From Photorhabdus laumondii subsp. laumondii (GTDB lineage Bacteria > Pseudomonadota > Gammaproteobacteria > Enterobacterales > Enterobacteriaceae): DNA of 64,000 nucleotides. The notes below the pieces were generated by a model. It made no database searches, had not been told where the DNA came from, and worked only from the letters and a program-made list of their open reading frames with translations. Shown piece by piece: positions 1-64,000 of this stretch. The DNA lies in contig NZ_CP024901.1 in NCBI RefSeq assembly GCF_003343245.1, forward strand, positions 5,580,001 to 5,644,000, written 5' to 3'. Every line of letters starts with the position of its first letter. Position 1 is the first letter of the stretch. The translations under genes were made by a program, and so were the position numbers.

Positions 1-642
1 CCATGTAATTCTACAACCATTTCCCACAATATTGCATATGCCTTAAGTAGTCGCTTTGGAATGGGTAATTCCTATTTTCGAATTGGCATTAATAATATAA
101 AAAAAGTTGATACAGTACCTTTCGGCTTTTTCAAAAGAACACTATTCGATAAAATAGGGCTATTTGATGAAGATTTAATTAGAAACCAAGATGATGAGTT
201 TAACAACAGAATTATAAAGCATGGAGGTAATATATACCTTTCCCCAGATATTATTATTGATTATTACCCCAGAGATTCAATTAAAAAAATCTGTTCTATG
301 TTCTACCAATACGGTTTATTTAAACCATTAGTCAATGCCAAATTGAAAAAAATAACATCATTCTGGCAATTAATACCACCAATTTTTGTCTTAGGGTTAA
401 TCCTAGGATTAATCCTCTCATTCACTAGCTCAATATTTTTATATCTATATATAGGTTGTATTTTTATCTATTTCTTCTTAACTTTACTGGTATCAATAAG
501 AGCCCATTTAAAAAATAAAAAAAACTATATTTTCTTACCATTAATATTTCTGTACATACATTTATCTTATGGATCAGGGTATCTCATTGGAATAATGAAA
601 ATTATATTCAATAAGAAATTCCACGTAAAAAACAAAAGATAA
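1..642 (+). CDS. Glycosyltransferase family 2, C-terminal part (cut by window edge)
   Basis: The reading frame is open to base 1, so the gene begins upstream of the window; the ATG at 61 is internal. The visible part has the late GT2 signature: the second acidic motif QDDEFNNRI, which in this family contributes the ED-type residues near the acceptor, then two or three hydrophobic helices (roughly residues 105-190 of the visible part) and a basic tail. This fits a membrane-associated GT2 that adds a sugar to a lipid-linked oligosaccharide on the cytoplasmic face. It lies 10 bp before the aminotransferase gene and is probably co-transcribed with it. Donor and acceptor cannot be told. Confidence 0.8.
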   Translation, partial: PCNSTTISHNIAYALSSRFGMGNSYFRIGINNIKKVDTVPFGFFKRTLFDKIGLFDEDLIRNQDDEFNNRIIKHGGNIYLSPDIIIDYYPRDSIKKICSMFYQYGLFKPLVNAKLKKITSFWQLIPPIFVLGLILGLILSFTSSIFLYLYIGCIFIYFFLTLLVSIRAHLKNKKNYIFLPLIFLYIHLSYGSGYLIGIMKIIFNKKFHVKNKR

Positions 643-652
643 GGATTATATC

Positions 653-1810
653 ATGAACTCTTCTTTTCTCCCTTTCGCACTCCCAGAAATCAGCCAAGAA
701 GAAATTGATGAAGTCATTGACTCACTTAAAACAGGCTGGATAACCACCGGACCTAAAACCAGAAGATTTGAACAAGATTTTGCGCAATATTTAGGTTCCG
801 ATGTTGAAGCCATAGCGGTAAATTCAGCCACGGCAGGGTTGCATTTAGCATTAGAAGCCATTGGTATTCAGCCGGGTGATGAAGTCATCGTTCCGACCTA
901 TACCTTTACGGCAACCGCAGAAGTTGTCCGTTATTTGGGAGCTCACCCTATTTTTGTTGATTCTTTACCTGACAGCCTGAATATTGACCCAATAGCAATA
1001 GAAAAAGCCATAACCGCCAAAACTAAAGCAATTATGCCGGTACACTTTGCAGGTTTATCCTGTGATATGGATGCCATTATTGCAATAGCTAAAAAATTCA
1101 ATCTACGAATCATTGAAGATGCCGCCCATTCATTTCCGACTTTATATAAGGGAAAGAAAATTGGCACGCTAGATACCGATGTCACCGTATTCAGCTTTTA
1201 CGCGAATAAAACCATGACGACAGCGGAAGGTGGCATGCTAGTCTCCAGACATCCAGATATCATAAAAAGAGCAAAAATAATGCGCCTCCACGGCATTAGC
1301 AAAGACGCCTTTGATCGATATCAATCTAAAATACCTGCCTGGTATTATGAAGTGATTGAACCAGGCTATAAATATAACATGCCCGATATTTGTGCATCTA
1401 TCGGCATCCATCAATTACAGAAAATAGACACTTTCCACAAGAAAAGAGAGGCAATGGCTAAACTCTATGATGATGAATTAAAAGATCTACCGATTATCTT
1501 ACCCACTAAACCTCAAGAATCTAATAGCCAACACGCCTGGCATCTATATACCATTAGATTAAATGATCAAGTCAAAATATCCAGAGATGACTTTATTATA
1601 AAAATGGCAGAAAAAAATATCGGCTGCTCTGTCCATTTTATTCCACTACACAAACAACCCATCTGGAAAAATACCTATTCTCTTAACGAAAACAACTTCC
1701 CAGTCGCAGAAGAAAACTTTAAAAGAATTGTATCCATCCCTTTATATACAAAAATGACCAAAGAAGACCAAATATACGTTATCAAAACAATTAAAGAGAT
1801 CTTGGCATAA
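653..1810 (+). CDS. DegT/DnrJ/EryC1-family sugar aminotransferase
   Basis: 385 residues, the usual length for PLP-dependent nucleotide-sugar aminotransferases of the PglE/ArnB/perosamine synthetase type. The N-terminal signature GWITTGPKTRRFE is present, as are the cofactor-binding Asp in EDAAHS (about residue 156) and the Schiff-base Lys in SFYANKTMTTAEGG (about residue 186). It ends one base before the sugar transferase gene and is followed by a WbpM/PglF-type dehydratase. The likely reaction is therefore 4-amination of UDP-2-acetamido-2,6-dideoxy-4-keto-hexose, giving UDP-QuiNAc4N or a stereoisomer. The exact product is inferred from neighbours only. Confidence 0.85.
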   Translation: MNSSFLPFALPEISQEEIDEVIDSLKTGWITTGPKTRRFEQDFAQYLGSDVEAIAVNSATAGLHLALEAIGIQPGDEVIVPTYTFTATAEVVRYLGAHPIFVDSLPDSLNIDPIAIEKAITAKTKAIMPVHFAGLSCDMDAIIAIAKKFNLRIIEDAAHSFPTLYKGKKIGTLDTDVTVFSFYANKTMTTAEGGMLVSRHPDIIKRAKIMRLHGISKDAFDRYQSKIPAWYYEVIEPGYKYNMPDICASIGIHQLQKIDTFHKKREAMAKLYDDELKDLPIILPTKPQESNSQHAWHLYTIRLNDQVKISRDDFIIKMAEKNIGCSVHFIPLHKQPIWKNTYSLNENNFPVAEENFKRIVSIPLYTKMTKEDQIYVIKTIKEILA

Positions 1811-2422
1811 ATGATGACATATTATTTAGCTATAAAAAGGCTTTTTGATTTTACTTCTTCTCTCATTGGAATCATCCTACTATTCCCTATTTTAATCACG
1901 ATTGCTATCTGGATAAAAATCGATTCGAAAGGACCTATTTTTTTCCGACAAAAACGAGTAGGCCAATATAATCAAGATTTTTATATTCATAAATTTAGGA
2001 GCATGACGACGGGATCAGAGCAAAAAGGACAACTCACTATTGGTCATGATCTCCGTATTACCCACTCTGGAAAATTTATACGCAAATATAAAATTGATGA
2101 ATTAGCTCAACTGATTGACGTTGTCCGAGGAAAAATGAGCTTAGTCGGGCCAAGACCGGAAGTACCACAATTTATGGACAAATACCCGGATGATGTCAGA
2201 AACAAAATATTATCGGTAAAACCCGGCATCACAGATTTGGCTTCTATAGAAATGATCGATGAAAACCAGATATTAAGCCAATATCAAGATCCTCATCAAG
2301 CCTATATCGATATTATTATGCCGATAAAAGCCAAGTACTACTTAGAATACATAGATAAAAAGTCATTTTTCTATGACCTGAAGATTATTTTCAAAACAAT
2401 TTACAAAGTAGTTTTTAGGTAA
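1811..2422 (+). CDS. Initiating sugar-1-phosphate transferase (PglC/WcaJ family)
   Basis: 203 residues, the small single-domain form like Campylobacter PglC. It has an N-terminal hydrophobic segment (about residues 12-36), then the family motifs KFRSMT, a DELAQL-like block (KIDELAQLIDVVRGKMSLVG) and SLVGPRPEVP, ending in a basic C-terminus. These enzymes transfer a sugar 1-phosphate from UDP-sugar to undecaprenyl phosphate and start O-unit or N-glycan-like synthesis. Start abuts the stop of the aminotransferase gene, and the dehydratase follows after 9 bp, so substrate synthesis and use sit in one operon. Probable substrate: UDP-QuiNAc4N(Ac) or a related 6-deoxy amino sugar. Confidence 0.88.
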   Translation: MMTYYLAIKRLFDFTSSLIGIILLFPILITIAIWIKIDSKGPIFFRQKRVGQYNQDFYIHKFRSMTTGSEQKGQLTIGHDLRITHSGKFIRKYKIDELAQLIDVVRGKMSLVGPRPEVPQFMDKYPDDVRNKILSVKPGITDLASIEMIDENQILSQYQDPHQAYIDIIMPIKAKYYLEYIDKKSFFYDLKIIFKTIYKVVFR

Positions 2423-2431
2423 TTAACCATT

Positions 2432-4306
2432 ATGAACAAGAGAATATTTTTCAACCAAGACAGATTAATTAAAACCATCGTCCTTCTGATTGTAGATATA
2501 TTTATCATTATTATTTCATACTGGCTGAGCATGTGGCTACGCCTTGATAGAGAAGTGCCCATTTACAGTTTACAGCATTGGTTAACCATTATATTCACCA
2601 TACCTTTCACGCTATTTATTTTCTTAAGAATTGGCTTTTATAGATCGATATTAAAATATGTCAACATGAGTATATTGAAATGGGCCATTATTGGTTCATT
2701 TCTATCTACTCTACTATTGACTGCAATTTCCTTATACCAACAAGCCTTTTTACCCAGAACTGTACCGATTATCTACTTCTCTTTTCTGGTTATCTCACTC
2801 TGCGGTACAAGATTTATCTATAGAACGCTACGTAATTTACTAAAATATAAAGGTGCTCCGGTTATCATATACGGAGCAGGAGAATCTGGCCGGCAACTGT
2901 TACCCATATTAAGAGAACATAGAGAATTCAACCCGATTGCTTTTGTTGATGACAATGCTAAATTACACAATTTATCTATTCATGGAGTTTATGTCTTCTC
3001 TTCAGAGAAGATAACCATCTTAGTAGAAAAATATAATATAAAGAAAATATTATTAGCCATACCCAGTGCATCAATATCTAATAGAAAAAAAATACTAGAA
3101 AGACTCCAAAAAGAACATTGTGAAATCCTCACCATTCCAAGTTTCAATGATCTGGTTGAAGGCAAAGCGCAAATAAACTCACTGAAGCGCGTTTCCATTA
3201 ACGATCTGTTAGGAAGAGAACAAGTTGATCCACTACAAAGTCTACTCAGTAAAAACATCAAAAACAAAAATGTGCTTATTACCGGTGCCGGTGGTTCAAT
3301 CGGATCAGAATTATGCAGGCAAATCATTACTCAATCTCCCTCTCAGATAGTCCTATTTGAATTAACCGAATATTGTCTCTATTCAATAGAAAAAGAGTTA
3401 CAAAAGATAAACTCAGATAGAGATTTGAATATAACGATTACTGCAATTTTAGGAGATATAAAAGATTCAGAAAAGATAGCTAGAATAATCAATAAATTTA
3501 ACATTAACACCATATACCACGCAGCGGCATATAAACATGTTCCACTGGTAGAAATGAATACCATAGAGGGCATTAATAACAATATCTTTGGCACCCTCTC
3601 ACTGGCTCAAGCAGCAATTAACCAAAAAGTTGAAAAATTTGTATTAATCTCTACCGACAAAGCCGTCCGCCCGACGAATACCATGGGCGCAACAAAAAGA
3701 TTTGCCGAGCTTATACTACAAGCTTTTGCTAAAGAGCACAGTTATACAAAATTCTCAATGGTTCGCTTTGGCAACGTCCTTGGCTCATCCGGTTCCGTTG
3801 TCCCCCTATTCGAAAAACAGATAAAAAGTGGTGGACCGATAACCCTCACTCACAAAGACATTACCCGTTACTTCATGACAATCCCAGAAGCGGCTCAATT
3901 AGTCATCCAGGCAGGAGCACTGGGCAATAATGGCGACGTCTTTGTTCTGGATATGGGAGAATCAGTAAAAATTTATGATCTCGCCCGGAAAATGATCCAT
4001 CTTTCCGGCCTGACAGTGAAAGATGAAACCAATCCTCATGGTGATATCGAAATCAAAATTACCGGATTAAGACCCGGTGAAAAACTTTATGAAGAACTCT
4101 TAATTGGTGATAACGTCTCTGGCACTAATCACCCAAGAATCATGACAGCCAATGAAGTTTTTCTGACCTGGGATAAATTAAACCCATTATTAAATGACTT
4201 AAAAACATCTTGTGAAAATTACGATTTTGAAAATATTAGGCAGATCCTGATTAATGCTCCTATTGATTTTCATCCTAAAGATTATATTTACGATCTTTTA
4301 AAATAA
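2432..4306 (+). CDS. UDP-GlcNAc 4,6-dehydratase, membrane-bound long form (WbpM/PglF/CapD type)
   Basis: 624 residues, typical of the long WbpM subfamily. About four hydrophobic helices occupy residues 10-130, followed by a CoA-binding-like Rossmann region with GAGESGRQ near residue 150. The catalytic SDR domain has GAGGSIGSE near residue 285 and STDKAVRPTNTMGATKR near 407-424. In this subfamily the usual SDR tyrosine of YxxxK is replaced by methionine (MGATK), as seen here. The enzyme converts UDP-GlcNAc to the 4-keto-6-deoxy intermediate used by the aminotransferase two genes upstream. It is last in this small operon; an ERIC repeat lies just downstream. Confidence 0.9.
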   Translation: MNKRIFFNQDRLIKTIVLLIVDIFIIIISYWLSMWLRLDREVPIYSLQHWLTIIFTIPFTLFIFLRIGFYRSILKYVNMSILKWAIIGSFLSTLLLTAISLYQQAFLPRTVPIIYFSFLVISLCGTRFIYRTLRNLLKYKGAPVIIYGAGESGRQLLPILREHREFNPIAFVDDNAKLHNLSIHGVYVFSSEKITILVEKYNIKKILLAIPSASISNRKKILERLQKEHCEILTIPSFNDLVEGKAQINSLKRVSINDLLGREQVDPLQSLLSKNIKNKNVLITGAGGSIGSELCRQIITQSPSQIVLFELTEYCLYSIEKELQKINSDRDLNITITAILGDIKDSEKIARIINKFNINTIYHAAAYKHVPLVEMNTIEGINNNIFGTLSLAQAAINQKVEKFVLISTDKAVRPTNTMGATKRFAELILQAFAKEHSYTKFSMVRFGNVLGSSGSVVPLFEKQIKSGGPITLTHKDITRYFMTIPEAAQLVIQAGALGNNGDVFVLDMGESVKIYDLARKMIHLSGLTVKDETNPHGDIEIKITGLRPGEKLYEELLIGDNVSGTNHPRIMTANEVFLTWDKLNPLLNDLKTSCENYDFENIRQILINAPIDFHPKDYIYDLLK

Positions 4307-4469
4307 TACTTACAAATACACTCATGTCATGAAACTGGCTGAAAATCATATTACCGACATTAGCCTTCTAGACAAATAATAATCCTATGAAATTTTTAAC
4401 ACACGAGAAATTAAAAATCAAATAATTCGAAAATTAAAATAACAAGCTAACAAAAACCTCATTATTAGA

Positions 4470-4596
4470 TATACCCTATGGATTTCAAGATGGATCGCGG
4501 CGGCAAGGGAGCGAATCCCCGGGAGCATAGGTAACTATGTGACCGGGGTGAGCGAATGCAGCCAACAAAGAGGCAACTTGAAAGATGACGGGTATA
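4470..4596 (+). repeat. ERIC-type intergenic repeat, copy A
   Basis: A 127-bp element running from tataccctatgg to gacgggtata. Its core (gtgaccggggtgagcg and gcgaatccccgggagc) is an imperfect palindrome matching the enterobacterial repetitive intergenic consensus. Four more full copies are in this window. It lies between the dehydratase gene and the transporter gene. The remaining flanks (4307-4469 and 4597-4715) are AT-rich and hold nothing I recognise. Confidence 0.9.
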
Positions 4597-4715
4597 TATC
4601 ATATGCATTATACTTCCTTCATTTCCTCCTTAAACAAAGGAGAATGATTAAACATCTGGAAATTATAAAGCTAGCCTCTTAGCACGAGTCTATAAATTTA
4701 TGAAACAGTACCCAA

Positions 4716-5675
4716 ATGGCTATATTCATCAACCGTAAAGTAACAGCCAATGCCTACGGACTCTCCTCTGGTGTCTTCTGGGGGCTAAGTGGCGTACTTT
4801 TCGCATTATTACTAAAAAACACCGCACTTTCCTGTTGTTTCTTCATTCCCATCATACTCGCATTCCTAAATGATACGATTTCATGCGGATATATGTTTAT
4901 ATATCTTGTAGTGAAAGGAAAATACCGAGCGATACGCCTTATCCCCAAAAACAAGAAAAATGGCATAATTGTATTGGCGGCTATATTTGGTGGCCCAATG
5001 GGCATGTCTTGTTATATCTTAGCTATTCAATACATTGGCATTAGCTACACAGCAACTATTTCAGCAACCTACCCGGCTATTGGCGCACTCATTTCTTTTT
5101 TCCTACTTAAAGATCGCATTCACCTTATCGGCATATTGGGATTAATATTGGCCGTTGTATGTACTATGATACTCGGTTATTCAGCATCAACTCAGACAAC
5201 ATCTGGCTGGATAGGCTTTTTCTTTGCTTTTATATGCGCACTAGGCTGGAGTTCCGAAGTTGTTATCAGCTCTTACGGCATGAACAAAGATATACCTGCT
5301 GATATTGCTTATTTCATCAGGCAATTATCATCCTCTGTGGGCTATTTAATCATGATCATATTATTCATTCACTCCTTTCCTGGAGTTACACATATTTTTT
5401 CAAATATAGAATTATACTCCTTATTATTTTTCACCTCTCTGGTCGCCACACTATCGTACCTCTTCTACTACAAAGCAATCTGCATGCTTCAACCTATCCG
5501 TGCGATGAGTTTAAACATCACCTATGCTATCTGGGCAGTCATCTTTGCTTATTTGCTGGTAGATGAACCCATTTCTATAAAACTAATACTCCTATGCGTA
5601 GGCGTCTCTGCCGGTTCATTGCTAACTGCCGTAAATCCACTTAATATCAAAAAATTGATTCTGACGCTTAAATGA
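4716..5675 (+). CDS. DMT/EamA-family membrane transporter
   Basis: 319 residues with about ten hydrophobic helices arranged as two EamA repeats, each with the pattern of small residues and a conserved Pro/Gly stretch (for example GISYTATISATYPAIGALISFFLL in repeat one, shown here by its beginning and end). EamA proteins export or import small metabolites such as amino acids or nucleotide precursors; the substrate here is unknown. It stands alone, with an ERIC element upstream and a decayed cysE relic downstream, and nothing ties it to LPS synthesis. The start is the ATG at 4716; no strong ribosome site is visible. Confidence 0.8.
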   Translation: MAIFINRKVTANAYGLSSGVFWGLSGVLFALLLKNTALSCCFFIPIILAFLNDTISCGYMFIYLVVKGKYRAIRLIPKNKKNGIIVLAAIFGGPMGMSCYILAIQYIGISYTATISATYPAIGALISFFLLKDRIHLIGILGLILAVVCTMILGYSASTQTTSGWIGFFFAFICALGWSSEVVISSYGMNKDIPADIAYFIRQLSSSVGYLIMIILFIHSFPGVTHIFSNIELYSLLFFTSLVATLSYLFYYKAICMLQPIRAMSLNITYAIWAVIFAYLLVDEPISIKLILLCVGVSAGSLLTAVNPLNIKKLILTLK

Positions 5676-5744
5676 GTGTGATTCTATTCACAACAAGTTT
5701 AAATTCGTTTTACGGCTATAGTTAAAGAAAACTACTAAAACTCT

Positions 5745-6075
5745 ACTGAGCATCAATAATATATTACCAAATATCCCCGAACCTACGCTAACCACTCTCC
5801 CCCTCTTCTCTGACCTTTTAGATAACCATCACTACTGAATTTACCTATACCGCTAAAGATTACAGATTGCAGAATTAGGAATATCGTTACCTCACCAATC
5901 ACAATGCTAAATAAACATAAAGTCACAATTAAGCTTTACTACCAGATGGATATCACGGCAATACTGCCACATCCTGAGGCGAATGGAACATAAGGAAACC
6001 TGTTGAAAAACAAAGCACATAGTACGTTGTTGGTAAGAGCTAACCGCCATTCCGTGAGCAGCAATACAGATTTCA
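5745..6075 (-). pseudogene. Decayed cysE relic (oldest copy)
   Basis: Between about 5745 and 5960 the plus strand aligns by eye to the plus strand of the intact cysE at about 29370-29595. Shared blocks include atattacc-aaatat, cgaacct, gattgcag and ccaatcacaatgc, with mostly transition differences and small gaps. A further weak block (accgcc...gagcagca, near 6048) matches cysE near 29754 after a deletion. There is no open frame. It is in the same orientation as the intact gene. It lies just before the JUMPstart element, so it marks an old cysE junction at the left border of the O-antigen operon. Confidence 0.7.
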
Positions 6076-6249
6076 GCTAACTCTATTCTACCAATTAGTT
6101 AAACAAGTAGTTTGTTAAACTTGACCCAGAAGAGTTTACAGTCTAATCTCCCCCCAACTAGTTACAAAATCTTATCCCCCATTACTTTTTGTTAAGACAG
6201 ACAAAAGTATTGGAAAATCAGTGCAATAGATAAGATTTCCGAATATTAC

Positions 6250-6287
6250 AGGCACTCTGGGAGCCAAAAACCTAGTGCGGTAGCTTT
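6250..6287 (+). promoter_or_regulatory. JUMPstart sequence with ops element
   Basis: The stretch around 6250-6287 matches the JUMPstart layout: a cactctgggagcc block, then a gap, then the ops-like tgcggtagcttt at 6276-6287, which keeps the central GCGGTAG exactly. In enterobacteria, ops pauses RNA polymerase and recruits RfaH, which suppresses termination in long O-antigen, capsule and core operons. It lies about 165 bp before rmlA, so the leader RNA from here probably feeds the whole operon from 6451 on. No clear -35/-10 pair can be fixed by eye. Confidence 0.75.
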
Positions 6288-6450
6288 ATCTAATGACTCT
6301 TAAATATGTTGATTTAGATTTTTCATCTCTATAAATACGTATGCAAGAAAATTTCCACGTGTTAGGCAAAAGCTATTAAATAATTTCATTTAGTGGTTCT
6401 CGTGAAATTACCCCAGACTTAAAAACAATATATTATTTGGTCAAATTCAT

Positions 6451-7323
6451 ATGAAAGGCATCATCTTAGCCGGTGGTTCCGGCACCAGATTATACCCTAT
6501 AACAATAGGTGTATCTAAACAGCTCCTCCCGGTATACGATAAGCCAATGATCTATTATCCATTATCAGTACTGATGCTAGCAGGGATAAAAGACATTCTT
6601 ATTATTACAACCCCTGAAGATCAAATAAACTTCAAACGCCTTTTGAACGACGGAAATAGCTTAGGAATAAAGATTAGTTACGCAACTCAGGATAAACCTG
6701 AAGGACTGGCCCAAGCATTCATTATCGGTGAAGATTTCATTGGTGATGACTCAGTTTGTTTAGTTCTAGGAGATAATATCTTTTGGGGACAAGCTTTCTC
6801 ACCAAAACTACAAAAAGCATCTTCCCAAAAAACTGGAGCTACCATCTTTGGTTATCAAGTAAAAGATCCTGAACGTTTTGGAATTGTTGAATTCGATGAC
6901 CAGATGAAAGCGATTTCTATTGAAGAAAAACCTAAAAAACCCAAGTCTGACTATGCTGTCACAGGTCTTTACTTCTATGACAATCGGGTTATTAATTTCG
7001 CTAAGAAAGTCACTCCATCAGATCGTGGTGAATTAGAAATCACATCAATTAACCAGATGTATCTTAATGATAATTCTTTAAATGTAGAACTCCTTGGCCG
7101 CGGTTTTGCATGGCTAGATACAGGCACCCATGACAGCTTACTAGAAGCCGCCACCTTTGTTGAAACTATTGAAAAGCGCCAAGGCTTTAAAATTGCTTGC
7201 TTAGAAGAGATTGCATGGCGTAACGGCTGGCTGAATGAAAATGATATAGCCAAAGCTGCTAACTCTATGTCAAAAAACGGATATGGAAAGTATTTACAAT
7301 CTCTTATTCAGAGGAAGATATGA
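6451..7323 (+). CDS. rmlA: Glucose-1-phosphate thymidylyltransferase
   Basis: 290 residues, the family length. It begins with the nucleotide-binding motif [11 protein letters not shown] (residues 6-16) and has [16 protein letters not shown], the metal/phosphate site block VLGDNIFWG and the [13 protein letters not shown] signature. It makes dTDP-glucose from dTTP and glucose 1-phosphate, the first step toward dTDP-6-deoxy sugars. No rmlB is in this window, so the 4,6-dehydratase must be supplied from elsewhere, for example the enterobacterial common antigen locus. It is the first gene after the JUMPstart element and overlaps the ketoisomerase gene by 4 bp (ATGA). Confidence 0.95.
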
Positions 7324-7727
7324 GTTTAATAAAACTAATTGATTTTAAAATTCTTGGTGATGAGAGAGGACAGCTAATTTCATTAGAAGGAAACAAAAAT
7401 ATCCCTTTTGAAATAAAGAGAGTTTATTACATATTTAATACTAAATCCGGTGTATCAAGAGGTTTCCATGCACATAAGGAGCTCAAACAAATTTTATTTG
7501 CTGTAAAAGGAAGTTGCAGAATACGACTCGACAATGGAAAAATAACAGAAGATATCATCCTAAATCAACCTCAAAAAGGTATATTGATAGACTCATTTAT
7601 ATGGAGAGAAATGCATGATTTTTCAGAAGATTGTGTTTTAATAGTTTTAGCAAGCCAGCATTATGATGAATCCGATTATATAAGAGATTACAAAGTTTTT
7701 TCTGATATATATAAAAACACTCATTAG
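7320..7727 (+). CDS. dTDP-4-keto-6-deoxyglucose 3,4-ketoisomerase (QdtA/FdtA family)
   Basis: 135 residues forming one cupin (RmlC-like) domain. The motif [11 protein letters not shown] places the conserved histidines at residues 50 and 52; WREMHDF and [15 protein letters not shown] are also family blocks. The enzyme moves the keto group from C4 to C3 so that a 3-amino sugar can be formed. QdtA yields the gluco product (toward Qui3N) and FdtA the galacto product (toward Fuc3N). Here the stretch DERGQL and the GFHAHK motif look closer to the FdtA sequence I remember, so the stereochemistry is open. ATGA overlap with rmlA shows tight coupling. Confidence 0.88.
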
Positions 7728-7787
7728 AATAGAATCTCGATTTTTAATTAATTATATTTAATAACATATTATTTTTGGCTGATAAAG

Positions 7788-8906
7788 ATGATCAATTTTC
7801 TTGATTTAAAAGCAATAAATAAAAAATACGAAAACGAATTAAAAGAAGCTAGTTCAAGAGTAATAGATTCAGGCTGGTACATAATGGGGAAAGAGTTAGA
7901 ATCTTTTGAAAAAGAATTTGCAGAGTATTGTGGCACAAAACATTCGATCGGTGTCGCTAATGGCTTAGATGCTTTAATACTAGTCCTCAGAGCATGGAAA
8001 GAATTAGGTAAAATAAAAGATGGTGATGAAGTTATTGTACCTGCAAATACTTATATCGCATCAGTATTAGCGATTACAGCAAATAATTTGAAGCCCGTTC
8101 TCATTGAGCCAGATCAAAATACATATAACTTAAGCCCTAATAATATAATATCCGCAATCACAGAAAAAACAAAAGTTATTTTGCCCATACATTTGTATGG
8201 TCAAATCTCACCAATGCCTGAAATCATGAAGATTGCCAATGAATACAATCTATTAGTACTAGAAGATAGCGCACAAGCGCATGGAGCTGAAATAGTGGGT
8301 AAAAAAGCCGGTAGCTGGGGTAATGCATCAGGATTTAGTTTTTATCCAGGAAAAAACCTTGGTGCTTTGGGTGATGCAGGTGCAATTACAACAAACGATG
8401 AAGAATTAACAACCACTATAAAAGCATTACGTAATTATGGCTCACATGAAAAATATAAAAATATTTATCAAGGCATTAACAGTCGATTAGATGAGCTTCA
8501 AGCTGCATTTCTCTCTGTAAAATTAAAATACCTAAATATCGAAACAGAATATCGACGTAGCATTGCAAAGCATTATTTAGAGAATATTAATAATCCATAC
8601 ATAAAATTACCTATCACCATTGAACAAAATGCACTCCATCCAGAAAACCATGTTTGGCATTTGTTTGTAATTAATTGTTCACATAGGGAAAAACTCCAAC
8701 AATATCTTTTTGAAAAAGGTATCCAAACGTTGATTCATTATCCTATCCCTCCTCATAAACAAACAGCGTATTCAGAATGGAATACATTAAATTTCCCTAT
8801 TACTGAAAAAATTCATCAGCAGGTACTTTCACTCCCCCTTGACCCTACTATGAACATTGAAGCAATCGAATATGTTATCGATATAGTTAATGGTTTCAAG
8901 CCATGA
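7788..8906 (+). CDS. dTDP-3-keto-6-deoxyhexose 3-aminotransferase (QdtB/FdtB family)
   Basis: 372 residues of the DegT/DnrJ/EryC1 fold. The N-terminus reads [17 protein letters not shown], typical of the QdtB/FdtB branch. The PLP-binding Asp is in [11 protein letters not shown] (about residue 160) and the Schiff-base Lys in [15 protein letters not shown] (about residue 189). Following the 3,4-ketoisomerase, it should make dTDP-3-amino-3,6-dideoxyhexose (Qui3N or Fuc3N). Its stop overlaps the start of the flippase gene (ATGA). No acetyltransferase follows; instead a formyltransferase gene lies at 23311. Confidence 0.9.
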
Positions 8907-10156
8907 AACGGCTCTTAAAAGTTTCTGTAATGACAGGACTTCAAACTCTATTGCGTATGGCGATGGGGTTTGTTATTGCAAAAGTTGTAGCTATTTATAC
9001 TGGACCTACAGGAATGGCGATGTTGGGTCAAGTACAAAGTATGGTCGGCAGCCTAAATGGTGTGATTAACGCTCCGGTGAATAGTGGTATTGTACGCTTT
9101 ACTGCGGAGTACCACACAAAAGGATTTAAAGCCTGCTCTCCATGGTGGAAAGCCTCACTTTACTGGGTTATTGTTATTACCGCTTTTACGATACCCATAG
9201 GATTGATATTCTCATCATATATTGCAAGCTGGCTTTTACATGACTCTTCACTGGCTTGGGTAGTTATTGTAACTGTATTTGTGCTACCTTTTTCGGCATT
9301 AGGCACGTTATGCAATTCAGTTATTAATGGTCAGCAACACTATCGCCGTTTTGTCGGTTTAGGGATGCTATCAACTCTGATTTCTTCTGCTGTTATGATT
9401 GGTTTAATTATTGCTGCAAATATTCAAGGTGCATTACTTGCAGCTACAATACAGTCAGCGCTAATAGGTATAGTAATGCTACTAGCAAATTTACGTCAAC
9501 CTTGGATGAAACTTCGCTATTGGTGGGGAAAACAAGATACTCAGGCACGTAAAGATATAGCTAGTTACATGCTGATGGCTTTAACAAGTGCTTTGACCAT
9601 TCCTATTTCCTTGATATTAGTAAGGAATATTCTAATATCCCATGTTGGTTGGAATGTCACCGGTTACTGGCAAGCTGTATGGAAAATTTCTGAAGTATAT
9701 TTATCGGTGATTACATTATCTCTAAGCACATATTACCTACCCAAATTATCATCATTAAATACATATGTCGAAATTAGGAAAGAAATAAACCATACCGCTA
9801 AATTTATCATGCCCATTGTTATGATATTGGCATTTGGAGTCTACTTTTTTCGAGATACTGCTATAAGAATTTTATTTACTCCAGAGTTCATTGAAGCCAG
9901 AAATTTATTTGCTGTTCAATTATGTGGTGATGTTATCAAAATTTTATCTTGGTTATATGCTTACCCTATGTTATCCCGTGGTTCAACCAAGTGGTTTATT
10001 TCAACAGAAATCATCTTTTCAGTATCACTTGTATTATTAAGCTATTTATTCATACAACAGTTTGGAGTTAAAGGCGCTAATATTGCCTATTTAGTAAGTT
10101 ACTTAGCATATTTCATATTTATTTATGTAAATCTAAAAAGAATCGCGAGGTTCTGA
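8903..10156 (+). CDS. wzx: O-antigen flippase (Wzx, WzxE-like)
   Basis: 417 residues with about 12 hydrophobic helices. The protein resembles E. coli WzxE along its length: an opening amphipathic stretch with [18 protein letters not shown], a central [19 protein letters not shown], and [14 protein letters not shown] near residue 345. Wzx proteins flip undecaprenyl-PP-linked repeat units across the inner membrane before Wzy polymerises them. It starts inside the stop codon of the aminotransferase gene, so it belongs to the same operon. An IS630 element has inserted after it. About 250 bp of AT-rich DNA (10157-10409) between the two holds no recognisable gene. Confidence 0.88.
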
Positions 10157-10409
10157 TTATAGTAGCCCACATAAAATTATTTACTAAGAAGTTCATATTA
10201 AAATTCATTTATATATTTTTATCCATATAGACAACCACTATAATTACTATAAATAGCTATCACCTTTAGTGTAAAATAAACTATCTTTTATAGATAAAAT
10301 TACCATAAAAACGATAGATTACTTATTTTTCATAAAGTATAAAGAAAATCAAGAAGCCATATTTAATGCTTATTTTCACCTATAAATAGATGATGAGATC
10401 ATAAAGGTA

Positions 10410-11510
10410 TATACCCGTAATCATTGAAGATGCTTGATTTTATCCGAAATGGAGATCATTATCCTCGCTATGAAAATATTTATTACATCAGAACAAAAAA
10501 TCAAACTTGAACGCCTTCACGACACCACTCGCGATGGTCAGGTACGAGACAGAATAAAAGCTATCCTTCTGGCTTCTGAAGGGTGGAGTTCTATGATGAT
10601 AGCCCAGGCATTGCGACTCCATCAGACCACTGTTGACCGCCATATCAGTGATTACCTTAATCACGGTAAACTTAAATCGGGTAATGGGGGCTCTGACAGT
10701 TTGCTTTCCCGAGAACAAACTGATTTTTTAATCAACCACTTATCTCAACATCTTTTCCATCACACCCATGAAATCGTGGCCTATGTTGCTCAGCTCTGGA
10801 AGATTACCTTTAGCATTCCCGGCATGAATAAATGGCTACACCGTCAGGGGTTTTCTTATAAAAAACCTTGTGGTGTCCCTCATAAATTCGATGTAGAAAA
10901 ACAGCAACAATTTATTGAATACTATGAAAATCTTAAAGTTGCCGCGAAAGATGAACCCATCCTTTTCCTTGACGCTGTTCACCCGACTCAAGGCACCAAA
11001 CTCGGTTATGGCTGGATGCGGAAAGGCGAGAAAAAAACAGTCAAAACAACAGGAAGCCGGACTCGCCTGAATATATTGGGCGCGCTCAACCTGAATGCCA
11101 TTGGTCGTACCGTGTTCCAGGAATATCAGACCATCAATGACTACAACATTTGCTGTTTTTTCAATGAAATAAGAAAGTCTTATCCTGACTACCATCAAAA
11201 AATTCACCTTATTGTGGATGGAGCGGGTTACAACAAAGCTCATCTTGTTAAGGAGTGGGCTTATGTTAGCAATATTGAGTTACATTACCTTCCTCCCTAT
11301 AGCCCAAATTTAAACCCAATAGAGCGATTATGGAAGGTCATGAATGAACAGGTTCGAAATAACCGTTATTTCGCGGATAAACATGAATTTCGAGACAAAG
11401 TCTTCAAATTTTTCACCACAACGCTACCGGATATAGCGGACTCGCTGATGTCTAGAATTAACGACCATTTTCAGGTGCTAAAAACTGCATCTTGAAGTTT
11501 CTTGGGTATA
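10410..11510 (+). mobile_element. IS630-family insertion sequence, apparently complete
   Basis: The ends are imperfect inverted repeats: tatacccgtaatcattgaagatgc at the left and the reverse complement of tatacccaagaaacttcaag... at the right (matching at about 17 of 24 positions). TA dinucleotides flank both ends, as expected for IS630, which targets TA. One intact transposase gene lies between them in the direction of the O-antigen operon. It separates wzx from the downstream glycosyltransferase genes. Confidence 0.85.
10470..11495 (+). CDS. IS630-family transposase
   Basis: 341 residues from the ATG at 10470 (MKIFITSEQ); an upstream in-frame ATG at 10449 is possible but lies in the terminal-repeat side. 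An N-terminal helix-turn-helix region (WSSMMIAQALRLHQTTVDRH) is followed by a DDE catalytic domain: the first Asp in LFLDAVHPTQ, the second in LIVDGAGYNKA, and the Glu in LPPYSPNLNPIERLWK. The frame is intact, so the element may be active. It shares no function with the surrounding polysaccharide genes; insertion could be polar on them or provide outward transcription. Confidence 0.93.
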   Translation: MKIFITSEQKIKLERLHDTTRDGQVRDRIKAILLASEGWSSMMIAQALRLHQTTVDRHISDYLNHGKLKSGNGGSDSLLSREQTDFLINHLSQHLFHHTHEIVAYVAQLWKITFSIPGMNKWLHRQGFSYKKPCGVPHKFDVEKQQQFIEYYENLKVAAKDEPILFLDAVHPTQGTKLGYGWMRKGEKKTVKTTGSRTRLNILGALNLNAIGRTVFQEYQTINDYNICCFFNEIRKSYPDYHQKIHLIVDGAGYNKAHLVKEWAYVSNIELHYLPPYSPNLNPIERLWKVMNEQVRNNRYFADKHEFRDKVFKFFTTTLPDIADSLMSRINDHFQVLKTAS

Positions 11511-11636
11511 AGCTATCTAGACTAAGTAGGGGAAATTATCACAATAATAACATATAATTTCATTAAATTAGCTCACATTAGAATGTTAGGTATAATGTAA
11601 CTTATACTATATAGTCGGGTATATCAGGATTCACAA

Positions 11637-12917
11637 ATGAAGCATTGTCTATTTTATATGCCGTCAGATATTTATGGCGGGACCGAGTTACTATTTACTA
11701 GATTAGCTAATAAACTAACTAATAACTACATTGTCACGTTGTTAGTCAAAAATAGTGATTTGGTAAAATTATTTACATTAGATGACCGTATTAATATAAC
11801 TTTAATATCGGATATTAATGACTTTAAATTTGACCACGTTGTTATTAGCGCACAAGATATGCGCGGATTTTATGAATATAATGTACGTTTTGATAATATA
11901 CTTATTTGGCAATTGCAACCAGATGAATTATGTGCTCCAATATTAAAATATATAAACAGGTTAAGAATATTAAATATTAACATAGGGAGTTTATCTACTT
12001 TTTTAATAAACATCTTATACTATAAAAGAAAAAAAAATCTAATCCAGTTTGCTAATAAACTAATAGAGAATTTTAGTTTGGTATTCATGGATAAACCTAA
12101 TTATGATACAACATGTCAATGGCTAAATTTAAATTTATGTGATATCTATTATTTACCAATAACTTCAGAAACTAGACGAAAACGAATCACTGAACCTAAA
12201 GTAATAAATACTAAATTAGTTATTTCTATTATCTCAAGAATTTCTTTTGATTTTAAATATTATCCTATTTACTGTTTTATCGAAAACTTATTTAAAACAA
12301 ATTACGAGATTGAATTAAATATTGTTGGGGATGGAGCAGCATTAAATAAATTAAAAAATAAAGTAAAGAAACTTAAAAATGAAAAATCTAATATAGACAT
12401 TATTTATCATGGCTTTATGAAAAATGAGGCTGTATTTAATGAGATTTACCCCAAAACAGATCTAGTTGTAGGAATGGGAACCTCAATATTAGACTCTTCA
12501 TCTATAGGAATACCATCACTAATAATGAATCTCCACTCCTCCTACATAAAGGCAAGTAAAATAAAATATAATTGGAGTTATGAACAAGAAGGATTTTCTG
12601 TTGGTGAATATATAACAAGTTCAAACTCGAAAAATAATGGATATGATTTAAATGAGATAATAGAAAAACTGTATAAAAATAACACTATCATAGCCAACAA
12701 AACATATAACTACTACATTCATCATCATTCGAGTAACGCTACATTATCCCGCTTTTTACTTGCCCTAGAAAATAATAAAAAAATAGATGATAATTTATTT
12801 AAAAATCATATGAAAAATATTATTTCATCTAATTATTCATCAGAAAAATTTATTGACGTTTTCTTTTCTACGATTAGGTTTTTTAAAAAGCATTATGAAT
12901 TCTATCTACGTAAGTGA
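11637..12917 (+). CDS. Putative glycosyltransferase, GT-B fold (GT4-like)
   Basis: 426 residues, very AT-rich. The N-terminal domain opens with LFYMPSDIYGGTELLFTRLANKL, where the GGTE loop and following helix are typical of GT4 acceptors. The C-terminal donor domain has ISIISRISFDFKYYP, ELNIVGDGA and YHGFMKN, followed by MGTSILDSSSIGIPSLI, which stands where GT4 proteins have the E-x7-E block but lacks the first Glu. It probably adds one O-unit sugar on the cytoplasmic side; donor unknown. It is the first gene after the IS630 copy and overlaps the polymerase gene. Confidence 0.7.
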   Translation: MKHCLFYMPSDIYGGTELLFTRLANKLTNNYIVTLLVKNSDLVKLFTLDDRINITLISDINDFKFDHVVISAQDMRGFYEYNVRFDNILIWQLQPDELCAPILKYINRLRILNINIGSLSTFLINILYYKRKKNLIQFANKLIENFSLVFMDKPNYDTTCQWLNLNLCDIYYLPITSETRRKRITEPKVINTKLVISIISRISFDFKYYPIYCFIENLFKTNYEIELNIVGDGAALNKLKNKVKKLKNEKSNIDIIYHGFMKNEAVFNEIYPKTDLVVGMGTSILDSSSIGIPSLIMNLHSSYIKASKIKYNWSYEQEGFSVGEYITSSNSKNNGYDLNEIIEKLYKNNTIIANKTYNYYIHHHSSNATLSRFLLALENNKKIDDNLFKNHMKNIISSNYSSEKFIDVFFSTIRFFKKHYEFYLRK

Positions 12918-13923
12918 TTATATTTTAATTAAGCAAGAGACTATACCAAAAGACTTTTTTATCTTATTTATTTTTGTTTATACATTCCTGTTATTAGTAA
13001 TAAACACATACAACCGAATAGCAGCGTCATTTCTTTTCTTCTGTTTTCTTATATTTTTATCTATATATTTTCCATTAAATGGCCCAGACAAAGGATCGTA
13101 TCAAGAAATTTTTGGACATCTGAAATCTTTTTCTGATGTTTTTCAATATTTTAATACTGTCGACTCCCCTGTTTATTATTTCTTTAATATTCTCACACAA
13201 AAAATAGGGATAAATACTTATCTTTTTTTTGCCATTCAAAATATTTTAATAACAATATCTTTAGCATATATAGCAATAAAATTAAGAAACGGAATCTATA
13301 TATCTTTATCTTTATTTTTCACTCACTTATTGGTTCCATTTTCAACAAGAATTCATTTACTCACTTTACTATGTATTTTTATTTTCATTTCTTATAAAAA
13401 CATCACACGCTATTTCGCATCAATTCTTTTATTTGGTATTCATCCTATGGGTTCTATTTTACCCTTACTAGTTTTTAACTCCGAAGATATTAGATTTAAA
13501 ATCAAGCTAAAAAATATCATTATCTTTTTTGTCATTTTTTCTACGGCGTTATGGGGATATGATTTTCTTTACTTTAAATTTGAACAATATGTATACAACA
13601 GTTCAGTGTATACAAATGAATCTTCAGGATTAGGTATTTCGTTTGTCATTAATATATATTTAGCAGTCGTTTGCTATCTCACGCTCGGTAATTACTTAAA
13701 AGGTATCGACAAAATAGTTATATTATTACCTCCATTTCTTTCTCTTTTAACTGTTTTTAGCCCAATGTTTAATCGGTTTTTATTTCCGTCTGATTTAATG
13801 ATTGTACTCTTGTTTCTTAAATATCAGAAAGAACCCAAACTATTATTTCTAATAATTTGGATATTATTATCATCACTTAGATTTTATAAGAATTTTTTAG
13901 GTAATGGAGATTATATTTTATGA
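12895..13923 (+). CDS. O-antigen polymerase candidate (Wzy, EpsG-like)
   Basis: From the ATG at 12895 it has 342 residues (an earlier in-frame TTG at 12853 would add 14). About ten hydrophobic helices are present. The periplasmic-loop region FPLNGPDKGSYQEIFGHLK, followed by SPVYYFFNILTQKIG and LFFAIQNILITISLAYI, resembles the EpsG branch of polysaccharide polymerases. It is the only many-helix protein in the operon besides Wzx, which supports the Wzy role: joining O units by block transfer in the periplasm. It overlaps both neighbours (23 bp upstream, ATGA downstream). Wzy sequences are very divergent, so this remains a position-and-topology call. Confidence 0.72.
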   Translation: MNSIYVSDYILIKQETIPKDFFILFIFVYTFLLLVINTYNRIAASFLFFCFLIFLSIYFPLNGPDKGSYQEIFGHLKSFSDVFQYFNTVDSPVYYFFNILTQKIGINTYLFFAIQNILITISLAYIAIKLRNGIYISLSLFFTHLLVPFSTRIHLLTLLCIFIFISYKNITRYFASILLFGIHPMGSILPLLVFNSEDIRFKIKLKNIIIFFVIFSTALWGYDFLYFKFEQYVYNSSVYTNESSGLGISFVINIYLAVVCYLTLGNYLKGIDKIVILLPPFLSLLTVFSPMFNRFLFPSDLMIVLLFLKYQKEPKLLFLIIWILLSSLRFYKNFLGNGDYIL

Positions 13924-14921
13924 AATTTGTTTTTGAAAAACCCAATAATCAAAGTAATACCGGAATATTTTTTTTAAAACGCTCACTTTATCATTACTCC
14001 GATAATGTACAGTATAAAAAGTTTTCTTTCATTCATTTTTTCCGTCGAAAAATTTCAAAAAAAAATGATACAAAATATATCTTTTTTCCTTTAGATTATA
14101 AATCTTTTTTTTCTAAACGTATTGATCTTATTATTTTCCCTGACGACCCACTTAGGGCGATAAAAAGCATATCAAAGGTTAGATGGAGAAACAAAAATTA
14201 TCTAAAATATTTATATCAAATTTTTAGATATTATTATATATTTTGTTTGATTTATTCTTTAAAAAACAATTTAATTTTAATAGTTTCAGATGATGATGTA
14301 AAAAGTCTTAAAAAGCGCTTTCCAAAACATAACATACAATACTTTCATCACCCTATACAAAATCAATTAATGAAAGTCGAGCCATGTATTTTTTCACACG
14401 TCATAAAGAAAGTCGCTTTTCTAAATTTACAAGATCACTATTGTAATGATCCGAAACATTTCTTTAAAGGCTTTAATAATGTGATTCTAACAAAAGAACT
14501 CAATGATATTCAGTTTTATTTTCATGGTTCTGGTCGGAAGCCTTGGATTAATACTGCATTAAATTTTTTAAATTCATCCAACTGTTTTAATGTTGATTAT
14601 ATTGAAGATTTTATAACCTTTAATAAAAATATTGATATTGTAATTATGCCATTATCTGCCGGTGCTGGAGTGAAAAATATTTTATTGAATTCTATTTACT
14701 TAAATAAGGTTGTTTTTGGTAGTGAAGAGGCTTTTTCTGGTATACCATCTAAATTAGCTAATAATTTTATAATTTCAAGTGCTAATGAATTAATGAATAA
14801 GCTACAATATCTTAATGATATTAAGAAAGACTATTTAGAATTGAGAAATTATGTACTTGAGCATCATGATATCTCAATGTTTAAATCTGATTTAAACCGT
14901 TTTTTTAATGAGTGTAATTGA
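13920..14921 (+). CDS. Putative glycosyltransferase (GT4-like)
   Basis: 333 residues. The N-terminal half is poorly conserved and basic. The C-terminal half has the GT-B donor-domain pattern: FYFHGSGRKPW, VDYIEDFITFNKNIDIVIMPL, and AGAGVKNILLNSIYLNKVVFG, equivalent to the G-x-G-x-K-N-x-L-E segment of GT4 enzymes with Asn in place of the second Glu. A glycine-serine rich FSGIPSK segment follows. It starts inside the stop of the Wzy gene and overlaps the first codons of the GT11 relic. It may add one O-unit sugar; donor unknown. Confidence 0.68.
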   Translation: MKFVFEKPNNQSNTGIFFLKRSLYHYSDNVQYKKFSFIHFFRRKISKKNDTKYIFFPLDYKSFFSKRIDLIIFPDDPLRAIKSISKVRWRNKNYLKYLYQIFRYYYIFCLIYSLKNNLILIVSDDDVKSLKKRFPKHNIQYFHHPIQNQLMKVEPCIFSHVIKKVAFLNLQDHYCNDPKHFFKGFNNVILTKELNDIQFYFHGSGRKPWINTALNFLNSSNCFNVDYIEDFITFNKNIDIVIMPLSAGAGVKNILLNSIYLNKVVFGSEEAFSGIPSKLANNFIISSANELMNKLQYLNDIKKDYLELRNYVLEHHDISMFKSDLNRFFNECN

Positions 14922-15470
14922 CGGTGGTTTGGGAAATCAACTCTTTCAATTAGCTTGAACTATTTATTTAAAAATAAAATATAACATTGATACAAAAATA
15001 GAATTATCTTTTTTAAAGATAAAAAAACAGCATAATAATGTAGATTACAGAAAAATATTCAGGGAAGAAAATTTGCCAACTTCTAAATATGAGAAAAACT
15101 TGCTTCTATTATTTGACAGATATCAAGGAAAGGTATTCAAAACTTTGATTCGCTCATTTAACATAATAAGTTTCCGAGACTATTTACTATATAATTATAA
15201 CGCTGATATGGATTTTAACTTTAACATAGTTGAATCACTTAAAAAATGTAAATATTAGATTGGCTATTTTCAAAATGGGGTACTTCATAAAATAAATAGC
15301 TTTGATTTTTATCTTAAAAAGATTGGAGTTCATATATATTATCCAGAAGTATCTTTGGCTGGAGGGTTGCATTCTTGAGTGATAATTTTTGTAATAAAAA
15401 AATTGTATTGCCCAGGCATAATGCCCAGTTTATGTCAAAAAAAGTAACGATAAAATTAGGTGGTTTTACC
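14908..15470 (+). pseudogene. Decayed GT11 alpha-1,2-fucosyltransferase-like gene
   Basis: From the ATG at 14908 the frame reads SVIDGGLGNQLFQLA, the hallmark N-terminus of family 11 fucosyltransferases, and then stops at 14956. The same frame continues open past that stop, stops again at 15256, resumes with IGYFQNG (the GYFQ/GYWQ motif of GT11) and stops at 15376. The HxRRGDY donor motif and much of the middle are missing. The last piece, KKIVLPRHN near 15400, may be a frame-shifted remnant of the C-terminus. Three in-frame stops and a deletion make it inactive. Loss of a fucose branch is inferred. Confidence 0.8.
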
Positions 15471-15473
15471 AGT

Positions 15474-16223
15474 ATGTCTAGATTTTTTACTATATTAATG
15501 TGTGTGAATCGTGATGATGGTTTCCTAGATGAAGCAATTAATAGTATTCTGAATCAGACATATCACAACTTTGAATTTATTATCGTAGCTAATAATTGTA
15601 CTGATAAACTTTGGAATAGTTTGCAAGACTATAATGATGATAGAATTAAATGTTATAGAACAAATATAGGACAGCTTTCTTTTAATTTAAATTATGGTTT
15701 AAATATATCTACTGGTGAATATATAGTTAGAATGGACGCTGACGATATATCATTATCTGATAGGTTAGAAAATTTAAATTTACAAATAGATAAAAATAAT
15801 AAACCGGATGTTATAGGAACTTCAGTTTTATTTATTGATGAAAACTCTACCGTTTTAAATAAATACACACCACCAATGAAAAAATTTATCCAAACAATTC
15901 CATTTAAAAATATTTTTGTTCACCCTACAGTAGCAATTAAAAGAGCTACTTTAATTAAAGAAAAAGGATACTTAGGAGGATTTCAATCTGAAGATTATGA
16001 TCTCTGGATAAGACTATTACGGAATAAGAAATATCACCTATGCAATGTGGATATTGTCACATTGAAATATAGAATATCTGTTAATCAATCAAGAGGCTCT
16101 AGATTACCATATGCAGAAAGTGCTTCATATTGTTTACGGGAGTTTCTTTTAAGACCAAGGCTTATCTGGTTACTGGGGTTCATGATTAGCTCATTGAAAG
16201 TTTTTATTCTACCAAAAAAGTGA
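15474..16223 (+). CDS. Glycosyltransferase family 2
   Basis: 249 residues from the ATG at 15474, preceded by an aggtgg ribosome site. A longer frame from 15375 would add 33 residues that look like the tail of the GT11 relic. The GT2 domain is clear: FTILMCVNRDDGFLDEAINSIL at the N-terminus, IVRMDADD (DXD near residue 88-90, metal and nucleotide-sugar binding) and SEDYDLWIRL (the ED acceptor-side motif). Single domain with a short hydrophobic C-terminal stretch. It sits 9 bp before the next GT gene and likely adds an O-unit residue. Confidence 0.85.
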   Translation: MSRFFTILMCVNRDDGFLDEAINSILNQTYHNFEFIIVANNCTDKLWNSLQDYNDDRIKCYRTNIGQLSFNLNYGLNISTGEYIVRMDADDISLSDRLENLNLQIDKNNKPDVIGTSVLFIDENSTVLNKYTPPMKKFIQTIPFKNIFVHPTVAIKRATLIKEKGYLGGFQSEDYDLWIRLLRNKKYHLCNVDIVTLKYRISVNQSRGSRLPYAESASYCLREFLLRPRLIWLLGFMISSLKVFILPKK

Positions 16224-16232
16224 TTTATCTTA

Positions 16233-17342
16233 ATGAATGTTATACATACTGTTGTAAATACATTTACTGCAAAAAGATTTATTGAGCCATTAATTTTATC
16301 TGAAATTGAATATGGATTAAAAAGCTCACTTTTAGTTGATCCGTTAAATGGCTCTTCCAAATTCTTGGATGCTTTGCGCTGTAAATATATTAAATCTAAA
16401 TTTTGTTTTTCCTTAAATCCATTCCTATTGATTGTTAATTTAATTAGATTGATTTGTTTTTTTAAGAAAAACCATACGGATATTATCATATGCCATATGA
16501 CTAAAGGTGCATTTCTACCATTATTAGCATCTTTTATATTTGGAATTAAAAGACGTGTTTATTATAATCATGGTGTCCCTTACATAGGATATTCTGGTTT
16601 ATTAAAATATGCATTAAAATCCATTGAAAAAATAAACTGTTTTTTTGCCACGGATATCTTGACAGTAAATAAAGAACTGGTTCCCTATTTAAGCTGCCTA
16701 ACATATAAAAATGTATCGGTGATTGGTTCAGGTTCTATTTCTGGACTACCTAATGAATTTTATGACAATAAATTATCCTTGTCATATATAGATGACCTTA
16801 AAGAGAAACATGGCATAGACAAAAATATGAAGGTTTTTATTTATGTTGGTCGCCCTCATAAACGAAAAGGATTTAATCTTCTATTAAAAAGCTTTGAAAA
16901 AACTTTTTCACACACAAATACAAAGCCCCTTCTCTTAATCGTTGGCTGTACATCTAAAGATGTAAAAACAGTTTTAGGCTATATTCCTGATAGTTTTAAA
17001 ATTTATGATTCGGTGCTAGATATACACGAATTATATAAATGCTCTGACTTTGCTGTTTTACCTAGCTATCATGAAGGTTTAGGATATGCTTTATTAGAAG
17101 GTGCCGCAGCTTCCTGCATATTGCTAGGTAGCGATATTATTGGATTAAATGTATTATGTAGAAAGGAAAATTCAATAAAATTCACATTACAGATTGATGG
17201 TTTATCTACAGCATTACTCAAGGCTTTTCTAATGGATGAAAAAGAAAAAATGAAGATGGCATCTAGTTCTTTTACCATAGCAAATGAATTCCGTCAAAAA
17301 AGCGTAACTCAAAACTATATATCCTATCTATATTCAAAATAA
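16233..17342 (+). CDS. Glycosyltransferase family 4
   Basis: 369 residues, GT-B fold. The donor domain has FIYVGRPHKRKGFNLLLKSF, LLIVGC and PSYHEGLGYALLEGAAAS, which contains the E-x7-E motif that holds the nucleotide-sugar ribose and phosphate. The N-terminal domain has CHMTKGAFLPLLASFIFGIKRRVYYNHG, as in O-antigen GT4 enzymes acting on lipid-linked acceptors. It is the last intact GT before the rearranged gmd/IS30 segment, 7 bp upstream of the gmd scrap. Sugar specificity cannot be read. Confidence 0.85.
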   Translation: MNVIHTVVNTFTAKRFIEPLILSEIEYGLKSSLLVDPLNGSSKFLDALRCKYIKSKFCFSLNPFLLIVNLIRLICFFKKNHTDIIICHMTKGAFLPLLASFIFGIKRRVYYNHGVPYIGYSGLLKYALKSIEKINCFFATDILTVNKELVPYLSCLTYKNVSVIGSGSISGLPNEFYDNKLSLSYIDDLKEKHGIDKNMKVFIYVGRPHKRKGFNLLLKSFEKTFSHTNTKPLLLIVGCTSKDVKTVLGYIPDSFKIYDSVLDIHELYKCSDFAVLPSYHEGLGYALLEGAAASCILLGSDIIGLNVLCRKENSIKFTLQIDGLSTALLKAFLMDEKEKMKMASSSFTIANEFRQKSVTQNYISYLYSK

Positions 17343-17349
17343 GGTTATC

Positions 17350-17421
17350 ATGAAAGCGTTAATTACAGGTATTACTGGTCAGGATGGTTCATACCTGACT
17401 AATTTTTTATTAGAAAAAGAA
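17350..17421 (+). pseudogene. 5' scrap of a GDP-mannose 4,6-dehydratase-like gene (gmd/dmhA)
   Basis: The first 24 codons (MKALITGITGQDGSYLTNFL and the next few) are the exact kind of N-terminus found in Gmd and in the GDP-heptose 4,6-dehydratase DmhA, with the TGxxGQDG nucleotide-binding turn. At about 17421 the sequence changes abruptly into the C-terminal part of an IS30 transposase. The 81-codon open frame that spans the junction is therefore a chance fusion, not a gene. The scrap keeps its original spacing to the upstream GT gene, so it once belonged to the operon. Confidence 0.8.
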
Positions 17422-18035
17422 CAGAGAGAAGGGATGATTTATGGCAACATCTCAGAATTACCAGAAAACCCTATCGCAAACGCTATAGTCGCTATGAAAG
17501 AAGAGGCAAAATTAAAGACCGGGTCAATATTGATGAACGCCCTGAATTCGTTGATAAAAAATAACATATTAGTGACCGGAAAGAGAATACGATAATAAGA
17601 AAAGATAAAAAAATGTATTATTAACACTCATTGACTGCAAAACGCTGTATACAATTATCGTTAAACTTGATAGCAAGTGAGCATCAGAAGTAGTAAAAAT
17701 GGTAGTGAAAGTATTATACCCGTTAAAATCAGGGAGTAAGACCATCGCATTCGATAACGGTTTGGAGTTCGAAGACCATGAAATCATCAGTGAAAAAAAT
17801 TAGAAACACAAATTTACCTTGCTCACCCTTACTCACCTTGGGAAAAAGGGATCAATGAGAATATTAATGTGTTAATTAGACAATACTTTCCAAAGGAAAC
17901 CGATTTTAATAAAGTCTCTGATCAGGAAATAAACTTTGTGGCAAACTGATTAAATTATCGCCCCCAAAAAACTTAAGGAGGGAAAACACCGAATAAATTA
18001 TTTGAGGGAATACGAACATGTTTACCTCCAGATTA
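17422..18035 (+). mobile_element. IS30-family transposase relic, C-terminal half (copy 1)
   Basis: In shifting frames the translation reads DLWQHLRITRKPYRKRYSRY, then DRVNIDERPEFVDK, a DNGLEF block (the second catalytic Asp), AHPYSPW, a GINENIN segment with the third acidic residue, and QEINFVAN. These are the ordered landmarks of the IS30 DDE domain. The 5' half of the transposase is absent and several frameshifts and stops interrupt it. A second, longer relic of the same family lies at 22313-23270 in the same orientation. Confidence 0.85.
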
Positions 18036-18049
18036 ACGATATTGCACTT

Positions 18050-18184
18050 ATTTTATGTGAATCTACTGGTTATTATTATTGGAATCGCGGGATATTCATG
18101 TGTAAATCATCTCGCTTTTAAGAAAAATTATCATATCATTGGCGTGATGAAATTGCTAAAGAGCGAATCCTGCTAAATCGATAA
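18050..18184 (+). pseudogene. Possible scrap of mannose-1-phosphate guanylyltransferase (manC-like)
   Basis: One frame reads STGYYYWNRGIFMCKSSRF, then a stop at 18119, then EKLSYHWRDEIAKERI before another stop at 18182. The YYWNxGIFxxK pattern resembles the conserved ManC/CpsB segment preceding its LEEL helix. Only about 45 codons survive. It lies between the IS30 relic and hddA. With the gmd scrap and the GT11 relic it would complete a set of GDP-mannose/GDP-fucose relics. The assignment rests on a short motif and is tentative. Confidence 0.4.
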
Positions 18185-18218
18185 TAAATACTTTTCAAAA
18201 AATTTAAAAAGGTTTATC

Positions 18219-19247
18219 GTGAAAATTAGAAGTAGAGCGCCGCTAAGGTTAGGTATTGCCGGGGGAGGTACGGATGTTTCACCATATAGTGATGAGTTTG
18301 GCGGCTGTGTACTGAATGCCACAATCAACATGTATGCACATGCGTTTATAGATGATGATATCAAAGGCAACCAAGTTATTTTTGAAGCGAAAGATCTTGG
18401 AATAATAGATATCATTGAGTTAGATAATGACGTCTCTTTAGATGGAAATTTGGTACTTCATCGAGCTGTATATAAGCGCATTATGGAACAATATAACAAG
18501 GGCAAGTATATACCTCTAAGACTGACTACACAGTCGGATGCACCTCCAGGCAGTGGCTTGGGTTCTTCATCCACCATGGTAGTTGCTATGCTTGAAGGAT
18601 TCCGTCAACTGCTTTCCCTACCACTGGGGGAATATGATATCGCTCAACTTGCATACGAAATAGAAAGACGAGACTGTAAACTATCTGGTGGTAAGCAAGA
18701 CCAGTATGCAGCTACTTTTGGTGGCTTTAACTTTATAGAATTTTATGCAAATGATCGCGTTATCGTAAACCCTCTGAGAATGCGTCGCTATATTATTAGT
18801 GAGCTAGAATCTTCATTAATTTTGTTTTTTACTGGCACTTCAAGAGATTCTGCAAAGATAATCGACGACCAGATCAAATCTATTAAGAAAGATAACGGAG
18901 CTCGATTAGATGCAATGCACAAAGTGAAAGAATCTGCATACAAAATTAAAGAACTACTTTTTAAAGCAGATATCCTTGGTGTAGCGCAGGAGTTTCGCAA
19001 TGCGTGGGAGTCAAAGAAAGCGACATCCCCATCAATTTCTAATGCTTTAATCGATGCTGTTGAATCCTCAATTCTTAATGCAGGAGCCATCTCAATGAAG
19101 ATCTCTGGCGCGGGCGGTGGTGGATTTATGATGATATTTGTTGAGCCCGAAAATAAACTCGATGTCATTAAAGCATTGGAGCAATTTGACGGACATGTGC
19201 ATAAATTCCAATTTACTAATGAAGGAGCCTACTCATGGACAATTTAG
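18219..19247 (+). CDS. hddA: D-glycero-alpha-D-manno-heptose-7-phosphate kinase
   Basis: 342 residues of the GHMP kinase superfamily. It opens with RSRAPLRLGIAGGGTDVSPY, has the ATP-binding DAPPGSGLGSSSTMVVA loop near residue 110 and the C-terminal MKISGAGGGGFMM motif. HddA phosphorylates D,D-heptose 7-phosphate at C1 with alpha configuration, feeding GDP-heptose rather than the ADP-heptose of the LPS core. It heads a four-gene block with gmhA, hddC and gmhB, and its end overlaps gmhA by 13 bp. Together with those neighbours the assignment is firm. Confidence 0.93.
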   Translation: MKIRSRAPLRLGIAGGGTDVSPYSDEFGGCVLNATINMYAHAFIDDDIKGNQVIFEAKDLGIIDIIELDNDVSLDGNLVLHRAVYKRIMEQYNKGKYIPLRLTTQSDAPPGSGLGSSSTMVVAMLEGFRQLLSLPLGEYDIAQLAYEIERRDCKLSGGKQDQYAATFGGFNFIEFYANDRVIVNPLRMRRYIISELESSLILFFTGTSRDSAKIIDDQIKSIKKDNGARLDAMHKVKESAYKIKELLFKADILGVAQEFRNAWESKKATSPSISNALIDAVESSILNAGAISMKISGAGGGGFMMIFVEPENKLDVIKALEQFDGHVHKFQFTNEGAYSWTI

Positions 19248-19825
19248 ATTACATTAATACTTACCTATTAAATTCGATTAAAGTAAAACAAAAGTTAGCT
19301 GATGATATAGTAACCTTAAAAGCCATTTCTGATGTTGCTAATCTAATAGTTGATGCTTACACAAAAAATAATAAAGTTTTACTCGCAGGAAATGGTGGTA
19401 GTGCTGCCGACTCTCAGCATATTGCCGCAGAATTTGTGAGTCGCTTCTTTTATGATCGACCAGGATTACCTGCAATTGCAATGACTACCGACTCATCCAT
19501 GTTAACTGCTATCGGCAACGATTATGGATTTGATAAACTGTTTGCCCGCCAACTACAGGCTCAAAGCAGACTAGGTGATATTTTTATTGGCATTAGTACT
19601 TCGGGCAACTCTCTGAATATAATAAAAGCTATTGAAGTTGCAAAAGAAGAAGGTGTTACTTCTGTAGTCTTATGTGGCTCAGGCGGAAAACTAAAAGATT
19701 TGGCAGATATAGCAATTTGCGTACCTGATTCTGTAACACCATATATTCAAGAATGCCATATTTGTATTGGTCATATGATTTGCGCCATTGTAGAAGCAAA
19801 AATTTTTCCTAAAGAGAAATTATAA
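19235..19825 (+). CDS. gmhA: Sedoheptulose-7-phosphate isomerase (GDP-heptose pathway copy)
   Basis: 196 residues, one SIS domain. AGNGGSAADSQHIAAEFVSRF near residue 50-70 and ISTSGNSLNIIKA are the phosphosugar-binding loops; the C-terminal QECHICIGHMICAIVE carries conserved metal/active-site residues. It isomerises sedoheptulose 7-phosphate to D-glycero-D-manno-heptose 7-phosphate, the shared first step for ADP- and GDP-heptose. Being in the hddA block, this is probably the dedicated O-antigen copy; another copy for the core would be expected elsewhere in the genome. Confidence 0.93.
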   Translation: MDNLDYINTYLLNSIKVKQKLADDIVTLKAISDVANLIVDAYTKNNKVLLAGNGGSAADSQHIAAEFVSRFFYDRPGLPAIAMTTDSSMLTAIGNDYGFDKLFARQLQAQSRLGDIFIGISTSGNSLNIIKAIEVAKEEGVTSVVLCGSGGKLKDLADIAICVPDSVTPYIQECHICIGHMICAIVEAKIFPKEKL

Positions 19826-19828
19826 ATT

Positions 19829-20506
19829 ATGTTTGAGGCGATAATTTTAGCCGGTGGGCAAGGGGCTCGATTAAAAGCCGTAACTGGTGATTTACCTAAG
19901 CCTATGGTAGATATAAATGGTAAACCTTTCCTTTATCGCTTAATGAAAAGGCTTGAAGAGCAAGGTTGTTCAAAAATAGTTCTTTCTCTCTGCTATCAAG
20001 CTGATTACATTATTGGATGCATACAAAAAGACCAACCAGTATCATGTGAAGTTGATTTCGTCATAGAAGAAACTCCTTTAGGTACTGGAGGAGCAATTAA
20101 GCTTGCTAGCTCAAAAATAAATTCATCCAAATTTTTAGTTTTGAATGGCGATACCATGTCAGAAATTAATTATAATTCAATAATTAATTTTTCGAATGAT
20201 GCAGATTTAGTTATAAGTGGTGTATATATAGACGATGTTTCACGTTATGGAACTTTGAAATTAGATGAATACAATAATGTTTTAGCTATGCTAGAAAAAG
20301 GACTAACTGGTAAAGGTATTATAAATAGTGGTATCTATTTAATTAAAAAAGATTTAATAAGAAATTTTCCTTTAGAAAAATTTTCTTTCGAAAATGATTT
20401 CATCAAAAACTTTAACGGTATTTTTAAGGCATTTGTGTCTAATGGTTACTTTATTGATATAGGAATTCCAGAGGATTATTATAAAGCATGCAACACAATA
20501 AAATAA
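19829..20506 (+). CDS. hddC: D-glycero-alpha-D-manno-heptose 1-phosphate guanylyltransferase
   Basis: 225 residues of the sugar nucleotidyltransferase fold, starting FEAIILAGGQGARLKAVTGD with the pyrophosphorylase loop GGQGARL and the KPMVDINGKPF block, then LVLNGDTMSEI (metal-binding Asp) and FIDIGIPEDY near the end. It makes GDP-D-glycero-alpha-D-manno-heptose from GTP and the 1-phosphate left after GmhB. It begins 3 bp after gmhA and overlaps gmhB by 19 bp. Confidence 0.92.
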   Translation: MFEAIILAGGQGARLKAVTGDLPKPMVDINGKPFLYRLMKRLEEQGCSKIVLSLCYQADYIIGCIQKDQPVSCEVDFVIEETPLGTGGAIKLASSKINSSKFLVLNGDTMSEINYNSIINFSNDADLVISGVYIDDVSRYGTLKLDEYNNVLAMLEKGLTGKGIINSGIYLIKKDLIRNFPLEKFSFENDFIKNFNGIFKAFVSNGYFIDIGIPEDYYKACNTIK

Positions 20507-21039
20507 AAGTTGCTTTTTTAGATAGAGATGGAGTTATTAATAAGGAGGTCAACTATCTGCATAAGATTGAAGATTTTGAATATACTTCTAAATGTATAGT
20601 TGGGCTAAAAAAAATTCGTGATTTAGGATATGAAATTATCATCATTACTAATCAGGCTGGAATTGCTCGCGGCTATTATTCTGAGAAACAATATCAATTA
20701 TTAACTGATTGGTATAGAAATGATTTAAAAGAAAAAGGAGTTGATATTTTAGATATATTCCATTGTCCTCATTACCCTGATGGTATTGTCCCAGAGTTAT
20801 CAAAGGATTGTTATTGTAGAAAACCTTCACCTGGTATGATAGAGCAAGCTAGAAAAAAATATTCCATCGATATCAAAAGCTCTATATTAGTAGGTGATAA
20901 AAACTCTGATATACATGCTGGAGAACGTGCCGGAATTCCTCGATGTTTTTTAGTAAAAACTGGACATCCAACATCTGAGCCGACTGAGAATGCAATCCTT
21001 TCAAACAATTTGTTTACGATATCTAAATTAATTGAGTAA
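20488..21039 (+). CDS. gmhB: D-glycero-alpha-D-manno-heptose-1,7-bisphosphate 7-phosphatase
   Basis: 183 residues, HAD superfamily. The nucleophile motif is FLDRDGVIN (about residues 10-18), motif II ITNQAGIARG, and the catalytic end LVGDKNSDIHAG. The zinc-binding insert CPHYPDG...CYCRKPSPGM, typical of GmhB, is complete. It removes the 7-phosphate to leave the 1-phosphate used by HddC. It overlaps hddC, so the four genes form one translationally coupled block. The IS110 relic begins directly after its stop. Confidence 0.93.
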   Translation: MQHNKIKVAFLDRDGVINKEVNYLHKIEDFEYTSKCIVGLKKIRDLGYEIIIITNQAGIARGYYSEKQYQLLTDWYRNDLKEKGVDILDIFHCPHYPDGIVPELSKDCYCRKPSPGMIEQARKKYSIDIKSSILVGDKNSDIHAGERAGIPRCFLVKTGHPTSEPTENAILSNNLFTISKLIE

Positions 21040-21040
21040 G

Positions 21041-22304
21041 GCAGCAATACGGGGTGCATAAAGCTCCCTGCTGACTAGGGAAACCACAAGATGGAATATA
21101 CTCCTGTAGGCATCGATATTGCAAAACATCTTATACAGGCGCACTTCATTGATGAGAACACCGGTGAAATTGTTGACAAGCAAATTAGACGGGAGGCATT
21201 CCTGATCTATTTCAGGTCATCGGAAACCCTGTCTTATCGGCTGGAAGCGTGCGGAGGTGCTCAGCACTGAGCGCGTGAGCTTCAGAAGCTGGGACATCAA
21301 GTCAGATTGCTCAAGGGAAAATTCGTTAAGACATTTGTGATGGGCAACAAGAATGATGTGATGGATGCCCGGGCTATCTAGATGTCAGTTCAGCAACCCG
21401 TAAAATCCGTTGCCGTCAAAACAGAAGAACAGCAATCCATACTGACGCTTCATCGGATGCGCCAGCAACTGGTGAAGTTCAGAACCGCACAGATAAATGC
21501 ACTACACAGCATGTTGCCTGAATTTGGCGAAACTCTCCATAAGGGCAGAGCCGCTCTAGCTAAGGAACTCCCAGACACTCTGGAACGTTTGGGAACATGG
21601 TTACCTACGTACCTGATAAGCCTGCTTGATGAGCAGTACCAGCGTCTTGCTGATCTGGATGCTCATATTGACGATGATATTGAAAAACAACTGTCGGCTG
21701 TGGCGAAGCAGAATAAAACCTGTCAGCGATTACTGGCAATCCCCGGGATTAACCCCCTCATTGCCACCGCTGCCGTCGCTACGATGGACGAAGCGTCAGC
21801 GTTTAAATCCGGCCGTGAGTTCGCTGCTTTTATCGGCCTAGTCTCGAAATAAACTGGGTCTGGCGATGAAATTCACCTACTCGGGATAAATACACCTACC
21901 TGCGAACGCTGTTTATCCACGGGGCAAGAGCAGCCTCACTGGTGGCAAACAAATTAGCCCGAACAGTCTGGGCAATGACAGCTCATCACAGCAGATATGA
22001 CAAAAATTACGTCAGTGTCAGGCCGTATTAGCGGCTACAACTGACAAACATTCACGCTTAAGAATCAGAGTGAATGAGGAAAGGTTGCTCTGGCGGCCAT
22101 AGCGATGACAAAGACAGGTAAGACCGTGACTTACTAAACATGAATAGTGCTATGGGCTTAAAGCCCGCAGGAAAATGAGATGTGAGTCAGCGAATGACAT
22201 AGAGGCTCGCTAGCTATCAAGCAGCAATAAAGCCGGATATAAAGCTGCAACCTACCGTCGAAGTCAGAATCACGGATGCCCTTGCAAACAGGATGCGTTC
22301 ATAT
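21041..22304 (+). mobile_element. IS110-family (IS1111-like) element relic
   Basis: A transposase frame from the ATG at 21091 (MEYTPVGIDIAKHLIQAHF, the DEDD N-terminal motif) is broken by stops at 21268 and 21379, runs open from 21382 to 21849, then continues in another frame to about 22031. The central open piece carries LAIPGINPLIATAAVATMD and FAAFIGLVSK, the C-terminal transposase_20-type region. Long 3' non-coding DNA up to about 22304 is typical of IS1111-type elements. It is inactive. It follows gmhB by a few bases. Confidence 0.8.
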
Positions 22305-22312
22305 AATACACT

Positions 22313-23270
22313 ATGGCCTATAAAAAACTGGTCAAAGCAGGAAGATACCAGATTTCCAGTTAAAAAAACGGTTTTTCACGACGTTTCACTGCTCAATCAC
22401 TCAATCGAAGCCTATCAACCATTAGCAGGGAGTTGAAAAGAAATCAAGAAATAAAAGAATATTGCCCGGAGCAAGCCCATCTTCAGGGGCTTTCTCGCCG
22501 TCATTCTACCAAGAAATCCACAAAAATGATCAAAGAAATAAAAAAATGGATAAAGCGGCTAATCTTGCAAGATTTCAATTCTGAACAGGCGGTTGACTAT
22601 TTCAGAAAGTATAAAGGGACATCCTTATATCATGAGACCATTTATAGATTGACTTATAAAGACAAAATGGATGGAGGTGACTTATGGCAGCATCTCAGAA
22701 TTACCATTAAATCGTATCGTAAACGATACGGCCGTTATGAAAGAAGAGGAAAAATTAAAAAAAGTCAGTATTAATGAACCCCCAGAAGTCGTTGATAAAC
22801 AAGCTCGGATTGGTGACTGGGAAGGTGATACAATAATTAGAAAAGATAAAAAAGTGTATTATTAACGCTGATTGAACGTAAAACGCTCTATATAATCATT
22901 TTCAAACTGAATAAAAAACAAGCATCAAAAGTAACGGAAGCCACCGTGAAAGCTTTATAGCCATTTAAAGCAAAGGGTTAAAACAATGATGTTTGATAAC
23001 GGTTTAGAATTTGGGAGTCATAAAATGATTAGTGAATAGTTAGATACAACGATTTACTTTTCCAATCTTTATACTCCTCGGGAGAAAGAGAAATAAATGA
23101 AAATATAAATAAGCTAATTCAGACAATATTTTCCAAAAGGGATAAACTTTAATAAAATCTCTGAACGAGAGATAAGATTTATCATAAACAGATCAAATAA
23201 TCACTCCCGAAAGACTAGTGGTGGCAAAACTCCAAATAAACTATTTAAAGGGATACGAACTTATTTAATC
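22313..23270 (+). mobile_element. IS30-family transposase relic, longer copy (copy 2)
   Basis: Starting MAYKKLVKAGRYQIS at 22313, in changing frames it gives the N-terminal helix-turn-helix (LNRSLSTISRELKRN), then YCPEQAHLQ, DLWQHLRI, RIGDWEGDTII (first catalytic Asp region), a DNGLEF block, and a final KTPNKLFKGIRT. It is interrupted by several stops and frameshifts. Copy 1 at 17422-18035 matches its C-terminal half in the same orientation, so the heptose genes are flanked by directly oriented IS30 relics. Confidence 0.85.
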
Positions 23271-23310
23271 TAAACTTAATTATTTCACACTTAATTTATA
23301 GGTAGCACAA

Positions 23311-24483
23311 GTGATTGTTATTGCTGGGAAAAATAACATTGCAGTTCATGTTCTAAATTTATTAAAAATTAAATATAATATAAAAAACTTAGCAGTTGTA
23401 ATTAATAAGACAGACTCAGGCAATAATACCTGGCAATATTCTCTTAAAAAAAGAGCAAATGAAATCAATGTACCTATTATTTCACTAGAAGAAGCAGAAA
23501 GAAATGCTTCTATCTTCTTATCTCTAGAATTTGATCAACTTATTAAAATTGGAAGATTCAGAACTAAGAAGATATTTAATATTCATTTTTCTCTACTGCC
23601 AAAATACAAAGGGATGTATACATCCATATGGCCAATATTGAATAATGAGATTTCTACTGGCGTTAGTTTACATTATATAGACAATGGAATAGATACAGGT
23701 GAAATAATTGACCAAACAACTATTAATATAGATGAAAGGTATACATCAAAGGATATTTATTTAAACTATATTTCTCATTCCTGCACTTTAATTGAAGATT
23801 ATATAGAAAAAATAATAAAAAATAATAATATTTTTAGCAACCCTCAAAAATCAAAGCATTCATCTTACTATTCTAAAAATACAATTTCTTTTTCATCAGA
23901 AAGCATTAATTTACATAAAACAGCATGGGAAATAGGTAGATATATAAGAGCATTCTCTTTTAGAGAATATCAATTACCTCACTATCAAAATACTAATTAC
24001 TGCAATTATGAAATAACATCAATACGTTCTTCTGGTAGACCAGGAGCTCTCATTAAAGATAATGAAAATTTTTCTGAATTCTCAACTATTGATTATAATA
24101 TAATACTATATAAGGATAAGATTGATTTATTATTTGATTTTTGTAAAAAAAACAATCTTTCTGAAATAAAGAAATATATTAAAAACATATCTGGAATTGA
24201 TGAACGTAACCAGCATACTTGGTCATTGTTGATGGTAGCCTCTTATCATGGTTATTTAGGCATAGTAAAATATCTGATAGATTCTGGCGCTAATGTTAAT
24301 GCTACTAACTATAAAGGAACTTCAGTTCTAATGTATGCAAAAGAATATGCTTTAAAAAATGGGGATACTAGAATAATAAAGCTATTGATAGAAAAAGGTG
24401 CAAATATATTAACAAAAGACATGCATTATAAATGTCTTGTTGAATACTTGACTGAAGACGAAAGATTAAAAGTTGGTATATAA
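23311..24483 (+). CDS. Sugar N-formyltransferase with C-terminal ankyrin repeats (QdtF-like)
   Basis: 390 residues from a GTG start. The N-terminal formyltransferase domain has FNIHFSLLPKYKG (Asn90 and His92) and DNGIDTGEIID (Asp128), the Asn-His-Asp catalytic set that uses N10-formyltetrahydrofolate. A middle domain covers about 170-265. Residues about 270-375 form ankyrin repeats: HTWSLLMVASYHGYLGIVKYL, DSGANVNATNYKGTSVLMYA, IIKLLIEKGANI. This architecture is known from QdtF of Providencia alcalifaciens, which formylates dTDP-Qui3N. With rmlA, the 3,4-ketoisomerase and the 3-aminotransferase it completes a dTDP-3-formamido sugar pathway, although it is 15 kb from them. Confidence 0.88.
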   Translation: MIVIAGKNNIAVHVLNLLKIKYNIKNLAVVINKTDSGNNTWQYSLKKRANEINVPIISLEEAERNASIFLSLEFDQLIKIGRFRTKKIFNIHFSLLPKYKGMYTSIWPILNNEISTGVSLHYIDNGIDTGEIIDQTTINIDERYTSKDIYLNYISHSCTLIEDYIEKIIKNNNIFSNPQKSKHSSYYSKNTISFSSESINLHKTAWEIGRYIRAFSFREYQLPHYQNTNYCNYEITSIRSSGRPGALIKDNENFSEFSTIDYNIILYKDKIDLLFDFCKKNNLSEIKKYIKNISGIDERNQHTWSLLMVASYHGYLGIVKYLIDSGANVNATNYKGTSVLMYAKEYALKNGDTRIIKLLIEKGANILTKDMHYKCLVEYLTEDERLKVGI

Positions 24484-24489
24484 TATACT

Positions 24490-24664
24490 ATGCTAAGCAC
24501 AGTCTTATTTGAACCTGAAATCCTCCCTAACACCAGTAATATTATTCTCCTTTGTGATAATACTAGATTTCGGCTATATCTGTTTTAACGCTAAATTTTA
24601 CTTGGGATGATAAGAGACTATATTGGATAGGTTAGATTATCATGAACTTACAAATAACTAATAA
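24490..24664 (+). pseudogene. trmL relic (5' part)
   Basis: From the ATG at 24490 the DNA aligns base by base with the start of intact trmL at 27216 for about 170 bp: LSTVLFEPEILPNTSNIILL against [20 protein letters not shown]. It then stops at 24586, and weaker matching continues to about 24664. The rest of the gene is missing; galE starts 20 bp later. It begins only 6 bp after the stop of the formyltransferase gene, so it marks the right-hand junction between the O-antigen cluster and a former trmL copy. Confidence 0.85.
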
Positions 24665-24683
24665 AGTGCACAAGAATATTTAA

Positions 24684-25706
24684 ATGCCAATCCTAATCAC
24701 CGGCGGAGCCGGCTACATCGGTTCACACACAGTATTAACGCTTCTGGAACGAGGAGCTGATGTTGTTGTTATTGATAACCTTTGCAATTCATCACCAGAA
24801 TCTCTTCGTAGAGTTGAGAAACTTACTGGTAAATCAGTGAAGTTTTATCAAGGTGATATCCTCAATTTGGATTTATTGCATAAAATTTTCCAGGAAAATA
24901 AAATTGAAACCGTTATTCATTTTGCCGGATTAAAAGCAGTCGGCGAATCCACTAGAAAACCACTTGAATATTATCAGAACAATGTTACTGGCACCCTAGT
25001 TCTGTTGCAGGCTATGCGTGCCAACAGTGTACATCAACTGATTTTCAGTTCATCCGCAACGGTTTATGGTGATCCTGAATTTGTACCACTTACTGAAAAT
25101 GCTAAAGTTGGTGGTACAACTAACCCTTATGGCACTTCTAAACTGATGGTTGAGCAAATTCTAAAAGATTTTGCCGCTGCCGAGCCAAGTTTCAAAATCA
25201 CCAGCCTGAGATATTTCAATCCTGTTGGTGCACACTCATCAGGTATGATTGGCGAAGATCCTAATGGTATTCCCAATAACCTGTTACCTTATATCACTCA
25301 GGTTGCTATTGGTCGTCTGGAATGTTTATCAGTGTATGGCAATGATTATCCAACCAAAGACGGCACCGGTATTCGTGACTATATTCATGTGATGGATTTG
25401 GCTGAAGGCCATATTGCTGCAATTGACTATCTGGATAAACAACAATCCTATGAAGTTTTTAATTTAGGAACAGGTGCTGGTTATTCTGTACTCGAACTAC
25501 TTCATGCTTTTGAAAAGGCGTCAGGTAAAGATATTCCATATAAAATTACAGATAGACGTCCTGGGGATATTGCTGAGTGTTGGTCTGATCCATCCAGAGC
25601 TCGGAATATCCTTGGTTGGCAAGCAACACGCAATATTGACGATATGATGCGTGATAGTTGGAATTGGCAAAAGAATAACCCTCATGGTTTTCGCTCAGGG
25701 AAATAA
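24684..25706 (+). CDS. galE: UDP-glucose 4-epimerase
   Basis: 340 residues, standard GalE length. The SDR motif [11 protein letters not shown] is at residues 6-16, DNLCNSS follows the second beta strand, the catalytic Ser is in FSSSATVYG and the YxxxK pair in [12 protein letters not shown] (about residues 150-154). C-terminal [16 protein letters not shown] is conserved. It interconverts UDP-Glc and UDP-Gal (possibly the GlcNAc forms) for LPS or O-antigen use. It lies between a trmL relic and an ISAs1 relic, outside the gal operon, so it is probably a polysaccharide-locus copy. Confidence 0.93.
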
Positions 25707-25764
25707 CGCTAAAAGCCTTTTTACGATTGACTTAGCAACTACTCGATTACTCACAATCCTAGTC

Positions 25765-26100
25765 AGAATAGCAAATAACTATGAGCTGGCAGATATTCTG
25801 CCGTTAACAATTGTGACGTTATTGTGGCACCAAAGGCTGGGAAGAAATTGAAGGTTTTGGTGTTGAGCAGTCGAGGATTGTTAAAGCAATACGGTAAATT
25901 TGAACAGGGTATTACAACCCATGACACCATAGTCCATATGGTTAGCTGTATCAGCACCAAGCTGTTTCAAAAGTATTTCATTAAATGGATGAATATTTGC
26001 CGTGAACTGATGAAAAGCTCAGGGAGTGCCACAGATGGAAAAACCGTCAGGCGCTCCCAATTCGGCGCAACAATTCAGCGGAATTACTATCTCGGATAAA
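25765..26100 (+). mobile_element. ISAs1-family transposase relic (N-terminal part)
   Basis: In at least three frames the translation reads LADILPLTIVTLL, a GWEEIEGFGVEQSR segment, LLKQYGKFEQGITTHDTI, then VSCISTKLFQKYFIKWM and TDGKTVRRS. These are the ordered N-terminal blocks of ISAs1-type transposases (the H-repeat protein family). The catalytic C-terminal part is absent. The following 200 bp up to the methyltransferase gene (26101-26318) hold no recognisable feature. Confidence 0.75.
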
Positions 26101-26318
26101 ACATATTGCAGTGAATATACTGAATAATACAAAAATATTTAAGATAAGATAGACACGAAAGCAACGATGAGTACAGCCTATCTATCTGAAATTCTTGCTA
26201 AGCAAGCCCTCCCGTAATCTTTTCCTAAAATACCATCATTAAAAAATAATCTATCACTAGACCATAATAATTCACTATAAAAGTATTATTAAAATAATTA
26301 GTCTATTGGTCCTTTTTT

Positions 26319-27017
26319 ATGAAAACAGAGAACTCAAGAGAGCTACTCAATGATGTAATAGAGTGGGATATAGGTAATTGGAGTCATGCGTTAAAATATT
26401 GGCAGGACCATTCTAATCTAGAATTAAAGTCAGCTAATATTCTAGAACTAGGAAGCCGAAATGGTGGATTATCACTGTGGGCAGCATTAAATGGAGGTAA
26501 TGTTTTATGTACGGATCTAAATGGCCCTACTTCAAAGGCTCAGGAGAAACATAAGCGCTATAATATAGAAAGCAGTATTCGATATGGTAAATTAAGTGCA
26601 TTAGACATTAAATATAAGAACCATTTTGATATCGTTATGTTTAAATCAGTATTAGGCGGTATCGGTTATAATTCAAATAAATCTGCACAAAAAAAGGCAA
26701 TTAATCAGATTTTTCATTCATTAAAAAAAGGGGGGGAGTTTTGGTTTGCAGAAAATTTGGTTGCATCGCCATTGCATCAGTTTCTCAGAAAAAATTATGT
26801 TAATTGGGGAAATGCCTGGGGCTATGTTACCGTCAATGAAATGGTCGAGTATCTGTCTGCATTTTCAAATATTAATTATACAACTTTAGGTTTCCTTGCT
26901 ACGTTTGGCAGGAATGAATCTCAAAGAAAATTTTTAGGAATGTTAGATAATAAAGTTCTAAATAAGGTCGTTCCTAAACATTGGCACTATATTATCATCG
27001 GTGTGGCAAAAAAGTAA
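26319..27017 (+). CDS. Class I SAM-dependent methyltransferase, copy 1
   Basis: 232 residues. The SAM-binding motif I is ILELGSRNGGLSLWAALNG (about residues 41-59), followed by the acidic LCTDLNGP and the post-motif FDIVMFKSVLGGIG and LKKGGEFWFAENL. The C-terminus after residue 160 (FLRKNYVNWGNAWGYVT) is unusual and probably substrate-specific. I do not recognise the substrate. A close paralogue lies at 28272, in the same orientation and with similar upstream DNA, so the two arose by tandem duplication. It is isolated, with relics on both sides. Confidence 0.8.
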   Translation: MKTENSRELLNDVIEWDIGNWSHALKYWQDHSNLELKSANILELGSRNGGLSLWAALNGGNVLCTDLNGPTSKAQEKHKRYNIESSIRYGKLSALDIKYKNHFDIVMFKSVLGGIGYNSNKSAQKKAINQIFHSLKKGGEFWFAENLVASPLHQFLRKNYVNWGNAWGYVTVNEMVEYLSAFSNINYTTLGFLATFGRNESQRKFLGMLDNKVLNKVVPKHWHYIIIGVAKK

Positions 27018-27054
27018 TCCAGAGAGTCTCTAAAAAATTTAGTCTGTTAGGTTA

Positions 27055-27097
27055 TATCCAGTGATGTTTTTTCATTTTTAAGTTTACTGACAATACA
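27055..27097 (-). pseudogene. cysE relic (3' end fragment)
   Basis: The plus strand here matches the plus strand of intact cysE at about 29251-29305 at roughly four of five positions, almost all differences being transitions, with the shared blocks tatcca, gttta and gacaatac. Read on the minus strand it gives LACIVSKLKNEKTSLD against PARIVGKPESEKPSLD of CysE. It lies 38 bp after methyltransferase copy 1, as intact cysE lies downstream of copy 2. Confidence 0.75.
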
Positions 27098-27215
27098 AGC
27101 GAGTCCCCCCAACAAGGAAAGATCTTCTAATAGATAAATAAGAATATCGATGAAGATCCCCCTGCATCCCCTCCTGATTTCTGCTAATCTGTGCCCCTTG
27201 TTTCTGGGGGGCTTT

Positions 27216-27704
27216 ATGCTAAACATCGTCTTATTTGAACCTGAAATCCCACCGAATACCGGTAATATTATTCGCCTTTGTGCTAATACCGGATTTCAAT
27301 TGCATCTGATTCAGCCCCTAGGTTTTACCTGGGATGACAAAAGGCTACGTCGAGCCGGGCTGGATTACCATGAGTTTGCCAATATTAAGCAACATCATGA
27401 TTATTTTGCTTTTTTAGAGAATGAAGGATTAACAGGAGCATCTTCTGCTCGTTTGTTTGCTCTCACAACAAAAGGAACTCCGGCACATAGTGCTGTAAGT
27501 TATCAAGCAGGCGATTATTTGATGTTTGGGCCGGAAACCAGAGGGTTACCACCTTATGTATTGGATAATATGCCACCACAACAAAAAATTCGTATCCCAA
27601 TGCTAGCAAACAGTCGCAGTATGAATCTTTCCAATTCAGTGGCTGTTGTTGTTTTTGAAGCCTGGCGGCAACTAGATTATCAGGGCGCTATCATCAGAGA
27701 ATAG
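27216..27704 (+). CDS. trmL: tRNA (cytidine(34)-2'-O)-methyltransferase
   Basis: 162 residues from the ATG at 27216, whose [22 protein letters not shown] is the conserved SPOUT N-terminus; a longer frame from 27150 adds unlikely residues. The SAM-binding trefoil-knot blocks [11 protein letters not shown] and [23 protein letters not shown] are complete. TrmL methylates the 2'-O of the wobble base in tRNA-Leu isoacceptors. In E. coli it neighbours cysE; here a methyltransferase gene and an ERIC element separate them. A relic of its 5' end is at 24490. Confidence 0.95.
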
Positions 27705-28271
27705 TGTGCCAATAATGCCTAATATCGCTACACATTCCTGCAATGGTTCAATGTGTTATTGACCATATCACGGTAATTTTTTCTTCTTTGCGTGGGTCAC
27801 AGCAATGCAGTTTAGGAACCGCTCTGCACCAGACCCACGATGAGAATCAGATAACCATTTTGTCATGTTCTCGGATGAAGCATGGTACGGCCACGATGGT
27901 TATCAGCTCTGTACTCCCATATCGCATTCGACCAAAGATGGGCAAAAGCAACAGGTTTTGGCAATGTAAGTGACCGAATGTCCATGATGTGTCGTTAGGA
28001 AAACAGTAAGACATCAAGGGCATAGTTTTTTCCTGGATTTTCTGAATAAGTTTTGCGCTAAATCATCATTCATTACAGGACGTAGGTGCTATGATTAGTA
28101 TAACCTAACCCTATTGGGGAATTTTTTCTCTTTGAAAATTGATTCATATAACTTATATCGGGGTTGATTCCCTCAAATGATCTACTATTTGATAAAACTA
28201 TTTAGATCATAATAATTTAATAAAGTTAGTATTAAAATAACTCATTTTCATTGATATATATTGGTTACACT
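27705..28271 (+). other. Intergenic region with unidentified gene debris
   Basis: This 567-bp stretch between trmL and methyltransferase copy 2 has no convincing gene. Around 27740-27980 short frames (for example MFSDEAWYGHDGYQLC) look like transposase debris but match no family I can name. The last 120 bp (28150-28271) resembles the DNA upstream of methyltransferase copy 1, including the common cataataatt and tattaaaataa blocks, and probably carries the promoter of copy 2. Confidence 0.45.
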
Positions 28272-28970
28272 ATGAAAGCAAAAAATTCAAAAGAATTTCT
28301 CCATGATGTCATAGAATGGGATATATATAATTGGAGTCATTCGTTAAAATATTGGCAAGATCATTCTGGATTAGAATTAAAGTCAGCTAATATTCTAGAG
28401 CTAGGTAGTCGAAATGGTGGGTTATCATTATGGGCAGCATTGAATGGAGCAAATGTCTTATGTACTGATTTAGATGGCCCTACGCCAAAAGCACTGGAGA
28501 AACATAAGCGTTATAATATAGAAAAGAGCATTCAGTATGATAAATTAAACGCATCGGATATTAAATATAAGAACCATTTTGATATTGTTATGTTTAAATC
28601 AGTATTAGGTGCTGTCGGTTATAATTTCAATAAAACAGCACAAAAAGAGGCTATTAATCAAATCTTTTATTCATTAAAGGAAGGAGGTGAACTTTGGTTT
28701 GCAGAAAATCTGGTTGCATCACCATTGCATAAATTCCTCAGGAAAAATTATGTTAATTGGGGAAATACTTGGGGCTATGTTACCACCAAGGAAATGACAG
28801 AGTATTTATCAGCATTTTCAGATGTTAATTATACAACATTAGGCTTCCTTGCTACGCTTGGTAGGAATGAATTTCAAAGAAAATTTTTAGGGGTGTTAGA
28901 TAATAAAGTTCTAAATAAAGTCATTCCTAAGCATTGGCACTATATTATAATAGGTGTAGCAAAAAAATAA
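28272..28970 (+). CDS. Class I SAM-dependent methyltransferase, copy 2
   Basis: 232 residues from the ATG at 28272 (an upstream in-frame start would add 7). It is nearly identical in layout to the gene at 26319: ILELGSRNGGLSLWAALNGA motif I, LCTDLDGP, MFKSVLGAVG, LKEGGELWFAENL and the same C-terminus KHWHYIIIGVAKK. Differences are scattered conservative changes, so both copies seem to be under selection. Substrate unknown. It is followed by ERIC copy B and then by convergent cysE. Confidence 0.8.
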   Translation: MKAKNSKEFLHDVIEWDIYNWSHSLKYWQDHSGLELKSANILELGSRNGGLSLWAALNGANVLCTDLDGPTPKALEKHKRYNIEKSIQYDKLNASDIKYKNHFDIVMFKSVLGAVGYNFNKTAQKEAINQIFYSLKEGGELWFAENLVASPLHKFLRKNYVNWGNTWGYVTTKEMTEYLSAFSDVNYTTLGFLATLGRNEFQRKFLGVLDNKVLNKVIPKHWHYIIIGVAKK

Positions 28971-28974
28971 TTTA

Positions 28975-29101
28975 TATACCCGTCATCTTTCAAGTTGCCT
29001 CCTTGTTGGCTGCACTCACTCACCCCAGTCACATAGTTATCTATGCTCCCGGGGATTCGCTCCCTTGCCGCCGCGATGCATCTTGAAATCCATAGGGTAT
29101 A
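28975..29101 (-). repeat. ERIC-type intergenic repeat, copy B (reverse orientation)
   Basis: 127 bp, tatacccgtcatc to catagggtata, the reverse complement of the other copies. It lies between methyltransferase copy 2 and the end of cysE. No ERIC element is present at the matching point after methyltransferase copy 1, so it was gained at this point, or lost from the other, after the duplication. Confidence 0.9.
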
Positions 29102-29194
29102 GAAGATTTCACACGTTAAGCATGCCAGATCATATTTCCACATTCAGCATGTGAAAATATGATAGCGTTCACTAATTATCCAGATTTCGATAAA

Positions 29195-30016
29195 TTAAAT
29201 CCCATCCCCATACTCAAAGCCATGGTTGATACCATTAAAATGCTGGTTCATATCCAATGATGGCTTTTCGCTTTCAGGTTTACCGACAATACGGGCAGGC
29301 ACTCCAGCGGCTGTTGTGTGCGGTGGAACAGAGCGAAGGACAACTGAACCTGCGCCAATTTTAGCCCCACGACCAATTTCAATATTACCCAATATTTTCG
29401 AACCTGCACCAATCATCACCCCTTCCCTGACTTTCGGATGACGATCACCCCCGGTTTTACCCGTACCACCAAGGGTGACGGATTGCAGGATAGAAACGTC
29501 ATTTTCCACTACCGCCGTTTCGCCAATCACAATGCCAGTGGCGTGGTCAAGCATAATGCCACAACCAATCTTTGCTGCCGGGTGAATATCAACGCCAAAA
29601 GACATCGAGATTTGGTTTTGCAGATAAATAGCCAATGCTTTACGGTCTTCTCCCCAGATCCAATGGGCAATACGATAGGCTTGGAGAGCATGAAACCCTT
29701 TGAGGTACAGCAGAGGTGTTGAGTATTTATCTACGGCGGGATCGCGTAGACGTACCGCTATGATGTCGCGGGCAGCAGAGACAATCATTTTTTGATCCGA
29801 GCCATAAGCCTCTTCTACGATCTCTCTAACAGCAATAGCCGGCATAATCGGCGTAGCCAGCTTATTCGCCAGCATATAACTTAAAGCACTACCAAGATTT
29901 TCATGCTTGAGTAATGTTGCATGAAAAAAACTGGCCAACATCGGTTCACATTCAGCCAGTGCTCTCGCTTCTGTTTTTATGTTCTTCCAAACTTCGTCCA
30001 ATTCTTCTAGCGACAT
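29195..30016 (-). CDS. cysE: Serine O-acetyltransferase
   Basis: 273 residues from the ATG at 30016 (MSLEELDEVWKNIK); a GTG five codons upstream is possible but the ATG start matches the E. coli length. The N-terminal helical domain carries CEPMLASFFHATLLKHENLGSALSYML; the C-terminal left-handed beta helix has the hexapeptide repeats and the catalytic region HATGIVIGETAVV. It acetylates serine for cysteine synthesis and is feedback-inhibited by cysteine. gpsA and secB lie upstream on the same strand in the enterobacterial order. Two decayed relics of this gene occur in the window. Confidence 0.96.
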   Translation of the reverse strand: MSLEELDEVWKNIKTEARALAECEPMLASFFHATLLKHENLGSALSYMLANKLATPIMPAIAVREIVEEAYGSDQKMIVSAARDIIAVRLRDPAVDKYSTPLLYLKGFHALQAYRIAHWIWGEDRKALAIYLQNQISMSFGVDIHPAAKIGCGIMLDHATGIVIGETAVVENDVSILQSVTLGGTGKTGGDRHPKVREGVMIGAGSKILGNIEIGRGAKIGAGSVVLRSVPPHTTAAGVPARIVGKPESEKPSLDMNQHFNGINHGFEYGDGI

Positions 30017-30059
30017 ATTTTTTACTCTCACATTAGAACCTATCTCATTAGATTTTTAT

Positions 30060-31082
30060 TTAAGAGCGCACATTATCGCTCTCATCCTTTCTGGCTCTTC
30101 CTAATAATGCCTGAGCAGCTTCTATCACATTTTTATTGCAATAGAGTATCTGGTAGATTTGTTCTGCAATCGGCATTTCTACATTGGCGCGATTAGCCAA
30201 TGCACGTACTTCTTTGGTATTGCGATAACCTTCAACAACCTGCCCAATCTGATACTGCGCTTCTTCAACACTGATTCCCTGCCCCAGCATCATGCCAAAA
30301 CGACGGTTACGTGATTGGTTATCAGTACAAGTTAAGACCAAATCGCCCAATCCCGCCATGCCCATAAAGGTAGAAGGATCAGCACCAAGCGCTGCACCAA
30401 GGCGACTCATTTCCGCCAATCCACGAGTAATCAATGCGGTACGAGCATTAGCACCAAATCCCATGCCATCAGATATTCCCGCGCCAATGGCGATCACGTT
30501 TTTTACGGCACCACCGAGTTGAACACCAATAAAATCAGGATTTTTATAAACCCGGAAACTTTTGCCACAGTGGAATAATTGTTGAAGTCCATCGCCAAAA
30601 GCAGATTCCGTCGCGGAAATAGCAATCGCGGTAGGCAAACCAGCCGCTAACTCTTTAGCAAATGTTGGCCCAGAGAGCACCGCTAGCGGTATTTCATTGC
30701 CTAATATCTCACGGGCCACATCCTGCAATAACCGACCGGTATCCGCTTCCAAGCCTTTAGTTGCCCATACGATACGTGAATCAGGCCGTAAATGTGGTTT
30801 TATCTGCTTTAACACTTCACCAAACACATGGCTAGGTACCACAACAAGAATATCGCGGCTCGCTGTTAGTGCTTTTATTAGGTCCGTTTCAAGCAATAAA
30901 CTATCAGGAAAGGAAACATCCGGCAGAAATTTTTGATTACAACGCACCCGTTGCAATGCCCCAACATGCTCTGGATTATGCCCCCAAAGTACAACATTAT
31001 GACCATTACGAGCCAGCGTAATGGCTAATGAGGTGCCGTATGAGCCGGCACCAATCACTGTCATAGAAACAGTACTATTCAT
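30060..31082 (-). CDS. gpsA: Glycerol-3-phosphate dehydrogenase (NAD(P)+)
   Basis: 340 residues. [19 protein letters not shown] is the NAD-binding loop, followed by [16 protein letters not shown] and the catalytic Lys in [37 protein letters not shown] is conserved. It makes sn-glycerol 3-phosphate for phospholipid synthesis in the cytoplasm. The start codon shares a base with the secB stop, and cysE follows 43 bp downstream, the E. coli arrangement. Confidence 0.96.
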
Positions 31083-31558
31083 TAAGCTTCCTGTTCAGTT
31101 TGTTCACCACCCTGAGACTGTTCTGCCTGCTGTTGCAGGTAGTTCATGAATAGGGCGTCAAAGTTTACTGGAGCCAGATTCAGCTGTGGGAAGGTACCAC
31201 GGCTGACCAAGCTAGTGATGCACTCACGAGCATACGGGAACAGGATATTCGGACAATATGCCCCCAAGCAGTGAGCTAACTGAGTTCCTTCAATACCGTC
31301 AATAGAGAAAATACCCCCTTGCTGTACTTCACACAGGAATGCCGTCTCTTCTCCCAAAGCTGCGGTCACAGTCACACGCAGAACAACTTCATAAACCCCT
31401 TGAGCCAACTCACTGGAAGCGGTATCCAGATCCAGTTTTACTTCCGGCTGCCATTCCTGCTGAAACACTTGCGGTGCGTTCGGTGCTTCAAAAGAGATAT
31501 CTTTGGTGTAGATACGTTGGATCTGGAAAGCCATTTCTGTATTGCTTTGTTCTGACAT
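31082..31558 (-). CDS. secB: Protein-export chaperone SecB
   Basis: 158 residues, the standard length. [20 protein letters not shown] is the conserved N-terminus, and [20 protein letters not shown] and [16 protein letters not shown] are typical of the SecB core. The tail is Gln- and Glu-rich. SecB is a cytosolic tetramer that keeps preproteins unfolded and hands them to SecA. It is the first of secB-gpsA-cysE and overlaps gpsA by one base. Confidence 0.97.
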
Positions 31559-31627
31559 AATAATTGTTACCTTTAGATGTCCTTATTAAATTTTTCATGT
31601 GAATGTCGCCATTCACGCCCAAAATGA

Positions 31628-32065
31628 TTACTTTTTACCACGTGCCAATGGCAAATTTTCGCCTGTCCAACCAACCAAACCTTCTTTCAAGGAACATACG
31701 CGTTCAAAACCAGCACGAAGAAGATTCTCTGCCGGAGTACGAGATTCAGTGCCATTCGCAGAAACAACAATTACAGGCTGCTTTTTATGTTTTTCCAACT
31801 CAGCAAAATTGTTGTCTTTAATTTCAGAGGGAGTCAGGTTTACTGCACCAATAATATGCCCTTTGCGGAAATCTTCACGGGAACGTAAATCCACGACGAT
31901 GGCTTCTTCTTTATTGATCAGATTAATAGCTTGAGCACGAGTTATCTCTTTGGTTTTAGAGAAGAAACCTCTCGTTGTCGTCACAATAACAGCAACCAGC
32001 AGCGCAATCCAAATGAGGCTTAAGGTCATATGCTGGTTAATAAATTGCATGATTTCTTGCAGCAT
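31628..32065 (-). CDS. yibN: Rhodanese-like membrane protein YibN
   Basis: 145 residues: one N-terminal membrane helix (about 14-32) and a rhodanese domain with [21 protein letters not shown] and [12 protein letters not shown]. The active-site loop that should be CxxGxRS reads SANGTES, so the sulfur-carrying cysteine is a serine; E. coli YibN also departs from the canonical loop as I remember it. It is therefore unlikely to be a classical sulfurtransferase. It precedes secB on the same strand by 70 bp. Confidence 0.92.
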
Positions 32066-32299
32066 GGGGGCAACAACTCCCGTTGGTTAATAACAAATAT
32101 CTAAGATTCCAGAGTATACCTTTGTGTTGCGTCAATTACAGCCAAATAGCATAAGCTCAATGCAAATTTTGCGGAGAGTTTCGAGAAAAAATAAAAATAT
32201 CCTGAAAATGAAGCATCTTAAGTACATTACCAGCATATGTTCTGTCACACTGGATGCATGCAGGAATTTCAACGGTAAGTAGGCTAATATGTTTATATT

Positions 32300-32426
32300 T
32301 ATACCCTATGGATTTCAAGATGCATCGCGGCGGCAAGGGAGCGAATCCCCGGGAGCATAGATAACGATGTGACCGGGGTGAGTGAGTGCAGCCAACAAAG
32401 AAGCAACTTGAAAGATGACGGGTATA
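32300..32426 (+). repeat. ERIC-type intergenic repeat, copy C
   Basis: 127 bp from tataccctatgg to gacgggtata, with a few differences from the other copies (ataacgatgt and agtgagtgc in the core). It is followed directly by a duplicated right half. Confidence 0.9.
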
Positions 32427-32493
32427 GATAACTATGTGACCGGGGTGAGCGAGTGCAGCCAACAAAAAGGCAACTTGAAAGATAACGGGTATA
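32427..32493 (+). repeat. Partial tandem duplicate of the ERIC right half
   Basis: A 67-bp segment starting gataactatgtgaccgggg and ending gataacgggtata repeats the right half of copy C head to tail. It keeps the standard agcgagtgcag that copy C has lost, so it may come from a different ERIC copy rather than simple slippage. Confidence 0.85.
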
Positions 32494-32613
32494 TTCGATT
32501 TCGATGTTAAGACAGCATTATCTGAAAGTGTAAAAAATCAGCGTAGCATCTGGTAACTCTTTGTTCATCATGAAATAATCTAACGCACATAGTAGCAAGG
32601 TATATTTACAGAA

Positions 32614-33921
32614 ATGGCTGACGACAAGGAAATGCATAGCCGTAATTATCGGCGCAATCAGAACTCACGGCGGAATGATATCTTTGCCTTATTGTTCTAT
32701 GTTTTCCTATTGGTTATTTTTAGCTTTAATACCTTTGCGAATCAAATTATCGACAATAAAAATCAGTTGAAAGATCTCCAACAAAACATCGCGGAGAAAG
32801 AGAAGAGCGTGCAACAACAACAGCAAAAACGTAGTTCTTTGCTAAATCAACTGAAAGATCAGGAAAATACCATTTCCAAAATTGGGCAATCTCTACACAA
32901 CGCCCAAACTCAACTCAGTAAGCTGAATAAAGAGATTACCTTTCTAGTCTCCAACATTAAAAAACTGGAAAAACAACAAAAAGCGCAACGAGATATGCTG
33001 GCACGCCAATTAGATGCAGCATTTCGTCAAGGGCAATATCAAGGGCTCGAACTCATGTTCAGAGGAGAGGAGGGTAAGAGAGGAGAACGTATACTCGCTT
33101 ACTATAGCTACCTTAATCAAGCCCGCCAGGACACCATTGTTAAACTTGAACAAACAGCGGTTGATTTAACTGAACAGAAAAAGCTTGAGCAGCAGAAACA
33201 GGAAGAGCAGAAACAAGTGCTGACTGAACAGCAGCAGCAGAAACAGCAGATGGAAGTGGCCCGCAACGCTCGGCAAAAAACGTTGTCTGAACTGGAATCT
33301 TCCTTAAAGAAAGATCAGAAAAATCTCGCTGAACTAAAACAAAATGAAACCCGTCTGCGAGATAAAATTGCCAAGGCAGAACGGGAAGCGAAAGCACGTG
33401 CTGAACGAGAAGCCAGAGAAGCAGCCCGCGTCCGTGCCCAGATTGCCGCAAAACAGAAGCAAGCACAGCAAAAAGGTTCAAGCTACAAGCCAACTGAGGA
33501 TGAGCGCGCATTGATGGCGCGTACCGGTGGCCTTGGCCGTCCGGCTGGTCAGGCAATCTGGCCGGTCCACGGTAAGGTGATACATCAGTTTGGTGAAGCG
33601 CTGCAAGGCGAATTACGCTGGAAAGGCATGGTGATTTCAGCCACAGAAGGTACGGAAGTCAAAGCGATATCTGATGGTCGGGTTTTACTGGCTGACTGGT
33701 TGCAAGGCTATGGGCTGGTTGTCGTTATCGAGCACGGTAAAGGTGATATGAGTCTCTATGGCTATAATCAGAGTGCTCTGGTCAGTGTCGGCCAGCAAGT
33801 TCGTGCCGGACAACCTATTGCATTGGTCGGTAACAGTGGCGGTCAGCAACAACCCGCACTCTATTTTGAAATCCGCCGTCAGGGAAGAGCAGTAAACCCA
33901 CAACCGTGGCTTGGGAGATAA
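32614..33921 (+). CDS. envC: Murein hydrolase activator EnvC
   Basis: 435 residues from 32614, or 429 from the ATG at 32632. A hydrophobic signal-anchor (about residues 23-41) is followed by a long Gln/Glu/Lys-rich coiled coil (about 45-270) and a C-terminal LytM/M23 domain. That domain is degenerate: RWKGMVISATEGTEV stands where active enzymes have the HxxxD zinc ligands. This fits EnvC, which acts in the periplasm at the septum to activate AmiA and AmiB under FtsEX control. yibQ follows directly. The E. coli upstream partner gpmI is not present here. Confidence 0.93.
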   Translation: MADDKEMHSRNYRRNQNSRRNDIFALLFYVFLLVIFSFNTFANQIIDNKNQLKDLQQNIAEKEKSVQQQQQKRSSLLNQLKDQENTISKIGQSLHNAQTQLSKLNKEITFLVSNIKKLEKQQKAQRDMLARQLDAAFRQGQYQGLELMFRGEEGKRGERILAYYSYLNQARQDTIVKLEQTAVDLTEQKKLEQQKQEEQKQVLTEQQQQKQQMEVARNARQKTLSELESSLKKDQKNLAELKQNETRLRDKIAKAEREAKARAEREAREAARVRAQIAAKQKQAQQKGSSYKPTEDERALMARTGGLGRPAGQAIWPVHGKVIHQFGEALQGELRWKGMVISATEGTEVKAISDGRVLLADWLQGYGLVVVIEHGKGDMSLYGYNQSALVSVGQQVRAGQPIALVGNSGGQQQPALYFEIRRQGRAVNPQPWLGR

Positions 33922-33925
33922 TCAG

Positions 33926-34726
33926 GTGAGACAACGCAAACTCGCAAAACTCATTGGTACTACCGCCCTGTTACTTTTGAGCCTACAAACCGGTGCTGCC
34001 CGTTTGGCTATTGTTATCGATGATTTTGGCTACCGTCCTCATAATGAAAACAAAATATTGCAGATGCCTGTTGCAATCTCTATCGCCATTCTGCCGGATT
34101 CACCGCATGGCAGGGAGATGGCTGAAAAAGCCTATAAACAAGGGCGGGAGATCTTAATCCACCTGCCAATGGCACCTTTAAGTAAGCAACTGCTAGAACC
34201 GGATACTCTCCAGCCAACCATGAGCAGTGAAGATATTGACCGCATCATCCAGCGTGCAATACAAAAAGTTCCTTATGCTGTAGGAATCAATAACCATATG
34301 GGCAGCGCTATGACTTCGAGCTTGCCGGGAATGCAGAAAGTGATGCGTTCACTGTCTGGTTATAACCTCTATTTTCTCGACAGCGTGACGATTGGCAATA
34401 CTCAAGCAACAAAGGCAGCACAAGGCACACCTGTTCGCGTTATCCGCCGTAATGTTTTCCTAGATGATGTGCAATCAGAAGCGGAAACTCGTCATCAGTT
34501 AAACCGTGCGATTTCCATTGCCCGTAAGAATGGTTCCGCTATTGCTATCGGTCATCCTCATTCAACAACCATTCGTGCATTACAACAGATGCTGCCAACG
34601 CTTCCCGCTGATATTGAGTTAGTCAGCCCAAGTAGGTTGTTAAGTGGCAAACCTGTTGGTGATAACCCACATAAATGGGGCAAGCTGTGTGAACTCAACA
34701 ACCACCGACTAAAGTCGGTGGGTTAG
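33926..34726 (+). pseudogene. yibQ: Divergent polysaccharide deacetylase YibQ, 3' end replaced by an IS
   Basis: The GTG at 33926 with gggag upstream is the probable start; a signal peptide (LIGTTALLLLSLQTGAARL) leads into LAIVIDDFGYRPHNE, HLPMAP, GINNHMGSAMTS and IGHPH, the core blocks of the family. After SRLLSGKPVGDNPHKW the frame enters the left end of an IS200/IS605 element and stops at 34726. The lost tail survives beyond the IS: at 35288-35425 a frame reads EAPATVTSQDYLTVIGDTL and ends at a TAG. The catalytic core is complete, so the truncated 266-residue periplasmic protein may still work. Confidence 0.8.
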
Positions 34727-35266
34727 TGATTAACGGACTGAAAGTCCGGATACGCGTCGGCTAAACGACGCGTCAATTATCCATCCTGAAATTATCATTC
34801 GGATTGGGTTCAAAATGATGTTCTAAATAGCTTTTGATCATTTCCTCCGTTAACTGCCCCACCGTTGCACAAAAATAGCCTCGCCCCCAAAAATGTTGGC
34901 CCCAGTACCGCTTTTTCAAATGCGAAAATTCTTCAAACAGCTTACTGGCCGTTCTCCCCTTCAGCCTTCTCATGATTTCACTTGGCGCTAATGTTGGGGG
35001 ACTGCTGACGAGTATATGCACGTGATCTTGACTCACAACTCCCTTTAATATTCTGATTTCAAAGGAGCCGCATGTCTGACGGATTAATTCTCGCACTCGA
35101 CTTGCCACTTCTCCTGTCAGCACTTTGTATCTGTATTTCGTTACCCACACAAAATGGTATTCAATCTGAAATACCGTGTGGCTGCCATATCTGTAATCCA
35201 TGTTGCACCTCCGGTACAACACAGTATCGCAGCTAAAGCTGACCGGCTAAAGCCGGTGGTTTTAAC
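34695..35266 (-). mobile_element. IS200/IS605-family element inserted in yibQ
   Basis: It carries a single tnpA on the minus strand and no tnpB. Both ends fold into the short hairpins typical of this family: accaccgac-taaa-gtcggtgggt at 34701-34723 and accggctaaagccggt at 35242-35257. A third hairpin, acgcgtcg-gctaaa-cgacgcgt, lies near 34752-34773. There are no terminal inverted repeats, as expected for single-strand transposition. Exact boundaries are uncertain by several bases. Confidence 0.85.
34773..35201 (-). CDS. tnpA: IS200/IS605 transposase TnpA (Y1 HUH)
   Basis: 142 residues from the ATG at 35201 (MDYRYGSHTVFQIEYHFVW); seven more codons are open upstream. The HUH metal-binding motif is SQDHVHILVSSPP and the catalytic tyrosine lies in MIKSYLEHHFEPN. 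KGRTASKLFEEF and GYFCATVG are family blocks. The frame is intact, so the element may be mobile by the peel-and-paste single-strand mechanism. Confidence 0.95.
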   Translation of the reverse strand: MDYRYGSHTVFQIEYHFVWVTKYRYKVLTGEVASRVRELIRQTCGSFEIRILKGVVSQDHVHILVSSPPTLAPSEIMRRLKGRTASKLFEEFSHLKKRYWGQHFWGRGYFCATVGQLTEEMIKSYLEHHFEPNPNDNFRMDN

Positions 35267-35287
35267 CTTTCATTTGGAAGAATAAAA

Positions 35288-35425
35288 GAGGCACCCGCTA
35301 CAGTTACCAGCCAAGATTATTTGACAGTTATCGGCGATACTCTGGTTGATAATCCCATTGTGAACACGGTGAGCCAATATATCCAGAAACTGACCGGCGA
35401 TAAACCTCAGGATAAAACAGAATAG
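35288..35425 (+). pseudogene. yibQ: Detached 3' tail of yibQ
   Basis: Frame starting at 35288 gives 45 codons (EAPATVTSQDYLTVIGDTL ... TGDKPQDKTE) to a TAG at 35423. There is no start codon. It lies immediately beyond the IS200/IS605 right end and in the direction of yibQ, so it is the severed C-terminus. I base this on position and on codon usage like that of yibQ; I cannot confirm by alignment. Confidence 0.65.
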
Positions 35426-36073
35426 AAATTCATATTAAAAGGTGGGTTAATACACGTTATTTTTATTTATGTGTCGACAGCATTCAAATCTGTTTTTTCT
35501 TAATAATTATTCAGAAAAATAAATTTTATTTATACTTCAGGTATTTTAGTTCCATTCTTAAGAGATGATTTGGTTATATAAATATTTCATCATTGATAGT
35601 AAGATTAAATACACGAAATGAATTATACACTATTTATTTCTTCCGGATGCATTGTAACAAAAAAAATTGTAACTAATTTAAACAACTTCATGTCATTAAT
35701 AATTAAGAATGTGATCAGTTGTATGTTTTTACATTTCCACCATACCTAAAAATATTCAATTTTAACTATCTCACTTTGGTTTGAATTGATTTTTACCCAG
35801 ATAAATGGTTAATTTAATAGTGTACACTTTTCACAATCAATATTTTTACTTAGAATAAATCAACACATATTGTAATTAATGTATCATTAAGTGTATTTAA
35901 TATTTCAACATTAAATAATTAATCTAAATTTTTCCCATGGTGATGTTTAACTTTCACCCCATTAATGTCGTCAAGAAATAAATTATATATTTTCATGAGC
36001 AATATACATAAATGATAAATTAAGTTCAGAGTTTATAATACCTCTAAGTAGGTTTTAAAAATATTATATTCAT
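35426..36073 (+). other. Very AT-rich leader region of ppyS
   Basis: About 650 bp with no gene on either strand and visibly much richer in A and T than envC or tdh around it. Long A/T tracts occur throughout. Such DNA is a typical target for H-NS-type silencing, and the region must hold the ppyS promoter, but no operator can be singled out by eye. Confidence 0.5.
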
Positions 36074-36088
36074 TTGAGAGAGCATTTT

Positions 36089-37135
36089 ATGAAAATAACA
36101 GGCATAGCCGGATTACTTCCTTCCCGATTCGTCTCTAATCAAGAGGTTATTGATTTAGTTGAATATTATTCAAAAGAAATTTTCCATGGTGATTTGCCCA
36201 AGACATTGAAGCTAATCGGAAAAATGCTTAATAAAGCAGGTATAAATTCCCGGTATTGGTTGGCAGATAACGAGAAACCTATGGAACTCATTGAGGCCGC
36301 ATTTAATCATGCCTTAGCACAAGCCAATATCATTAAGGAAGATATCGATTTACTGATCTATTCCAGTGTTGCCCGCGGCTTCATAGAACCAGCTAACAGT
36401 ACTTTTGTCTCAAAGGCACTAGGGCTAACTTGTAGGAACTACGATGTTGTAGACGCCTGTAACGGTTGGGTGGCAGCTATGGATATTATCAATAGCAAAA
36501 TGAAAGCTGGTGAAATACGCCATGCCGCTATTGTTAATATGGAGTTTATTATGTCCCAAAATGGACCAATTTTTCCAAAGACTTTTTCCCTAAACTCCTT
36601 GTCAGAAGTAGCTTATAAATTCATAGGTTGCACAGTCGGAGAGGCAGCAACCGTCACTATTATTAGTAATGAATCGCCTGAAAACTTCAAATTTAATTAT
36701 ATCAATCGCCCAGACTTAAGCGACTTATCAACAATTTCACTGCCAGACTGGAGGCTATTCTGCAATGATACAGACGTTGAACGTATTGGGCCTACAGGCG
36801 GGAAATATCAAGTGAACTCCCACTCGGCACTACTGCACGATCATGGAGAGAAAGAGACTATTAATCTATTTAATCATCACAAAATATCTGACGATATCGA
36901 ACATATTTTTATTCATACAGGTTCACCAAAAACGTGGGCACGCCTTGGTCAGAAGATGGGTATTGACGACAAGATACATCATGTTGGCCAACGGGTAGGT
37001 AATATTGCTACAGCATCTATCCCGTTCGGAATATTCGATGCCATTAATCAAGGTATATTGGAAAAAAATCAACTTTGTATGGGATGGGCTGGTAGTGGTG
37101 GAATGGTCTTTGCCGCAATGACGTTTAAATTTTAA
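36089..37135 (+). CDS. ppyS: Photopyrone synthase PpyS (FabH-like ketosynthase)
   Basis: 348 residues from the ATG at 36089, which has gagagag 8 bases upstream; a TTG at 36074 adds five. Thiolase/KAS III fold: catalytic Cys in VVDACNGWVAA, His in IFIHTGSPKTW, Asn in RVGNIATASIP, and a Glu in GFIEPANS. Counted from the TTG start these fall at Cys129, His281, Asn310 and Glu105, which are the residues I remember for P. luminescens PpyS. PpyS joins a 5-methyl-3-oxohexanoyl thioester with a fatty acyl thioester to give alpha-pyrones (photopyrones), signals sensed by the LuxR solo PluR. It is monocistronic between yibQ and tdh, with an ERIC repeat after it. Confidence 0.88.
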   Translation: MKITGIAGLLPSRFVSNQEVIDLVEYYSKEIFHGDLPKTLKLIGKMLNKAGINSRYWLADNEKPMELIEAAFNHALAQANIIKEDIDLLIYSSVARGFIEPANSTFVSKALGLTCRNYDVVDACNGWVAAMDIINSKMKAGEIRHAAIVNMEFIMSQNGPIFPKTFSLNSLSEVAYKFIGCTVGEAATVTIISNESPENFKFNYINRPDLSDLSTISLPDWRLFCNDTDVERIGPTGGKYQVNSHSALLHDHGEKETINLFNHHKISDDIEHIFIHTGSPKTWARLGQKMGIDDKIHHVGQRVGNIATASIPFGIFDAINQGILEKNQLCMGWAGSGGMVFAAMTFKF

Positions 37136-37226
37136 TTTCTTCAGGTTGGTTAAAGAGAAATAAAATTTGCTTATAATCTGCCATCCACTCAAAGTCAGAT
37201 TAGTGAATACTTATTTACACAGGATA

Positions 37227-37353
37227 TATACCCTATGGATTTCAAGATGCATCGCGGCGGCAAAGGAGTGAATCCCCGGGAGCATAGATAACTATGTGAC
37301 CGGGGTGAGCGAGTGCAGCCAACAAAGAGGCAACTTGAAAGATGACGGGTATA
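37227..37353 (+). repeat. ERIC-type intergenic repeat, copy D
   Basis: 127 bp with the same ends and core as the other copies. It lies between the convergent ends of ppyS and tdh, about 90 bp after the ppyS stop and 70 bp from the tdh stop, so it could fold in either transcript's 3' region. Confidence 0.9.
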
Positions 37354-37423
37354 GTGTCATAGAATTAGACAGGCGCTCAAGAAAACTGAAAACGCCTGTC
37401 AATCTTAGTAGTAACTTTACTGA

Positions 37424-38449
37424 TTAATCCCAGTTCAGAATAACTTTACCAGACTGCCCTGAACGCATGATGTCAAAGCCTTTCTGGAAATCATCGATAG
37501 AGAACCGGTGGGTGATAATGGGTGTCAGATCCAAACCAGACTGGATTAATGTAGCCATTTTGTACCAGGTTTCAAACATCTCACGGCCATAAATACCTTT
37601 GATAAACAATCCCTTAAAAATCACCTGATTCCAATCAATTGCCATATCTGATGGAGGAATGCCCAACAATGCAACACGGCCGCCGTGATTCATGGTATTT
37701 AATAAGGTACGAAACGCCGCCGGGGCACCAGACATTTCCAAACCAACATCAAAACCTTCCGTCATGCCCAATTCCGCCATGACATCGGTCAGATTTTCCT
37801 GACTAACGTTCACCGCACGGGTGACACCCATTTTACGTGCCAACTCAAGGCGATATTCGTTAACGTCGGTGATGACAACATGACGCGCGCCAACATGTTT
37901 ACATACTGCCGCCGCCATAATACCAATTGGGCCAGCACCAGAAACCAGCACATCTTCACCAACCAGATCAAACGAAAGCGCGGTATGAACAGCATTGCCA
38001 AATGGGTCAAAAATAGCAGCCAGTTCATCAGAGATGTTATCTGGAATTTTGAACGCATTAAATGCAGGAATAACCAGATATTGTGCAAAACAACCAGCGC
38101 GGTTTACCCCTACGCCAATGGTATTACGGCATAAGTGAGTACGGCCACCACGACAGTTACGGCAGTAACCACAAGTAATATGCCCTTCGCCAGACACCCG
38201 ATCACCAATTTTAAAACCTTTTACTTCCTGACCAATGGCAACAACTTCACCAACATATTCATGACCGACAACCATCGGTACAGGAATGGTTTTTTGTGAC
38301 CAATCATCCCAGTTATAGATGTGCACATCCGTACCACAAATCGCTGTTTTACGGATTTTGATCATCACATCATTGTGCCCCAGCTCTGGCTCGGGCACAT
38401 CGATCATCCAGATGCCTTCTTCTGCTTTTAACTTTGACAATGCTTTCAT
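37424..38449 (-). CDS. tdh: L-threonine 3-dehydrogenase
   Basis: 341 residues, zinc-dependent MDR family. The catalytic zinc site includes Cys in [15 protein letters not shown] and GHEYVGEVV; the structural zinc lobe is [15 protein letters not shown]. The NAD-binding loop is [19 protein letters not shown]. It oxidises threonine to 2-amino-3-ketobutyrate. It is 9 bp downstream of kbl, the next enzyme of the pathway, in one operon, as in E. coli. Confidence 0.97.
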
Positions 38450-38458
38450 AGAGATGCC

Positions 38459-39655
38459 TTATGCAATTACATTTAATTGCTTACCAATTCGCGTGAACGC
38501 TGCAACTGCACGTTCAATTTGCTCTTCCGTATGCGCTGCTGACATTTGCGTGCGGATACGGGCCTGATTTTTAGGGACTACCGGATAGAAGAAACCAGTA
38601 ACATAAATGCCTTCTTTCAGTAATTCTGCGGCAAACTCCTGTGCCAATTTCGCATCACCTAACATGACCGGAATAATCGCATGGTCAGCCCCCGCCAAAG
38701 TGAAACCTGCGGCTGTCATTTTTTCACGGAACAGGTTAGCGTTCTTCCACAGACGATCACGCAATGCATCTCCCTCTTTCAGCATATCCAACACCTTAAT
38801 GGATGCCGCGACAATCGCCGGAGCCAGTGAGTTAGAGAACAGATATGGGCGTGAGCGCTGGCGCAGCCACTCAACAACTTCTTTACGTGCCGCGGTATAG
38901 CCACCGGAAGCACCACCCAACGCTTTACCTAATGTGCCGGTAATGATGTCAATGCGATCCATGACGTCACAATATTCGTGAGTACCACGGCCATGAGCAC
39001 CAACAAAACCAACAGCATGGGAGTCATCCACCATGACCATTGCATCAAATTCATCAGCCAGATCACAGATAGACTTCAAATCAGCAATCACACCATCCAT
39101 CGAGAACACACCATCGGTTGCAATCACAATATGGCGTGCATTATCTGCTTTCGCTTTCTCTAATTGTGCTCTCAGTTCCTGCATATCATTATTAGCATAG
39201 CGATAACGCTTCGCTTTGCATAAACGGACACCATCAATAATAGAAGCATGATTCAACGCATCAGAGATAATGGCATCTTCCGGCCCAAATAGCGTTTCAA
39301 ATAAACCACCATTAGCATCAAAACAAGAAGAATAAAGAATAGCATCTTCCATACCCAAAAATTCTGCCAGTTTTCTCTCCAGCGCTTTATGAGTATCCTG
39401 AGTTCCACAAATAAAACGAACAGATGCCATACCAAAACCGTGGCTATCCATTCCTGCTTTAGCCGCGGCAATAAGCTCAGGGTGATTAGCCAAACCTAAG
39501 TAGTTATTTGCGCAGAAGTTAATAACGTGGCTGCCATCGGCTACAGCAATGTCAGCATTTTGTGCAGAGGTGATGATACGTTCATTTTTGAACAATCCTT
39601 CAGAATGGGCTTGTTCTAATTGTTCATTAATTTGCTGATAAAATGACGCTGACAT
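38459..39655 (-). CDS. kbl: Glycine C-acetyltransferase (2-amino-3-ketobutyrate CoA ligase)
   Basis: 398 residues of the alpha-oxoamine synthase family. [17 protein letters not shown], the PLP-binding [11 protein letters not shown], and the Schiff-base Lys in [15 protein letters not shown] are all present. It cleaves 2-amino-3-ketobutyrate with CoA to glycine and acetyl-CoA. First gene of kbl-tdh; divergent from hldD with about 230 bp between, which must hold both promoters. Confidence 0.97.
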
Positions 39656-39889
39656 TTATTTTTCTCCTGATTTATAAATGAAGGGTTGTGAGATATTTTA
39701 CTCATTGATCAAGCTACTGACGACACTATCAGGCAGATAATATTAACTTTGCTGTATCCGTCACGTCATGCAATCTGAATTACCATAATATTTCAGTATA
39801 TTCCCCTGCTTAAGCTGCTGTCGTCACGGATGTTAGATGTTATTATAGAAGCAATTTGCTTCATTAACCCGATTGTAGAGGTGAGTCGG

Positions 39890-40828
39890 ATGATTATTGT
39901 CACTGGCGGTGCTGGATTTATTGGTAGCAATATTGTCAAAGCACTAAATGACGAAGGATATAAAGATATTCTGGTCGTAGATAATCTAAAAGATGGTACT
40001 AAGTTCATCAATCTGGCTGACTTGGATATTGCTGATTACATGGACAAGGAAGAGTTTATTGCCAGTATTCTGGCCGGTGATGACTTCGGTGATATTGACG
40101 CTATTTTCCATGAAGGCGCTTGTTCATCCACAACCGAGTGGGATGGCAAATATATGATGGATAATAACTATCAATATTCCAAAGAATTGCTGCACTATTG
40201 CCTTGAACGCCGCACTCCTTTCCTGTACGCCTCCTCAGCAGCAACCTATGGCGGCCGCACGGATAATTTTATCGAAGAGCGTCAATATGAGAAGCCACTC
40301 AATGTTTATGGTTACTCTAAGTTTCTGTTCGACCAATATGTCCGGGAAATCTTGCCTCAAGCTGATTCACAAATTTGTGGTTTCCGTTATTTCAATGTGT
40401 ATGGACCACGTGAAGGGCACAAAGGGAGTATGGCTAGCGTTGCCTTTCATTTGAATAATCAAATCAATCAGAGACAAAACCCCAAATTATTCGCCGGCAG
40501 TGAAGGCTTTCAACGTGATTTTATCTATGTTGGTGATGCCGCTGCGGTTAATCTTTGGTTCTGGAAAAATGGCGTTTCCGGTATTTATAACTGTGGAACG
40601 GGTCGTGCTGAATCTTTCCAAGCGGTTGCAGATGCAGTTGTTGAATGCCATAAAGATAAATCACTCACTGTTGAACATATTGATTTCCCTGAACATCTGA
40701 AAGGTCGTTATCAGCGCTTCACGCAAGCAGATCTGACCAAACTTCGCGCGGCGGGTTATGATAAGCCATTCAAAACCGTTGCCGAAGGGGTAACGGAATA
40801 TATGCATTGGCTCAATCAGGATAAGTAA
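39890..40828 (+). CDS. hldD: ADP-L-glycero-D-manno-heptose 6-epimerase
   Basis: 312 residues from the ATG at 39890, preceded by agaggtgag; the longer frame from 39830 adds residues unlike the family. SDR fold with [28 protein letters not shown] and the YxxxK in [11 protein letters not shown]. Also called rfaD, gmhD or waaD. It inverts C6 of ADP-D,D-heptose to the L,D form used for the inner core. waaF and waaC follow at 10 bp and a 1-bp overlap, forming the classic hldD-waaF-waaC operon. Confidence 0.96.
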
Positions 40829-40838
40829 TCTACTCACT

Positions 40839-41888
40839 ATGAAAATATTGGTGATCGGCCCTTCGTGGGTGGGTGACATGATGATGTCGCAGAGCCTTTA
40901 CCGGACATTAAAGGCTTTGCATCCTAATGCAGAAATTGATGTGATGGCCCCCGCCTGGTGCCGCCCACTGCTGGATAAAATGCCGGAGGTCAATCAAGCA
41001 TTAGCTATGCCATTAGGACATGGCGCACTGGCATTGGGCGAACGCCGCCGTTTGGGGGTCGCCCTGCGTGAACGTAAATATCATCGCGCTTATGTGCTAC
41101 CAAATTCTTTTAAATCTGCCTTGGTGCCTTTCTTCGCCAATATTCCTCTGCGCACTGGCTGGCGCGGTGAAATGAGATATGGATTGCTTAATGATATTCG
41201 TACATTGAATAAAGAAGCCTTCCCATTAATGGTTCAACGCTATGCCGCATTGGCTTACGATGCAAAACCCAGTAGTGCGGCAGATCTGCCTCAACCATTA
41301 CTTTGGCCTCAACTGGATGTCAGTGATGAAGATATTGCTGAATCCACCGCAGCATTCAATATTTCTGATCATCGGCCTATCATCGGTTTCTGCCCCGGCG
41401 CAGAATTTGGCCCGGCAAAACGCTGGCCGCATTATCACTATGCCGCATTAGCTCAGCAGCTTATTACTCAAAAGGGATATCAAATTCTGCTATTTGGCTC
41501 TGCCAAAGATCACGAAGGTGGAGAGGATATCCGCAACTCACTGACGGGAGAAGCTCGTGAACACTGTATCAATCTTGCCGGACAAACTTCTCTTGAACAG
41601 GCAGTCAATATTATCGCGGCCTGTGATGCTATTGTGACCAACGATTCCGGTTTGATGCATGTTGCCGCAGCACTTAATCGCCCTCTGGTTGCACTTTACG
41701 GCCCAAGTAGCCCAGATTTTACTCCACCATTATCCGATAAAGCGGAAGTTATCCGTCTTATTACTGGTTATCACAAAGTCAGAAAAGGTGACAGTTCACA
41801 TGGCTATCATCAGAGCCTGATCGATATTCAACCAGAACAAGTTATCACTTCTCTAGAAAAATTATTACAAGCGGAGAACCAGAGTTAA
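40839..41888 (+). CDS. waaF: ADP-heptose:LPS heptosyltransferase II
   Basis: 349 residues of GT9. The N-terminal MKILVIGPSWVGDMMMSQSLYRTL, central FCPGAEFGPAKRWP and donor site IVTNDSGLMHVAAALNRPLVALYGPSSP are hallmark WaaF sequences. It adds the second L,D-heptose of the inner core on the cytoplasmic face. Also named rfaF. Its stop codon shares a base with the waaC start. Confidence 0.96.
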   Translation: MKILVIGPSWVGDMMMSQSLYRTLKALHPNAEIDVMAPAWCRPLLDKMPEVNQALAMPLGHGALALGERRRLGVALRERKYHRAYVLPNSFKSALVPFFANIPLRTGWRGEMRYGLLNDIRTLNKEAFPLMVQRYAALAYDAKPSSAADLPQPLLWPQLDVSDEDIAESTAAFNISDHRPIIGFCPGAEFGPAKRWPHYHYAALAQQLITQKGYQILLFGSAKDHEGGEDIRNSLTGEAREHCINLAGQTSLEQAVNIIAACDAIVTNDSGLMHVAAALNRPLVALYGPSSPDFTPPLSDKAEVIRLITGYHKVRKGDSSHGYHQSLIDIQPEQVITSLEKLLQAENQS

Positions 41889-42853
41889 TGCGGGTTTTAT
41901 TGGTCAAAACTTCTTCTATGGGCGATGTCCTCCACTCGCTCCCTGCACTGACTGATGCAGAAAGAAACTTACCTGATGTCCGTTTTGATTGGGTAGTAGA
42001 GGAAGGTTTTGCTCAAATCCCCGGTTGGCACAATGCGGTTGATCAAATTATTCCTGTTGCTATTCGCCGCTGGCGTAAAAACTGGTTTAGCCCAGAAATT
42101 CGTGCAGAACGTCGTTTATTCAAAGAAAAATTAAAATTACATCAATATGATGCCATCATCGATGCTCAAGGGTTATTAAAAAGCGCATTTCTGGTAACCC
42201 GACTCGCTTATGGTCCTAAACATGGTTACGACCGCAAAAGTATCCGTGAGCCATTAGCGAGTTTTTTTTATGATTGCCGTCATACGGTCAGCAAGCAACA
42301 GCACGCTGTAGAGCGCATCCGAGAACTGTTTGCTGTCAGCTTGGGTTATACCAAACTGGCAGCACAGGGTGATTATGGGATTGCCCGTCACTTTTTAAAG
42401 CAGAAACTAGAAAATCAGGGTGATTATCTGGTTTTTCTCCATGCCACCACGCGCGATGAAAAACATTGGCCGGAAAGCCATTGGCGACAACTTATTGCTG
42501 AAATTCAGCCAACAGGTATGAAAATTAAGCTCCCTTGGGGCGCAGAACATGAATACCAACGTGCGCTGAGATTAGCGGAAAATTTCCCTCATGTGGAAGT
42601 ATTACCAAAGCTGACTTTGGCACAAGTCGCCCAAGAGCTGGCCGGAGCAAAAGCCGTTGTTTCTGTTGATACTGGCTTGAGCCATCTCACTGCCGCACTG
42701 GATCGCCCTAATATCACGTTGTTTGGTCCGACAGATCCAGGACTCATTGGTGGCTATGGCAAAGAACAAATATCGTTAAAAGCGGCGGATGGGAATATCA
42801 AAAGTATTACACCATCGAAAGTATTAGCTCATCTTCAAGAAAATATTGGCTGA
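41888..42853 (+). CDS. waaC: ADP-heptose:LPS heptosyltransferase I
   Basis: 321 residues of GT9. MRVLLVKTSSMGDVLHSLPAL, FDWVVEEGFAQIPGWH, IDAQGLLKSA and VSVDTGLSHLTAALDRPN are characteristic of WaaC. It adds the first heptose to Kdo2-lipid A. Also named rfaC. Last gene of the hldD operon; it is followed by a convergent deacetylase gene after a 124-bp gap with small weak hairpins. Confidence 0.96.
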   Translation: MRVLLVKTSSMGDVLHSLPALTDAERNLPDVRFDWVVEEGFAQIPGWHNAVDQIIPVAIRRWRKNWFSPEIRAERRLFKEKLKLHQYDAIIDAQGLLKSAFLVTRLAYGPKHGYDRKSIREPLASFFYDCRHTVSKQQHAVERIRELFAVSLGYTKLAAQGDYGIARHFLKQKLENQGDYLVFLHATTRDEKHWPESHWRQLIAEIQPTGMKIKLPWGAEHEYQRALRLAENFPHVEVLPKLTLAQVAQELAGAKAVVSVDTGLSHLTAALDRPNITLFGPTDPGLIGGYGKEQISLKAADGNIKSITPSKVLAHLQENIG

Positions 42854-42977
42854 TTAATTATTAAATCTGAGGCGTTTCTGGTAAGCGCCTACTTCACCTA
42901 ATTTAGGCAGTATTATCTGCCCAAAATTAAGTGAATCTCTATTAATGTCCTTGATCATGTTAATTTTATTTTCTTAA

Positions 42978-43937
42978 CTATGATAATCGCTTCCATTGAT
43001 AATATTCAGCCAATGTCATTCCTCGAACCTGTGGCTGTAAATAGTTAAATAATGCTTCAAGATCCTGATAAAGTAATTCAATCTGTTGTTCATTTTTAAA
43101 TGTCGGACTACCACCAGGCATAAATTCAGATGAATGCAGCATAAATTCAATATAATCACTGCCTTCTGCTAATGTCTGTTGGACAACTTTTTTCATTTGT
43201 TCCAAATTGCCCCCTTTTGGTCTTAACCAGTTAACAGATGGAGAACGCGGTTTCCCACGTAAACTATCATATTTTTGTTTAAGGAAATTCATCAATGGAG
43301 GGTGTTTATATTGAATACTCATCGGAACTTCCAGCAAAGGAGAGTCACCTTCTTTAGCAATATTCTGCAAATCCATAAAATAGGCATAAGATGGAAAGTG
43401 ACGATAATCAGTTCCACCGTTGCCATTAGGATCGCCTTTGGTAAAACGCCAATTAACCCGTGGTGTTACTGAACAATCGACTTGATAACCATATTCCACC
43501 AGCAATTCAGCATAATATTCATTAAATGCCCAACGACCTGCCCGATGGCTTAACATTTTAATCTGTAGTTTGTCTTCCAATAACTTAGTCATCAGATCAA
43601 TTTTGGCTCTAATTTGTTCTTTTGGAAATTCAATCAGATAAGGTTTATAACGCATGTCATCGTCGGTAAGAGGAACAAGTGGTGGGTTATTCCAGGCATG
43701 TAAATGCATACCAATTTCCCCCTGTCCTCTGGCAATAACATCTTTAGCAAATTCAATGTATAAATCATCCATTGCCATTTCATAGTTCGTCAACCAAACT
43801 GGCTTAAAACCAAAACGTTCACATAAATGCTGAAATCTCGGTAAATAATGAGTATTTTTTGTCGAGATCTGACCGTGATTTTGCCACAGGTCATCACCCT
43901 CAGTATCAATAGTGATAATAAATGCAGGTCGAGTCAT
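42978..43937 (-). CDS. Polysaccharide deacetylase-like protein of the LPS core locus
   Basis: 319 residues from MTRPAFIITIDTEGDDLW at 43937; a 22-residue upstream extension is probably not translated. ITIDTEGDD corresponds to the NodB-type first motif, IGMHLHAW to the metal-binding histidine motif, and SHRAGRWAF to the third. The family removes acetyl groups from N-acetylated sugars, and in related LPS core loci a deacetylase acts on a GlcNAc residue; a similar job is inferred here. No signal peptide, so it would act in the cytoplasm or at the inner face. It lies downstream of the waaQ group, 200 bp apart. Confidence 0.75.
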   Translation of the reverse strand: MTRPAFIITIDTEGDDLWQNHGQISTKNTHYLPRFQHLCERFGFKPVWLTNYEMAMDDLYIEFAKDVIARGQGEIGMHLHAWNNPPLVPLTDDDMRYKPYLIEFPKEQIRAKIDLMTKLLEDKLQIKMLSHRAGRWAFNEYYAELLVEYGYQVDCSVTPRVNWRFTKGDPNGNGGTDYRHFPSYAYFMDLQNIAKEGDSPLLEVPMSIQYKHPPLMNFLKQKYDSLRGKPRSPSVNWLRPKGGNLEQMKKVVQQTLAEGSDYIEFMLHSSEFMPGGSPTFKNEQQIELLYQDLEALFNYLQPQVRGMTLAEYYQWKRLS

Positions 43938-44204
43938 CAGAATATGCCCACAATAGAATAAAATAATGGCTTTTATAGTACGCAGATCTATAAAATAGTG
44001 CAATTATCTTATCATATATATAGCAGTTCTATATCTCATTAAATCCTATATTTCGTATCTAATCTTATCAATAAAAAACACTATGAAATATTAGATCTTT
44101 CGGAAATTTGATTTTTCTTCTATTCAGTTCTCTTAATTTTTGGGACTTTTTTTATTCATTAACTTATCTCAACAACTAAACTTAAAAAGCACATATCACC
44201 ATTC

Positions 44205-45308
44205 TTACCGCTTCATTAAGGATAGATATTTTGCCAAAATAATATCTAAATCAAACTTCTTATACATATCCTCTGTAATCACCGGCGGTTCATGGTAGAT
44301 AAACTTCATTTTTTCTGCCAGTGAATCAGTTGTTAGCTCTGATTTATATTTTTCTAGCTCACCAACCATAATTTCATTAACACCGCCGGGACACATCGTG
44401 CTAACAATGGGAGTATCACAAATCAACGATTCAATTAACACATTCCCTAATCCTTCACTGTCAGAACTCAAAACAACCGCTTTAGCTCCACGGATAACCG
44501 GTAATGGATTTTCAAGGAATCCCGTTAAAACAACTTTAGACTGTAAGTTTAAATCCACAATCTTCTGTTTTATTTGTTGAGTGATAGCTTCATCTCCATG
44601 GCCAACAATCAATAACTTACACGGAATATCTGCTTTCGCAAATGCTTCTAATAAACGATCATGCCGCTTAACCCGGTGGAATCTACCTATATGCAATAAA
44701 TAAGTCTCATCCGAATAAGGGTTATTTTGCAGCGATTTTTCTTTAATATCTGGGATGTTGAAAGGATTATAAATCGTCACCATTTCATTAGGCGTAAGTA
44801 ACAAATTATTCTTTAAATCTTTCCCTACAGCATCAGATACACAAATTAAATTCCGATTATTATATGTCCATTTGATTTTTTGTTTCTTGATCCAGCGGGA
44901 TAATCCCGTCTTATTACCAAGATATGAGTTTGAAAATACGCCATGAATACAAAACCATACATTTAACCCCGCTAACACTTTTGATTGCACGACGATGCGA
45001 TCAGTTTTATGCAAGTTTGAGACAATCAAGGTAGGAATTCCCTTGCGAAGAAAAACTTTTTCTAAAACCTTATCCATAGATTTAGCCCTACGGCAAATCT
45101 CAGTCTGTCTTCTAAAAGGTCCTCTGTATCCATCAACATCAATGATCAGTTCAATACCACTCGGTATTGAATATTCACATTTCTCTGCCAAAGAGAGCAG
45201 CGTAACATCATATCCTCTCTGTTGCAGACCATCACAAAGCCGGATAGTGACATTTTCCGCCCCCCCTCCAGGTAATCCATCAATGATAAATAATACATGT
45301 CCCTTCAT
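44205..45308 (-). CDS. Glycosyltransferase family 4 (LPS core)
   Basis: 367 residues. Acceptor-side loop LFIIDGLPGGGAENVTIRLCDGL; donor domain with LLHIGRFHRVKRHDRLLEAF, LLIVGHGDE, VVLTGFLENP and SSDSEGLGNVLIESLICDTPIV (E-x7-E). This is the regular GT4 pattern. It overlaps the upstream GT by 4 bp (ATGA), so it is the third gene of the waaQ operon. It adds a core sugar; donor not identifiable from sequence. Confidence 0.88.
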   Translation of the reverse strand: MKGHVLFIIDGLPGGGAENVTIRLCDGLQQRGYDVTLLSLAEKCEYSIPSGIELIIDVDGYRGPFRRQTEICRRAKSMDKVLEKVFLRKGIPTLIVSNLHKTDRIVVQSKVLAGLNVWFCIHGVFSNSYLGNKTGLSRWIKKQKIKWTYNNRNLICVSDAVGKDLKNNLLLTPNEMVTIYNPFNIPDIKEKSLQNNPYSDETYLLHIGRFHRVKRHDRLLEAFAKADIPCKLLIVGHGDEAITQQIKQKIVDLNLQSKVVLTGFLENPLPVIRGAKAVVLSSDSEGLGNVLIESLICDTPIVSTMCPGGVNEIMVGELEKYKSELTTDSLAEKMKFIYHEPPVITEDMYKKFDLDIILAKYLSLMKR

Positions 45309-46435
45309 GATGAGAGCACCCTTTCGTATAATCCAATGAGCTGTTGTGATAAATGTTCCGGTGTATAACCGAGTATTCCTGTTCTCGCTAATTCTGACAT
45401 TTTATTATTCAAATGATCCGAAGGCGTATTCTGAATAGCTTCCGTAATATCTGAAACAGCCAAAGCATCACATACAAACCCGTTATTCCCAGAGGTAATA
45501 AATTCAGCGCCTCCACATGTCATGCTGGTTATTACCGGAAGCCCGCAGGCCATTGCCTCCAGTATCACATTTGGAAACGGATCATATAAGGTCGGTAGCA
45601 ACAAGCCATCTGCAAGCTGATAAAAAGGCAATGTCCTTTTCTGGACTCCCATAAACCTGATGCGCTCATTACATCCCAGTGAATTAGCTAACTGCTTATA
45701 TTTCTTCTCTTCTTTATCCTGCCCCACAACTATTAAATAAGCATCAGTCGCACTCACCGCCTGAATTGCGGCTTTTAATCCCTTTCGCTCAAACCCCGAA
45801 CCAACATAAACTAAACATTTAGCTTGCAAGGGAAGGTTATGCGCTTTCCTTAATTGTGTTCTCTGAGATTCCGTTGCCGGGAAAAATTGTTTATTGTCTA
45901 TCGAATTATAAATAACCGATATTTTTTCCTCAGAAAGCCCAAAATCCGTCATGACCTCCCTTTTTACCATTTCCGAGTTACAAATAACCATTTTTAATTC
46001 CGGTGCCGAATACATCTTTTGCTCAGCATCCATCACATAACGATGGTAACGACTCGTAAAAAGTAATTTACTCCGCCAAGGAGATAAAACACGCGCACGC
46101 TGCTGTAACCAGCGCTGATGAACGCCGTCACCCGCACGATAAATATCACAACCGGCAATACGTTCATGACTTTGAACAAGATCAAATTGCTCTTGTTGCC
46201 ATATTGTTTTGGCAGCTTTGGCAAATCCTCTTTCACGGCTGATGCGCCCCCATTTATGAGGATTTGTTAAATGAACATGCCAATCAGGATTAACGTCTCC
46301 CTGCCAGGAACGCGTGATAACGTTAAGCTCCAAATTTTCATTCCCTAAAGCCTCTAAGGCGCGGGAGACAAAACGTTCTGCACCACCATCCGGGCGATAT
46401 TTCTGCCGGACAATCGCAAGACGTACTAATTTCAT
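45305..46435 (-). CDS. Glycosyltransferase family 4 (WaaG-like, LPS core)
   Basis: 376 residues. The N-terminus IVRQKYRPDGGAERFVSRAL and the middle HERIAGCDIYRAGDGVHQRWL...YHRYVMDAEQKMY resemble WaaG-type core hexosyltransferases, which have the same order (PGLDVYFAADVC ... SRYRHYAAFE in E. coli). The donor block is LYDPFPNVILEAMACGLPVI, with Asp in place of the first Glu of E-x7-E. It would add the first outer-core hexose to heptose II. It overlaps waaQ and the next GT by 4 bp each. Confidence 0.82.
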   Translation of the reverse strand: MKLVRLAIVRQKYRPDGGAERFVSRALEALGNENLELNVITRSWQGDVNPDWHVHLTNPHKWGRISRERGFAKAAKTIWQQEQFDLVQSHERIAGCDIYRAGDGVHQRWLQQRARVLSPWRSKLLFTSRYHRYVMDAEQKMYSAPELKMVICNSEMVKREVMTDFGLSEEKISVIYNSIDNKQFFPATESQRTQLRKAHNLPLQAKCLVYVGSGFERKGLKAAIQAVSATDAYLIVVGQDKEEKKYKQLANSLGCNERIRFMGVQKRTLPFYQLADGLLLPTLYDPFPNVILEAMACGLPVITSMTCGGAEFITSGNNGFVCDALAVSDITEAIQNTPSDHLNNKMSELARTGILGYTPEHLSQQLIGLYERVLSS

Positions 46436-47496
46436 AATAAATTTCTCCGGGCGGCGGCAATAACCATCTCACTGGGAATGACATTCAGATAACGTATATC
46501 CGTTTTAGTATCAACATCATCAGGATCAGGTAAATCACCATAATCACCAGCCCAAATAACTTCACCTTTCGCTTCCCACGGACGCCAGAATACTAATTTT
46601 GATGGCCCAAATAAAGCGATACCCGGTGTTTTTAACGCAGCGGCCATATGCATAGCAACAGAATCCATCCCGATGAATAAATTGGCCCCATCAATCAGCG
46701 CTGCAAGTTGAGGCAAAGTTAATTGGCCGGCAAAAGAAATCACTCTCTCTTTTAGGCAATTTGATAAAATCTTCGCCACCATCTCTTCCTCCTTACGATC
46801 TGGCCCGGAGGTAACAACAATTGTCCAACCATCAGACTGTAATGCATTAATCGTTTTGCTCATCTTTTTTTCATCCCAACATTTAAAAAACCAGCGGGAT
46901 GTCGGTTGCACAACAATATATTTTTGATCTACACCATGCTTATCAAGAAGCATCAAAACAGCCTCTTTATCCTGCTGGCGGTAACTCATCGTCACTGTAG
47001 TGTTGATTAACGGAAGATTTAACAGCGAAAGAGCTGACAAATTCTGCTCAACAATATGCAAAAACTGACTATGCTCTGTCGGCACAAAATTTGTGAAACA
47101 TTTTTTCCAAAATAGGCTGCGTCGTTTTGCTAAATCAAACCCAATACGCACTTTTGCGCCAGTAAATCGTGTCACAAATGCACTATACCATTGATCAGTA
47201 AGATTAATAACTAGGTCGTATTGACGATGCCTTAATCGTTTAAGCAATCTCCATTCATGACCAAGATGTGTTTTAACTCCCTGTTTCTTCCATTGTCTAT
47301 CTATAGAAAATAGATTAGCCACAGCAGGAAAATCAGCCAATATTGGTTCGGTTTCTTTGTAGAGTAAAACATCAATTTCCACCGCCGGATAATTATCCTT
47401 AAGGGTATTAATAACCGGTGTAATTAATAATACATCACCATGATGTCGTAACTTTATTATCAGAATACGGTCAAATTGAGCTTGTAATTTACTCAT
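46432..47496 (-). CDS. waaQ: LPS core heptosyltransferase III
   Basis: 354 residues from MSKLQAQFDRILIIKLRHHGD at 47496; an upstream extension of 37 residues is unlikely. GT9 blocks: LRHHGDVLLITPVINTLK, YDLVINLTDQWYSAF, VQPTSRWFFKCWD and FIGMDSVAMHMAAALKTPGIALFGPS. WaaQ adds the third heptose as a branch on heptose II. It is the first gene of a three-gene minus-strand operon and is divergent from waaA; a weak ops-like sequence lies in its leader. Confidence 0.92.
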   Translation of the reverse strand: MSKLQAQFDRILIIKLRHHGDVLLITPVINTLKDNYPAVEIDVLLYKETEPILADFPAVANLFSIDRQWKKQGVKTHLGHEWRLLKRLRHRQYDLVINLTDQWYSAFVTRFTGAKVRIGFDLAKRRSLFWKKCFTNFVPTEHSQFLHIVEQNLSALSLLNLPLINTTVTMSYRQQDKEAVLMLLDKHGVDQKYIVVQPTSRWFFKCWDEKKMSKTINALQSDGWTIVVTSGPDRKEEEMVAKILSNCLKERVISFAGQLTLPQLAALIDGANLFIGMDSVAMHMAAALKTPGIALFGPSKLVFWRPWEAKGEVIWAGDYGDLPDPDDVDTKTDIRYLNVIPSEMVIAAARRNLL

Positions 47497-47529
47497 TGCA
47501 TTCCCAGTATAAAGATACAGATAAAAGAA

Positions 47530-47571
47530 AAAACTGCCGCAACATGTGCAGAAGCTACAGAAAATCCGCTT
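47530..47571 (-). promoter_or_regulatory. Possible JUMPstart/ops-like sequence upstream of waaQ
   Basis: On the minus strand, about 35-75 bases before the waaQ start, the order tctgtagcttctgcac ... ttgcggcagtttttt recalls JUMPstart (a GTAGCT block followed by ops GCGGTAG). The ops core has one mismatch (GCGGCAG). In E. coli the waaQ operon has a true JUMPstart at this place, which makes the site plausible but not proven. Confidence 0.35.
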
Positions 47572-47724
47572 TACCTTCATATATAATAGAAGCACGATCT
47601 TACGCAAAAATCCTAATTTACCTTTCTAATTCTGTTCAGATCCTAGAAGCCATACGCATTTTCATACTTTCTTTGCCGCAATGTGATACTATTGACGCTA
47701 ATTTATATAAGTGAATTTGATAGA

Positions 47725-49002
47725 ATGTTACTGCGTTTATATCAGGTACTTCTCTACCTTATCCAGCCTCTGATTTGGTTGCGTTTATTGCTCCGCAGCC
47801 GCCAAGCCCCTGCTTACCGTCAGCGCTGGGGTGAACGCTACGGTTTCTGTGCCGGTAAAGTTGCCTCTGGAGGCATCCTGCTCCATTCCGTTTCCGTTGG
47901 TGAAACGTTGGCCGCCATCCCTTTAGTCAGAGCCTTGCGCCATCACTATCCTTTTTTACCGATTACCGTGACCACGATGACGCCAACCGGCTCAGAAAGA
48001 GTGCTTTCCGCTCTGGGAAATGATGTTAATCACGTCTATTTGCCATACGATCTCCCCGGTTCTATGGAGCGCTTTCTCAATCAAGTTAATCCAAAGTTAG
48101 TCATTATTATGGAAACAGAACTTTGGCCTAATCTGATTTTCCAACTTCACCAACGTAACATTCCTCTGGTCATTGCTAATGCCCGTTTGTCTGCCCGTTC
48201 CGCTGAGGGATATCAAAAAGTAGGGAGTTTCGTAAAAACAATTTTGCGCAGCATTACCTTAATTGCCGCCCAGAATCCGGAAGATGGTGAACGTTTTATT
48301 GAGCTGGGTCTAAAACGCTCTCAACTGACTATCACGGGTAGTTTGAAATTCGATATCTCAGTAACACCGGAATTGGCAGCCAAGGCAGTGACATTACGGC
48401 GCCAATGGGCGGCTCACCGTCCTGTCTGGATAGCCACCAGCACCCATGATGGAGAAGAGAGTATTATTCTTGATGCTCATTGCAAGTTACTGAAACAATG
48501 CCCAAGCCTGCTGCTGATCCTGGTACCACGCCACCCTGAACGTTTTATTAAAGCTGAAGAATTAACAAAGAAAGCCGGACTCAGCTATATTCTTCGCAGT
48601 TCTGATAAAATCCCTGACGCCAATATTCAGGTCGTTATCGGCGATACGATGGGGGAACTGATGCTGCTCTATGGTATTGCCGATCTGGCTTTTGTTGGTG
48701 GCAGTCTGGTTGAACGTGGCGGCCACAACCCGCTAGAAGCGGCAGCCCATGCTATTCCGGTGCTGATGGGCCCTCATACCTTTAACTTTAAGGATATCTG
48801 CACCAAGCTGAATCAGGCTAATGGTCTGATTACCGTGATGGACAGCCACTCTTTATTCACCGAGATCAACAGTTTACTGACTGACGAAGATTATCGTCTG
48901 TATTATGGTCGCCACGCAGCAGAAGTACTGCATGAAAATCAGGGGGCTCTTCAACGTCTACTTAAACTGCTGGAACCCTATCTCCCACCTCGGAGCCACT
49001 GA
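47725..49002 (+). CDS. waaA: 3-deoxy-D-manno-octulosonic acid (Kdo) transferase
   Basis: 425 residues from the ATG at 47725. An N-terminal membrane anchor (LYQVLLYLIQPLIWLRLLL) is followed by RWGERYGF, ILLHSVSVGE, METELWPN and FVGGSLVERGGHNPLEAAA, the family signatures. Also called kdtA. It adds two Kdo residues to lipid IVA at the inner membrane and is essential for core assembly. waaE starts at the base after its stop, and coaD follows, as in Serratia and Klebsiella. Confidence 0.97.
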   Translation: MLLRLYQVLLYLIQPLIWLRLLLRSRQAPAYRQRWGERYGFCAGKVASGGILLHSVSVGETLAAIPLVRALRHHYPFLPITVTTMTPTGSERVLSALGNDVNHVYLPYDLPGSMERFLNQVNPKLVIIMETELWPNLIFQLHQRNIPLVIANARLSARSAEGYQKVGSFVKTILRSITLIAAQNPEDGERFIELGLKRSQLTITGSLKFDISVTPELAAKAVTLRRQWAAHRPVWIATSTHDGEESIILDAHCKLLKQCPSLLLILVPRHPERFIKAEELTKKAGLSYILRSSDKIPDANIQVVIGDTMGELMLLYGIADLAFVGGSLVERGGHNPLEAAAHAIPVLMGPHTFNFKDICTKLNQANGLITVMDSHSLFTEINSLLTDEDYRLYYGRHAAEVLHENQGALQRLLKLLEPYLPPRSH

Positions 49003-50258
<1,256 letters not shown>

Positions 50259-50336
50259 TTTACTCCGTTCACTGGAGGCGGCACAAAAAAGTAGAATATT
50301 CCCTATGAAACGCCTCCCCGAACTATCCGATATCAA

Positions 50337-51146
50337 CTAATATTGACAGTGACGGCAAAAGAAAGTACTGCGCTGTCCAAGCTTAATACTCTCTATTTGT
50401 TCACCACAAATTCGACATGGCTCTCCTGCTCTGCCATAGACAAACAATTCCTGAGCAAAATAGCCCGGTTTACCATCAGATTGCAGAAAATCTCTGAGTG
50501 TCGTACCACCCCGCTCAATAGAGCGTTGTAGAACCTTCTTAATCGTTTCCGCCAGTAAATGAGCTTCACGCTCAGTTAAAGTCTGCGCGGGACGATCCGG
50601 CTGAATATGGGCAGTAAACAACGCTTCATTCGCATAGATATTACCAACGCCAACAACCAGTTTGTTATCCATGAGCCAAGGTTTAATCAAGGTTTTTTTA
50701 TTACTTGATCGGGTGTAGAGATAAAAACCATTAAAATCATCAGAAAGTGGCTCAGGCCCTAAATGAGCCAATACCGAGCACCGTTCGAGATCATCACTCC
50801 ACAACCATGCACCAAATCGTCTGGGATCGGTATAACGCAAAACCTTACCATCTGCCATCACTAAATCCACATGATCGTGTTTCTCCGCGGGGCGCTCTTC
50901 TGGCAAAATACGCAAGCTGCCCGACATCCCCAAATGGACAATAATCCAACCATTTGCCAATTCAATCAGCAAATATTTGGCCCGGCGTTGAATGCTAAGC
51001 ACAAGCTGGTCACTCAACTTCATAATTTCTTCCGCCACCGGCCAACGTAACCGACCATTCCTGACTACCGCATACTGGATCACATTCCCTACCAGATGTG
51101 GCTCTATTCCCCTCCGGCTGGTTTCTACTTCTGGTAGTTCTGGCAT
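50337..51146 (-). CDS. mutM: Formamidopyrimidine-DNA glycosylase
   Basis: 269 residues. [14 protein letters not shown] provides the catalytic Pro2 and Glu3; the helix-two-turns-helix region has [17 protein letters not shown]; the zinc finger is [24 protein letters not shown]. It removes 8-oxoguanine and Fapy lesions. It is convergent with coaD and divergent from waaL, in the enterobacterial order. Also named fpg. Confidence 0.97.
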
Positions 51147-51259
51147 GGTAATAACTCCTAATTATAGATACTGTTTCAACTCTATTGCATCCGAGCAGAT
51201 TAAGATAATCTTTTCATGTATTATTTCCAACCAAACTCAACAGAAATGAAAGCAGATTG

Positions 51260-52483
51260 ATGAATATGTTTAACATTAAAAGTCGTGATAAAAGATCATT
51301 ATGGAATTTATCCATCATTGGGATTTATATAGCCCTTGTTTATCTGCCTGATATAACGAGATATAAAAATCTGGTTATCGTGCTTATTGGCATTACAGCA
51401 CTAACCTATCTAGTGACAGATTTTCGCCAAGTGATGCACTCCATGCGTAATTCACTTTTTCTGTCCATTATGTTATTCATCGTAGCAATGTTCTATTCAG
51501 TAGCGATTTCCGTCGATCCCGCATTGAGTTTTCAAGAGATGAATAAGCCCATCTTAAATGGGCTATTATTGTTCAGTTTTACTTTTCCTGTGGTACTGTA
51601 CAAAGAAAATAAAGAAAGTATTGCCAAGATGATTCTGTACTCATTTGCCATTGGTATGCTGGCAATATGCCTAACTGATGTTGGTAAATACATTATTAAC
51701 TACAATAAAGGTGAAATGCCTTTTACCAACTTCAACCATCGAGAATTTTCTTACGGTTTTATTTTCTATTTTCCGATCTTACTTTGTACTTGGGCATTGT
51801 GGAAGAAACATACCTTAGTGAGTTGGCTGATACTGGCTGCTGCTTCCGCTATCAGTCTGTTTTTGTTATTAGGTACCTTAGCTCGTGGCGCTTGGGTCGC
51901 CATTGCCGTCATCACGGCTTTTATCATCATCATTAATCGGGAATGGAAGCTGACCATAATAGTGGGTTTAATCCTTAGTTTTTCAGTTGTGCTTTCTCAC
52001 ACTACAATAATCGCTAATGAAAATACTAAGTTATTATTTTGGAAACTGACTCAAACTGATAGCAGCCATCGTTATAAAAATGGCACACAAGGAACTGCTT
52101 TTGAGTTGATTCTAGAGAACCCCATTAAAGGCTACGGTTATGGCAATAAAGTCTATCATAAAGTCTACAACGAACGAGTTGCTGACTATCCAGACTGGAT
52201 ATATCGCACATCCATCGGCCCCCACAATATCTTGCTGGCACTCTGGTTTGCCGGTGGAATCATTGGTTTGATTACCACTTTGCTGATGACCTTCTCAGCG
52301 CTGTATACAAGTAGCTACATTATTAGCCGTAACAATGGCGTAATAAAGCAGGCCAGTATTATTCTATTGACGGGATTCATCGGATTATTTATCGTTCGAG
52401 GAGCCTTTGAAAATACCTATATCAATGAAATAGGTATTCTATTCGGCCTGATGATTGCGCTATATCAGCAGAAAAACGATTAA
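51260..52483 (+). CDS. waaL: O-antigen ligase
   Basis: 407 residues from the ATG at 51260. About eleven hydrophobic helices with one large periplasmic loop (about residues 245-330). Conserved ligase features are LGTLARGAWVAIAV (the arginine following a helix) and RTSIGPHNILLALWFAGG in the big loop, which includes the essential His. WaaL moves the polymerised O chain from undecaprenyl-PP to the lipid A core in the periplasm, joining the products of the two LPS loci in this window. It is convergent with the next GT gene. Confidence 0.88.
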   Translation: MNMFNIKSRDKRSLWNLSIIGIYIALVYLPDITRYKNLVIVLIGITALTYLVTDFRQVMHSMRNSLFLSIMLFIVAMFYSVAISVDPALSFQEMNKPILNGLLLFSFTFPVVLYKENKESIAKMILYSFAIGMLAICLTDVGKYIINYNKGEMPFTNFNHREFSYGFIFYFPILLCTWALWKKHTLVSWLILAAASAISLFLLLGTLARGAWVAIAVITAFIIIINREWKLTIIVGLILSFSVVLSHTTIIANENTKLLFWKLTQTDSSHRYKNGTQGTAFELILENPIKGYGYGNKVYHKVYNERVADYPDWIYRTSIGPHNILLALWFAGGIIGLITTLLMTFSALYTSSYIISRNNGVIKQASIILLTGFIGLFIVRGAFENTYINEIGILFGLMIALYQQKND

Positions 52484-52516
52484 CCAGATATCTCGGCTAT
52501 ATTATTAAACCGATTA

Positions 52517-53692
52517 TTATGCAGAAATATCCTTTGATATTGTCTGCATAATCAGCTTCGCTCGCTGTTCCCAATTAAAACGTTCTGTCACCAACATTTT
52601 TGCATAACTGACTTGTGATTTAACTTTTTCTGGATTATCCCTCAGTAACTGAATCTGTTGAGCAAAACTTTCTGCATTCTCACTGTCAGCAAAACTGACC
52701 GCATTTTCATCAGCCACGTCACGAATAGAAAGAAAATCAGAGATAACCACCGGCTTATCCATCGCCATATATTCAAATAATTTCAGTGGCGAAGTATAGC
52801 GACTGCCGATGCTGGTTTTCGTTAATGGCAACAAACAAATATCATTATCTGCAATTATCTGAAAACGTAATTTAGGTTGAATAAAACCAAGAAAATTGAT
52901 TTTATCGCCAACCCCCATTTGCTGAGCAATCTGCCGCAATTGCTGAATTTGCCCTGGTTCACCACCAGCAATATTCAATACTGCATTTTCAAGGTAAGCC
53001 ATCGCTTTGATCGCCGTCGGAACACCTTTCCAACGATGCAAACTGCCCAAATAAAGGATCTGGGTTGGTAATTCACCATCGTCTGATACACGTTTATCTA
53101 ACGACATCGACTCGACTGCCAACATATCCACGCCATCTGGCGCAACAACTATTGGCGTGCTGACATTATATTCACTAATAATATCATCACGGAGTAACGA
53201 CGTCAGAACGAAAGTAATCCTGGACCGACGATAAACAAAGTGTTCAATTTCTCTCAGCTTCTGATATTTACGCTGATTTTTATTTTTACTTAAATCATGC
53301 GATTCTTTAAATGACTGGGCAAAAATCTCATGACTTTCAAAAAATAGCGGAATTTCTGGATGTTCACATAATAAATACTTTGCCATTTTCAGATTGCGGG
53401 TAAAAACGGCATCGACCTCATTTCTCTTCAACCAATGGGAAACCTGGAAATAGAACATTTTTTGGGTATTAAACGGAAAATACCATTTACGCCGAATATT
53501 GCGTAAAGATATCAGTCTCGCTGATGGTGACAATGAACGCCCCAGTACCTCTTCTGCGGTATTTTTACCTTCCGGTGTAACCAGATATACGCAGGCTCCC
53601 TGGCGAGCAAACGCATCAACATTCTGCAAAATTTGCAATGATGCTACCCGATAATCAGGAACCGGATAGGGATCAATATAGGCAATCTTCAT
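52517..53692 (-). CDS. Glycosyltransferase family 4-like (LPS core)
   Basis: 391 residues. IAYIDPYPVPDYRVASLQILQN opens the acceptor domain; the donor domain has ILYLGSLHRWKGVPTAIKAM, LNIAGGEPGQIQQL, NFLGFI and YTSPLKLFEYMAMDKPVVISDF, where the final Glu sits in the usual place but the first is replaced by a Ser/Tyr-rich stretch. Likely a core hexosyltransferase. It overlaps the upstream GT gene by 20 bp and is the last of the minus-strand set. Confidence 0.82.
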   Translation of the reverse strand: MKIAYIDPYPVPDYRVASLQILQNVDAFARQGACVYLVTPEGKNTAEEVLGRSLSPSARLISLRNIRRKWYFPFNTQKMFYFQVSHWLKRNEVDAVFTRNLKMAKYLLCEHPEIPLFFESHEIFAQSFKESHDLSKNKNQRKYQKLREIEHFVYRRSRITFVLTSLLRDDIISEYNVSTPIVVAPDGVDMLAVESMSLDKRVSDDGELPTQILYLGSLHRWKGVPTAIKAMAYLENAVLNIAGGEPGQIQQLRQIAQQMGVGDKINFLGFIQPKLRFQIIADNDICLLPLTKTSIGSRYTSPLKLFEYMAMDKPVVISDFLSIRDVADENAVSFADSENAESFAQQIQLLRDNPEKVKSQVSYAKMLVTERFNWEQRAKLIMQTISKDISA

Positions 53693-54791
53693 TATTTATC
53701 GCTTTCAGTAAACGATTTGCCGAATGCTCCCAGGTATACATTGTTTCAATCCGTTGACGAGCTGCTTTTCCCATTTTTTGCCCCCTGTCCGGTTGAGACA
53801 ATAAAAAATTAACCGCATCGGCAATTGCTGAAGCATCGCCTGGCGTGACTAAAATACCCGAATTATTTTCGTTGCCGACAACTTCAGGTATGCCTCCAAT
53901 ATAACTCGCAATTACCGGTCGGCCACACGCCATCGCTTCCGCAATTGTGATCCCAAATGCTTCATCACCAATACTTGGGAAAATCCCGGCATCACCAGCA
54001 GCATAATATTCAGGCAACTGATCATGTCCTACCGGTGGATGAAAAATTATCTGTTTTTTCAGCCGTAATACCGCAACCCGCTTTTCTAAGTGTTTCAGAT
54101 CTTCACCTGACCCGATAATCAGCAATTTAACATCTTTATCCTGTAGCTGAGCCATTGCATCAATAGCCACATGCATGCCTTTCCAGCCAACCAACCGGCC
54201 GGCAAAGGTCAGCAAAAATGTTTTATCACTGATCCCAAGACGAGTTCTGACAGAAGAGTCTATCGGCCTGAATTTATTAATATCAACACCATTGTAAATC
54301 ACCTTCGGGAATTGTTTAAAATGGTGCTGAATCTGCCAGGCATTAAAATGGCTGCATGCCACCCAAGCTGAAATTCGCTTACTCAGCTTTCTGTCACCCT
54401 TGAAAAAACTGGTGCCACCGCTCATATAGCAAAATTTAGTGCGGCTCTCTTTTGGCATCATTCGAGGCCAGAAAAAATCAAATGGCTTCGTCAGAATAAC
54501 CCAGTCAAAATCCTCAGTAACAACTGTATCGCGAGCATGGCGAGCAAATGAGTAACGTTCAATAATACGTTGAAAACGTCGACCAATATTAATGACTTTC
54601 TCTCTGGGAATGAATGGAAAAGTGTGAACCTGGATTGCTCTCCCATTGAGTTCTGGTTGAATATCACCCTTTCCACCAAAAATATGGATCTCATGACCGG
54701 CATCAGTCAACGCTTTCGCCAGTTCCCAGACTGCCGTCTGAATACCACCGTAAGACATAGTTACCGTGACATCAACCAAACCTATTTTCAT
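53673..54791 (-). CDS. Glycosyltransferase family 4 (LPS core)
   Basis: 372 residues, a textbook GT4. VDVTVTMSYGGIQTAVWELAKAL is the acceptor loop; the linker VIYNGVDINKFRP, LTFAGRLVGWKGMHVAIDAM, LLIIGSGED and GDEAFGITIAEAMACGRPVIAS complete the donor domain with the E-x7-E motif. It overlaps the genes on both sides by 20 bp, so the three are translationally coupled. Sugar unknown. Confidence 0.88.
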   Translation of the reverse strand: MKIGLVDVTVTMSYGGIQTAVWELAKALTDAGHEIHIFGGKGDIQPELNGRAIQVHTFPFIPREKVINIGRRFQRIIERYSFARHARDTVVTEDFDWVILTKPFDFFWPRMMPKESRTKFCYMSGGTSFFKGDRKLSKRISAWVACSHFNAWQIQHHFKQFPKVIYNGVDINKFRPIDSSVRTRLGISDKTFLLTFAGRLVGWKGMHVAIDAMAQLQDKDVKLLIIGSGEDLKHLEKRVAVLRLKKQIIFHPPVGHDQLPEYYAAGDAGIFPSIGDEAFGITIAEAMACGRPVIASYIGGIPEVVGNENNSGILVTPGDASAIADAVNFLLSQPDRGQKMGKAARQRIETMYTWEHSANRLLKAINNEDCLY

Positions 54792-55794
54792 CTTTTCTTC
54801 CTGACAACTGAGTTTCTAGTAACTTTTGCGTTGCCTGCCAGACTTGTTCAACAGATATTGCAGACATCGAGTCTTTGCGGGTGGCTTGCATATAGTGAAC
54901 CGGGTGTTCAATAACTACCAAATGCGAATGCTGTTGAGGTGCCAAAAAACGGCCTGGGTGGAAACTATGATACATAGCAACCATCGGGATACCTAATGCG
55001 CCAGCTAAATGTGTCGGCCCGGTATCAACACCAACATACAAATCAAGTTGACTCATTATTGCTGCATTCTGCCGCATTGTTAGTCTACCAACCAATGAAG
55101 TGCACTTTTCAGCCCCTAATCTTTTTGCCAGTGACTGTGCAGCAATTTTACCGTCAGCACTGCCTAGTAACATAATATGCGACTGGGGATAACGGCCACA
55201 AATGTGTTGCGCTAATTGGTAAAAATGTTCAACCGGCCAATCACGATAAGCTTTTGCCGGGAAACTTTGTAACTGAAAACCAATCAGGAGCTTGTTCTCT
55301 AAATGATACTGCCGTATAAAACCCTCGGCAAAGTGTAACTCCTTTTCACTCACACAATAATTCAACCGCCAATCATTGACCTCAACATCTACCGCACTAG
55401 CAAGCATGGCCCGTTCCTGCTGAGCTGGCATCAACCCCTTTGGCTTTTCCACTGTCAGCCAACCAGATTGCAACGCGGACTTATCTGAAAATGAAACCGT
55501 TAAGTGTGATTTACGTTTCGCATACTGTAATAAAGGTTTATCGTCACTGTATACTAAAGCCAGATCATAATGCTTACGGGTAAACCAACCACACCATTTT
55601 GCCTTACCTTTCGAAAAAGCAGTCAATTTATTGATATCGCTTATATTTTCAAGGATCTGTTTAGTCCTTTTATGAGCCATAACATCAATATTTGCACCAG
55701 GCCACTTCTGTTTTAAAGCACGGATCACTGGCGTTACCAATAAGGTATCACCGAAACGTGCTATAACAATGACCAGAATATTCTTGATCTGCAT
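54772..55794 (-). CDS. Glycosyltransferase family 9 (heptosyltransferase-like)
   Basis: 340 residues. IVIARFGDTLLVTPVIRALKQ, YDLALVYSDDK, GFQLQSFPAKAYRDWPVEHF and YVGVDTGPTHLAGALGIPMVAMY are GT9 blocks. It is a fourth GT9 enzyme in this window besides WaaC, WaaF and WaaQ, so the core probably has a further heptose in its outer part. It starts the three-gene minus-strand set toward 52517. Confidence 0.88.
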   Translation of the reverse strand: MQIKNILVIVIARFGDTLLVTPVIRALKQKWPGANIDVMAHKRTKQILENISDINKLTAFSKGKAKWCGWFTRKHYDLALVYSDDKPLLQYAKRKSHLTVSFSDKSALQSGWLTVEKPKGLMPAQQERAMLASAVDVEVNDWRLNYCVSEKELHFAEGFIRQYHLENKLLIGFQLQSFPAKAYRDWPVEHFYQLAQHICGRYPQSHIMLLGSADGKIAAQSLAKRLGAEKCTSLVGRLTMRQNAAIMSQLDLYVGVDTGPTHLAGALGIPMVAMYHSFHPGRFLAPQQHSHLVVIEHPVHYMQATRKDSMSAISVEQVWQATQKLLETQLSGRKDENRFG

Positions 55795-55981
55795 AAGACA
55801 ATTATCTAATTAATCTGCCATAAAATTCAACAAAATATATAAAAAAACCATTTTGTATACGATTGACCACAACAGTGTGATTTAACTAATAATCAACTTT
55901 AAAGTAATTTAATATCAATAAGTTGAACATTACCCAAAACCATAAACCAAAGAATAAGACCAGAATAAATCCTAAATAATG

Positions 55982-57103
55982 TTAACGTTTTTTACCTTTA
56001 ATGCTGTGAAAAAAGATATTTTCCATTTTATCCAACATATTATCCATGCCAAATAAAGCCATTGCCCGCTCTAATGAAGAATGACTGAATTGCAAACGCA
56101 GTTCATTATTATGAATCAACAACTCTAAACTTTTCGTCAATAACTCTGTATTTCTGGGTTCCACGATATAACCCGTTTCACCATCAACTACCGCTTCGGT
56201 AATTGCACCAACGGAGGTTGATACAACAGGTATCCCACACGCCATTGCTTGCATAATGCCTTGTGGCACGCCTTCATTACCAAAAGAAGGTAATGCAAAT
56301 AAATCCATCGCATTCAAACAATCAGGAACATCCTGACGGTTACCTAAAAAAATGACACTGTTTGACAAACCTTCTCGCTTTACTAAAGGTTCCAATGACT
56401 TACGTTGTGGACCATCACCAACAAACAAAAGTTGCCAATCAGGATATTTCTGATGCAGAACTTTCCAGCTTTCCAACAGATAGCGATGCCCTTTCCAGGT
56501 TCTCATGGTCGCAACGACACCTAATGTCGGTTTATTTTGAATCCCAATCCGTTGACGGCAAACTTTCTTATCTTCCGGTCGGAAACGATCTAAATCGATG
56601 CCGGTAGGCACTGATGTCATATGCTGTAATGGATAACGATTATTAGCATGCAGATGTTGGCGTAGTTTTTCACCGGTAGTCGCAATATGCCAGCACGCTT
56701 TCAGATACAACCAACGAGTTGATATTGAATTAGAAACATGAGTAGAAACATGCCTGGTTCTAACCATTGGCGGCATATGCCTTAACGTTGCACAAGCTAC
56801 AGCAACCAACCATGCATCCGTCGAGCTATGTGTATTAATAACGTCAAATTGACGGCCTTCTTTTTTCAACCAACGACGCATAGCAAGCAAGCAGGACAGC
56901 CGCTTTTTTTCAATAGGCAGAGCTACGGCCGGCACACCATAAGATTTTGCTTCACGGTAGATATTAGAACTGGGACAACAGACAATAACCACCTTGTGTC
57001 CACGTTTTATCATTCCTTGGGATTCCGTCAGGATACGGATTTCCTGACCACCCCAACCACAAGATGATTCTGTATGTAAAATATTTAGTTTTTCTTTAGC
57101 CAT
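55982..57103 (-). CDS. Glycosyltransferase family 4 (LPS core)
   Basis: 373 residues. ILHTESSCGWGGQEIRILTES is the acceptor loop; GVVATMRTWKGHRYLLESWKV, LLFVGDGPQRKSL, VIFLGNRQDVPD and SFGNEGVPQGIMQAMACGIPVV form the donor domain, with Gln replacing the last Glu of E-x7-E, a change seen in a whole branch of core GTs. It stands 187 bp upstream of the GT9 gene on the same strand, so it may be transcribed alone or lead the same operon. A terminator separates it from rpmG. Confidence 0.86.
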   Translation of the reverse strand: MAKEKLNILHTESSCGWGGQEIRILTESQGMIKRGHKVVIVCCPSSNIYREAKSYGVPAVALPIEKKRLSCLLAMRRWLKKEGRQFDVINTHSSTDAWLVAVACATLRHMPPMVRTRHVSTHVSNSISTRWLYLKACWHIATTGEKLRQHLHANNRYPLQHMTSVPTGIDLDRFRPEDKKVCRQRIGIQNKPTLGVVATMRTWKGHRYLLESWKVLHQKYPDWQLLFVGDGPQRKSLEPLVKREGLSNSVIFLGNRQDVPDCLNAMDLFALPSFGNEGVPQGIMQAMACGIPVVSTSVGAITEAVVDGETGYIVEPRNTELLTKSLELLIHNNELRLQFSHSSLERAMALFGMDNMLDKMENIFFHSIKGKKR

Positions 57104-57231
57104 TTTGTTTCTATATTCCGCCTACCGGAAGGCATTAGTATAGCTAAACAGCATCTTACGTCTACGAATAACAAAATTTCTATGAAATAGAAAGAAGAAT
57201 CAGTGAATATCTGTTTAATATTCTTACAATA

Positions 57232-57259
57232 AAAAACCCGACCTAAGTCGGGTTTTTTT
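57232..57259 (-). terminator. Rho-independent terminator of rpmB-rpmG
   Basis: aaaaaacccgacctaagtcg continuing ggttttttt: a stem cccgac/gtcggg with a 4-base loop, with A and T tracts on both sides. It lies 15 bp after the rpmG stop and can work in the minus-strand direction; it is symmetrical enough to act both ways. Confidence 0.88.
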
Positions 57260-57273
57260 CAAATCAACCAAAA

Positions 57274-57444
<171 letters not shown>

Positions 57445-57452
57445 TCAGCTCC

Positions 57453-57710
<258 letters not shown>

Positions 57711-57755
57711 TCAGCTCGAGCTTTGTATTGGGTATGGCCGCCTCGTCAGGCTTAG

Positions 57756-57822
57756 GAGCCCATCTCAGCAAATTCCACTGAAAAGACTCACATTTACTCA
57801 GAAAATGTGCTGAGATAGGCTC
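57756..57822. repeat. Inverted repeat in the rpmB leader region
   Basis: gagcccatctcagca at 57756-57770 pairs with tgctgagataggctc at 57808-57822 (14 of 15 positions). Between them a second stem, cacattt (57789-57795) with aaatgtg (57803-57809), overlaps the outer right arm, so two alternative folds compete. It lies 67-133 bases upstream of the rpmB start, in the untranslated region after radC. Confidence 0.6.
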
Positions 57823-57928
57823 TTCTCGCCAAACCAAAGATCCTCAAAGGTGGCGTAGTATACGCCCTCAATCGCTGACGCTCAAGTCCCGCACAACCAA
57901 AGATCCATAAGGATCTTGAAAAAGTTAG

Positions 57929-58621
57929 CTAAATCCATCCTCGCTCAGCAAATGAAACACAACATTGCCGACCAATAACCAGATGATCCAGCACTTTTAC
58001 ACCAACCAAATTACAGGCATCAATCACTTTATCTGTAACAATCTTATCTGCCAAACTTGGTTCTGCATGACCTGATGGATGATTATGAGCCAAAATAACG
58101 GATGAAGCATTCACCTTTATCGCCGATCGGACAATTTCACGAGGATGAACTTCAACTTTATTAATGGTGCCTTTAAACATCTCCTCATGACAGATGACTC
58201 TATTTTGATTATTGAGAAACAACACAACAAATATTTCCCTATCGCGCCCTGATAATAGGTTTTGCAAGTACTCTTGAGTCACACTTGGACTACTCATAAT
58301 ATCCTCATGCATAAACTGGCTGGAAAAAAAACGCTTTGCCAGTTCTGCAATGGCTTGTAATTGTGCATACTTAGCCAATCCCATCCCTTTATGAGAACAA
58401 AAAGTGTCATAATCAGCAGAGAGTAAATGGTACAAAGATCCAAATTCTTTCAGTAGAAATTCAGCCATTCGTAAAACAGGAAGTCCTCTGGTCCCGGTAC
58501 GTAAAAAAATAGCCAGTAACTCAGCATCTGTTAGAGAAACAGAACCATAAGCCAACAATTTTTCTCTGGGAGCTAAATTTGAATATATTTCTCCTGTATT
58601 TTCAGCGACATCAATTCCCAT
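57929..58621 (-). CDS. radC: JAMM-family DNA repair-associated protein RadC
   Basis: 230 residues. N-terminal helix-hairpin-helix region ([17 protein letters not shown]), then the MPN/JAMM domain with [12 protein letters not shown] and the zinc motif [15 protein letters not shown]. The biochemical role is not settled despite the name; known family members act in or near DNA recombination. It is divergent from coaBC, as in E. coli. Confidence 0.95.
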
Positions 58622-58819
58622 ATATTCATCTCCCTGCTCTGTTTCACCTGATACAAACAGTATTCCACGCCTTAAATATAAGGGCGAATATCATATTCCG
58701 GAGCTGCGTAGCCGCTCGCAAACTTATTCTTTTTTACAATCAAAGCTCAGACTCTGCTCAACTCTGTAATCTCTTGTGATAAAATCTTGGCCCCTTGCAA
58801 CTTATATATTCGGACAATC

Positions 58820-60037
58820 ATGATGGCAGGACTTTCCGGCAAACAGATTGTGCTCGGTATCAGCGGAGGAATAGCCGCTTACAAAACTCCCGAGCTAGTA
58901 CGTCGCCTGCGTGATCGCGGCGCACAAGTACGTGTAGTGATGACACCAGCAGCAGAATCGTTTATTACACCAATGACGTTGCAGGCGGTTTCTGGTTATC
59001 CCGTTTCCGATGACTTGTTAGATCCAGCAGCAGAAGCTGCTATGGGGCATATTGAACTTGGTAAATGGGCTGATCTGATTATTCTCGCCCCGGCTACTGC
59101 TGATTTACTGGCACGCCTGGTCGTCGGTATGGCAAATGATCTCGTAACAACTCTTTGTTTGGCCTCCCCAGCCCCAATTGCCGCCGTACCCGCAATGAAT
59201 CAACAAATGTTTCGAGCTCAAGCAACGCAACATAATCTCAAGCATCTTGAAGAACGAGGCGTTCTCCTGTGGGGACCGGACAACGGCAGCCAAGCTTGTG
59301 GTGACGTTGGTCCCGGCAGGATGCTAAATCCCATGGCGATTGTCGAACTCGCTGAACAACATTTTCAAGCAAGCCAAGACTTAGCTCACCTAAAACTTGC
59401 TATTACCGCCGGACCAACCCGTGAAGCATTGGACCCAGTCCGCTTTATCAGCAATCACAGCTCCGGCAAAATGGGGTTTGCTATCGCCCAGGCTGCGGCA
59501 ACACGTGGTGCAGAAGTCACCCTGATCACTGGCCCCGTTAATTTACCGACACCACCGGGAGTCAAACGAATCAACGTCACCAGCGCTCTGGAAATGAATG
59601 AACAAGCACAGGCAGTAGCGGGTTCACAGAATATCTTCATTGGTTGTGCTGCGGTTGCAGACTATCGCGCTAAACAGATTGCCGAAGAAAAAATTAAAAA
59701 ACAGGGTGATGAGATCACTTTTACCCTGATCAAAAACCCGGATATTGTTGCCAATGTAGCAGCAATGCAAGAAAACCGCCCCTTTGTGGTTGGATTTGCG
59801 GCTGAAACCCAGAATGTGGAAGAATACGCACGAAAAAAACTGAACCAAAAACATTTGGATCTGATTTGTGCAAATGATGTATCCCTTACTGGCCACGGCT
59901 TTAACAGTGATACTAATGCATTACATTTGTTCTGGCATGAGGGAGAAATCCGCTTACCTCATAGTAATAAGTTATTACTTAGCCACCATTTATTAGACGA
60001 GATAGTCAGACGCTATGATGAAAAAAATCGACGTTAA
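58820..60037 (+). CDS. coaBC: Bifunctional phosphopantothenoylcysteine synthetase/decarboxylase
   Basis: 405 residues from the ATG at 58820; the frame upstream to 58787 is probably untranslated. The N-terminal CoaC flavoprotein domain has [18 protein letters not shown], the catalytic His in [18 protein letters not shown] and [13 protein letters not shown]. The C-terminal CoaB domain has [18 protein letters not shown] and [10 protein letters not shown]. It performs two steps of CoA synthesis. Also named dfp. It overlaps dut by 23 bp. Confidence 0.96.
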
Positions 60038-60473
60038 AATCCTTGACCCACGTATCGGGGAAGAATTTCCTTTACCAACGTACGCCACACCGGGTTCCGC
60101 AGGTTTAGATTTGCGGGCTTGCCTGGACAATGCGGTAGAACTGGCTCCAGGCCAAACAGAACTGCTTCCAACCGGGCTTGCTATTCATATTGGTGATGAA
60201 CAACTGGCCGCCGTTATTCTGCCCCGTTCGGGCCTTGGACATAAACATGGCGTCGTTCTGGGGAATCTGGTGGGTTTGATCGATTCTGATTACCAAGGTC
60301 AGCTCATGGTTTCAGTCTGGAATCGTGGTGATAAAGCTTTCACTATCCAACCAGGCGAACGTATCGCTCAGATAGTTTTTGTACCCGTCGTCCAGGCTGA
60401 ATTCAATCTGGTAGAAGATTTTGAAACCAGCGAAAGAGGCAGCGGTGGTTTCGGTCATTCCGGTCGCCAATAA
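60015..60473 (+). CDS. dut: dUTP diphosphatase
   Basis: 152 residues. The five dUTPase motifs are in order: [25 protein letters not shown], the [10 protein letters not shown] strand and the C-terminal [10 protein letters not shown] that closes over the active site. It hydrolyses dUTP to keep uracil out of DNA. The start lies inside coaBC, so it is translationally coupled; ATG codons at 60015 and 60018 are both possible. ERIC copy E follows. Confidence 0.97.
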
Positions 60474-60495
60474 ATCTCTGTAAGACCATACCGTT

Positions 60496-60622
60496 TATAC
60501 CCTATGGATTTCAAGATGCATCGCGGCGGCAAGGGAGTGAATCCCCGGGAGCATAGATAACTATGTGACCGGGGTGAGCGAGTGCAGCCAACAAAGAGGC
60601 AACTTGAAAGATGACGGGTATA
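60496..60622 (+). repeat. ERIC-type intergenic repeat, copy E
   Basis: 127 bp, same ends and core as the others, in the 240-bp gap between dut and slmA. It is almost identical to copy D, including the shared ggagtgaatcccc variant. Confidence 0.9.
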
Positions 60623-60713
60623 ACCCATTATCATATTCTTTGCTCAAAATACCCTTGAGCAAAGAATTACTGATTTGTTTGTTTTGCTGTTCTTAACAAA
60701 GGTCTTGTCAGAC

Positions 60714-61313
60714 ATGGCAGAAAACGAAAATACAAAGAAAAGAAACAGACGCGAGGAGATCTTGCAGGCGCTGGCGCATATGTTGCAATCCAGTGACGGT
60801 AGCCATCGCATCACTACTGCTAAACTGGCCGCCAACGTGGGTGTTTCCGAAGCTGCCCTATATCGGCATTTTCCTAGTAAAACCCGGATGTTTGACAGCT
60901 TGATCGAGTTCATTGAAGACTCATTAATTTCACGGATTAACCTGATTCTGCAAGATGAAAAAGATACCATAACTCGTATTCGCCTGATATTGGTCCTGAT
61001 CTTGGGTTTTTCAGAAAAAAATCCCGGTCTGACCCGCATCATGACAGGTCATGCTCTAATGTTTGAACAAAACCGGCTGCAAGGGCGCATAAATCAGTTA
61101 TTTGAACGAATTGAAGTACAGATCCGCCAAGTTTTAAAAGAGAAAAAATTACGTGATGGACAAGGTTTCAGTTATGATGAGTCGTTATTAGCATCTCAGT
61201 TACTCGCATTTTGTGAAGGGATGCTTTCACGTTTTGTACGCTCTGAGTTCCACTATCGTCCAACGCAGGAATTTGAAGCACGCTGGCCATTATTACTGGC
61301 TCAGTTACAATAA
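60714..61313 (+). CDS. slmA: Nucleoid occlusion factor SlmA
   Basis: 199 residues from the ATG at 60714 (E. coli has 198); the frame is open upstream but without a plausible start. TetR-type DNA-binding domain with [12 protein letters not shown] and the helix-turn-helix [20 protein letters not shown], then the all-helical FtsZ-interacting domain ([18 protein letters not shown]). It binds SBS sites on the chromosome and blocks FtsZ ring assembly over the nucleoid. Monocistronic, with a terminator downstream. Confidence 0.96.
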
Positions 61314-61329
61314 GTTATTCTACTACTCA

Positions 61330-61360
61330 CCCCGCCCGTTATTGGGCGAGGGCTTTTTTT
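61330..61360 (+). terminator. Rho-independent terminator of slmA
   Basis: A stem cgcccgttattgggcg (loop gttatt), extended imperfectly by cccc/aggg, is followed by ggcttttttt. It lies 20 bp after the slmA stop and points in the slmA direction, between the convergent slmA and pyrE genes. Confidence 0.85.
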
Positions 61361-61372
61361 GAAGCTTATCTA

Positions 61373-62014
61373 TCAGATACCGTACTGCGCACGATAGGCT
61401 TTTACTGCATCCAGATGATCTTTCATCTCTGGCTGACCACTCAAATAATTAATCAAATCATTCAAAGTAATGATAGAAAACACTTTGCAACCATAATCCC
61501 TTTCCACTTCCTGAATTGCCGAGATTTCACCGTTCCCACGTTCCTGACGATCAAGACAAATCATCACGCCGGCAAGCGTCGCATTATGCTGCTTGATAAT
61601 CTCCATCGATTCACGGATAGCTGTACCTGCGGTAATAACATCATCAACCAGAACAACATTGCCTTTAAGTGGGCTACCAACCAAAGTACCACCTTCGCCA
61701 TGATCTTTAGCTTCCTTACGGTTAAAACAATATGGCATATCAATATCATGATGTTCTGCCAGTGCCACTGCCGTTGTTGTTGCAATTGGAATACCCTTGT
61801 AAGCGGGTCCGAATAACAAATCGCACTGAATACCGCTATCCAACAATGCTGCTGCATAAAAACGCCCGATTAACGCCAAATCACGCCCAGTATTAAATAG
61901 CCCGGCATTAAAAAAATACGGGCTTTTACGTCCTGATTTCAGGGTAAATTCCCCAAATTTCAGTACCTGTTTTTTTAGCGCAAGCTCGATAAATTCGCGC
62001 TGATAGGCTTTCAT
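61373..62014 (-). CDS. pyrE: Orotate phosphoribosyltransferase
   Basis: 213 residues from the ATG at 62014, which has ggagag eight bases upstream; the longer frame is leader. [35 protein letters not shown] and the PRPP loop [16 protein letters not shown] are present. It converts orotate to OMP in UMP synthesis. It lies downstream of rph with an attenuator between. Confidence 0.97.
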
Positions 62015-62062
62015 TGGTGTCTCTCCTCTTTTTGAGTCATAGTTATCGTCATACAACAGGCA

Positions 62063-62089
62063 TAAAAAAGGCGACTATCATGTCGCCTG
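62063..62089 (-). promoter_or_regulatory. pyrE attenuator (UTP-sensitive terminator)
   Basis: On the minus strand, between rph and pyrE, aggcgacatgatagtcgcct forms a 7-bp stem with a 6-base loop, followed by a run of six T. It starts about 10 bases after the rph stop. In enterobacteria coupled translation of the end of rph prevents this terminator when UTP is low, so pyrE rises; the arrangement here is the same and rph is full length. Confidence 0.88.
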
Positions 62090-62098
62090 ATCAACTTA

Positions 62099-62827
62099 TT
62101 ATTTTAATGCATTTTGTTTTAACGCATTTCTCTGCGCATCAAAAATATCCTCTAATCCTCCCTTGGCAAGAGCCAATAAGGATAACAACTCATCATGACT
62201 AAATGGCTCGCCTTCCGCAGTGCCTTGCACTTCAATCATCCGGCCATCTTCCATCATCACGACGTTCATATCAGTTTCAGCGGCGGAATCTTCCACATAT
62301 TCCAGATCACAACGACCTTCACCATCCACAATGCCAACAGAGACCGCAGCAACCATTGATTTCAGAGGACTCTCTTTCAGCTTGCCTGCTTCAACTATTT
62401 TATTCAACGCATCAACTAGCGCGACACAAGCACCAGTAATAGAAGCGGTACGGGTACCGCCATCAGCCTGAATAACATCACAATCCAGTGTAATGGTGTA
62501 TTCACCCAGTTTTTTTAAATCAACAGCGGCGCGCAGCGAACGGGCAATTAAACGCTGGATTTCCATCGTACGCCCGCCCTGTTTGCCTCTAGCTGCTTCA
62601 CGAGCATTTCGGGTATGAGTAGACCGCGGTAACATGCCATATTCCGCCGTCACCCAGCCCTGCCCCTGACCTTTCAAGAAACGAGGAACCCCTTCTTCAA
62701 CGGAGGCATTACATAACACTTTAGTATCGCCAAACTCTACTAGAACCGAACCTTCCGCGTGCTTAGTATAATGACGGGTTATCGTGATAGGACGCACTTG
62801 TTCTGCCGCTCTTCCTGTTGGGCGCAT
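62099..62827 (-). CDS. rph: Ribonuclease PH
   Basis: 242 residues, intact (the E. coli K-12 copy is frameshifted). [28 protein letters not shown] is the conserved N-terminus (given here as its ends MRPTGRA and HAEGSV), with [38 protein letters not shown] and [17 protein letters not shown]. It trims tRNA 3' ends by phosphorolysis. Its translation also governs the pyrE attenuator just downstream. Divergent from yicC. Confidence 0.97.
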
Positions 62828-62953
62828 AGTGTTATCTCCGTTGTTAAATCATTATTGGGGGCGCATTATACGGCCTAACAGGGCTAATTCCTATCCTGCA
62901 TCTACAACGAGCGTTATAATCTCTTAATCTTTTGTTTAAATTGGGAACGAATC

Positions 62954-63817
62954 ATGATCCGTAGTATGACTGCTTTTGCACGGCGAGATATCAAAAGTGA
63001 ATGGGGAAATGCGGCTTGGGAACTACGCTCCGTTAATCAGCGTTATTTAGAAACTTATATCCGCCTACCAGAACAATTCAGAAGCTTGGAACCGGTGATC
63101 CGTGAGCGCATTCGTTCCCGTCTGACTCGCGGAAAAGTTGAGTGCAACTTACGTTTTGAACTGGATTCACGCTCTCAAGGCGAACTTATCCTGAATGAAA
63201 CTTTAGCAAAACAGCTAGTCAATGCGGCGAACTGGGTCAAACAACAGAGCAACGAAGGTGAAATCAACCCTGTTGATATTCTGCGTTGGCCTGGCGTTAT
63301 GGCCGCAGAAGAGCAAGACCTGGATGCTATCAACACTCAATTGTTGCAAGAACTGGATACAACACTGGATGCCTTTATTCAAAGCCGTGAAGCCGAAGGC
63401 AACGCACTTAAAATTATGATTGAACAACGTTTGGACGCAGTAACCGAAGAAGTCGGTAAAGTTCGCCAACAAATGCCTGAAATCATGCAATGGCAGCGGG
63501 AACGCCTGCAAACCAAATTGGAAGAAGCGCAGGTACAGCTTGAAAATAACCGTCTTGAGCAAGAGTTAGTTTTACTGGCTCAACGCCTCGATGTGGCAGA
63601 AGAGTTAGATCGCCTTGATGCCCACACCAAAGAAACCCGTAATATTCTAAAGAAAAAAGAAGCCGTCGGCCGCCGACTGGATTTTATGATGCAGGAATTC
63701 AATCGCGAATCTAATACGCTTGCCTCCAAATCTATCAACGCCGATATCACTAACTCCGCTATTGAATTGAAAGTGCTAATCGAACAGATGAGGGAGCAGA
63801 TTCAGAATATTGAGTAA
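62954..63817 (+). CDS. yicC: YicC-family endoribonuclease/RNase adaptor
   Basis: 287 residues, exactly the E. coli length. MIRSMTAFARRDIKSEWG, ELRSVNQRYLETYIRLPEQFR and the C-terminal VGRRLDFMMQEFNRESNTLASKS and LKVLIEQMREQIQNIE are hallmarks of YicC. The middle is a long coiled coil (about 150-235). Recent work links the family to RNA cleavage and sRNA turnover; that is literature knowledge, not visible here. Divergent from rph across 126 bp. Confidence 0.95.
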   Translation: MIRSMTAFARRDIKSEWGNAAWELRSVNQRYLETYIRLPEQFRSLEPVIRERIRSRLTRGKVECNLRFELDSRSQGELILNETLAKQLVNAANWVKQQSNEGEINPVDILRWPGVMAAEEQDLDAINTQLLQELDTTLDAFIQSREAEGNALKIMIEQRLDAVTEEVGKVRQQMPEIMQWQRERLQTKLEEAQVQLENNRLEQELVLLAQRLDVAEELDRLDAHTKETRNILKKKEAVGRRLDFMMQEFNRESNTLASKSINADITNSAIELKVLIEQMREQIQNIE

Positions 63818-64000
63818 AGTCCACTCAATTCTATCAATTACTATACAAGAAGCTGATACAAAAATAATTTTTACCGTGTTTTTGCGTCCAGGTTGCCTCG
63901 GTATCTTTTTGACAGCGCTTGTGCGCGCTCCAGTCATTAAGGGGTGACCTTTGCGTATCCGCTGATTTTCGTCGCGGGTATTATGTTGCTTACGCGTTGA
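63818..64000. other. Right edge of window, no assignable feature
   Basis: 183 bp after yicC with short frames on both strands that reach the window edge. None shows a start with ribosome site or a family motif, and a gene starting or ending outside the window cannot be excluded. Confidence 0.4.

Follow-up and report, generated by a model that had tools for sequence, protein, structure and literature searches.

Organization of the right-hand border

The region studied here forms the right-hand edge of the O-antigen gene cluster that lies between cpxA and secB in Photorhabdus laumondii subsp. laumondii. It lies in a stretch of 64,000 nucleotides, called the window in the following, whose numbering is used throughout. 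Profile searches found both flanking genes of the cluster in the window's genome (G000). CpxA is encoded at G000:5566655-5568022, 12 kb left of the window (788 bits versus a cut-off of 486), and gpsA and secB form the right flank on the minus strand (30060..31558, with secB at 31082-31558; NF000939 and TIGR00809, both above cut-off). The cluster contains rmlA, glycosyltransferases, aminotransferases, a qdtF relative and a WzxE-like flippase, the latter below its cut-off. A wzy gene was not recognised in the cluster; the ORFs 11637-12914 and 12853-13920 have no family match. The last cluster gene (23311..24483, plus strand) encodes a QdtF-like sugar N-formyltransferase with C-terminal ankyrin repeats. 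Its product has Pfam formyl transferase and ankyrin matches, and residues 2-386 of 390 match the TDP-3-aminoquinovose N-formyltransferase 4xcz (E 7.6e-89); 5uij is matched with E 3.1e-95.

To the right follow a 5′ relic of trmL (24489..24664, plus strand), galE for UDP-glucose 4-epimerase (24684..25706, plus strand; TIGR01179 above cut-off, and synteny), a gap with an insertion sequence relic (25707..26257), a first SAM-methyltransferase gene, MT1 (26319..27017, plus strand), a 3′ relic of cysE (27050..27116, minus strand), intact trmL (27216..27704, plus strand; NF007683 above cut-off), a second methyltransferase gene, MT2, in the trmL-cysE gap (28272..28970, plus strand) and intact cysE (29195..30031, minus strand; NF008349 and TIGR01172 above cut-off). 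MT1 and MT2 both match PF08241 above its cut-off. Other clues to their function are general SAM-methyltransferase matches and weak PDB matches; most likely, they are kept as O-antigen or LPS sugar methyltransferases. Between MT2 and cysE lies a 127-bp interspersed repeat (28975..29101), which we take to be ERIC-like. At least 50 further copies are present in the genome, a lower bound obtained from the best 40 of 608 candidates. The repeat is an insertion: the MT2-cysE gaps of G001, G004, G005, G007, G008, G009 and P. akhurstii match that of the window in the non-repeat part only.

The methyltransferase pair and the duplication joint

In a self-BLAST, MT1 and MT2 are 83.4% identical over 771 columns. 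An earlier note on this DNA had reported similar DNA upstream of the two genes, and indeed the homology includes 61-69 bp upstream, beginning at 26258 on the MT1 side. The same note held that only the methyltransferase had stayed intact among the duplicates of the first set. This is borne out: MT1 is open in all six Photorhabdus genomes with two methyltransferases, both copies are open with a low dN/dS (0.097 for MT1, 0.15 for MT2), and the trmL and cysE copies are relics. The dS between MT1 and MT2 is 0.56 and exceeds that between species (0.24 for MT1, 0.17 for MT2), which argues for an old duplication.

The cysE relic has a BLAST core at 27050-27096 (48 columns, 81% identity to intact cysE, E 2e-6), and the remainder, up to 27116, was identified by alignment; it is thus longer than the 43 bp first described. 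Taken alone this relic is short, as chance similarity or an assembly artefact would have it, but both relics are real: their self-BLAST matches (E 4e-27 for trmL and 2e-6 for cysE) stand above background, and the cysE relic is found at the same position in all six two-methyltransferase genomes (five of the 12 genus genomes plus P. akhurstii), so that its match is not due to chance. The same joint in six genomes refutes chance and artefact, to which we give practically no weight. At this joint (27116..27117) the cysE 3′ sequence abuts DNA that is conserved upstream of trmL (27117..27215, plus strand). Alignment of the six joints, which stem from different species, with the cysE 3′ ends of four genomes and the trmL upstream regions of three placed the joint at 27116|27117 without filler, linking the end of the unit to its own start. 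The cysE′|trmL joint and MT1 co-occur in six out of six genomes, and therefore both are most simply explained by a tandem duplication of trmL-MT-cysE′. The unduplicated state is present in relatives, as galE-trmL-MT-cysE in G001 and as galE-trmL-cysE in G002, G003, G010, G011 and, with a 5′-truncated galE, in G006; the single state of G001 and G005 may have arisen secondarily. The proposal that the chromosome duplicated here and that redundant copies decayed is supported for the head-to-tail joint and the decayed cysE fragment, but not for the trmL relic as a product of the same duplication. A comparison of the same locus in related genomes, suggested in the note, divides the two relics in the same way, with the cysE relic and joint in every two-methyltransferase genome and the trmL relic in only two of 13 genomes.

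MT1-cysE′ could also be a diverged allele that was imported by O-antigen exchange and fused to the recipient's trmL upstream DNA. This would account for an MT1-MT2 dS far above the species divergence of 0.17-0.24, and it agrees with the exchange of DNA at this locus (see below) and with broken methyltransferase-like sequences to the left of trmL in G010 (at 13 kb) and G006 (at 23 kb). However, MT1 and MT2 each form one group over the same six species in the best methyltransferase tree, at low supports and with AU p values of 0.38 and 0.46 for two alternatives, which would mean that the pair predates those species. Moreover, MT1 without MT2 was found in none of 12 genomes. We regard such an import as quite improbable.

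The trmL relic

The trmL relic covers about the first 58 codons and contains several stops, as seen by BLAST, alignment and in-frame reading. Its ATG at 24490 lies 6 bp past the stop of the formyltransferase gene, and its end is 19 bp before galE. The self-BLAST aligned 24489-24620 with 27215-27347 of intact trmL (133 columns, 79%, E 4e-27); alignment with relatives extends the relic to about 24664 (73.7% over 175 columns), in keeping with the 170 bp or so given before. Its assignment to the first duplicated set fared less well. Seen from intact trmL, the relic lies beyond galE, outside the place expected from the order of the unit; the approximately 100 bp of conserved DNA upstream of intact trmL is absent before it; and it is present in two of 13 genomes, the window's genome and P. 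namnaonensis (G008). The phylogeny, albeit weak, leans towards the assignment. The best tree places the relics within Photorhabdus (100/99) and there joins them to the luminescens group (81/100), and even to the six two-methyltransferase species (68/60). The relic is too short and decayed for a firm placement, and the AU tests are compatible with several origins, with p 0.065 for an origin outside Photorhabdus and p 0.16-0.28 for one on the thracensis/asymbiotica side. On the basis of tree and AU results, the relic may be foreign DNA or a paralogue from the duplication.

Had one tandem duplication made everything, the relic would be the first trmL copy, and galE and the insertion sequence would have entered later, ahead of MT1. 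The grouping with luminescens-group trmL in the best tree speaks for this, as does the similar divergence of relic (83% identity) and galE-MT1 gap (87%) between the window's genome and G008, and galE could have been moved, since galE-side DNA is exchanged between species. Against it, galE adjoins trmL in genomes that lack the duplication, and no piece of trmL was detected at E 0.05 in the galE-MT1 gap of five genomes. Furthermore, the upstream DNA that was part of the duplicated unit is missing from the relic, which occurs in two of 13 genomes versus six for the cysE relic. A single duplication is therefore unlikely in our view, if worth keeping in mind. We read the trmL relic as the scar of a cassette exchange separate from the tandem duplication. 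Since the identity of the relics is close to that of the gap, both scars may date from about the same time.

Among 392 genomes, with up to four candidates scored per genome, a close qdtF was present in two, the window's genome and G008, and no intact qdtF-trmL junction was found. The nearest distant qdtF match (43%, in G364) had no trmL, cysE or gpsA within the 19.9 kb examined. When a plasmid collection was searched with 24400-25000, the best five of 18 records comprised two galE genes, one unannotated Pasteurella match and two Proteus records of 4.1 Mb, in which the match is confined to the trmL relic part.

galE, the insertion sequence relic and exchange left of trmL

In 10 of the 12 genus genomes, a whole galE is located to the left of trmL or of MT1, at a distance of 0.1-0.8 kb. 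In G006 a 5′-truncated galE lies at 1.9 kb from trmL on the same side, and the G005 contig ends before the galE position. Since galE is the usual left neighbour of trmL across the genus, it is not peculiar to the first set. The idea that galE landed in spare DNA is not supported, as galE-spacer-trmL is the gene order of genomes without the duplication. Apparently, galE itself moves, because the full galE of G006 groups with the luminescens group in the galE tree (86/92); a late arrival of galE would need such movement, too.

The suspected ISAs1 relic between galE and MT1 is indeed there. NF033564 (ISAs1-like) matches 25824-26096 with 49 bits, below its cut-off of 70. In a tblastn search, residues 35-116 and 318-359 of the E. 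coli H-repeat protein YhhI match the gap (E 1e-17 and 1e-10), which identifies an H-repeat-type transposase relic with its middle missing; the 42-residue C-terminal piece has no NCBIfam match. A homologous gap is present in five of the 12 genus genomes, all with two methyltransferases, and in P. akhurstii. Searched with the gap DNA, the window's genome gave no match besides the gap itself, and the genus none besides this locus; neither an intact copy of the element nor a target-site duplication was established.

The DNA left of galE is a mosaic: over a distance of 7.3 kb, common DNA is present in only 17 of 66 genome pairs. A segment of 3.7 kb, 84% identical between P. luminescens and G010, ends 10 bp before galE; G010 belongs to another clade on the flank-gene tree. 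On this tree the window's genome has P. bodei as its sister (100/99), yet segments of the galE-trmL spacer in P. bodei and in strain CRCIA-P01 are 91-96% identical to G010, compared to 87% for trmL. That the spacer is closer to G010 than trmL is, despite the flank phylogeny, is what exchange predicts. Between CRCIA-P01 and G011 the excess is much smaller (spacer 88.4%, trmL 86.9%).

Discussion

Taken together, at least two rearrangements have probably left their scars at this border: an old tandem duplication, and an exchange of genes for the sugar coat. An ancestor of luminescens-group Photorhabdus would have had the order galE-spacer-trmL-MT-cysE. About 2.1 kb, from approximately 100 bp upstream of trmL to approximately 116 bp inside the cysE 3′ end, would then have been duplicated in tandem, which would place MT1-cysE′ ahead of trmL-MT2-cysE. 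Subsequently, the original spacer and the first copy of trmL would have been lost, probably with participation of an H-repeat-type insertion sequence, with both methyltransferases kept. The left part of the cluster is exchanged between species with galE as its usual right edge, and an incoming cassette ending in qdtF-trmL may have joined ahead of galE; the relic would be what remains of its trmL, about 176 bp. In P. bodei and CRCIA-P01 a similar exchange that reached trmL probably removed MT1-cysE′.

A comparable plan was found in one genome each of two other genera, G104 and G416: a cluster gene, a broken trmL, one or more decoration genes and an intact trmL. G104 has an epimerase-like gene, a trmL relic, a phosphoethanolamine-transferase-like gene and trmL. 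G416 has an epimerase-like gene, a trmL pseudogene, a licD/choline-kinase/transporter/nucleotidyltransferase-like set, whose last ORF overlaps the ATG of the intact trmL, and trmL. In two of five congeners of G104, the DNA that precedes the relic in G104 is found ahead of an intact trmL; in L150 it extends up to the trmL start (92% over 997 bp). Both genomes resemble the Photorhabdus locus in the succession of cluster gene, broken trmL, LPS-decoration-like gene(s), intact trmL and cysE. They differ in that no methyltransferase or cysE relic was seen, the inserts are different and the trmL copy of G416 is almost complete, apart from one early stop. Two trmL copies in G410 were rejected as a scar: their contigs are identical over 18.9 kb and were taken as an assembly duplicate. 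The adjacent trmL pieces in G039, G048 and G062 were also rejected, since they look like one broken gene each.

It is tempting, if still somewhat doubtful, to speculate that in this group of bacteria O-antigen clusters are extended on the right side by additions anchored in a border gene. A decoration cassette would arrive with a trmL (or galE) of its own; the border gene would be duplicated and the older copy would decay, so that a ladder of scars would record successive serotype changes. Provided that the scars of trmL and galE arose by such additions, they mark the incoming DNA and its order without need of a donor genome. In any case, border scars are a readable record of how surface-antigen loci change, and trmL or cysE fragments near O-antigen loci should not be taken for functional genes. 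MT1 and MT2 are a conserved enzyme pair with a putative role in varying the sugar coat of these bacteria.

cpxA-secB O-antigen clusters are known from Proteus and Morganella (PMC5560731, PMC8649690). According to the available text of these papers, they have, like the Photorhabdus locus, cpxA on the left and trmL-cysE-gpsA-secB on the right, and M. morganii types 10 and 11 have one gene between trmL and cysE, as is MT2 in Photorhabdus. The descriptions available differ in that they contain no trmL or cysE relics, and the words "remnant" and "duplicat" do not occur in the available text of PMC8649690. Likewise, the accessible parts of the literature, including PMC7305143, PMC10298637 and PMC8027243, describe no such relics at this locus. 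The cpxA/cysE interval was listed as a region of genomic plasticity, variable in all four Photorhabdus and Xenorhabdus genomes compared, in the accessible part of that report without mechanism or scars (PMC3091717). The Salmonella O-antigen group D2, as far as described in the available text, has an H-repeat remnant at a cluster junction, and other gene remnants occur in clusters (PMC3715488). As in Photorhabdus, an H-repeat-type relic thus marks a junction of rearranged O-antigen DNA; the D2 junction, according to the same text, lies within the cluster, where portions of the clusters of two serogroups meet (PMC3715488), whereas the Photorhabdus relic is at the border by trmL, beside the joint of a tandem duplication.

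Relics and repeated genes at the border of the O-antigen locus

The trmL-methyltransferase-cysE stretch of P. laumondii is a genuine scar at the locus border, built up in layers. A CpxA gene is located some 12 kb to the left of the window, and cysE, gpsA and secB are on the right side; because these flanks enclose sugar-nucleotide, aminotransferase, flippase-like and glycosyltransferase genes (between cpxA and cysE), the locus is a cpxA-secB O-antigen locus, as known in Proteus (PMC5560731) and Morganella (PMC8649690), here cited from extracts. A wzy gene was not identified in the cluster; two large ORFs without Pfam or NCBIfam match (window 11637-12914 and 12853-13920) are candidates for it. 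Four genes at 18219-21039 match the D-glycero-D-manno-heptose nucleotide pathway (hddA, gmhA, hddC, gmhB), mostly below equivalog cut-offs, and are flanked by two direct copies (17435-18081 and 22678-23323) that are 72% identical over about 650 bp in self-alignment.

Self-alignment bore out every similarity named in the earlier note. The two SAM-methyltransferase genes, MT1 (26319-27017) and MT2 (28272-28970), are 83.4% identical in DNA and 84.5% in protein, and the similarity extends 61-69 bp into the upstream DNA. The cysE relic is present and exceeds the reported length; alignment to cysE ends from four relatives carries it to 27116, where conserved trmL upstream DNA (27117-27215) takes over. 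The trmL relic (24489-24664) retains approximately the first 58 codons, with several stops. The gene adjoining it on the left matches QdtF (385/390 residues), a TDP-3-aminoquinovose N-formyltransferase with ankyrin repeats. Between galE and MT1 lies an H-repeat-type relic, matched by E. coli YhhI residues 35-116 and 318-359.

The gap between trmL and MT2 contains a 76-codon ORF (27743-27973) without Pfam match that may be a transposase fragment. A 127-bp interspersed repeat, which we take to be ERIC-like, was found by self-alignment at 4470-4596, 28975-29101, 32300-32426, 37227-37353 and 60496-60622; the genome holds at least 50 further matches outside the window.

One event or two

A tandem duplication of trmL-MT-cysE' (the truncated cysE) would account at once for the joint, for MT1 and for the cysE relic, and this part of the earlier interpretation stands. 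Such a duplication should have placed a first copy of trmL between galE and MT1. According to the earlier note the trmL relic is this copy, with galE arriving late, and its tree position, within Photorhabdus and nearest the luminescens group, is compatible with an origin as a duplicate. However, the relic sits beyond galE and lacks the upstream DNA belonging to the duplicated unit, whereas the expected site holds the H-repeat-type relic and no part of trmL in the five genomes searched. A single event with late arrival of galE is thus less likely. A second event, with a qdtF-trmL donor, would leave a relic of this kind beside the qdtF-like gene. That a cluster gene can lead directly into trmL is shown by G416, a genome of another genus (g13), whose last cassette gene overlaps the start of trmL.

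Distribution, age and exchange in Photorhabdus

Twelve Photorhabdus genomes were searched and their regions mapped, with P. akhurstii as thirteenth; P. heterorhabditis was left out. The order MT1-cysE'-trmL-MT2-cysE is present in six (the window's genome, caribbeanensis, luminescens, namnaonensis, noenieputensis and akhurstii) and trmL-MT-cysE in two (CRCIA-P01 and bodei); the remaining five (asymbiotica, australis, thracensis, G006 and G010) have trmL-cysE, and the gap between these genes shows no MT match. The trmL relic, searched for in the twelve whole genomes and a 20.7-kb locus of akhurstii, was found only in the window's genome and in namnaonensis, flanked in both by the qdtF-like gene and galE. 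In 10 of the 12 genomes and in akhurstii, the gene next to trmL or MT1 on the left is a complete galE. The exceptions are bodei, whose contig ends before the galE position, and G006, in which a 5'-truncated second galE (14737-15582 of oriented locus L068) adjoins trmL and the full gene is farther left (8424-9427). This truncated galE is a border-gene scar of the same sort as the trmL scars.

Within a genome, MT1 and MT2 have a mean synonymous divergence of 0.56 (6 pairs), which exceeds that between the six species (0.24 for MT1 and 0.17 for MT2, 15 pairs each). Since, in addition, dN/dS is low (0.10 and 0.15) and all 14 MT copies of two-MT and single-MT genomes are open, the pair is older than the six species and both copies have been kept. 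In the best tree MT1 and MT2 each form one group across the six species, with low supports (65/0 and 53/99); two alternative placements are not rejected (AU p 0.38 and 0.46).

In the downstream-gene tree bodei and the window's genome are sisters (100/99), with CRCIA-P01 beside both (92/92), and the single-MT genomes are therefore nested among the two-MT genomes. In these two strains the galE side would have been replaced up to trmL, removing MT1-cysE' along with it, because the galE-trmL spacer is more similar to that of G010 (bodei 96, 93 and 91% over 245, 154 and 74 bp; CRCIA-P01 94 and 92% over 466 and 201 bp) than the adjacent trmL is (87%). The CRCIA-P01 spacer is 94 and 85% identical to G003 and 94 and 79% to G006; against G011 it reaches 88.4%, little above trmL at 86.9%. 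Selection on the spacer may also account for its excess identity. Farther left, within 7.3 kb of galE, shared DNA is present in 17 of 66 genome pairs (E 1e-10; bodei left out, full galE used for G006), often in blocks that ignore kinship.

Function of the methyltransferases

MT1 and MT2 match general SAM-methyltransferase families; their matches to three methyltransferases of solved structure are weak. In other Photorhabdus, relatives sharing about 55% identity have tail-fibre, glycosyltransferase or sulfatase-family genes nearby (two loci examined); those of P. thracensis (L085) and P. asymbiotica (L082) are near phage tail-fibre genes. Broken MT-like sequences are found 13 kb (G010) and 23 kb (G006) left of trmL. 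Our best guess is that they would methylate a sugar of the O-antigen or LPS. At xenorhabdicin loci of Xenorhabdus, LPS-modifying glycosyltransferase genes were proposed to confer self-resistance (extract of PMC13280938).

Parallel scars and comparison with known loci

A trmL query detected another trmL ahead of the intact gene, both on one contig, in 4 of 92 genomes, at differing E-value limits and in a survey that would miss older relics: 2/12 Photorhabdus (limit 1), 1/6 of g94 and 1/30 of g13 (0.5 each), 0/20 of g83 and 0/24 of g91 (0.0001 each). One further g13 genome, 82% complete, had no good trmL match. In G104 (g94) an epimerase-like gene precedes a 212-bp trmL relic with 93% identity to the intact gene. 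An ORF of 513 residues separates this relic from intact trmL; it resembles phosphoethanolamine transferases but scores below all NCBIfam cut-offs. The DNA upstream of the G104 relic lies in front of intact trmL in two of five congeners (loci L150 and L151; in L150 right up to the trmL start) and has no match in the other three; L150 and L151 have the unscarred state of this border. G416 has an almost complete trmL that carries a single early stop and shares 89.7% identity with the intact copy; licD-, choline-kinase-, transporter- and nucleotidyltransferase-like genes come next, ahead of intact trmL. The trmL tree joins both copies, though not strongly (90/48). What lies between the pseudogene and the licD-like gene (L171 9231-9949) may be a transposase relic.

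As far as the extracts of the respective papers describe it, a trmL-cysE-gpsA set closes each cluster in Morganella, with one gene between trmL and cysE in two types (PMC8649690), and the cpxA/cysE interval is among the plastic regions listed for Photorhabdus and Xenorhabdus (PMC3091717). Recurrent trmL scars at the cpxA-secB border were not found described in the extracts of the literature surveyed. The kind of junction scar is already known, since Salmonella group D2 has H-repeat relics at O-antigen junctions (extract of PMC3715488).
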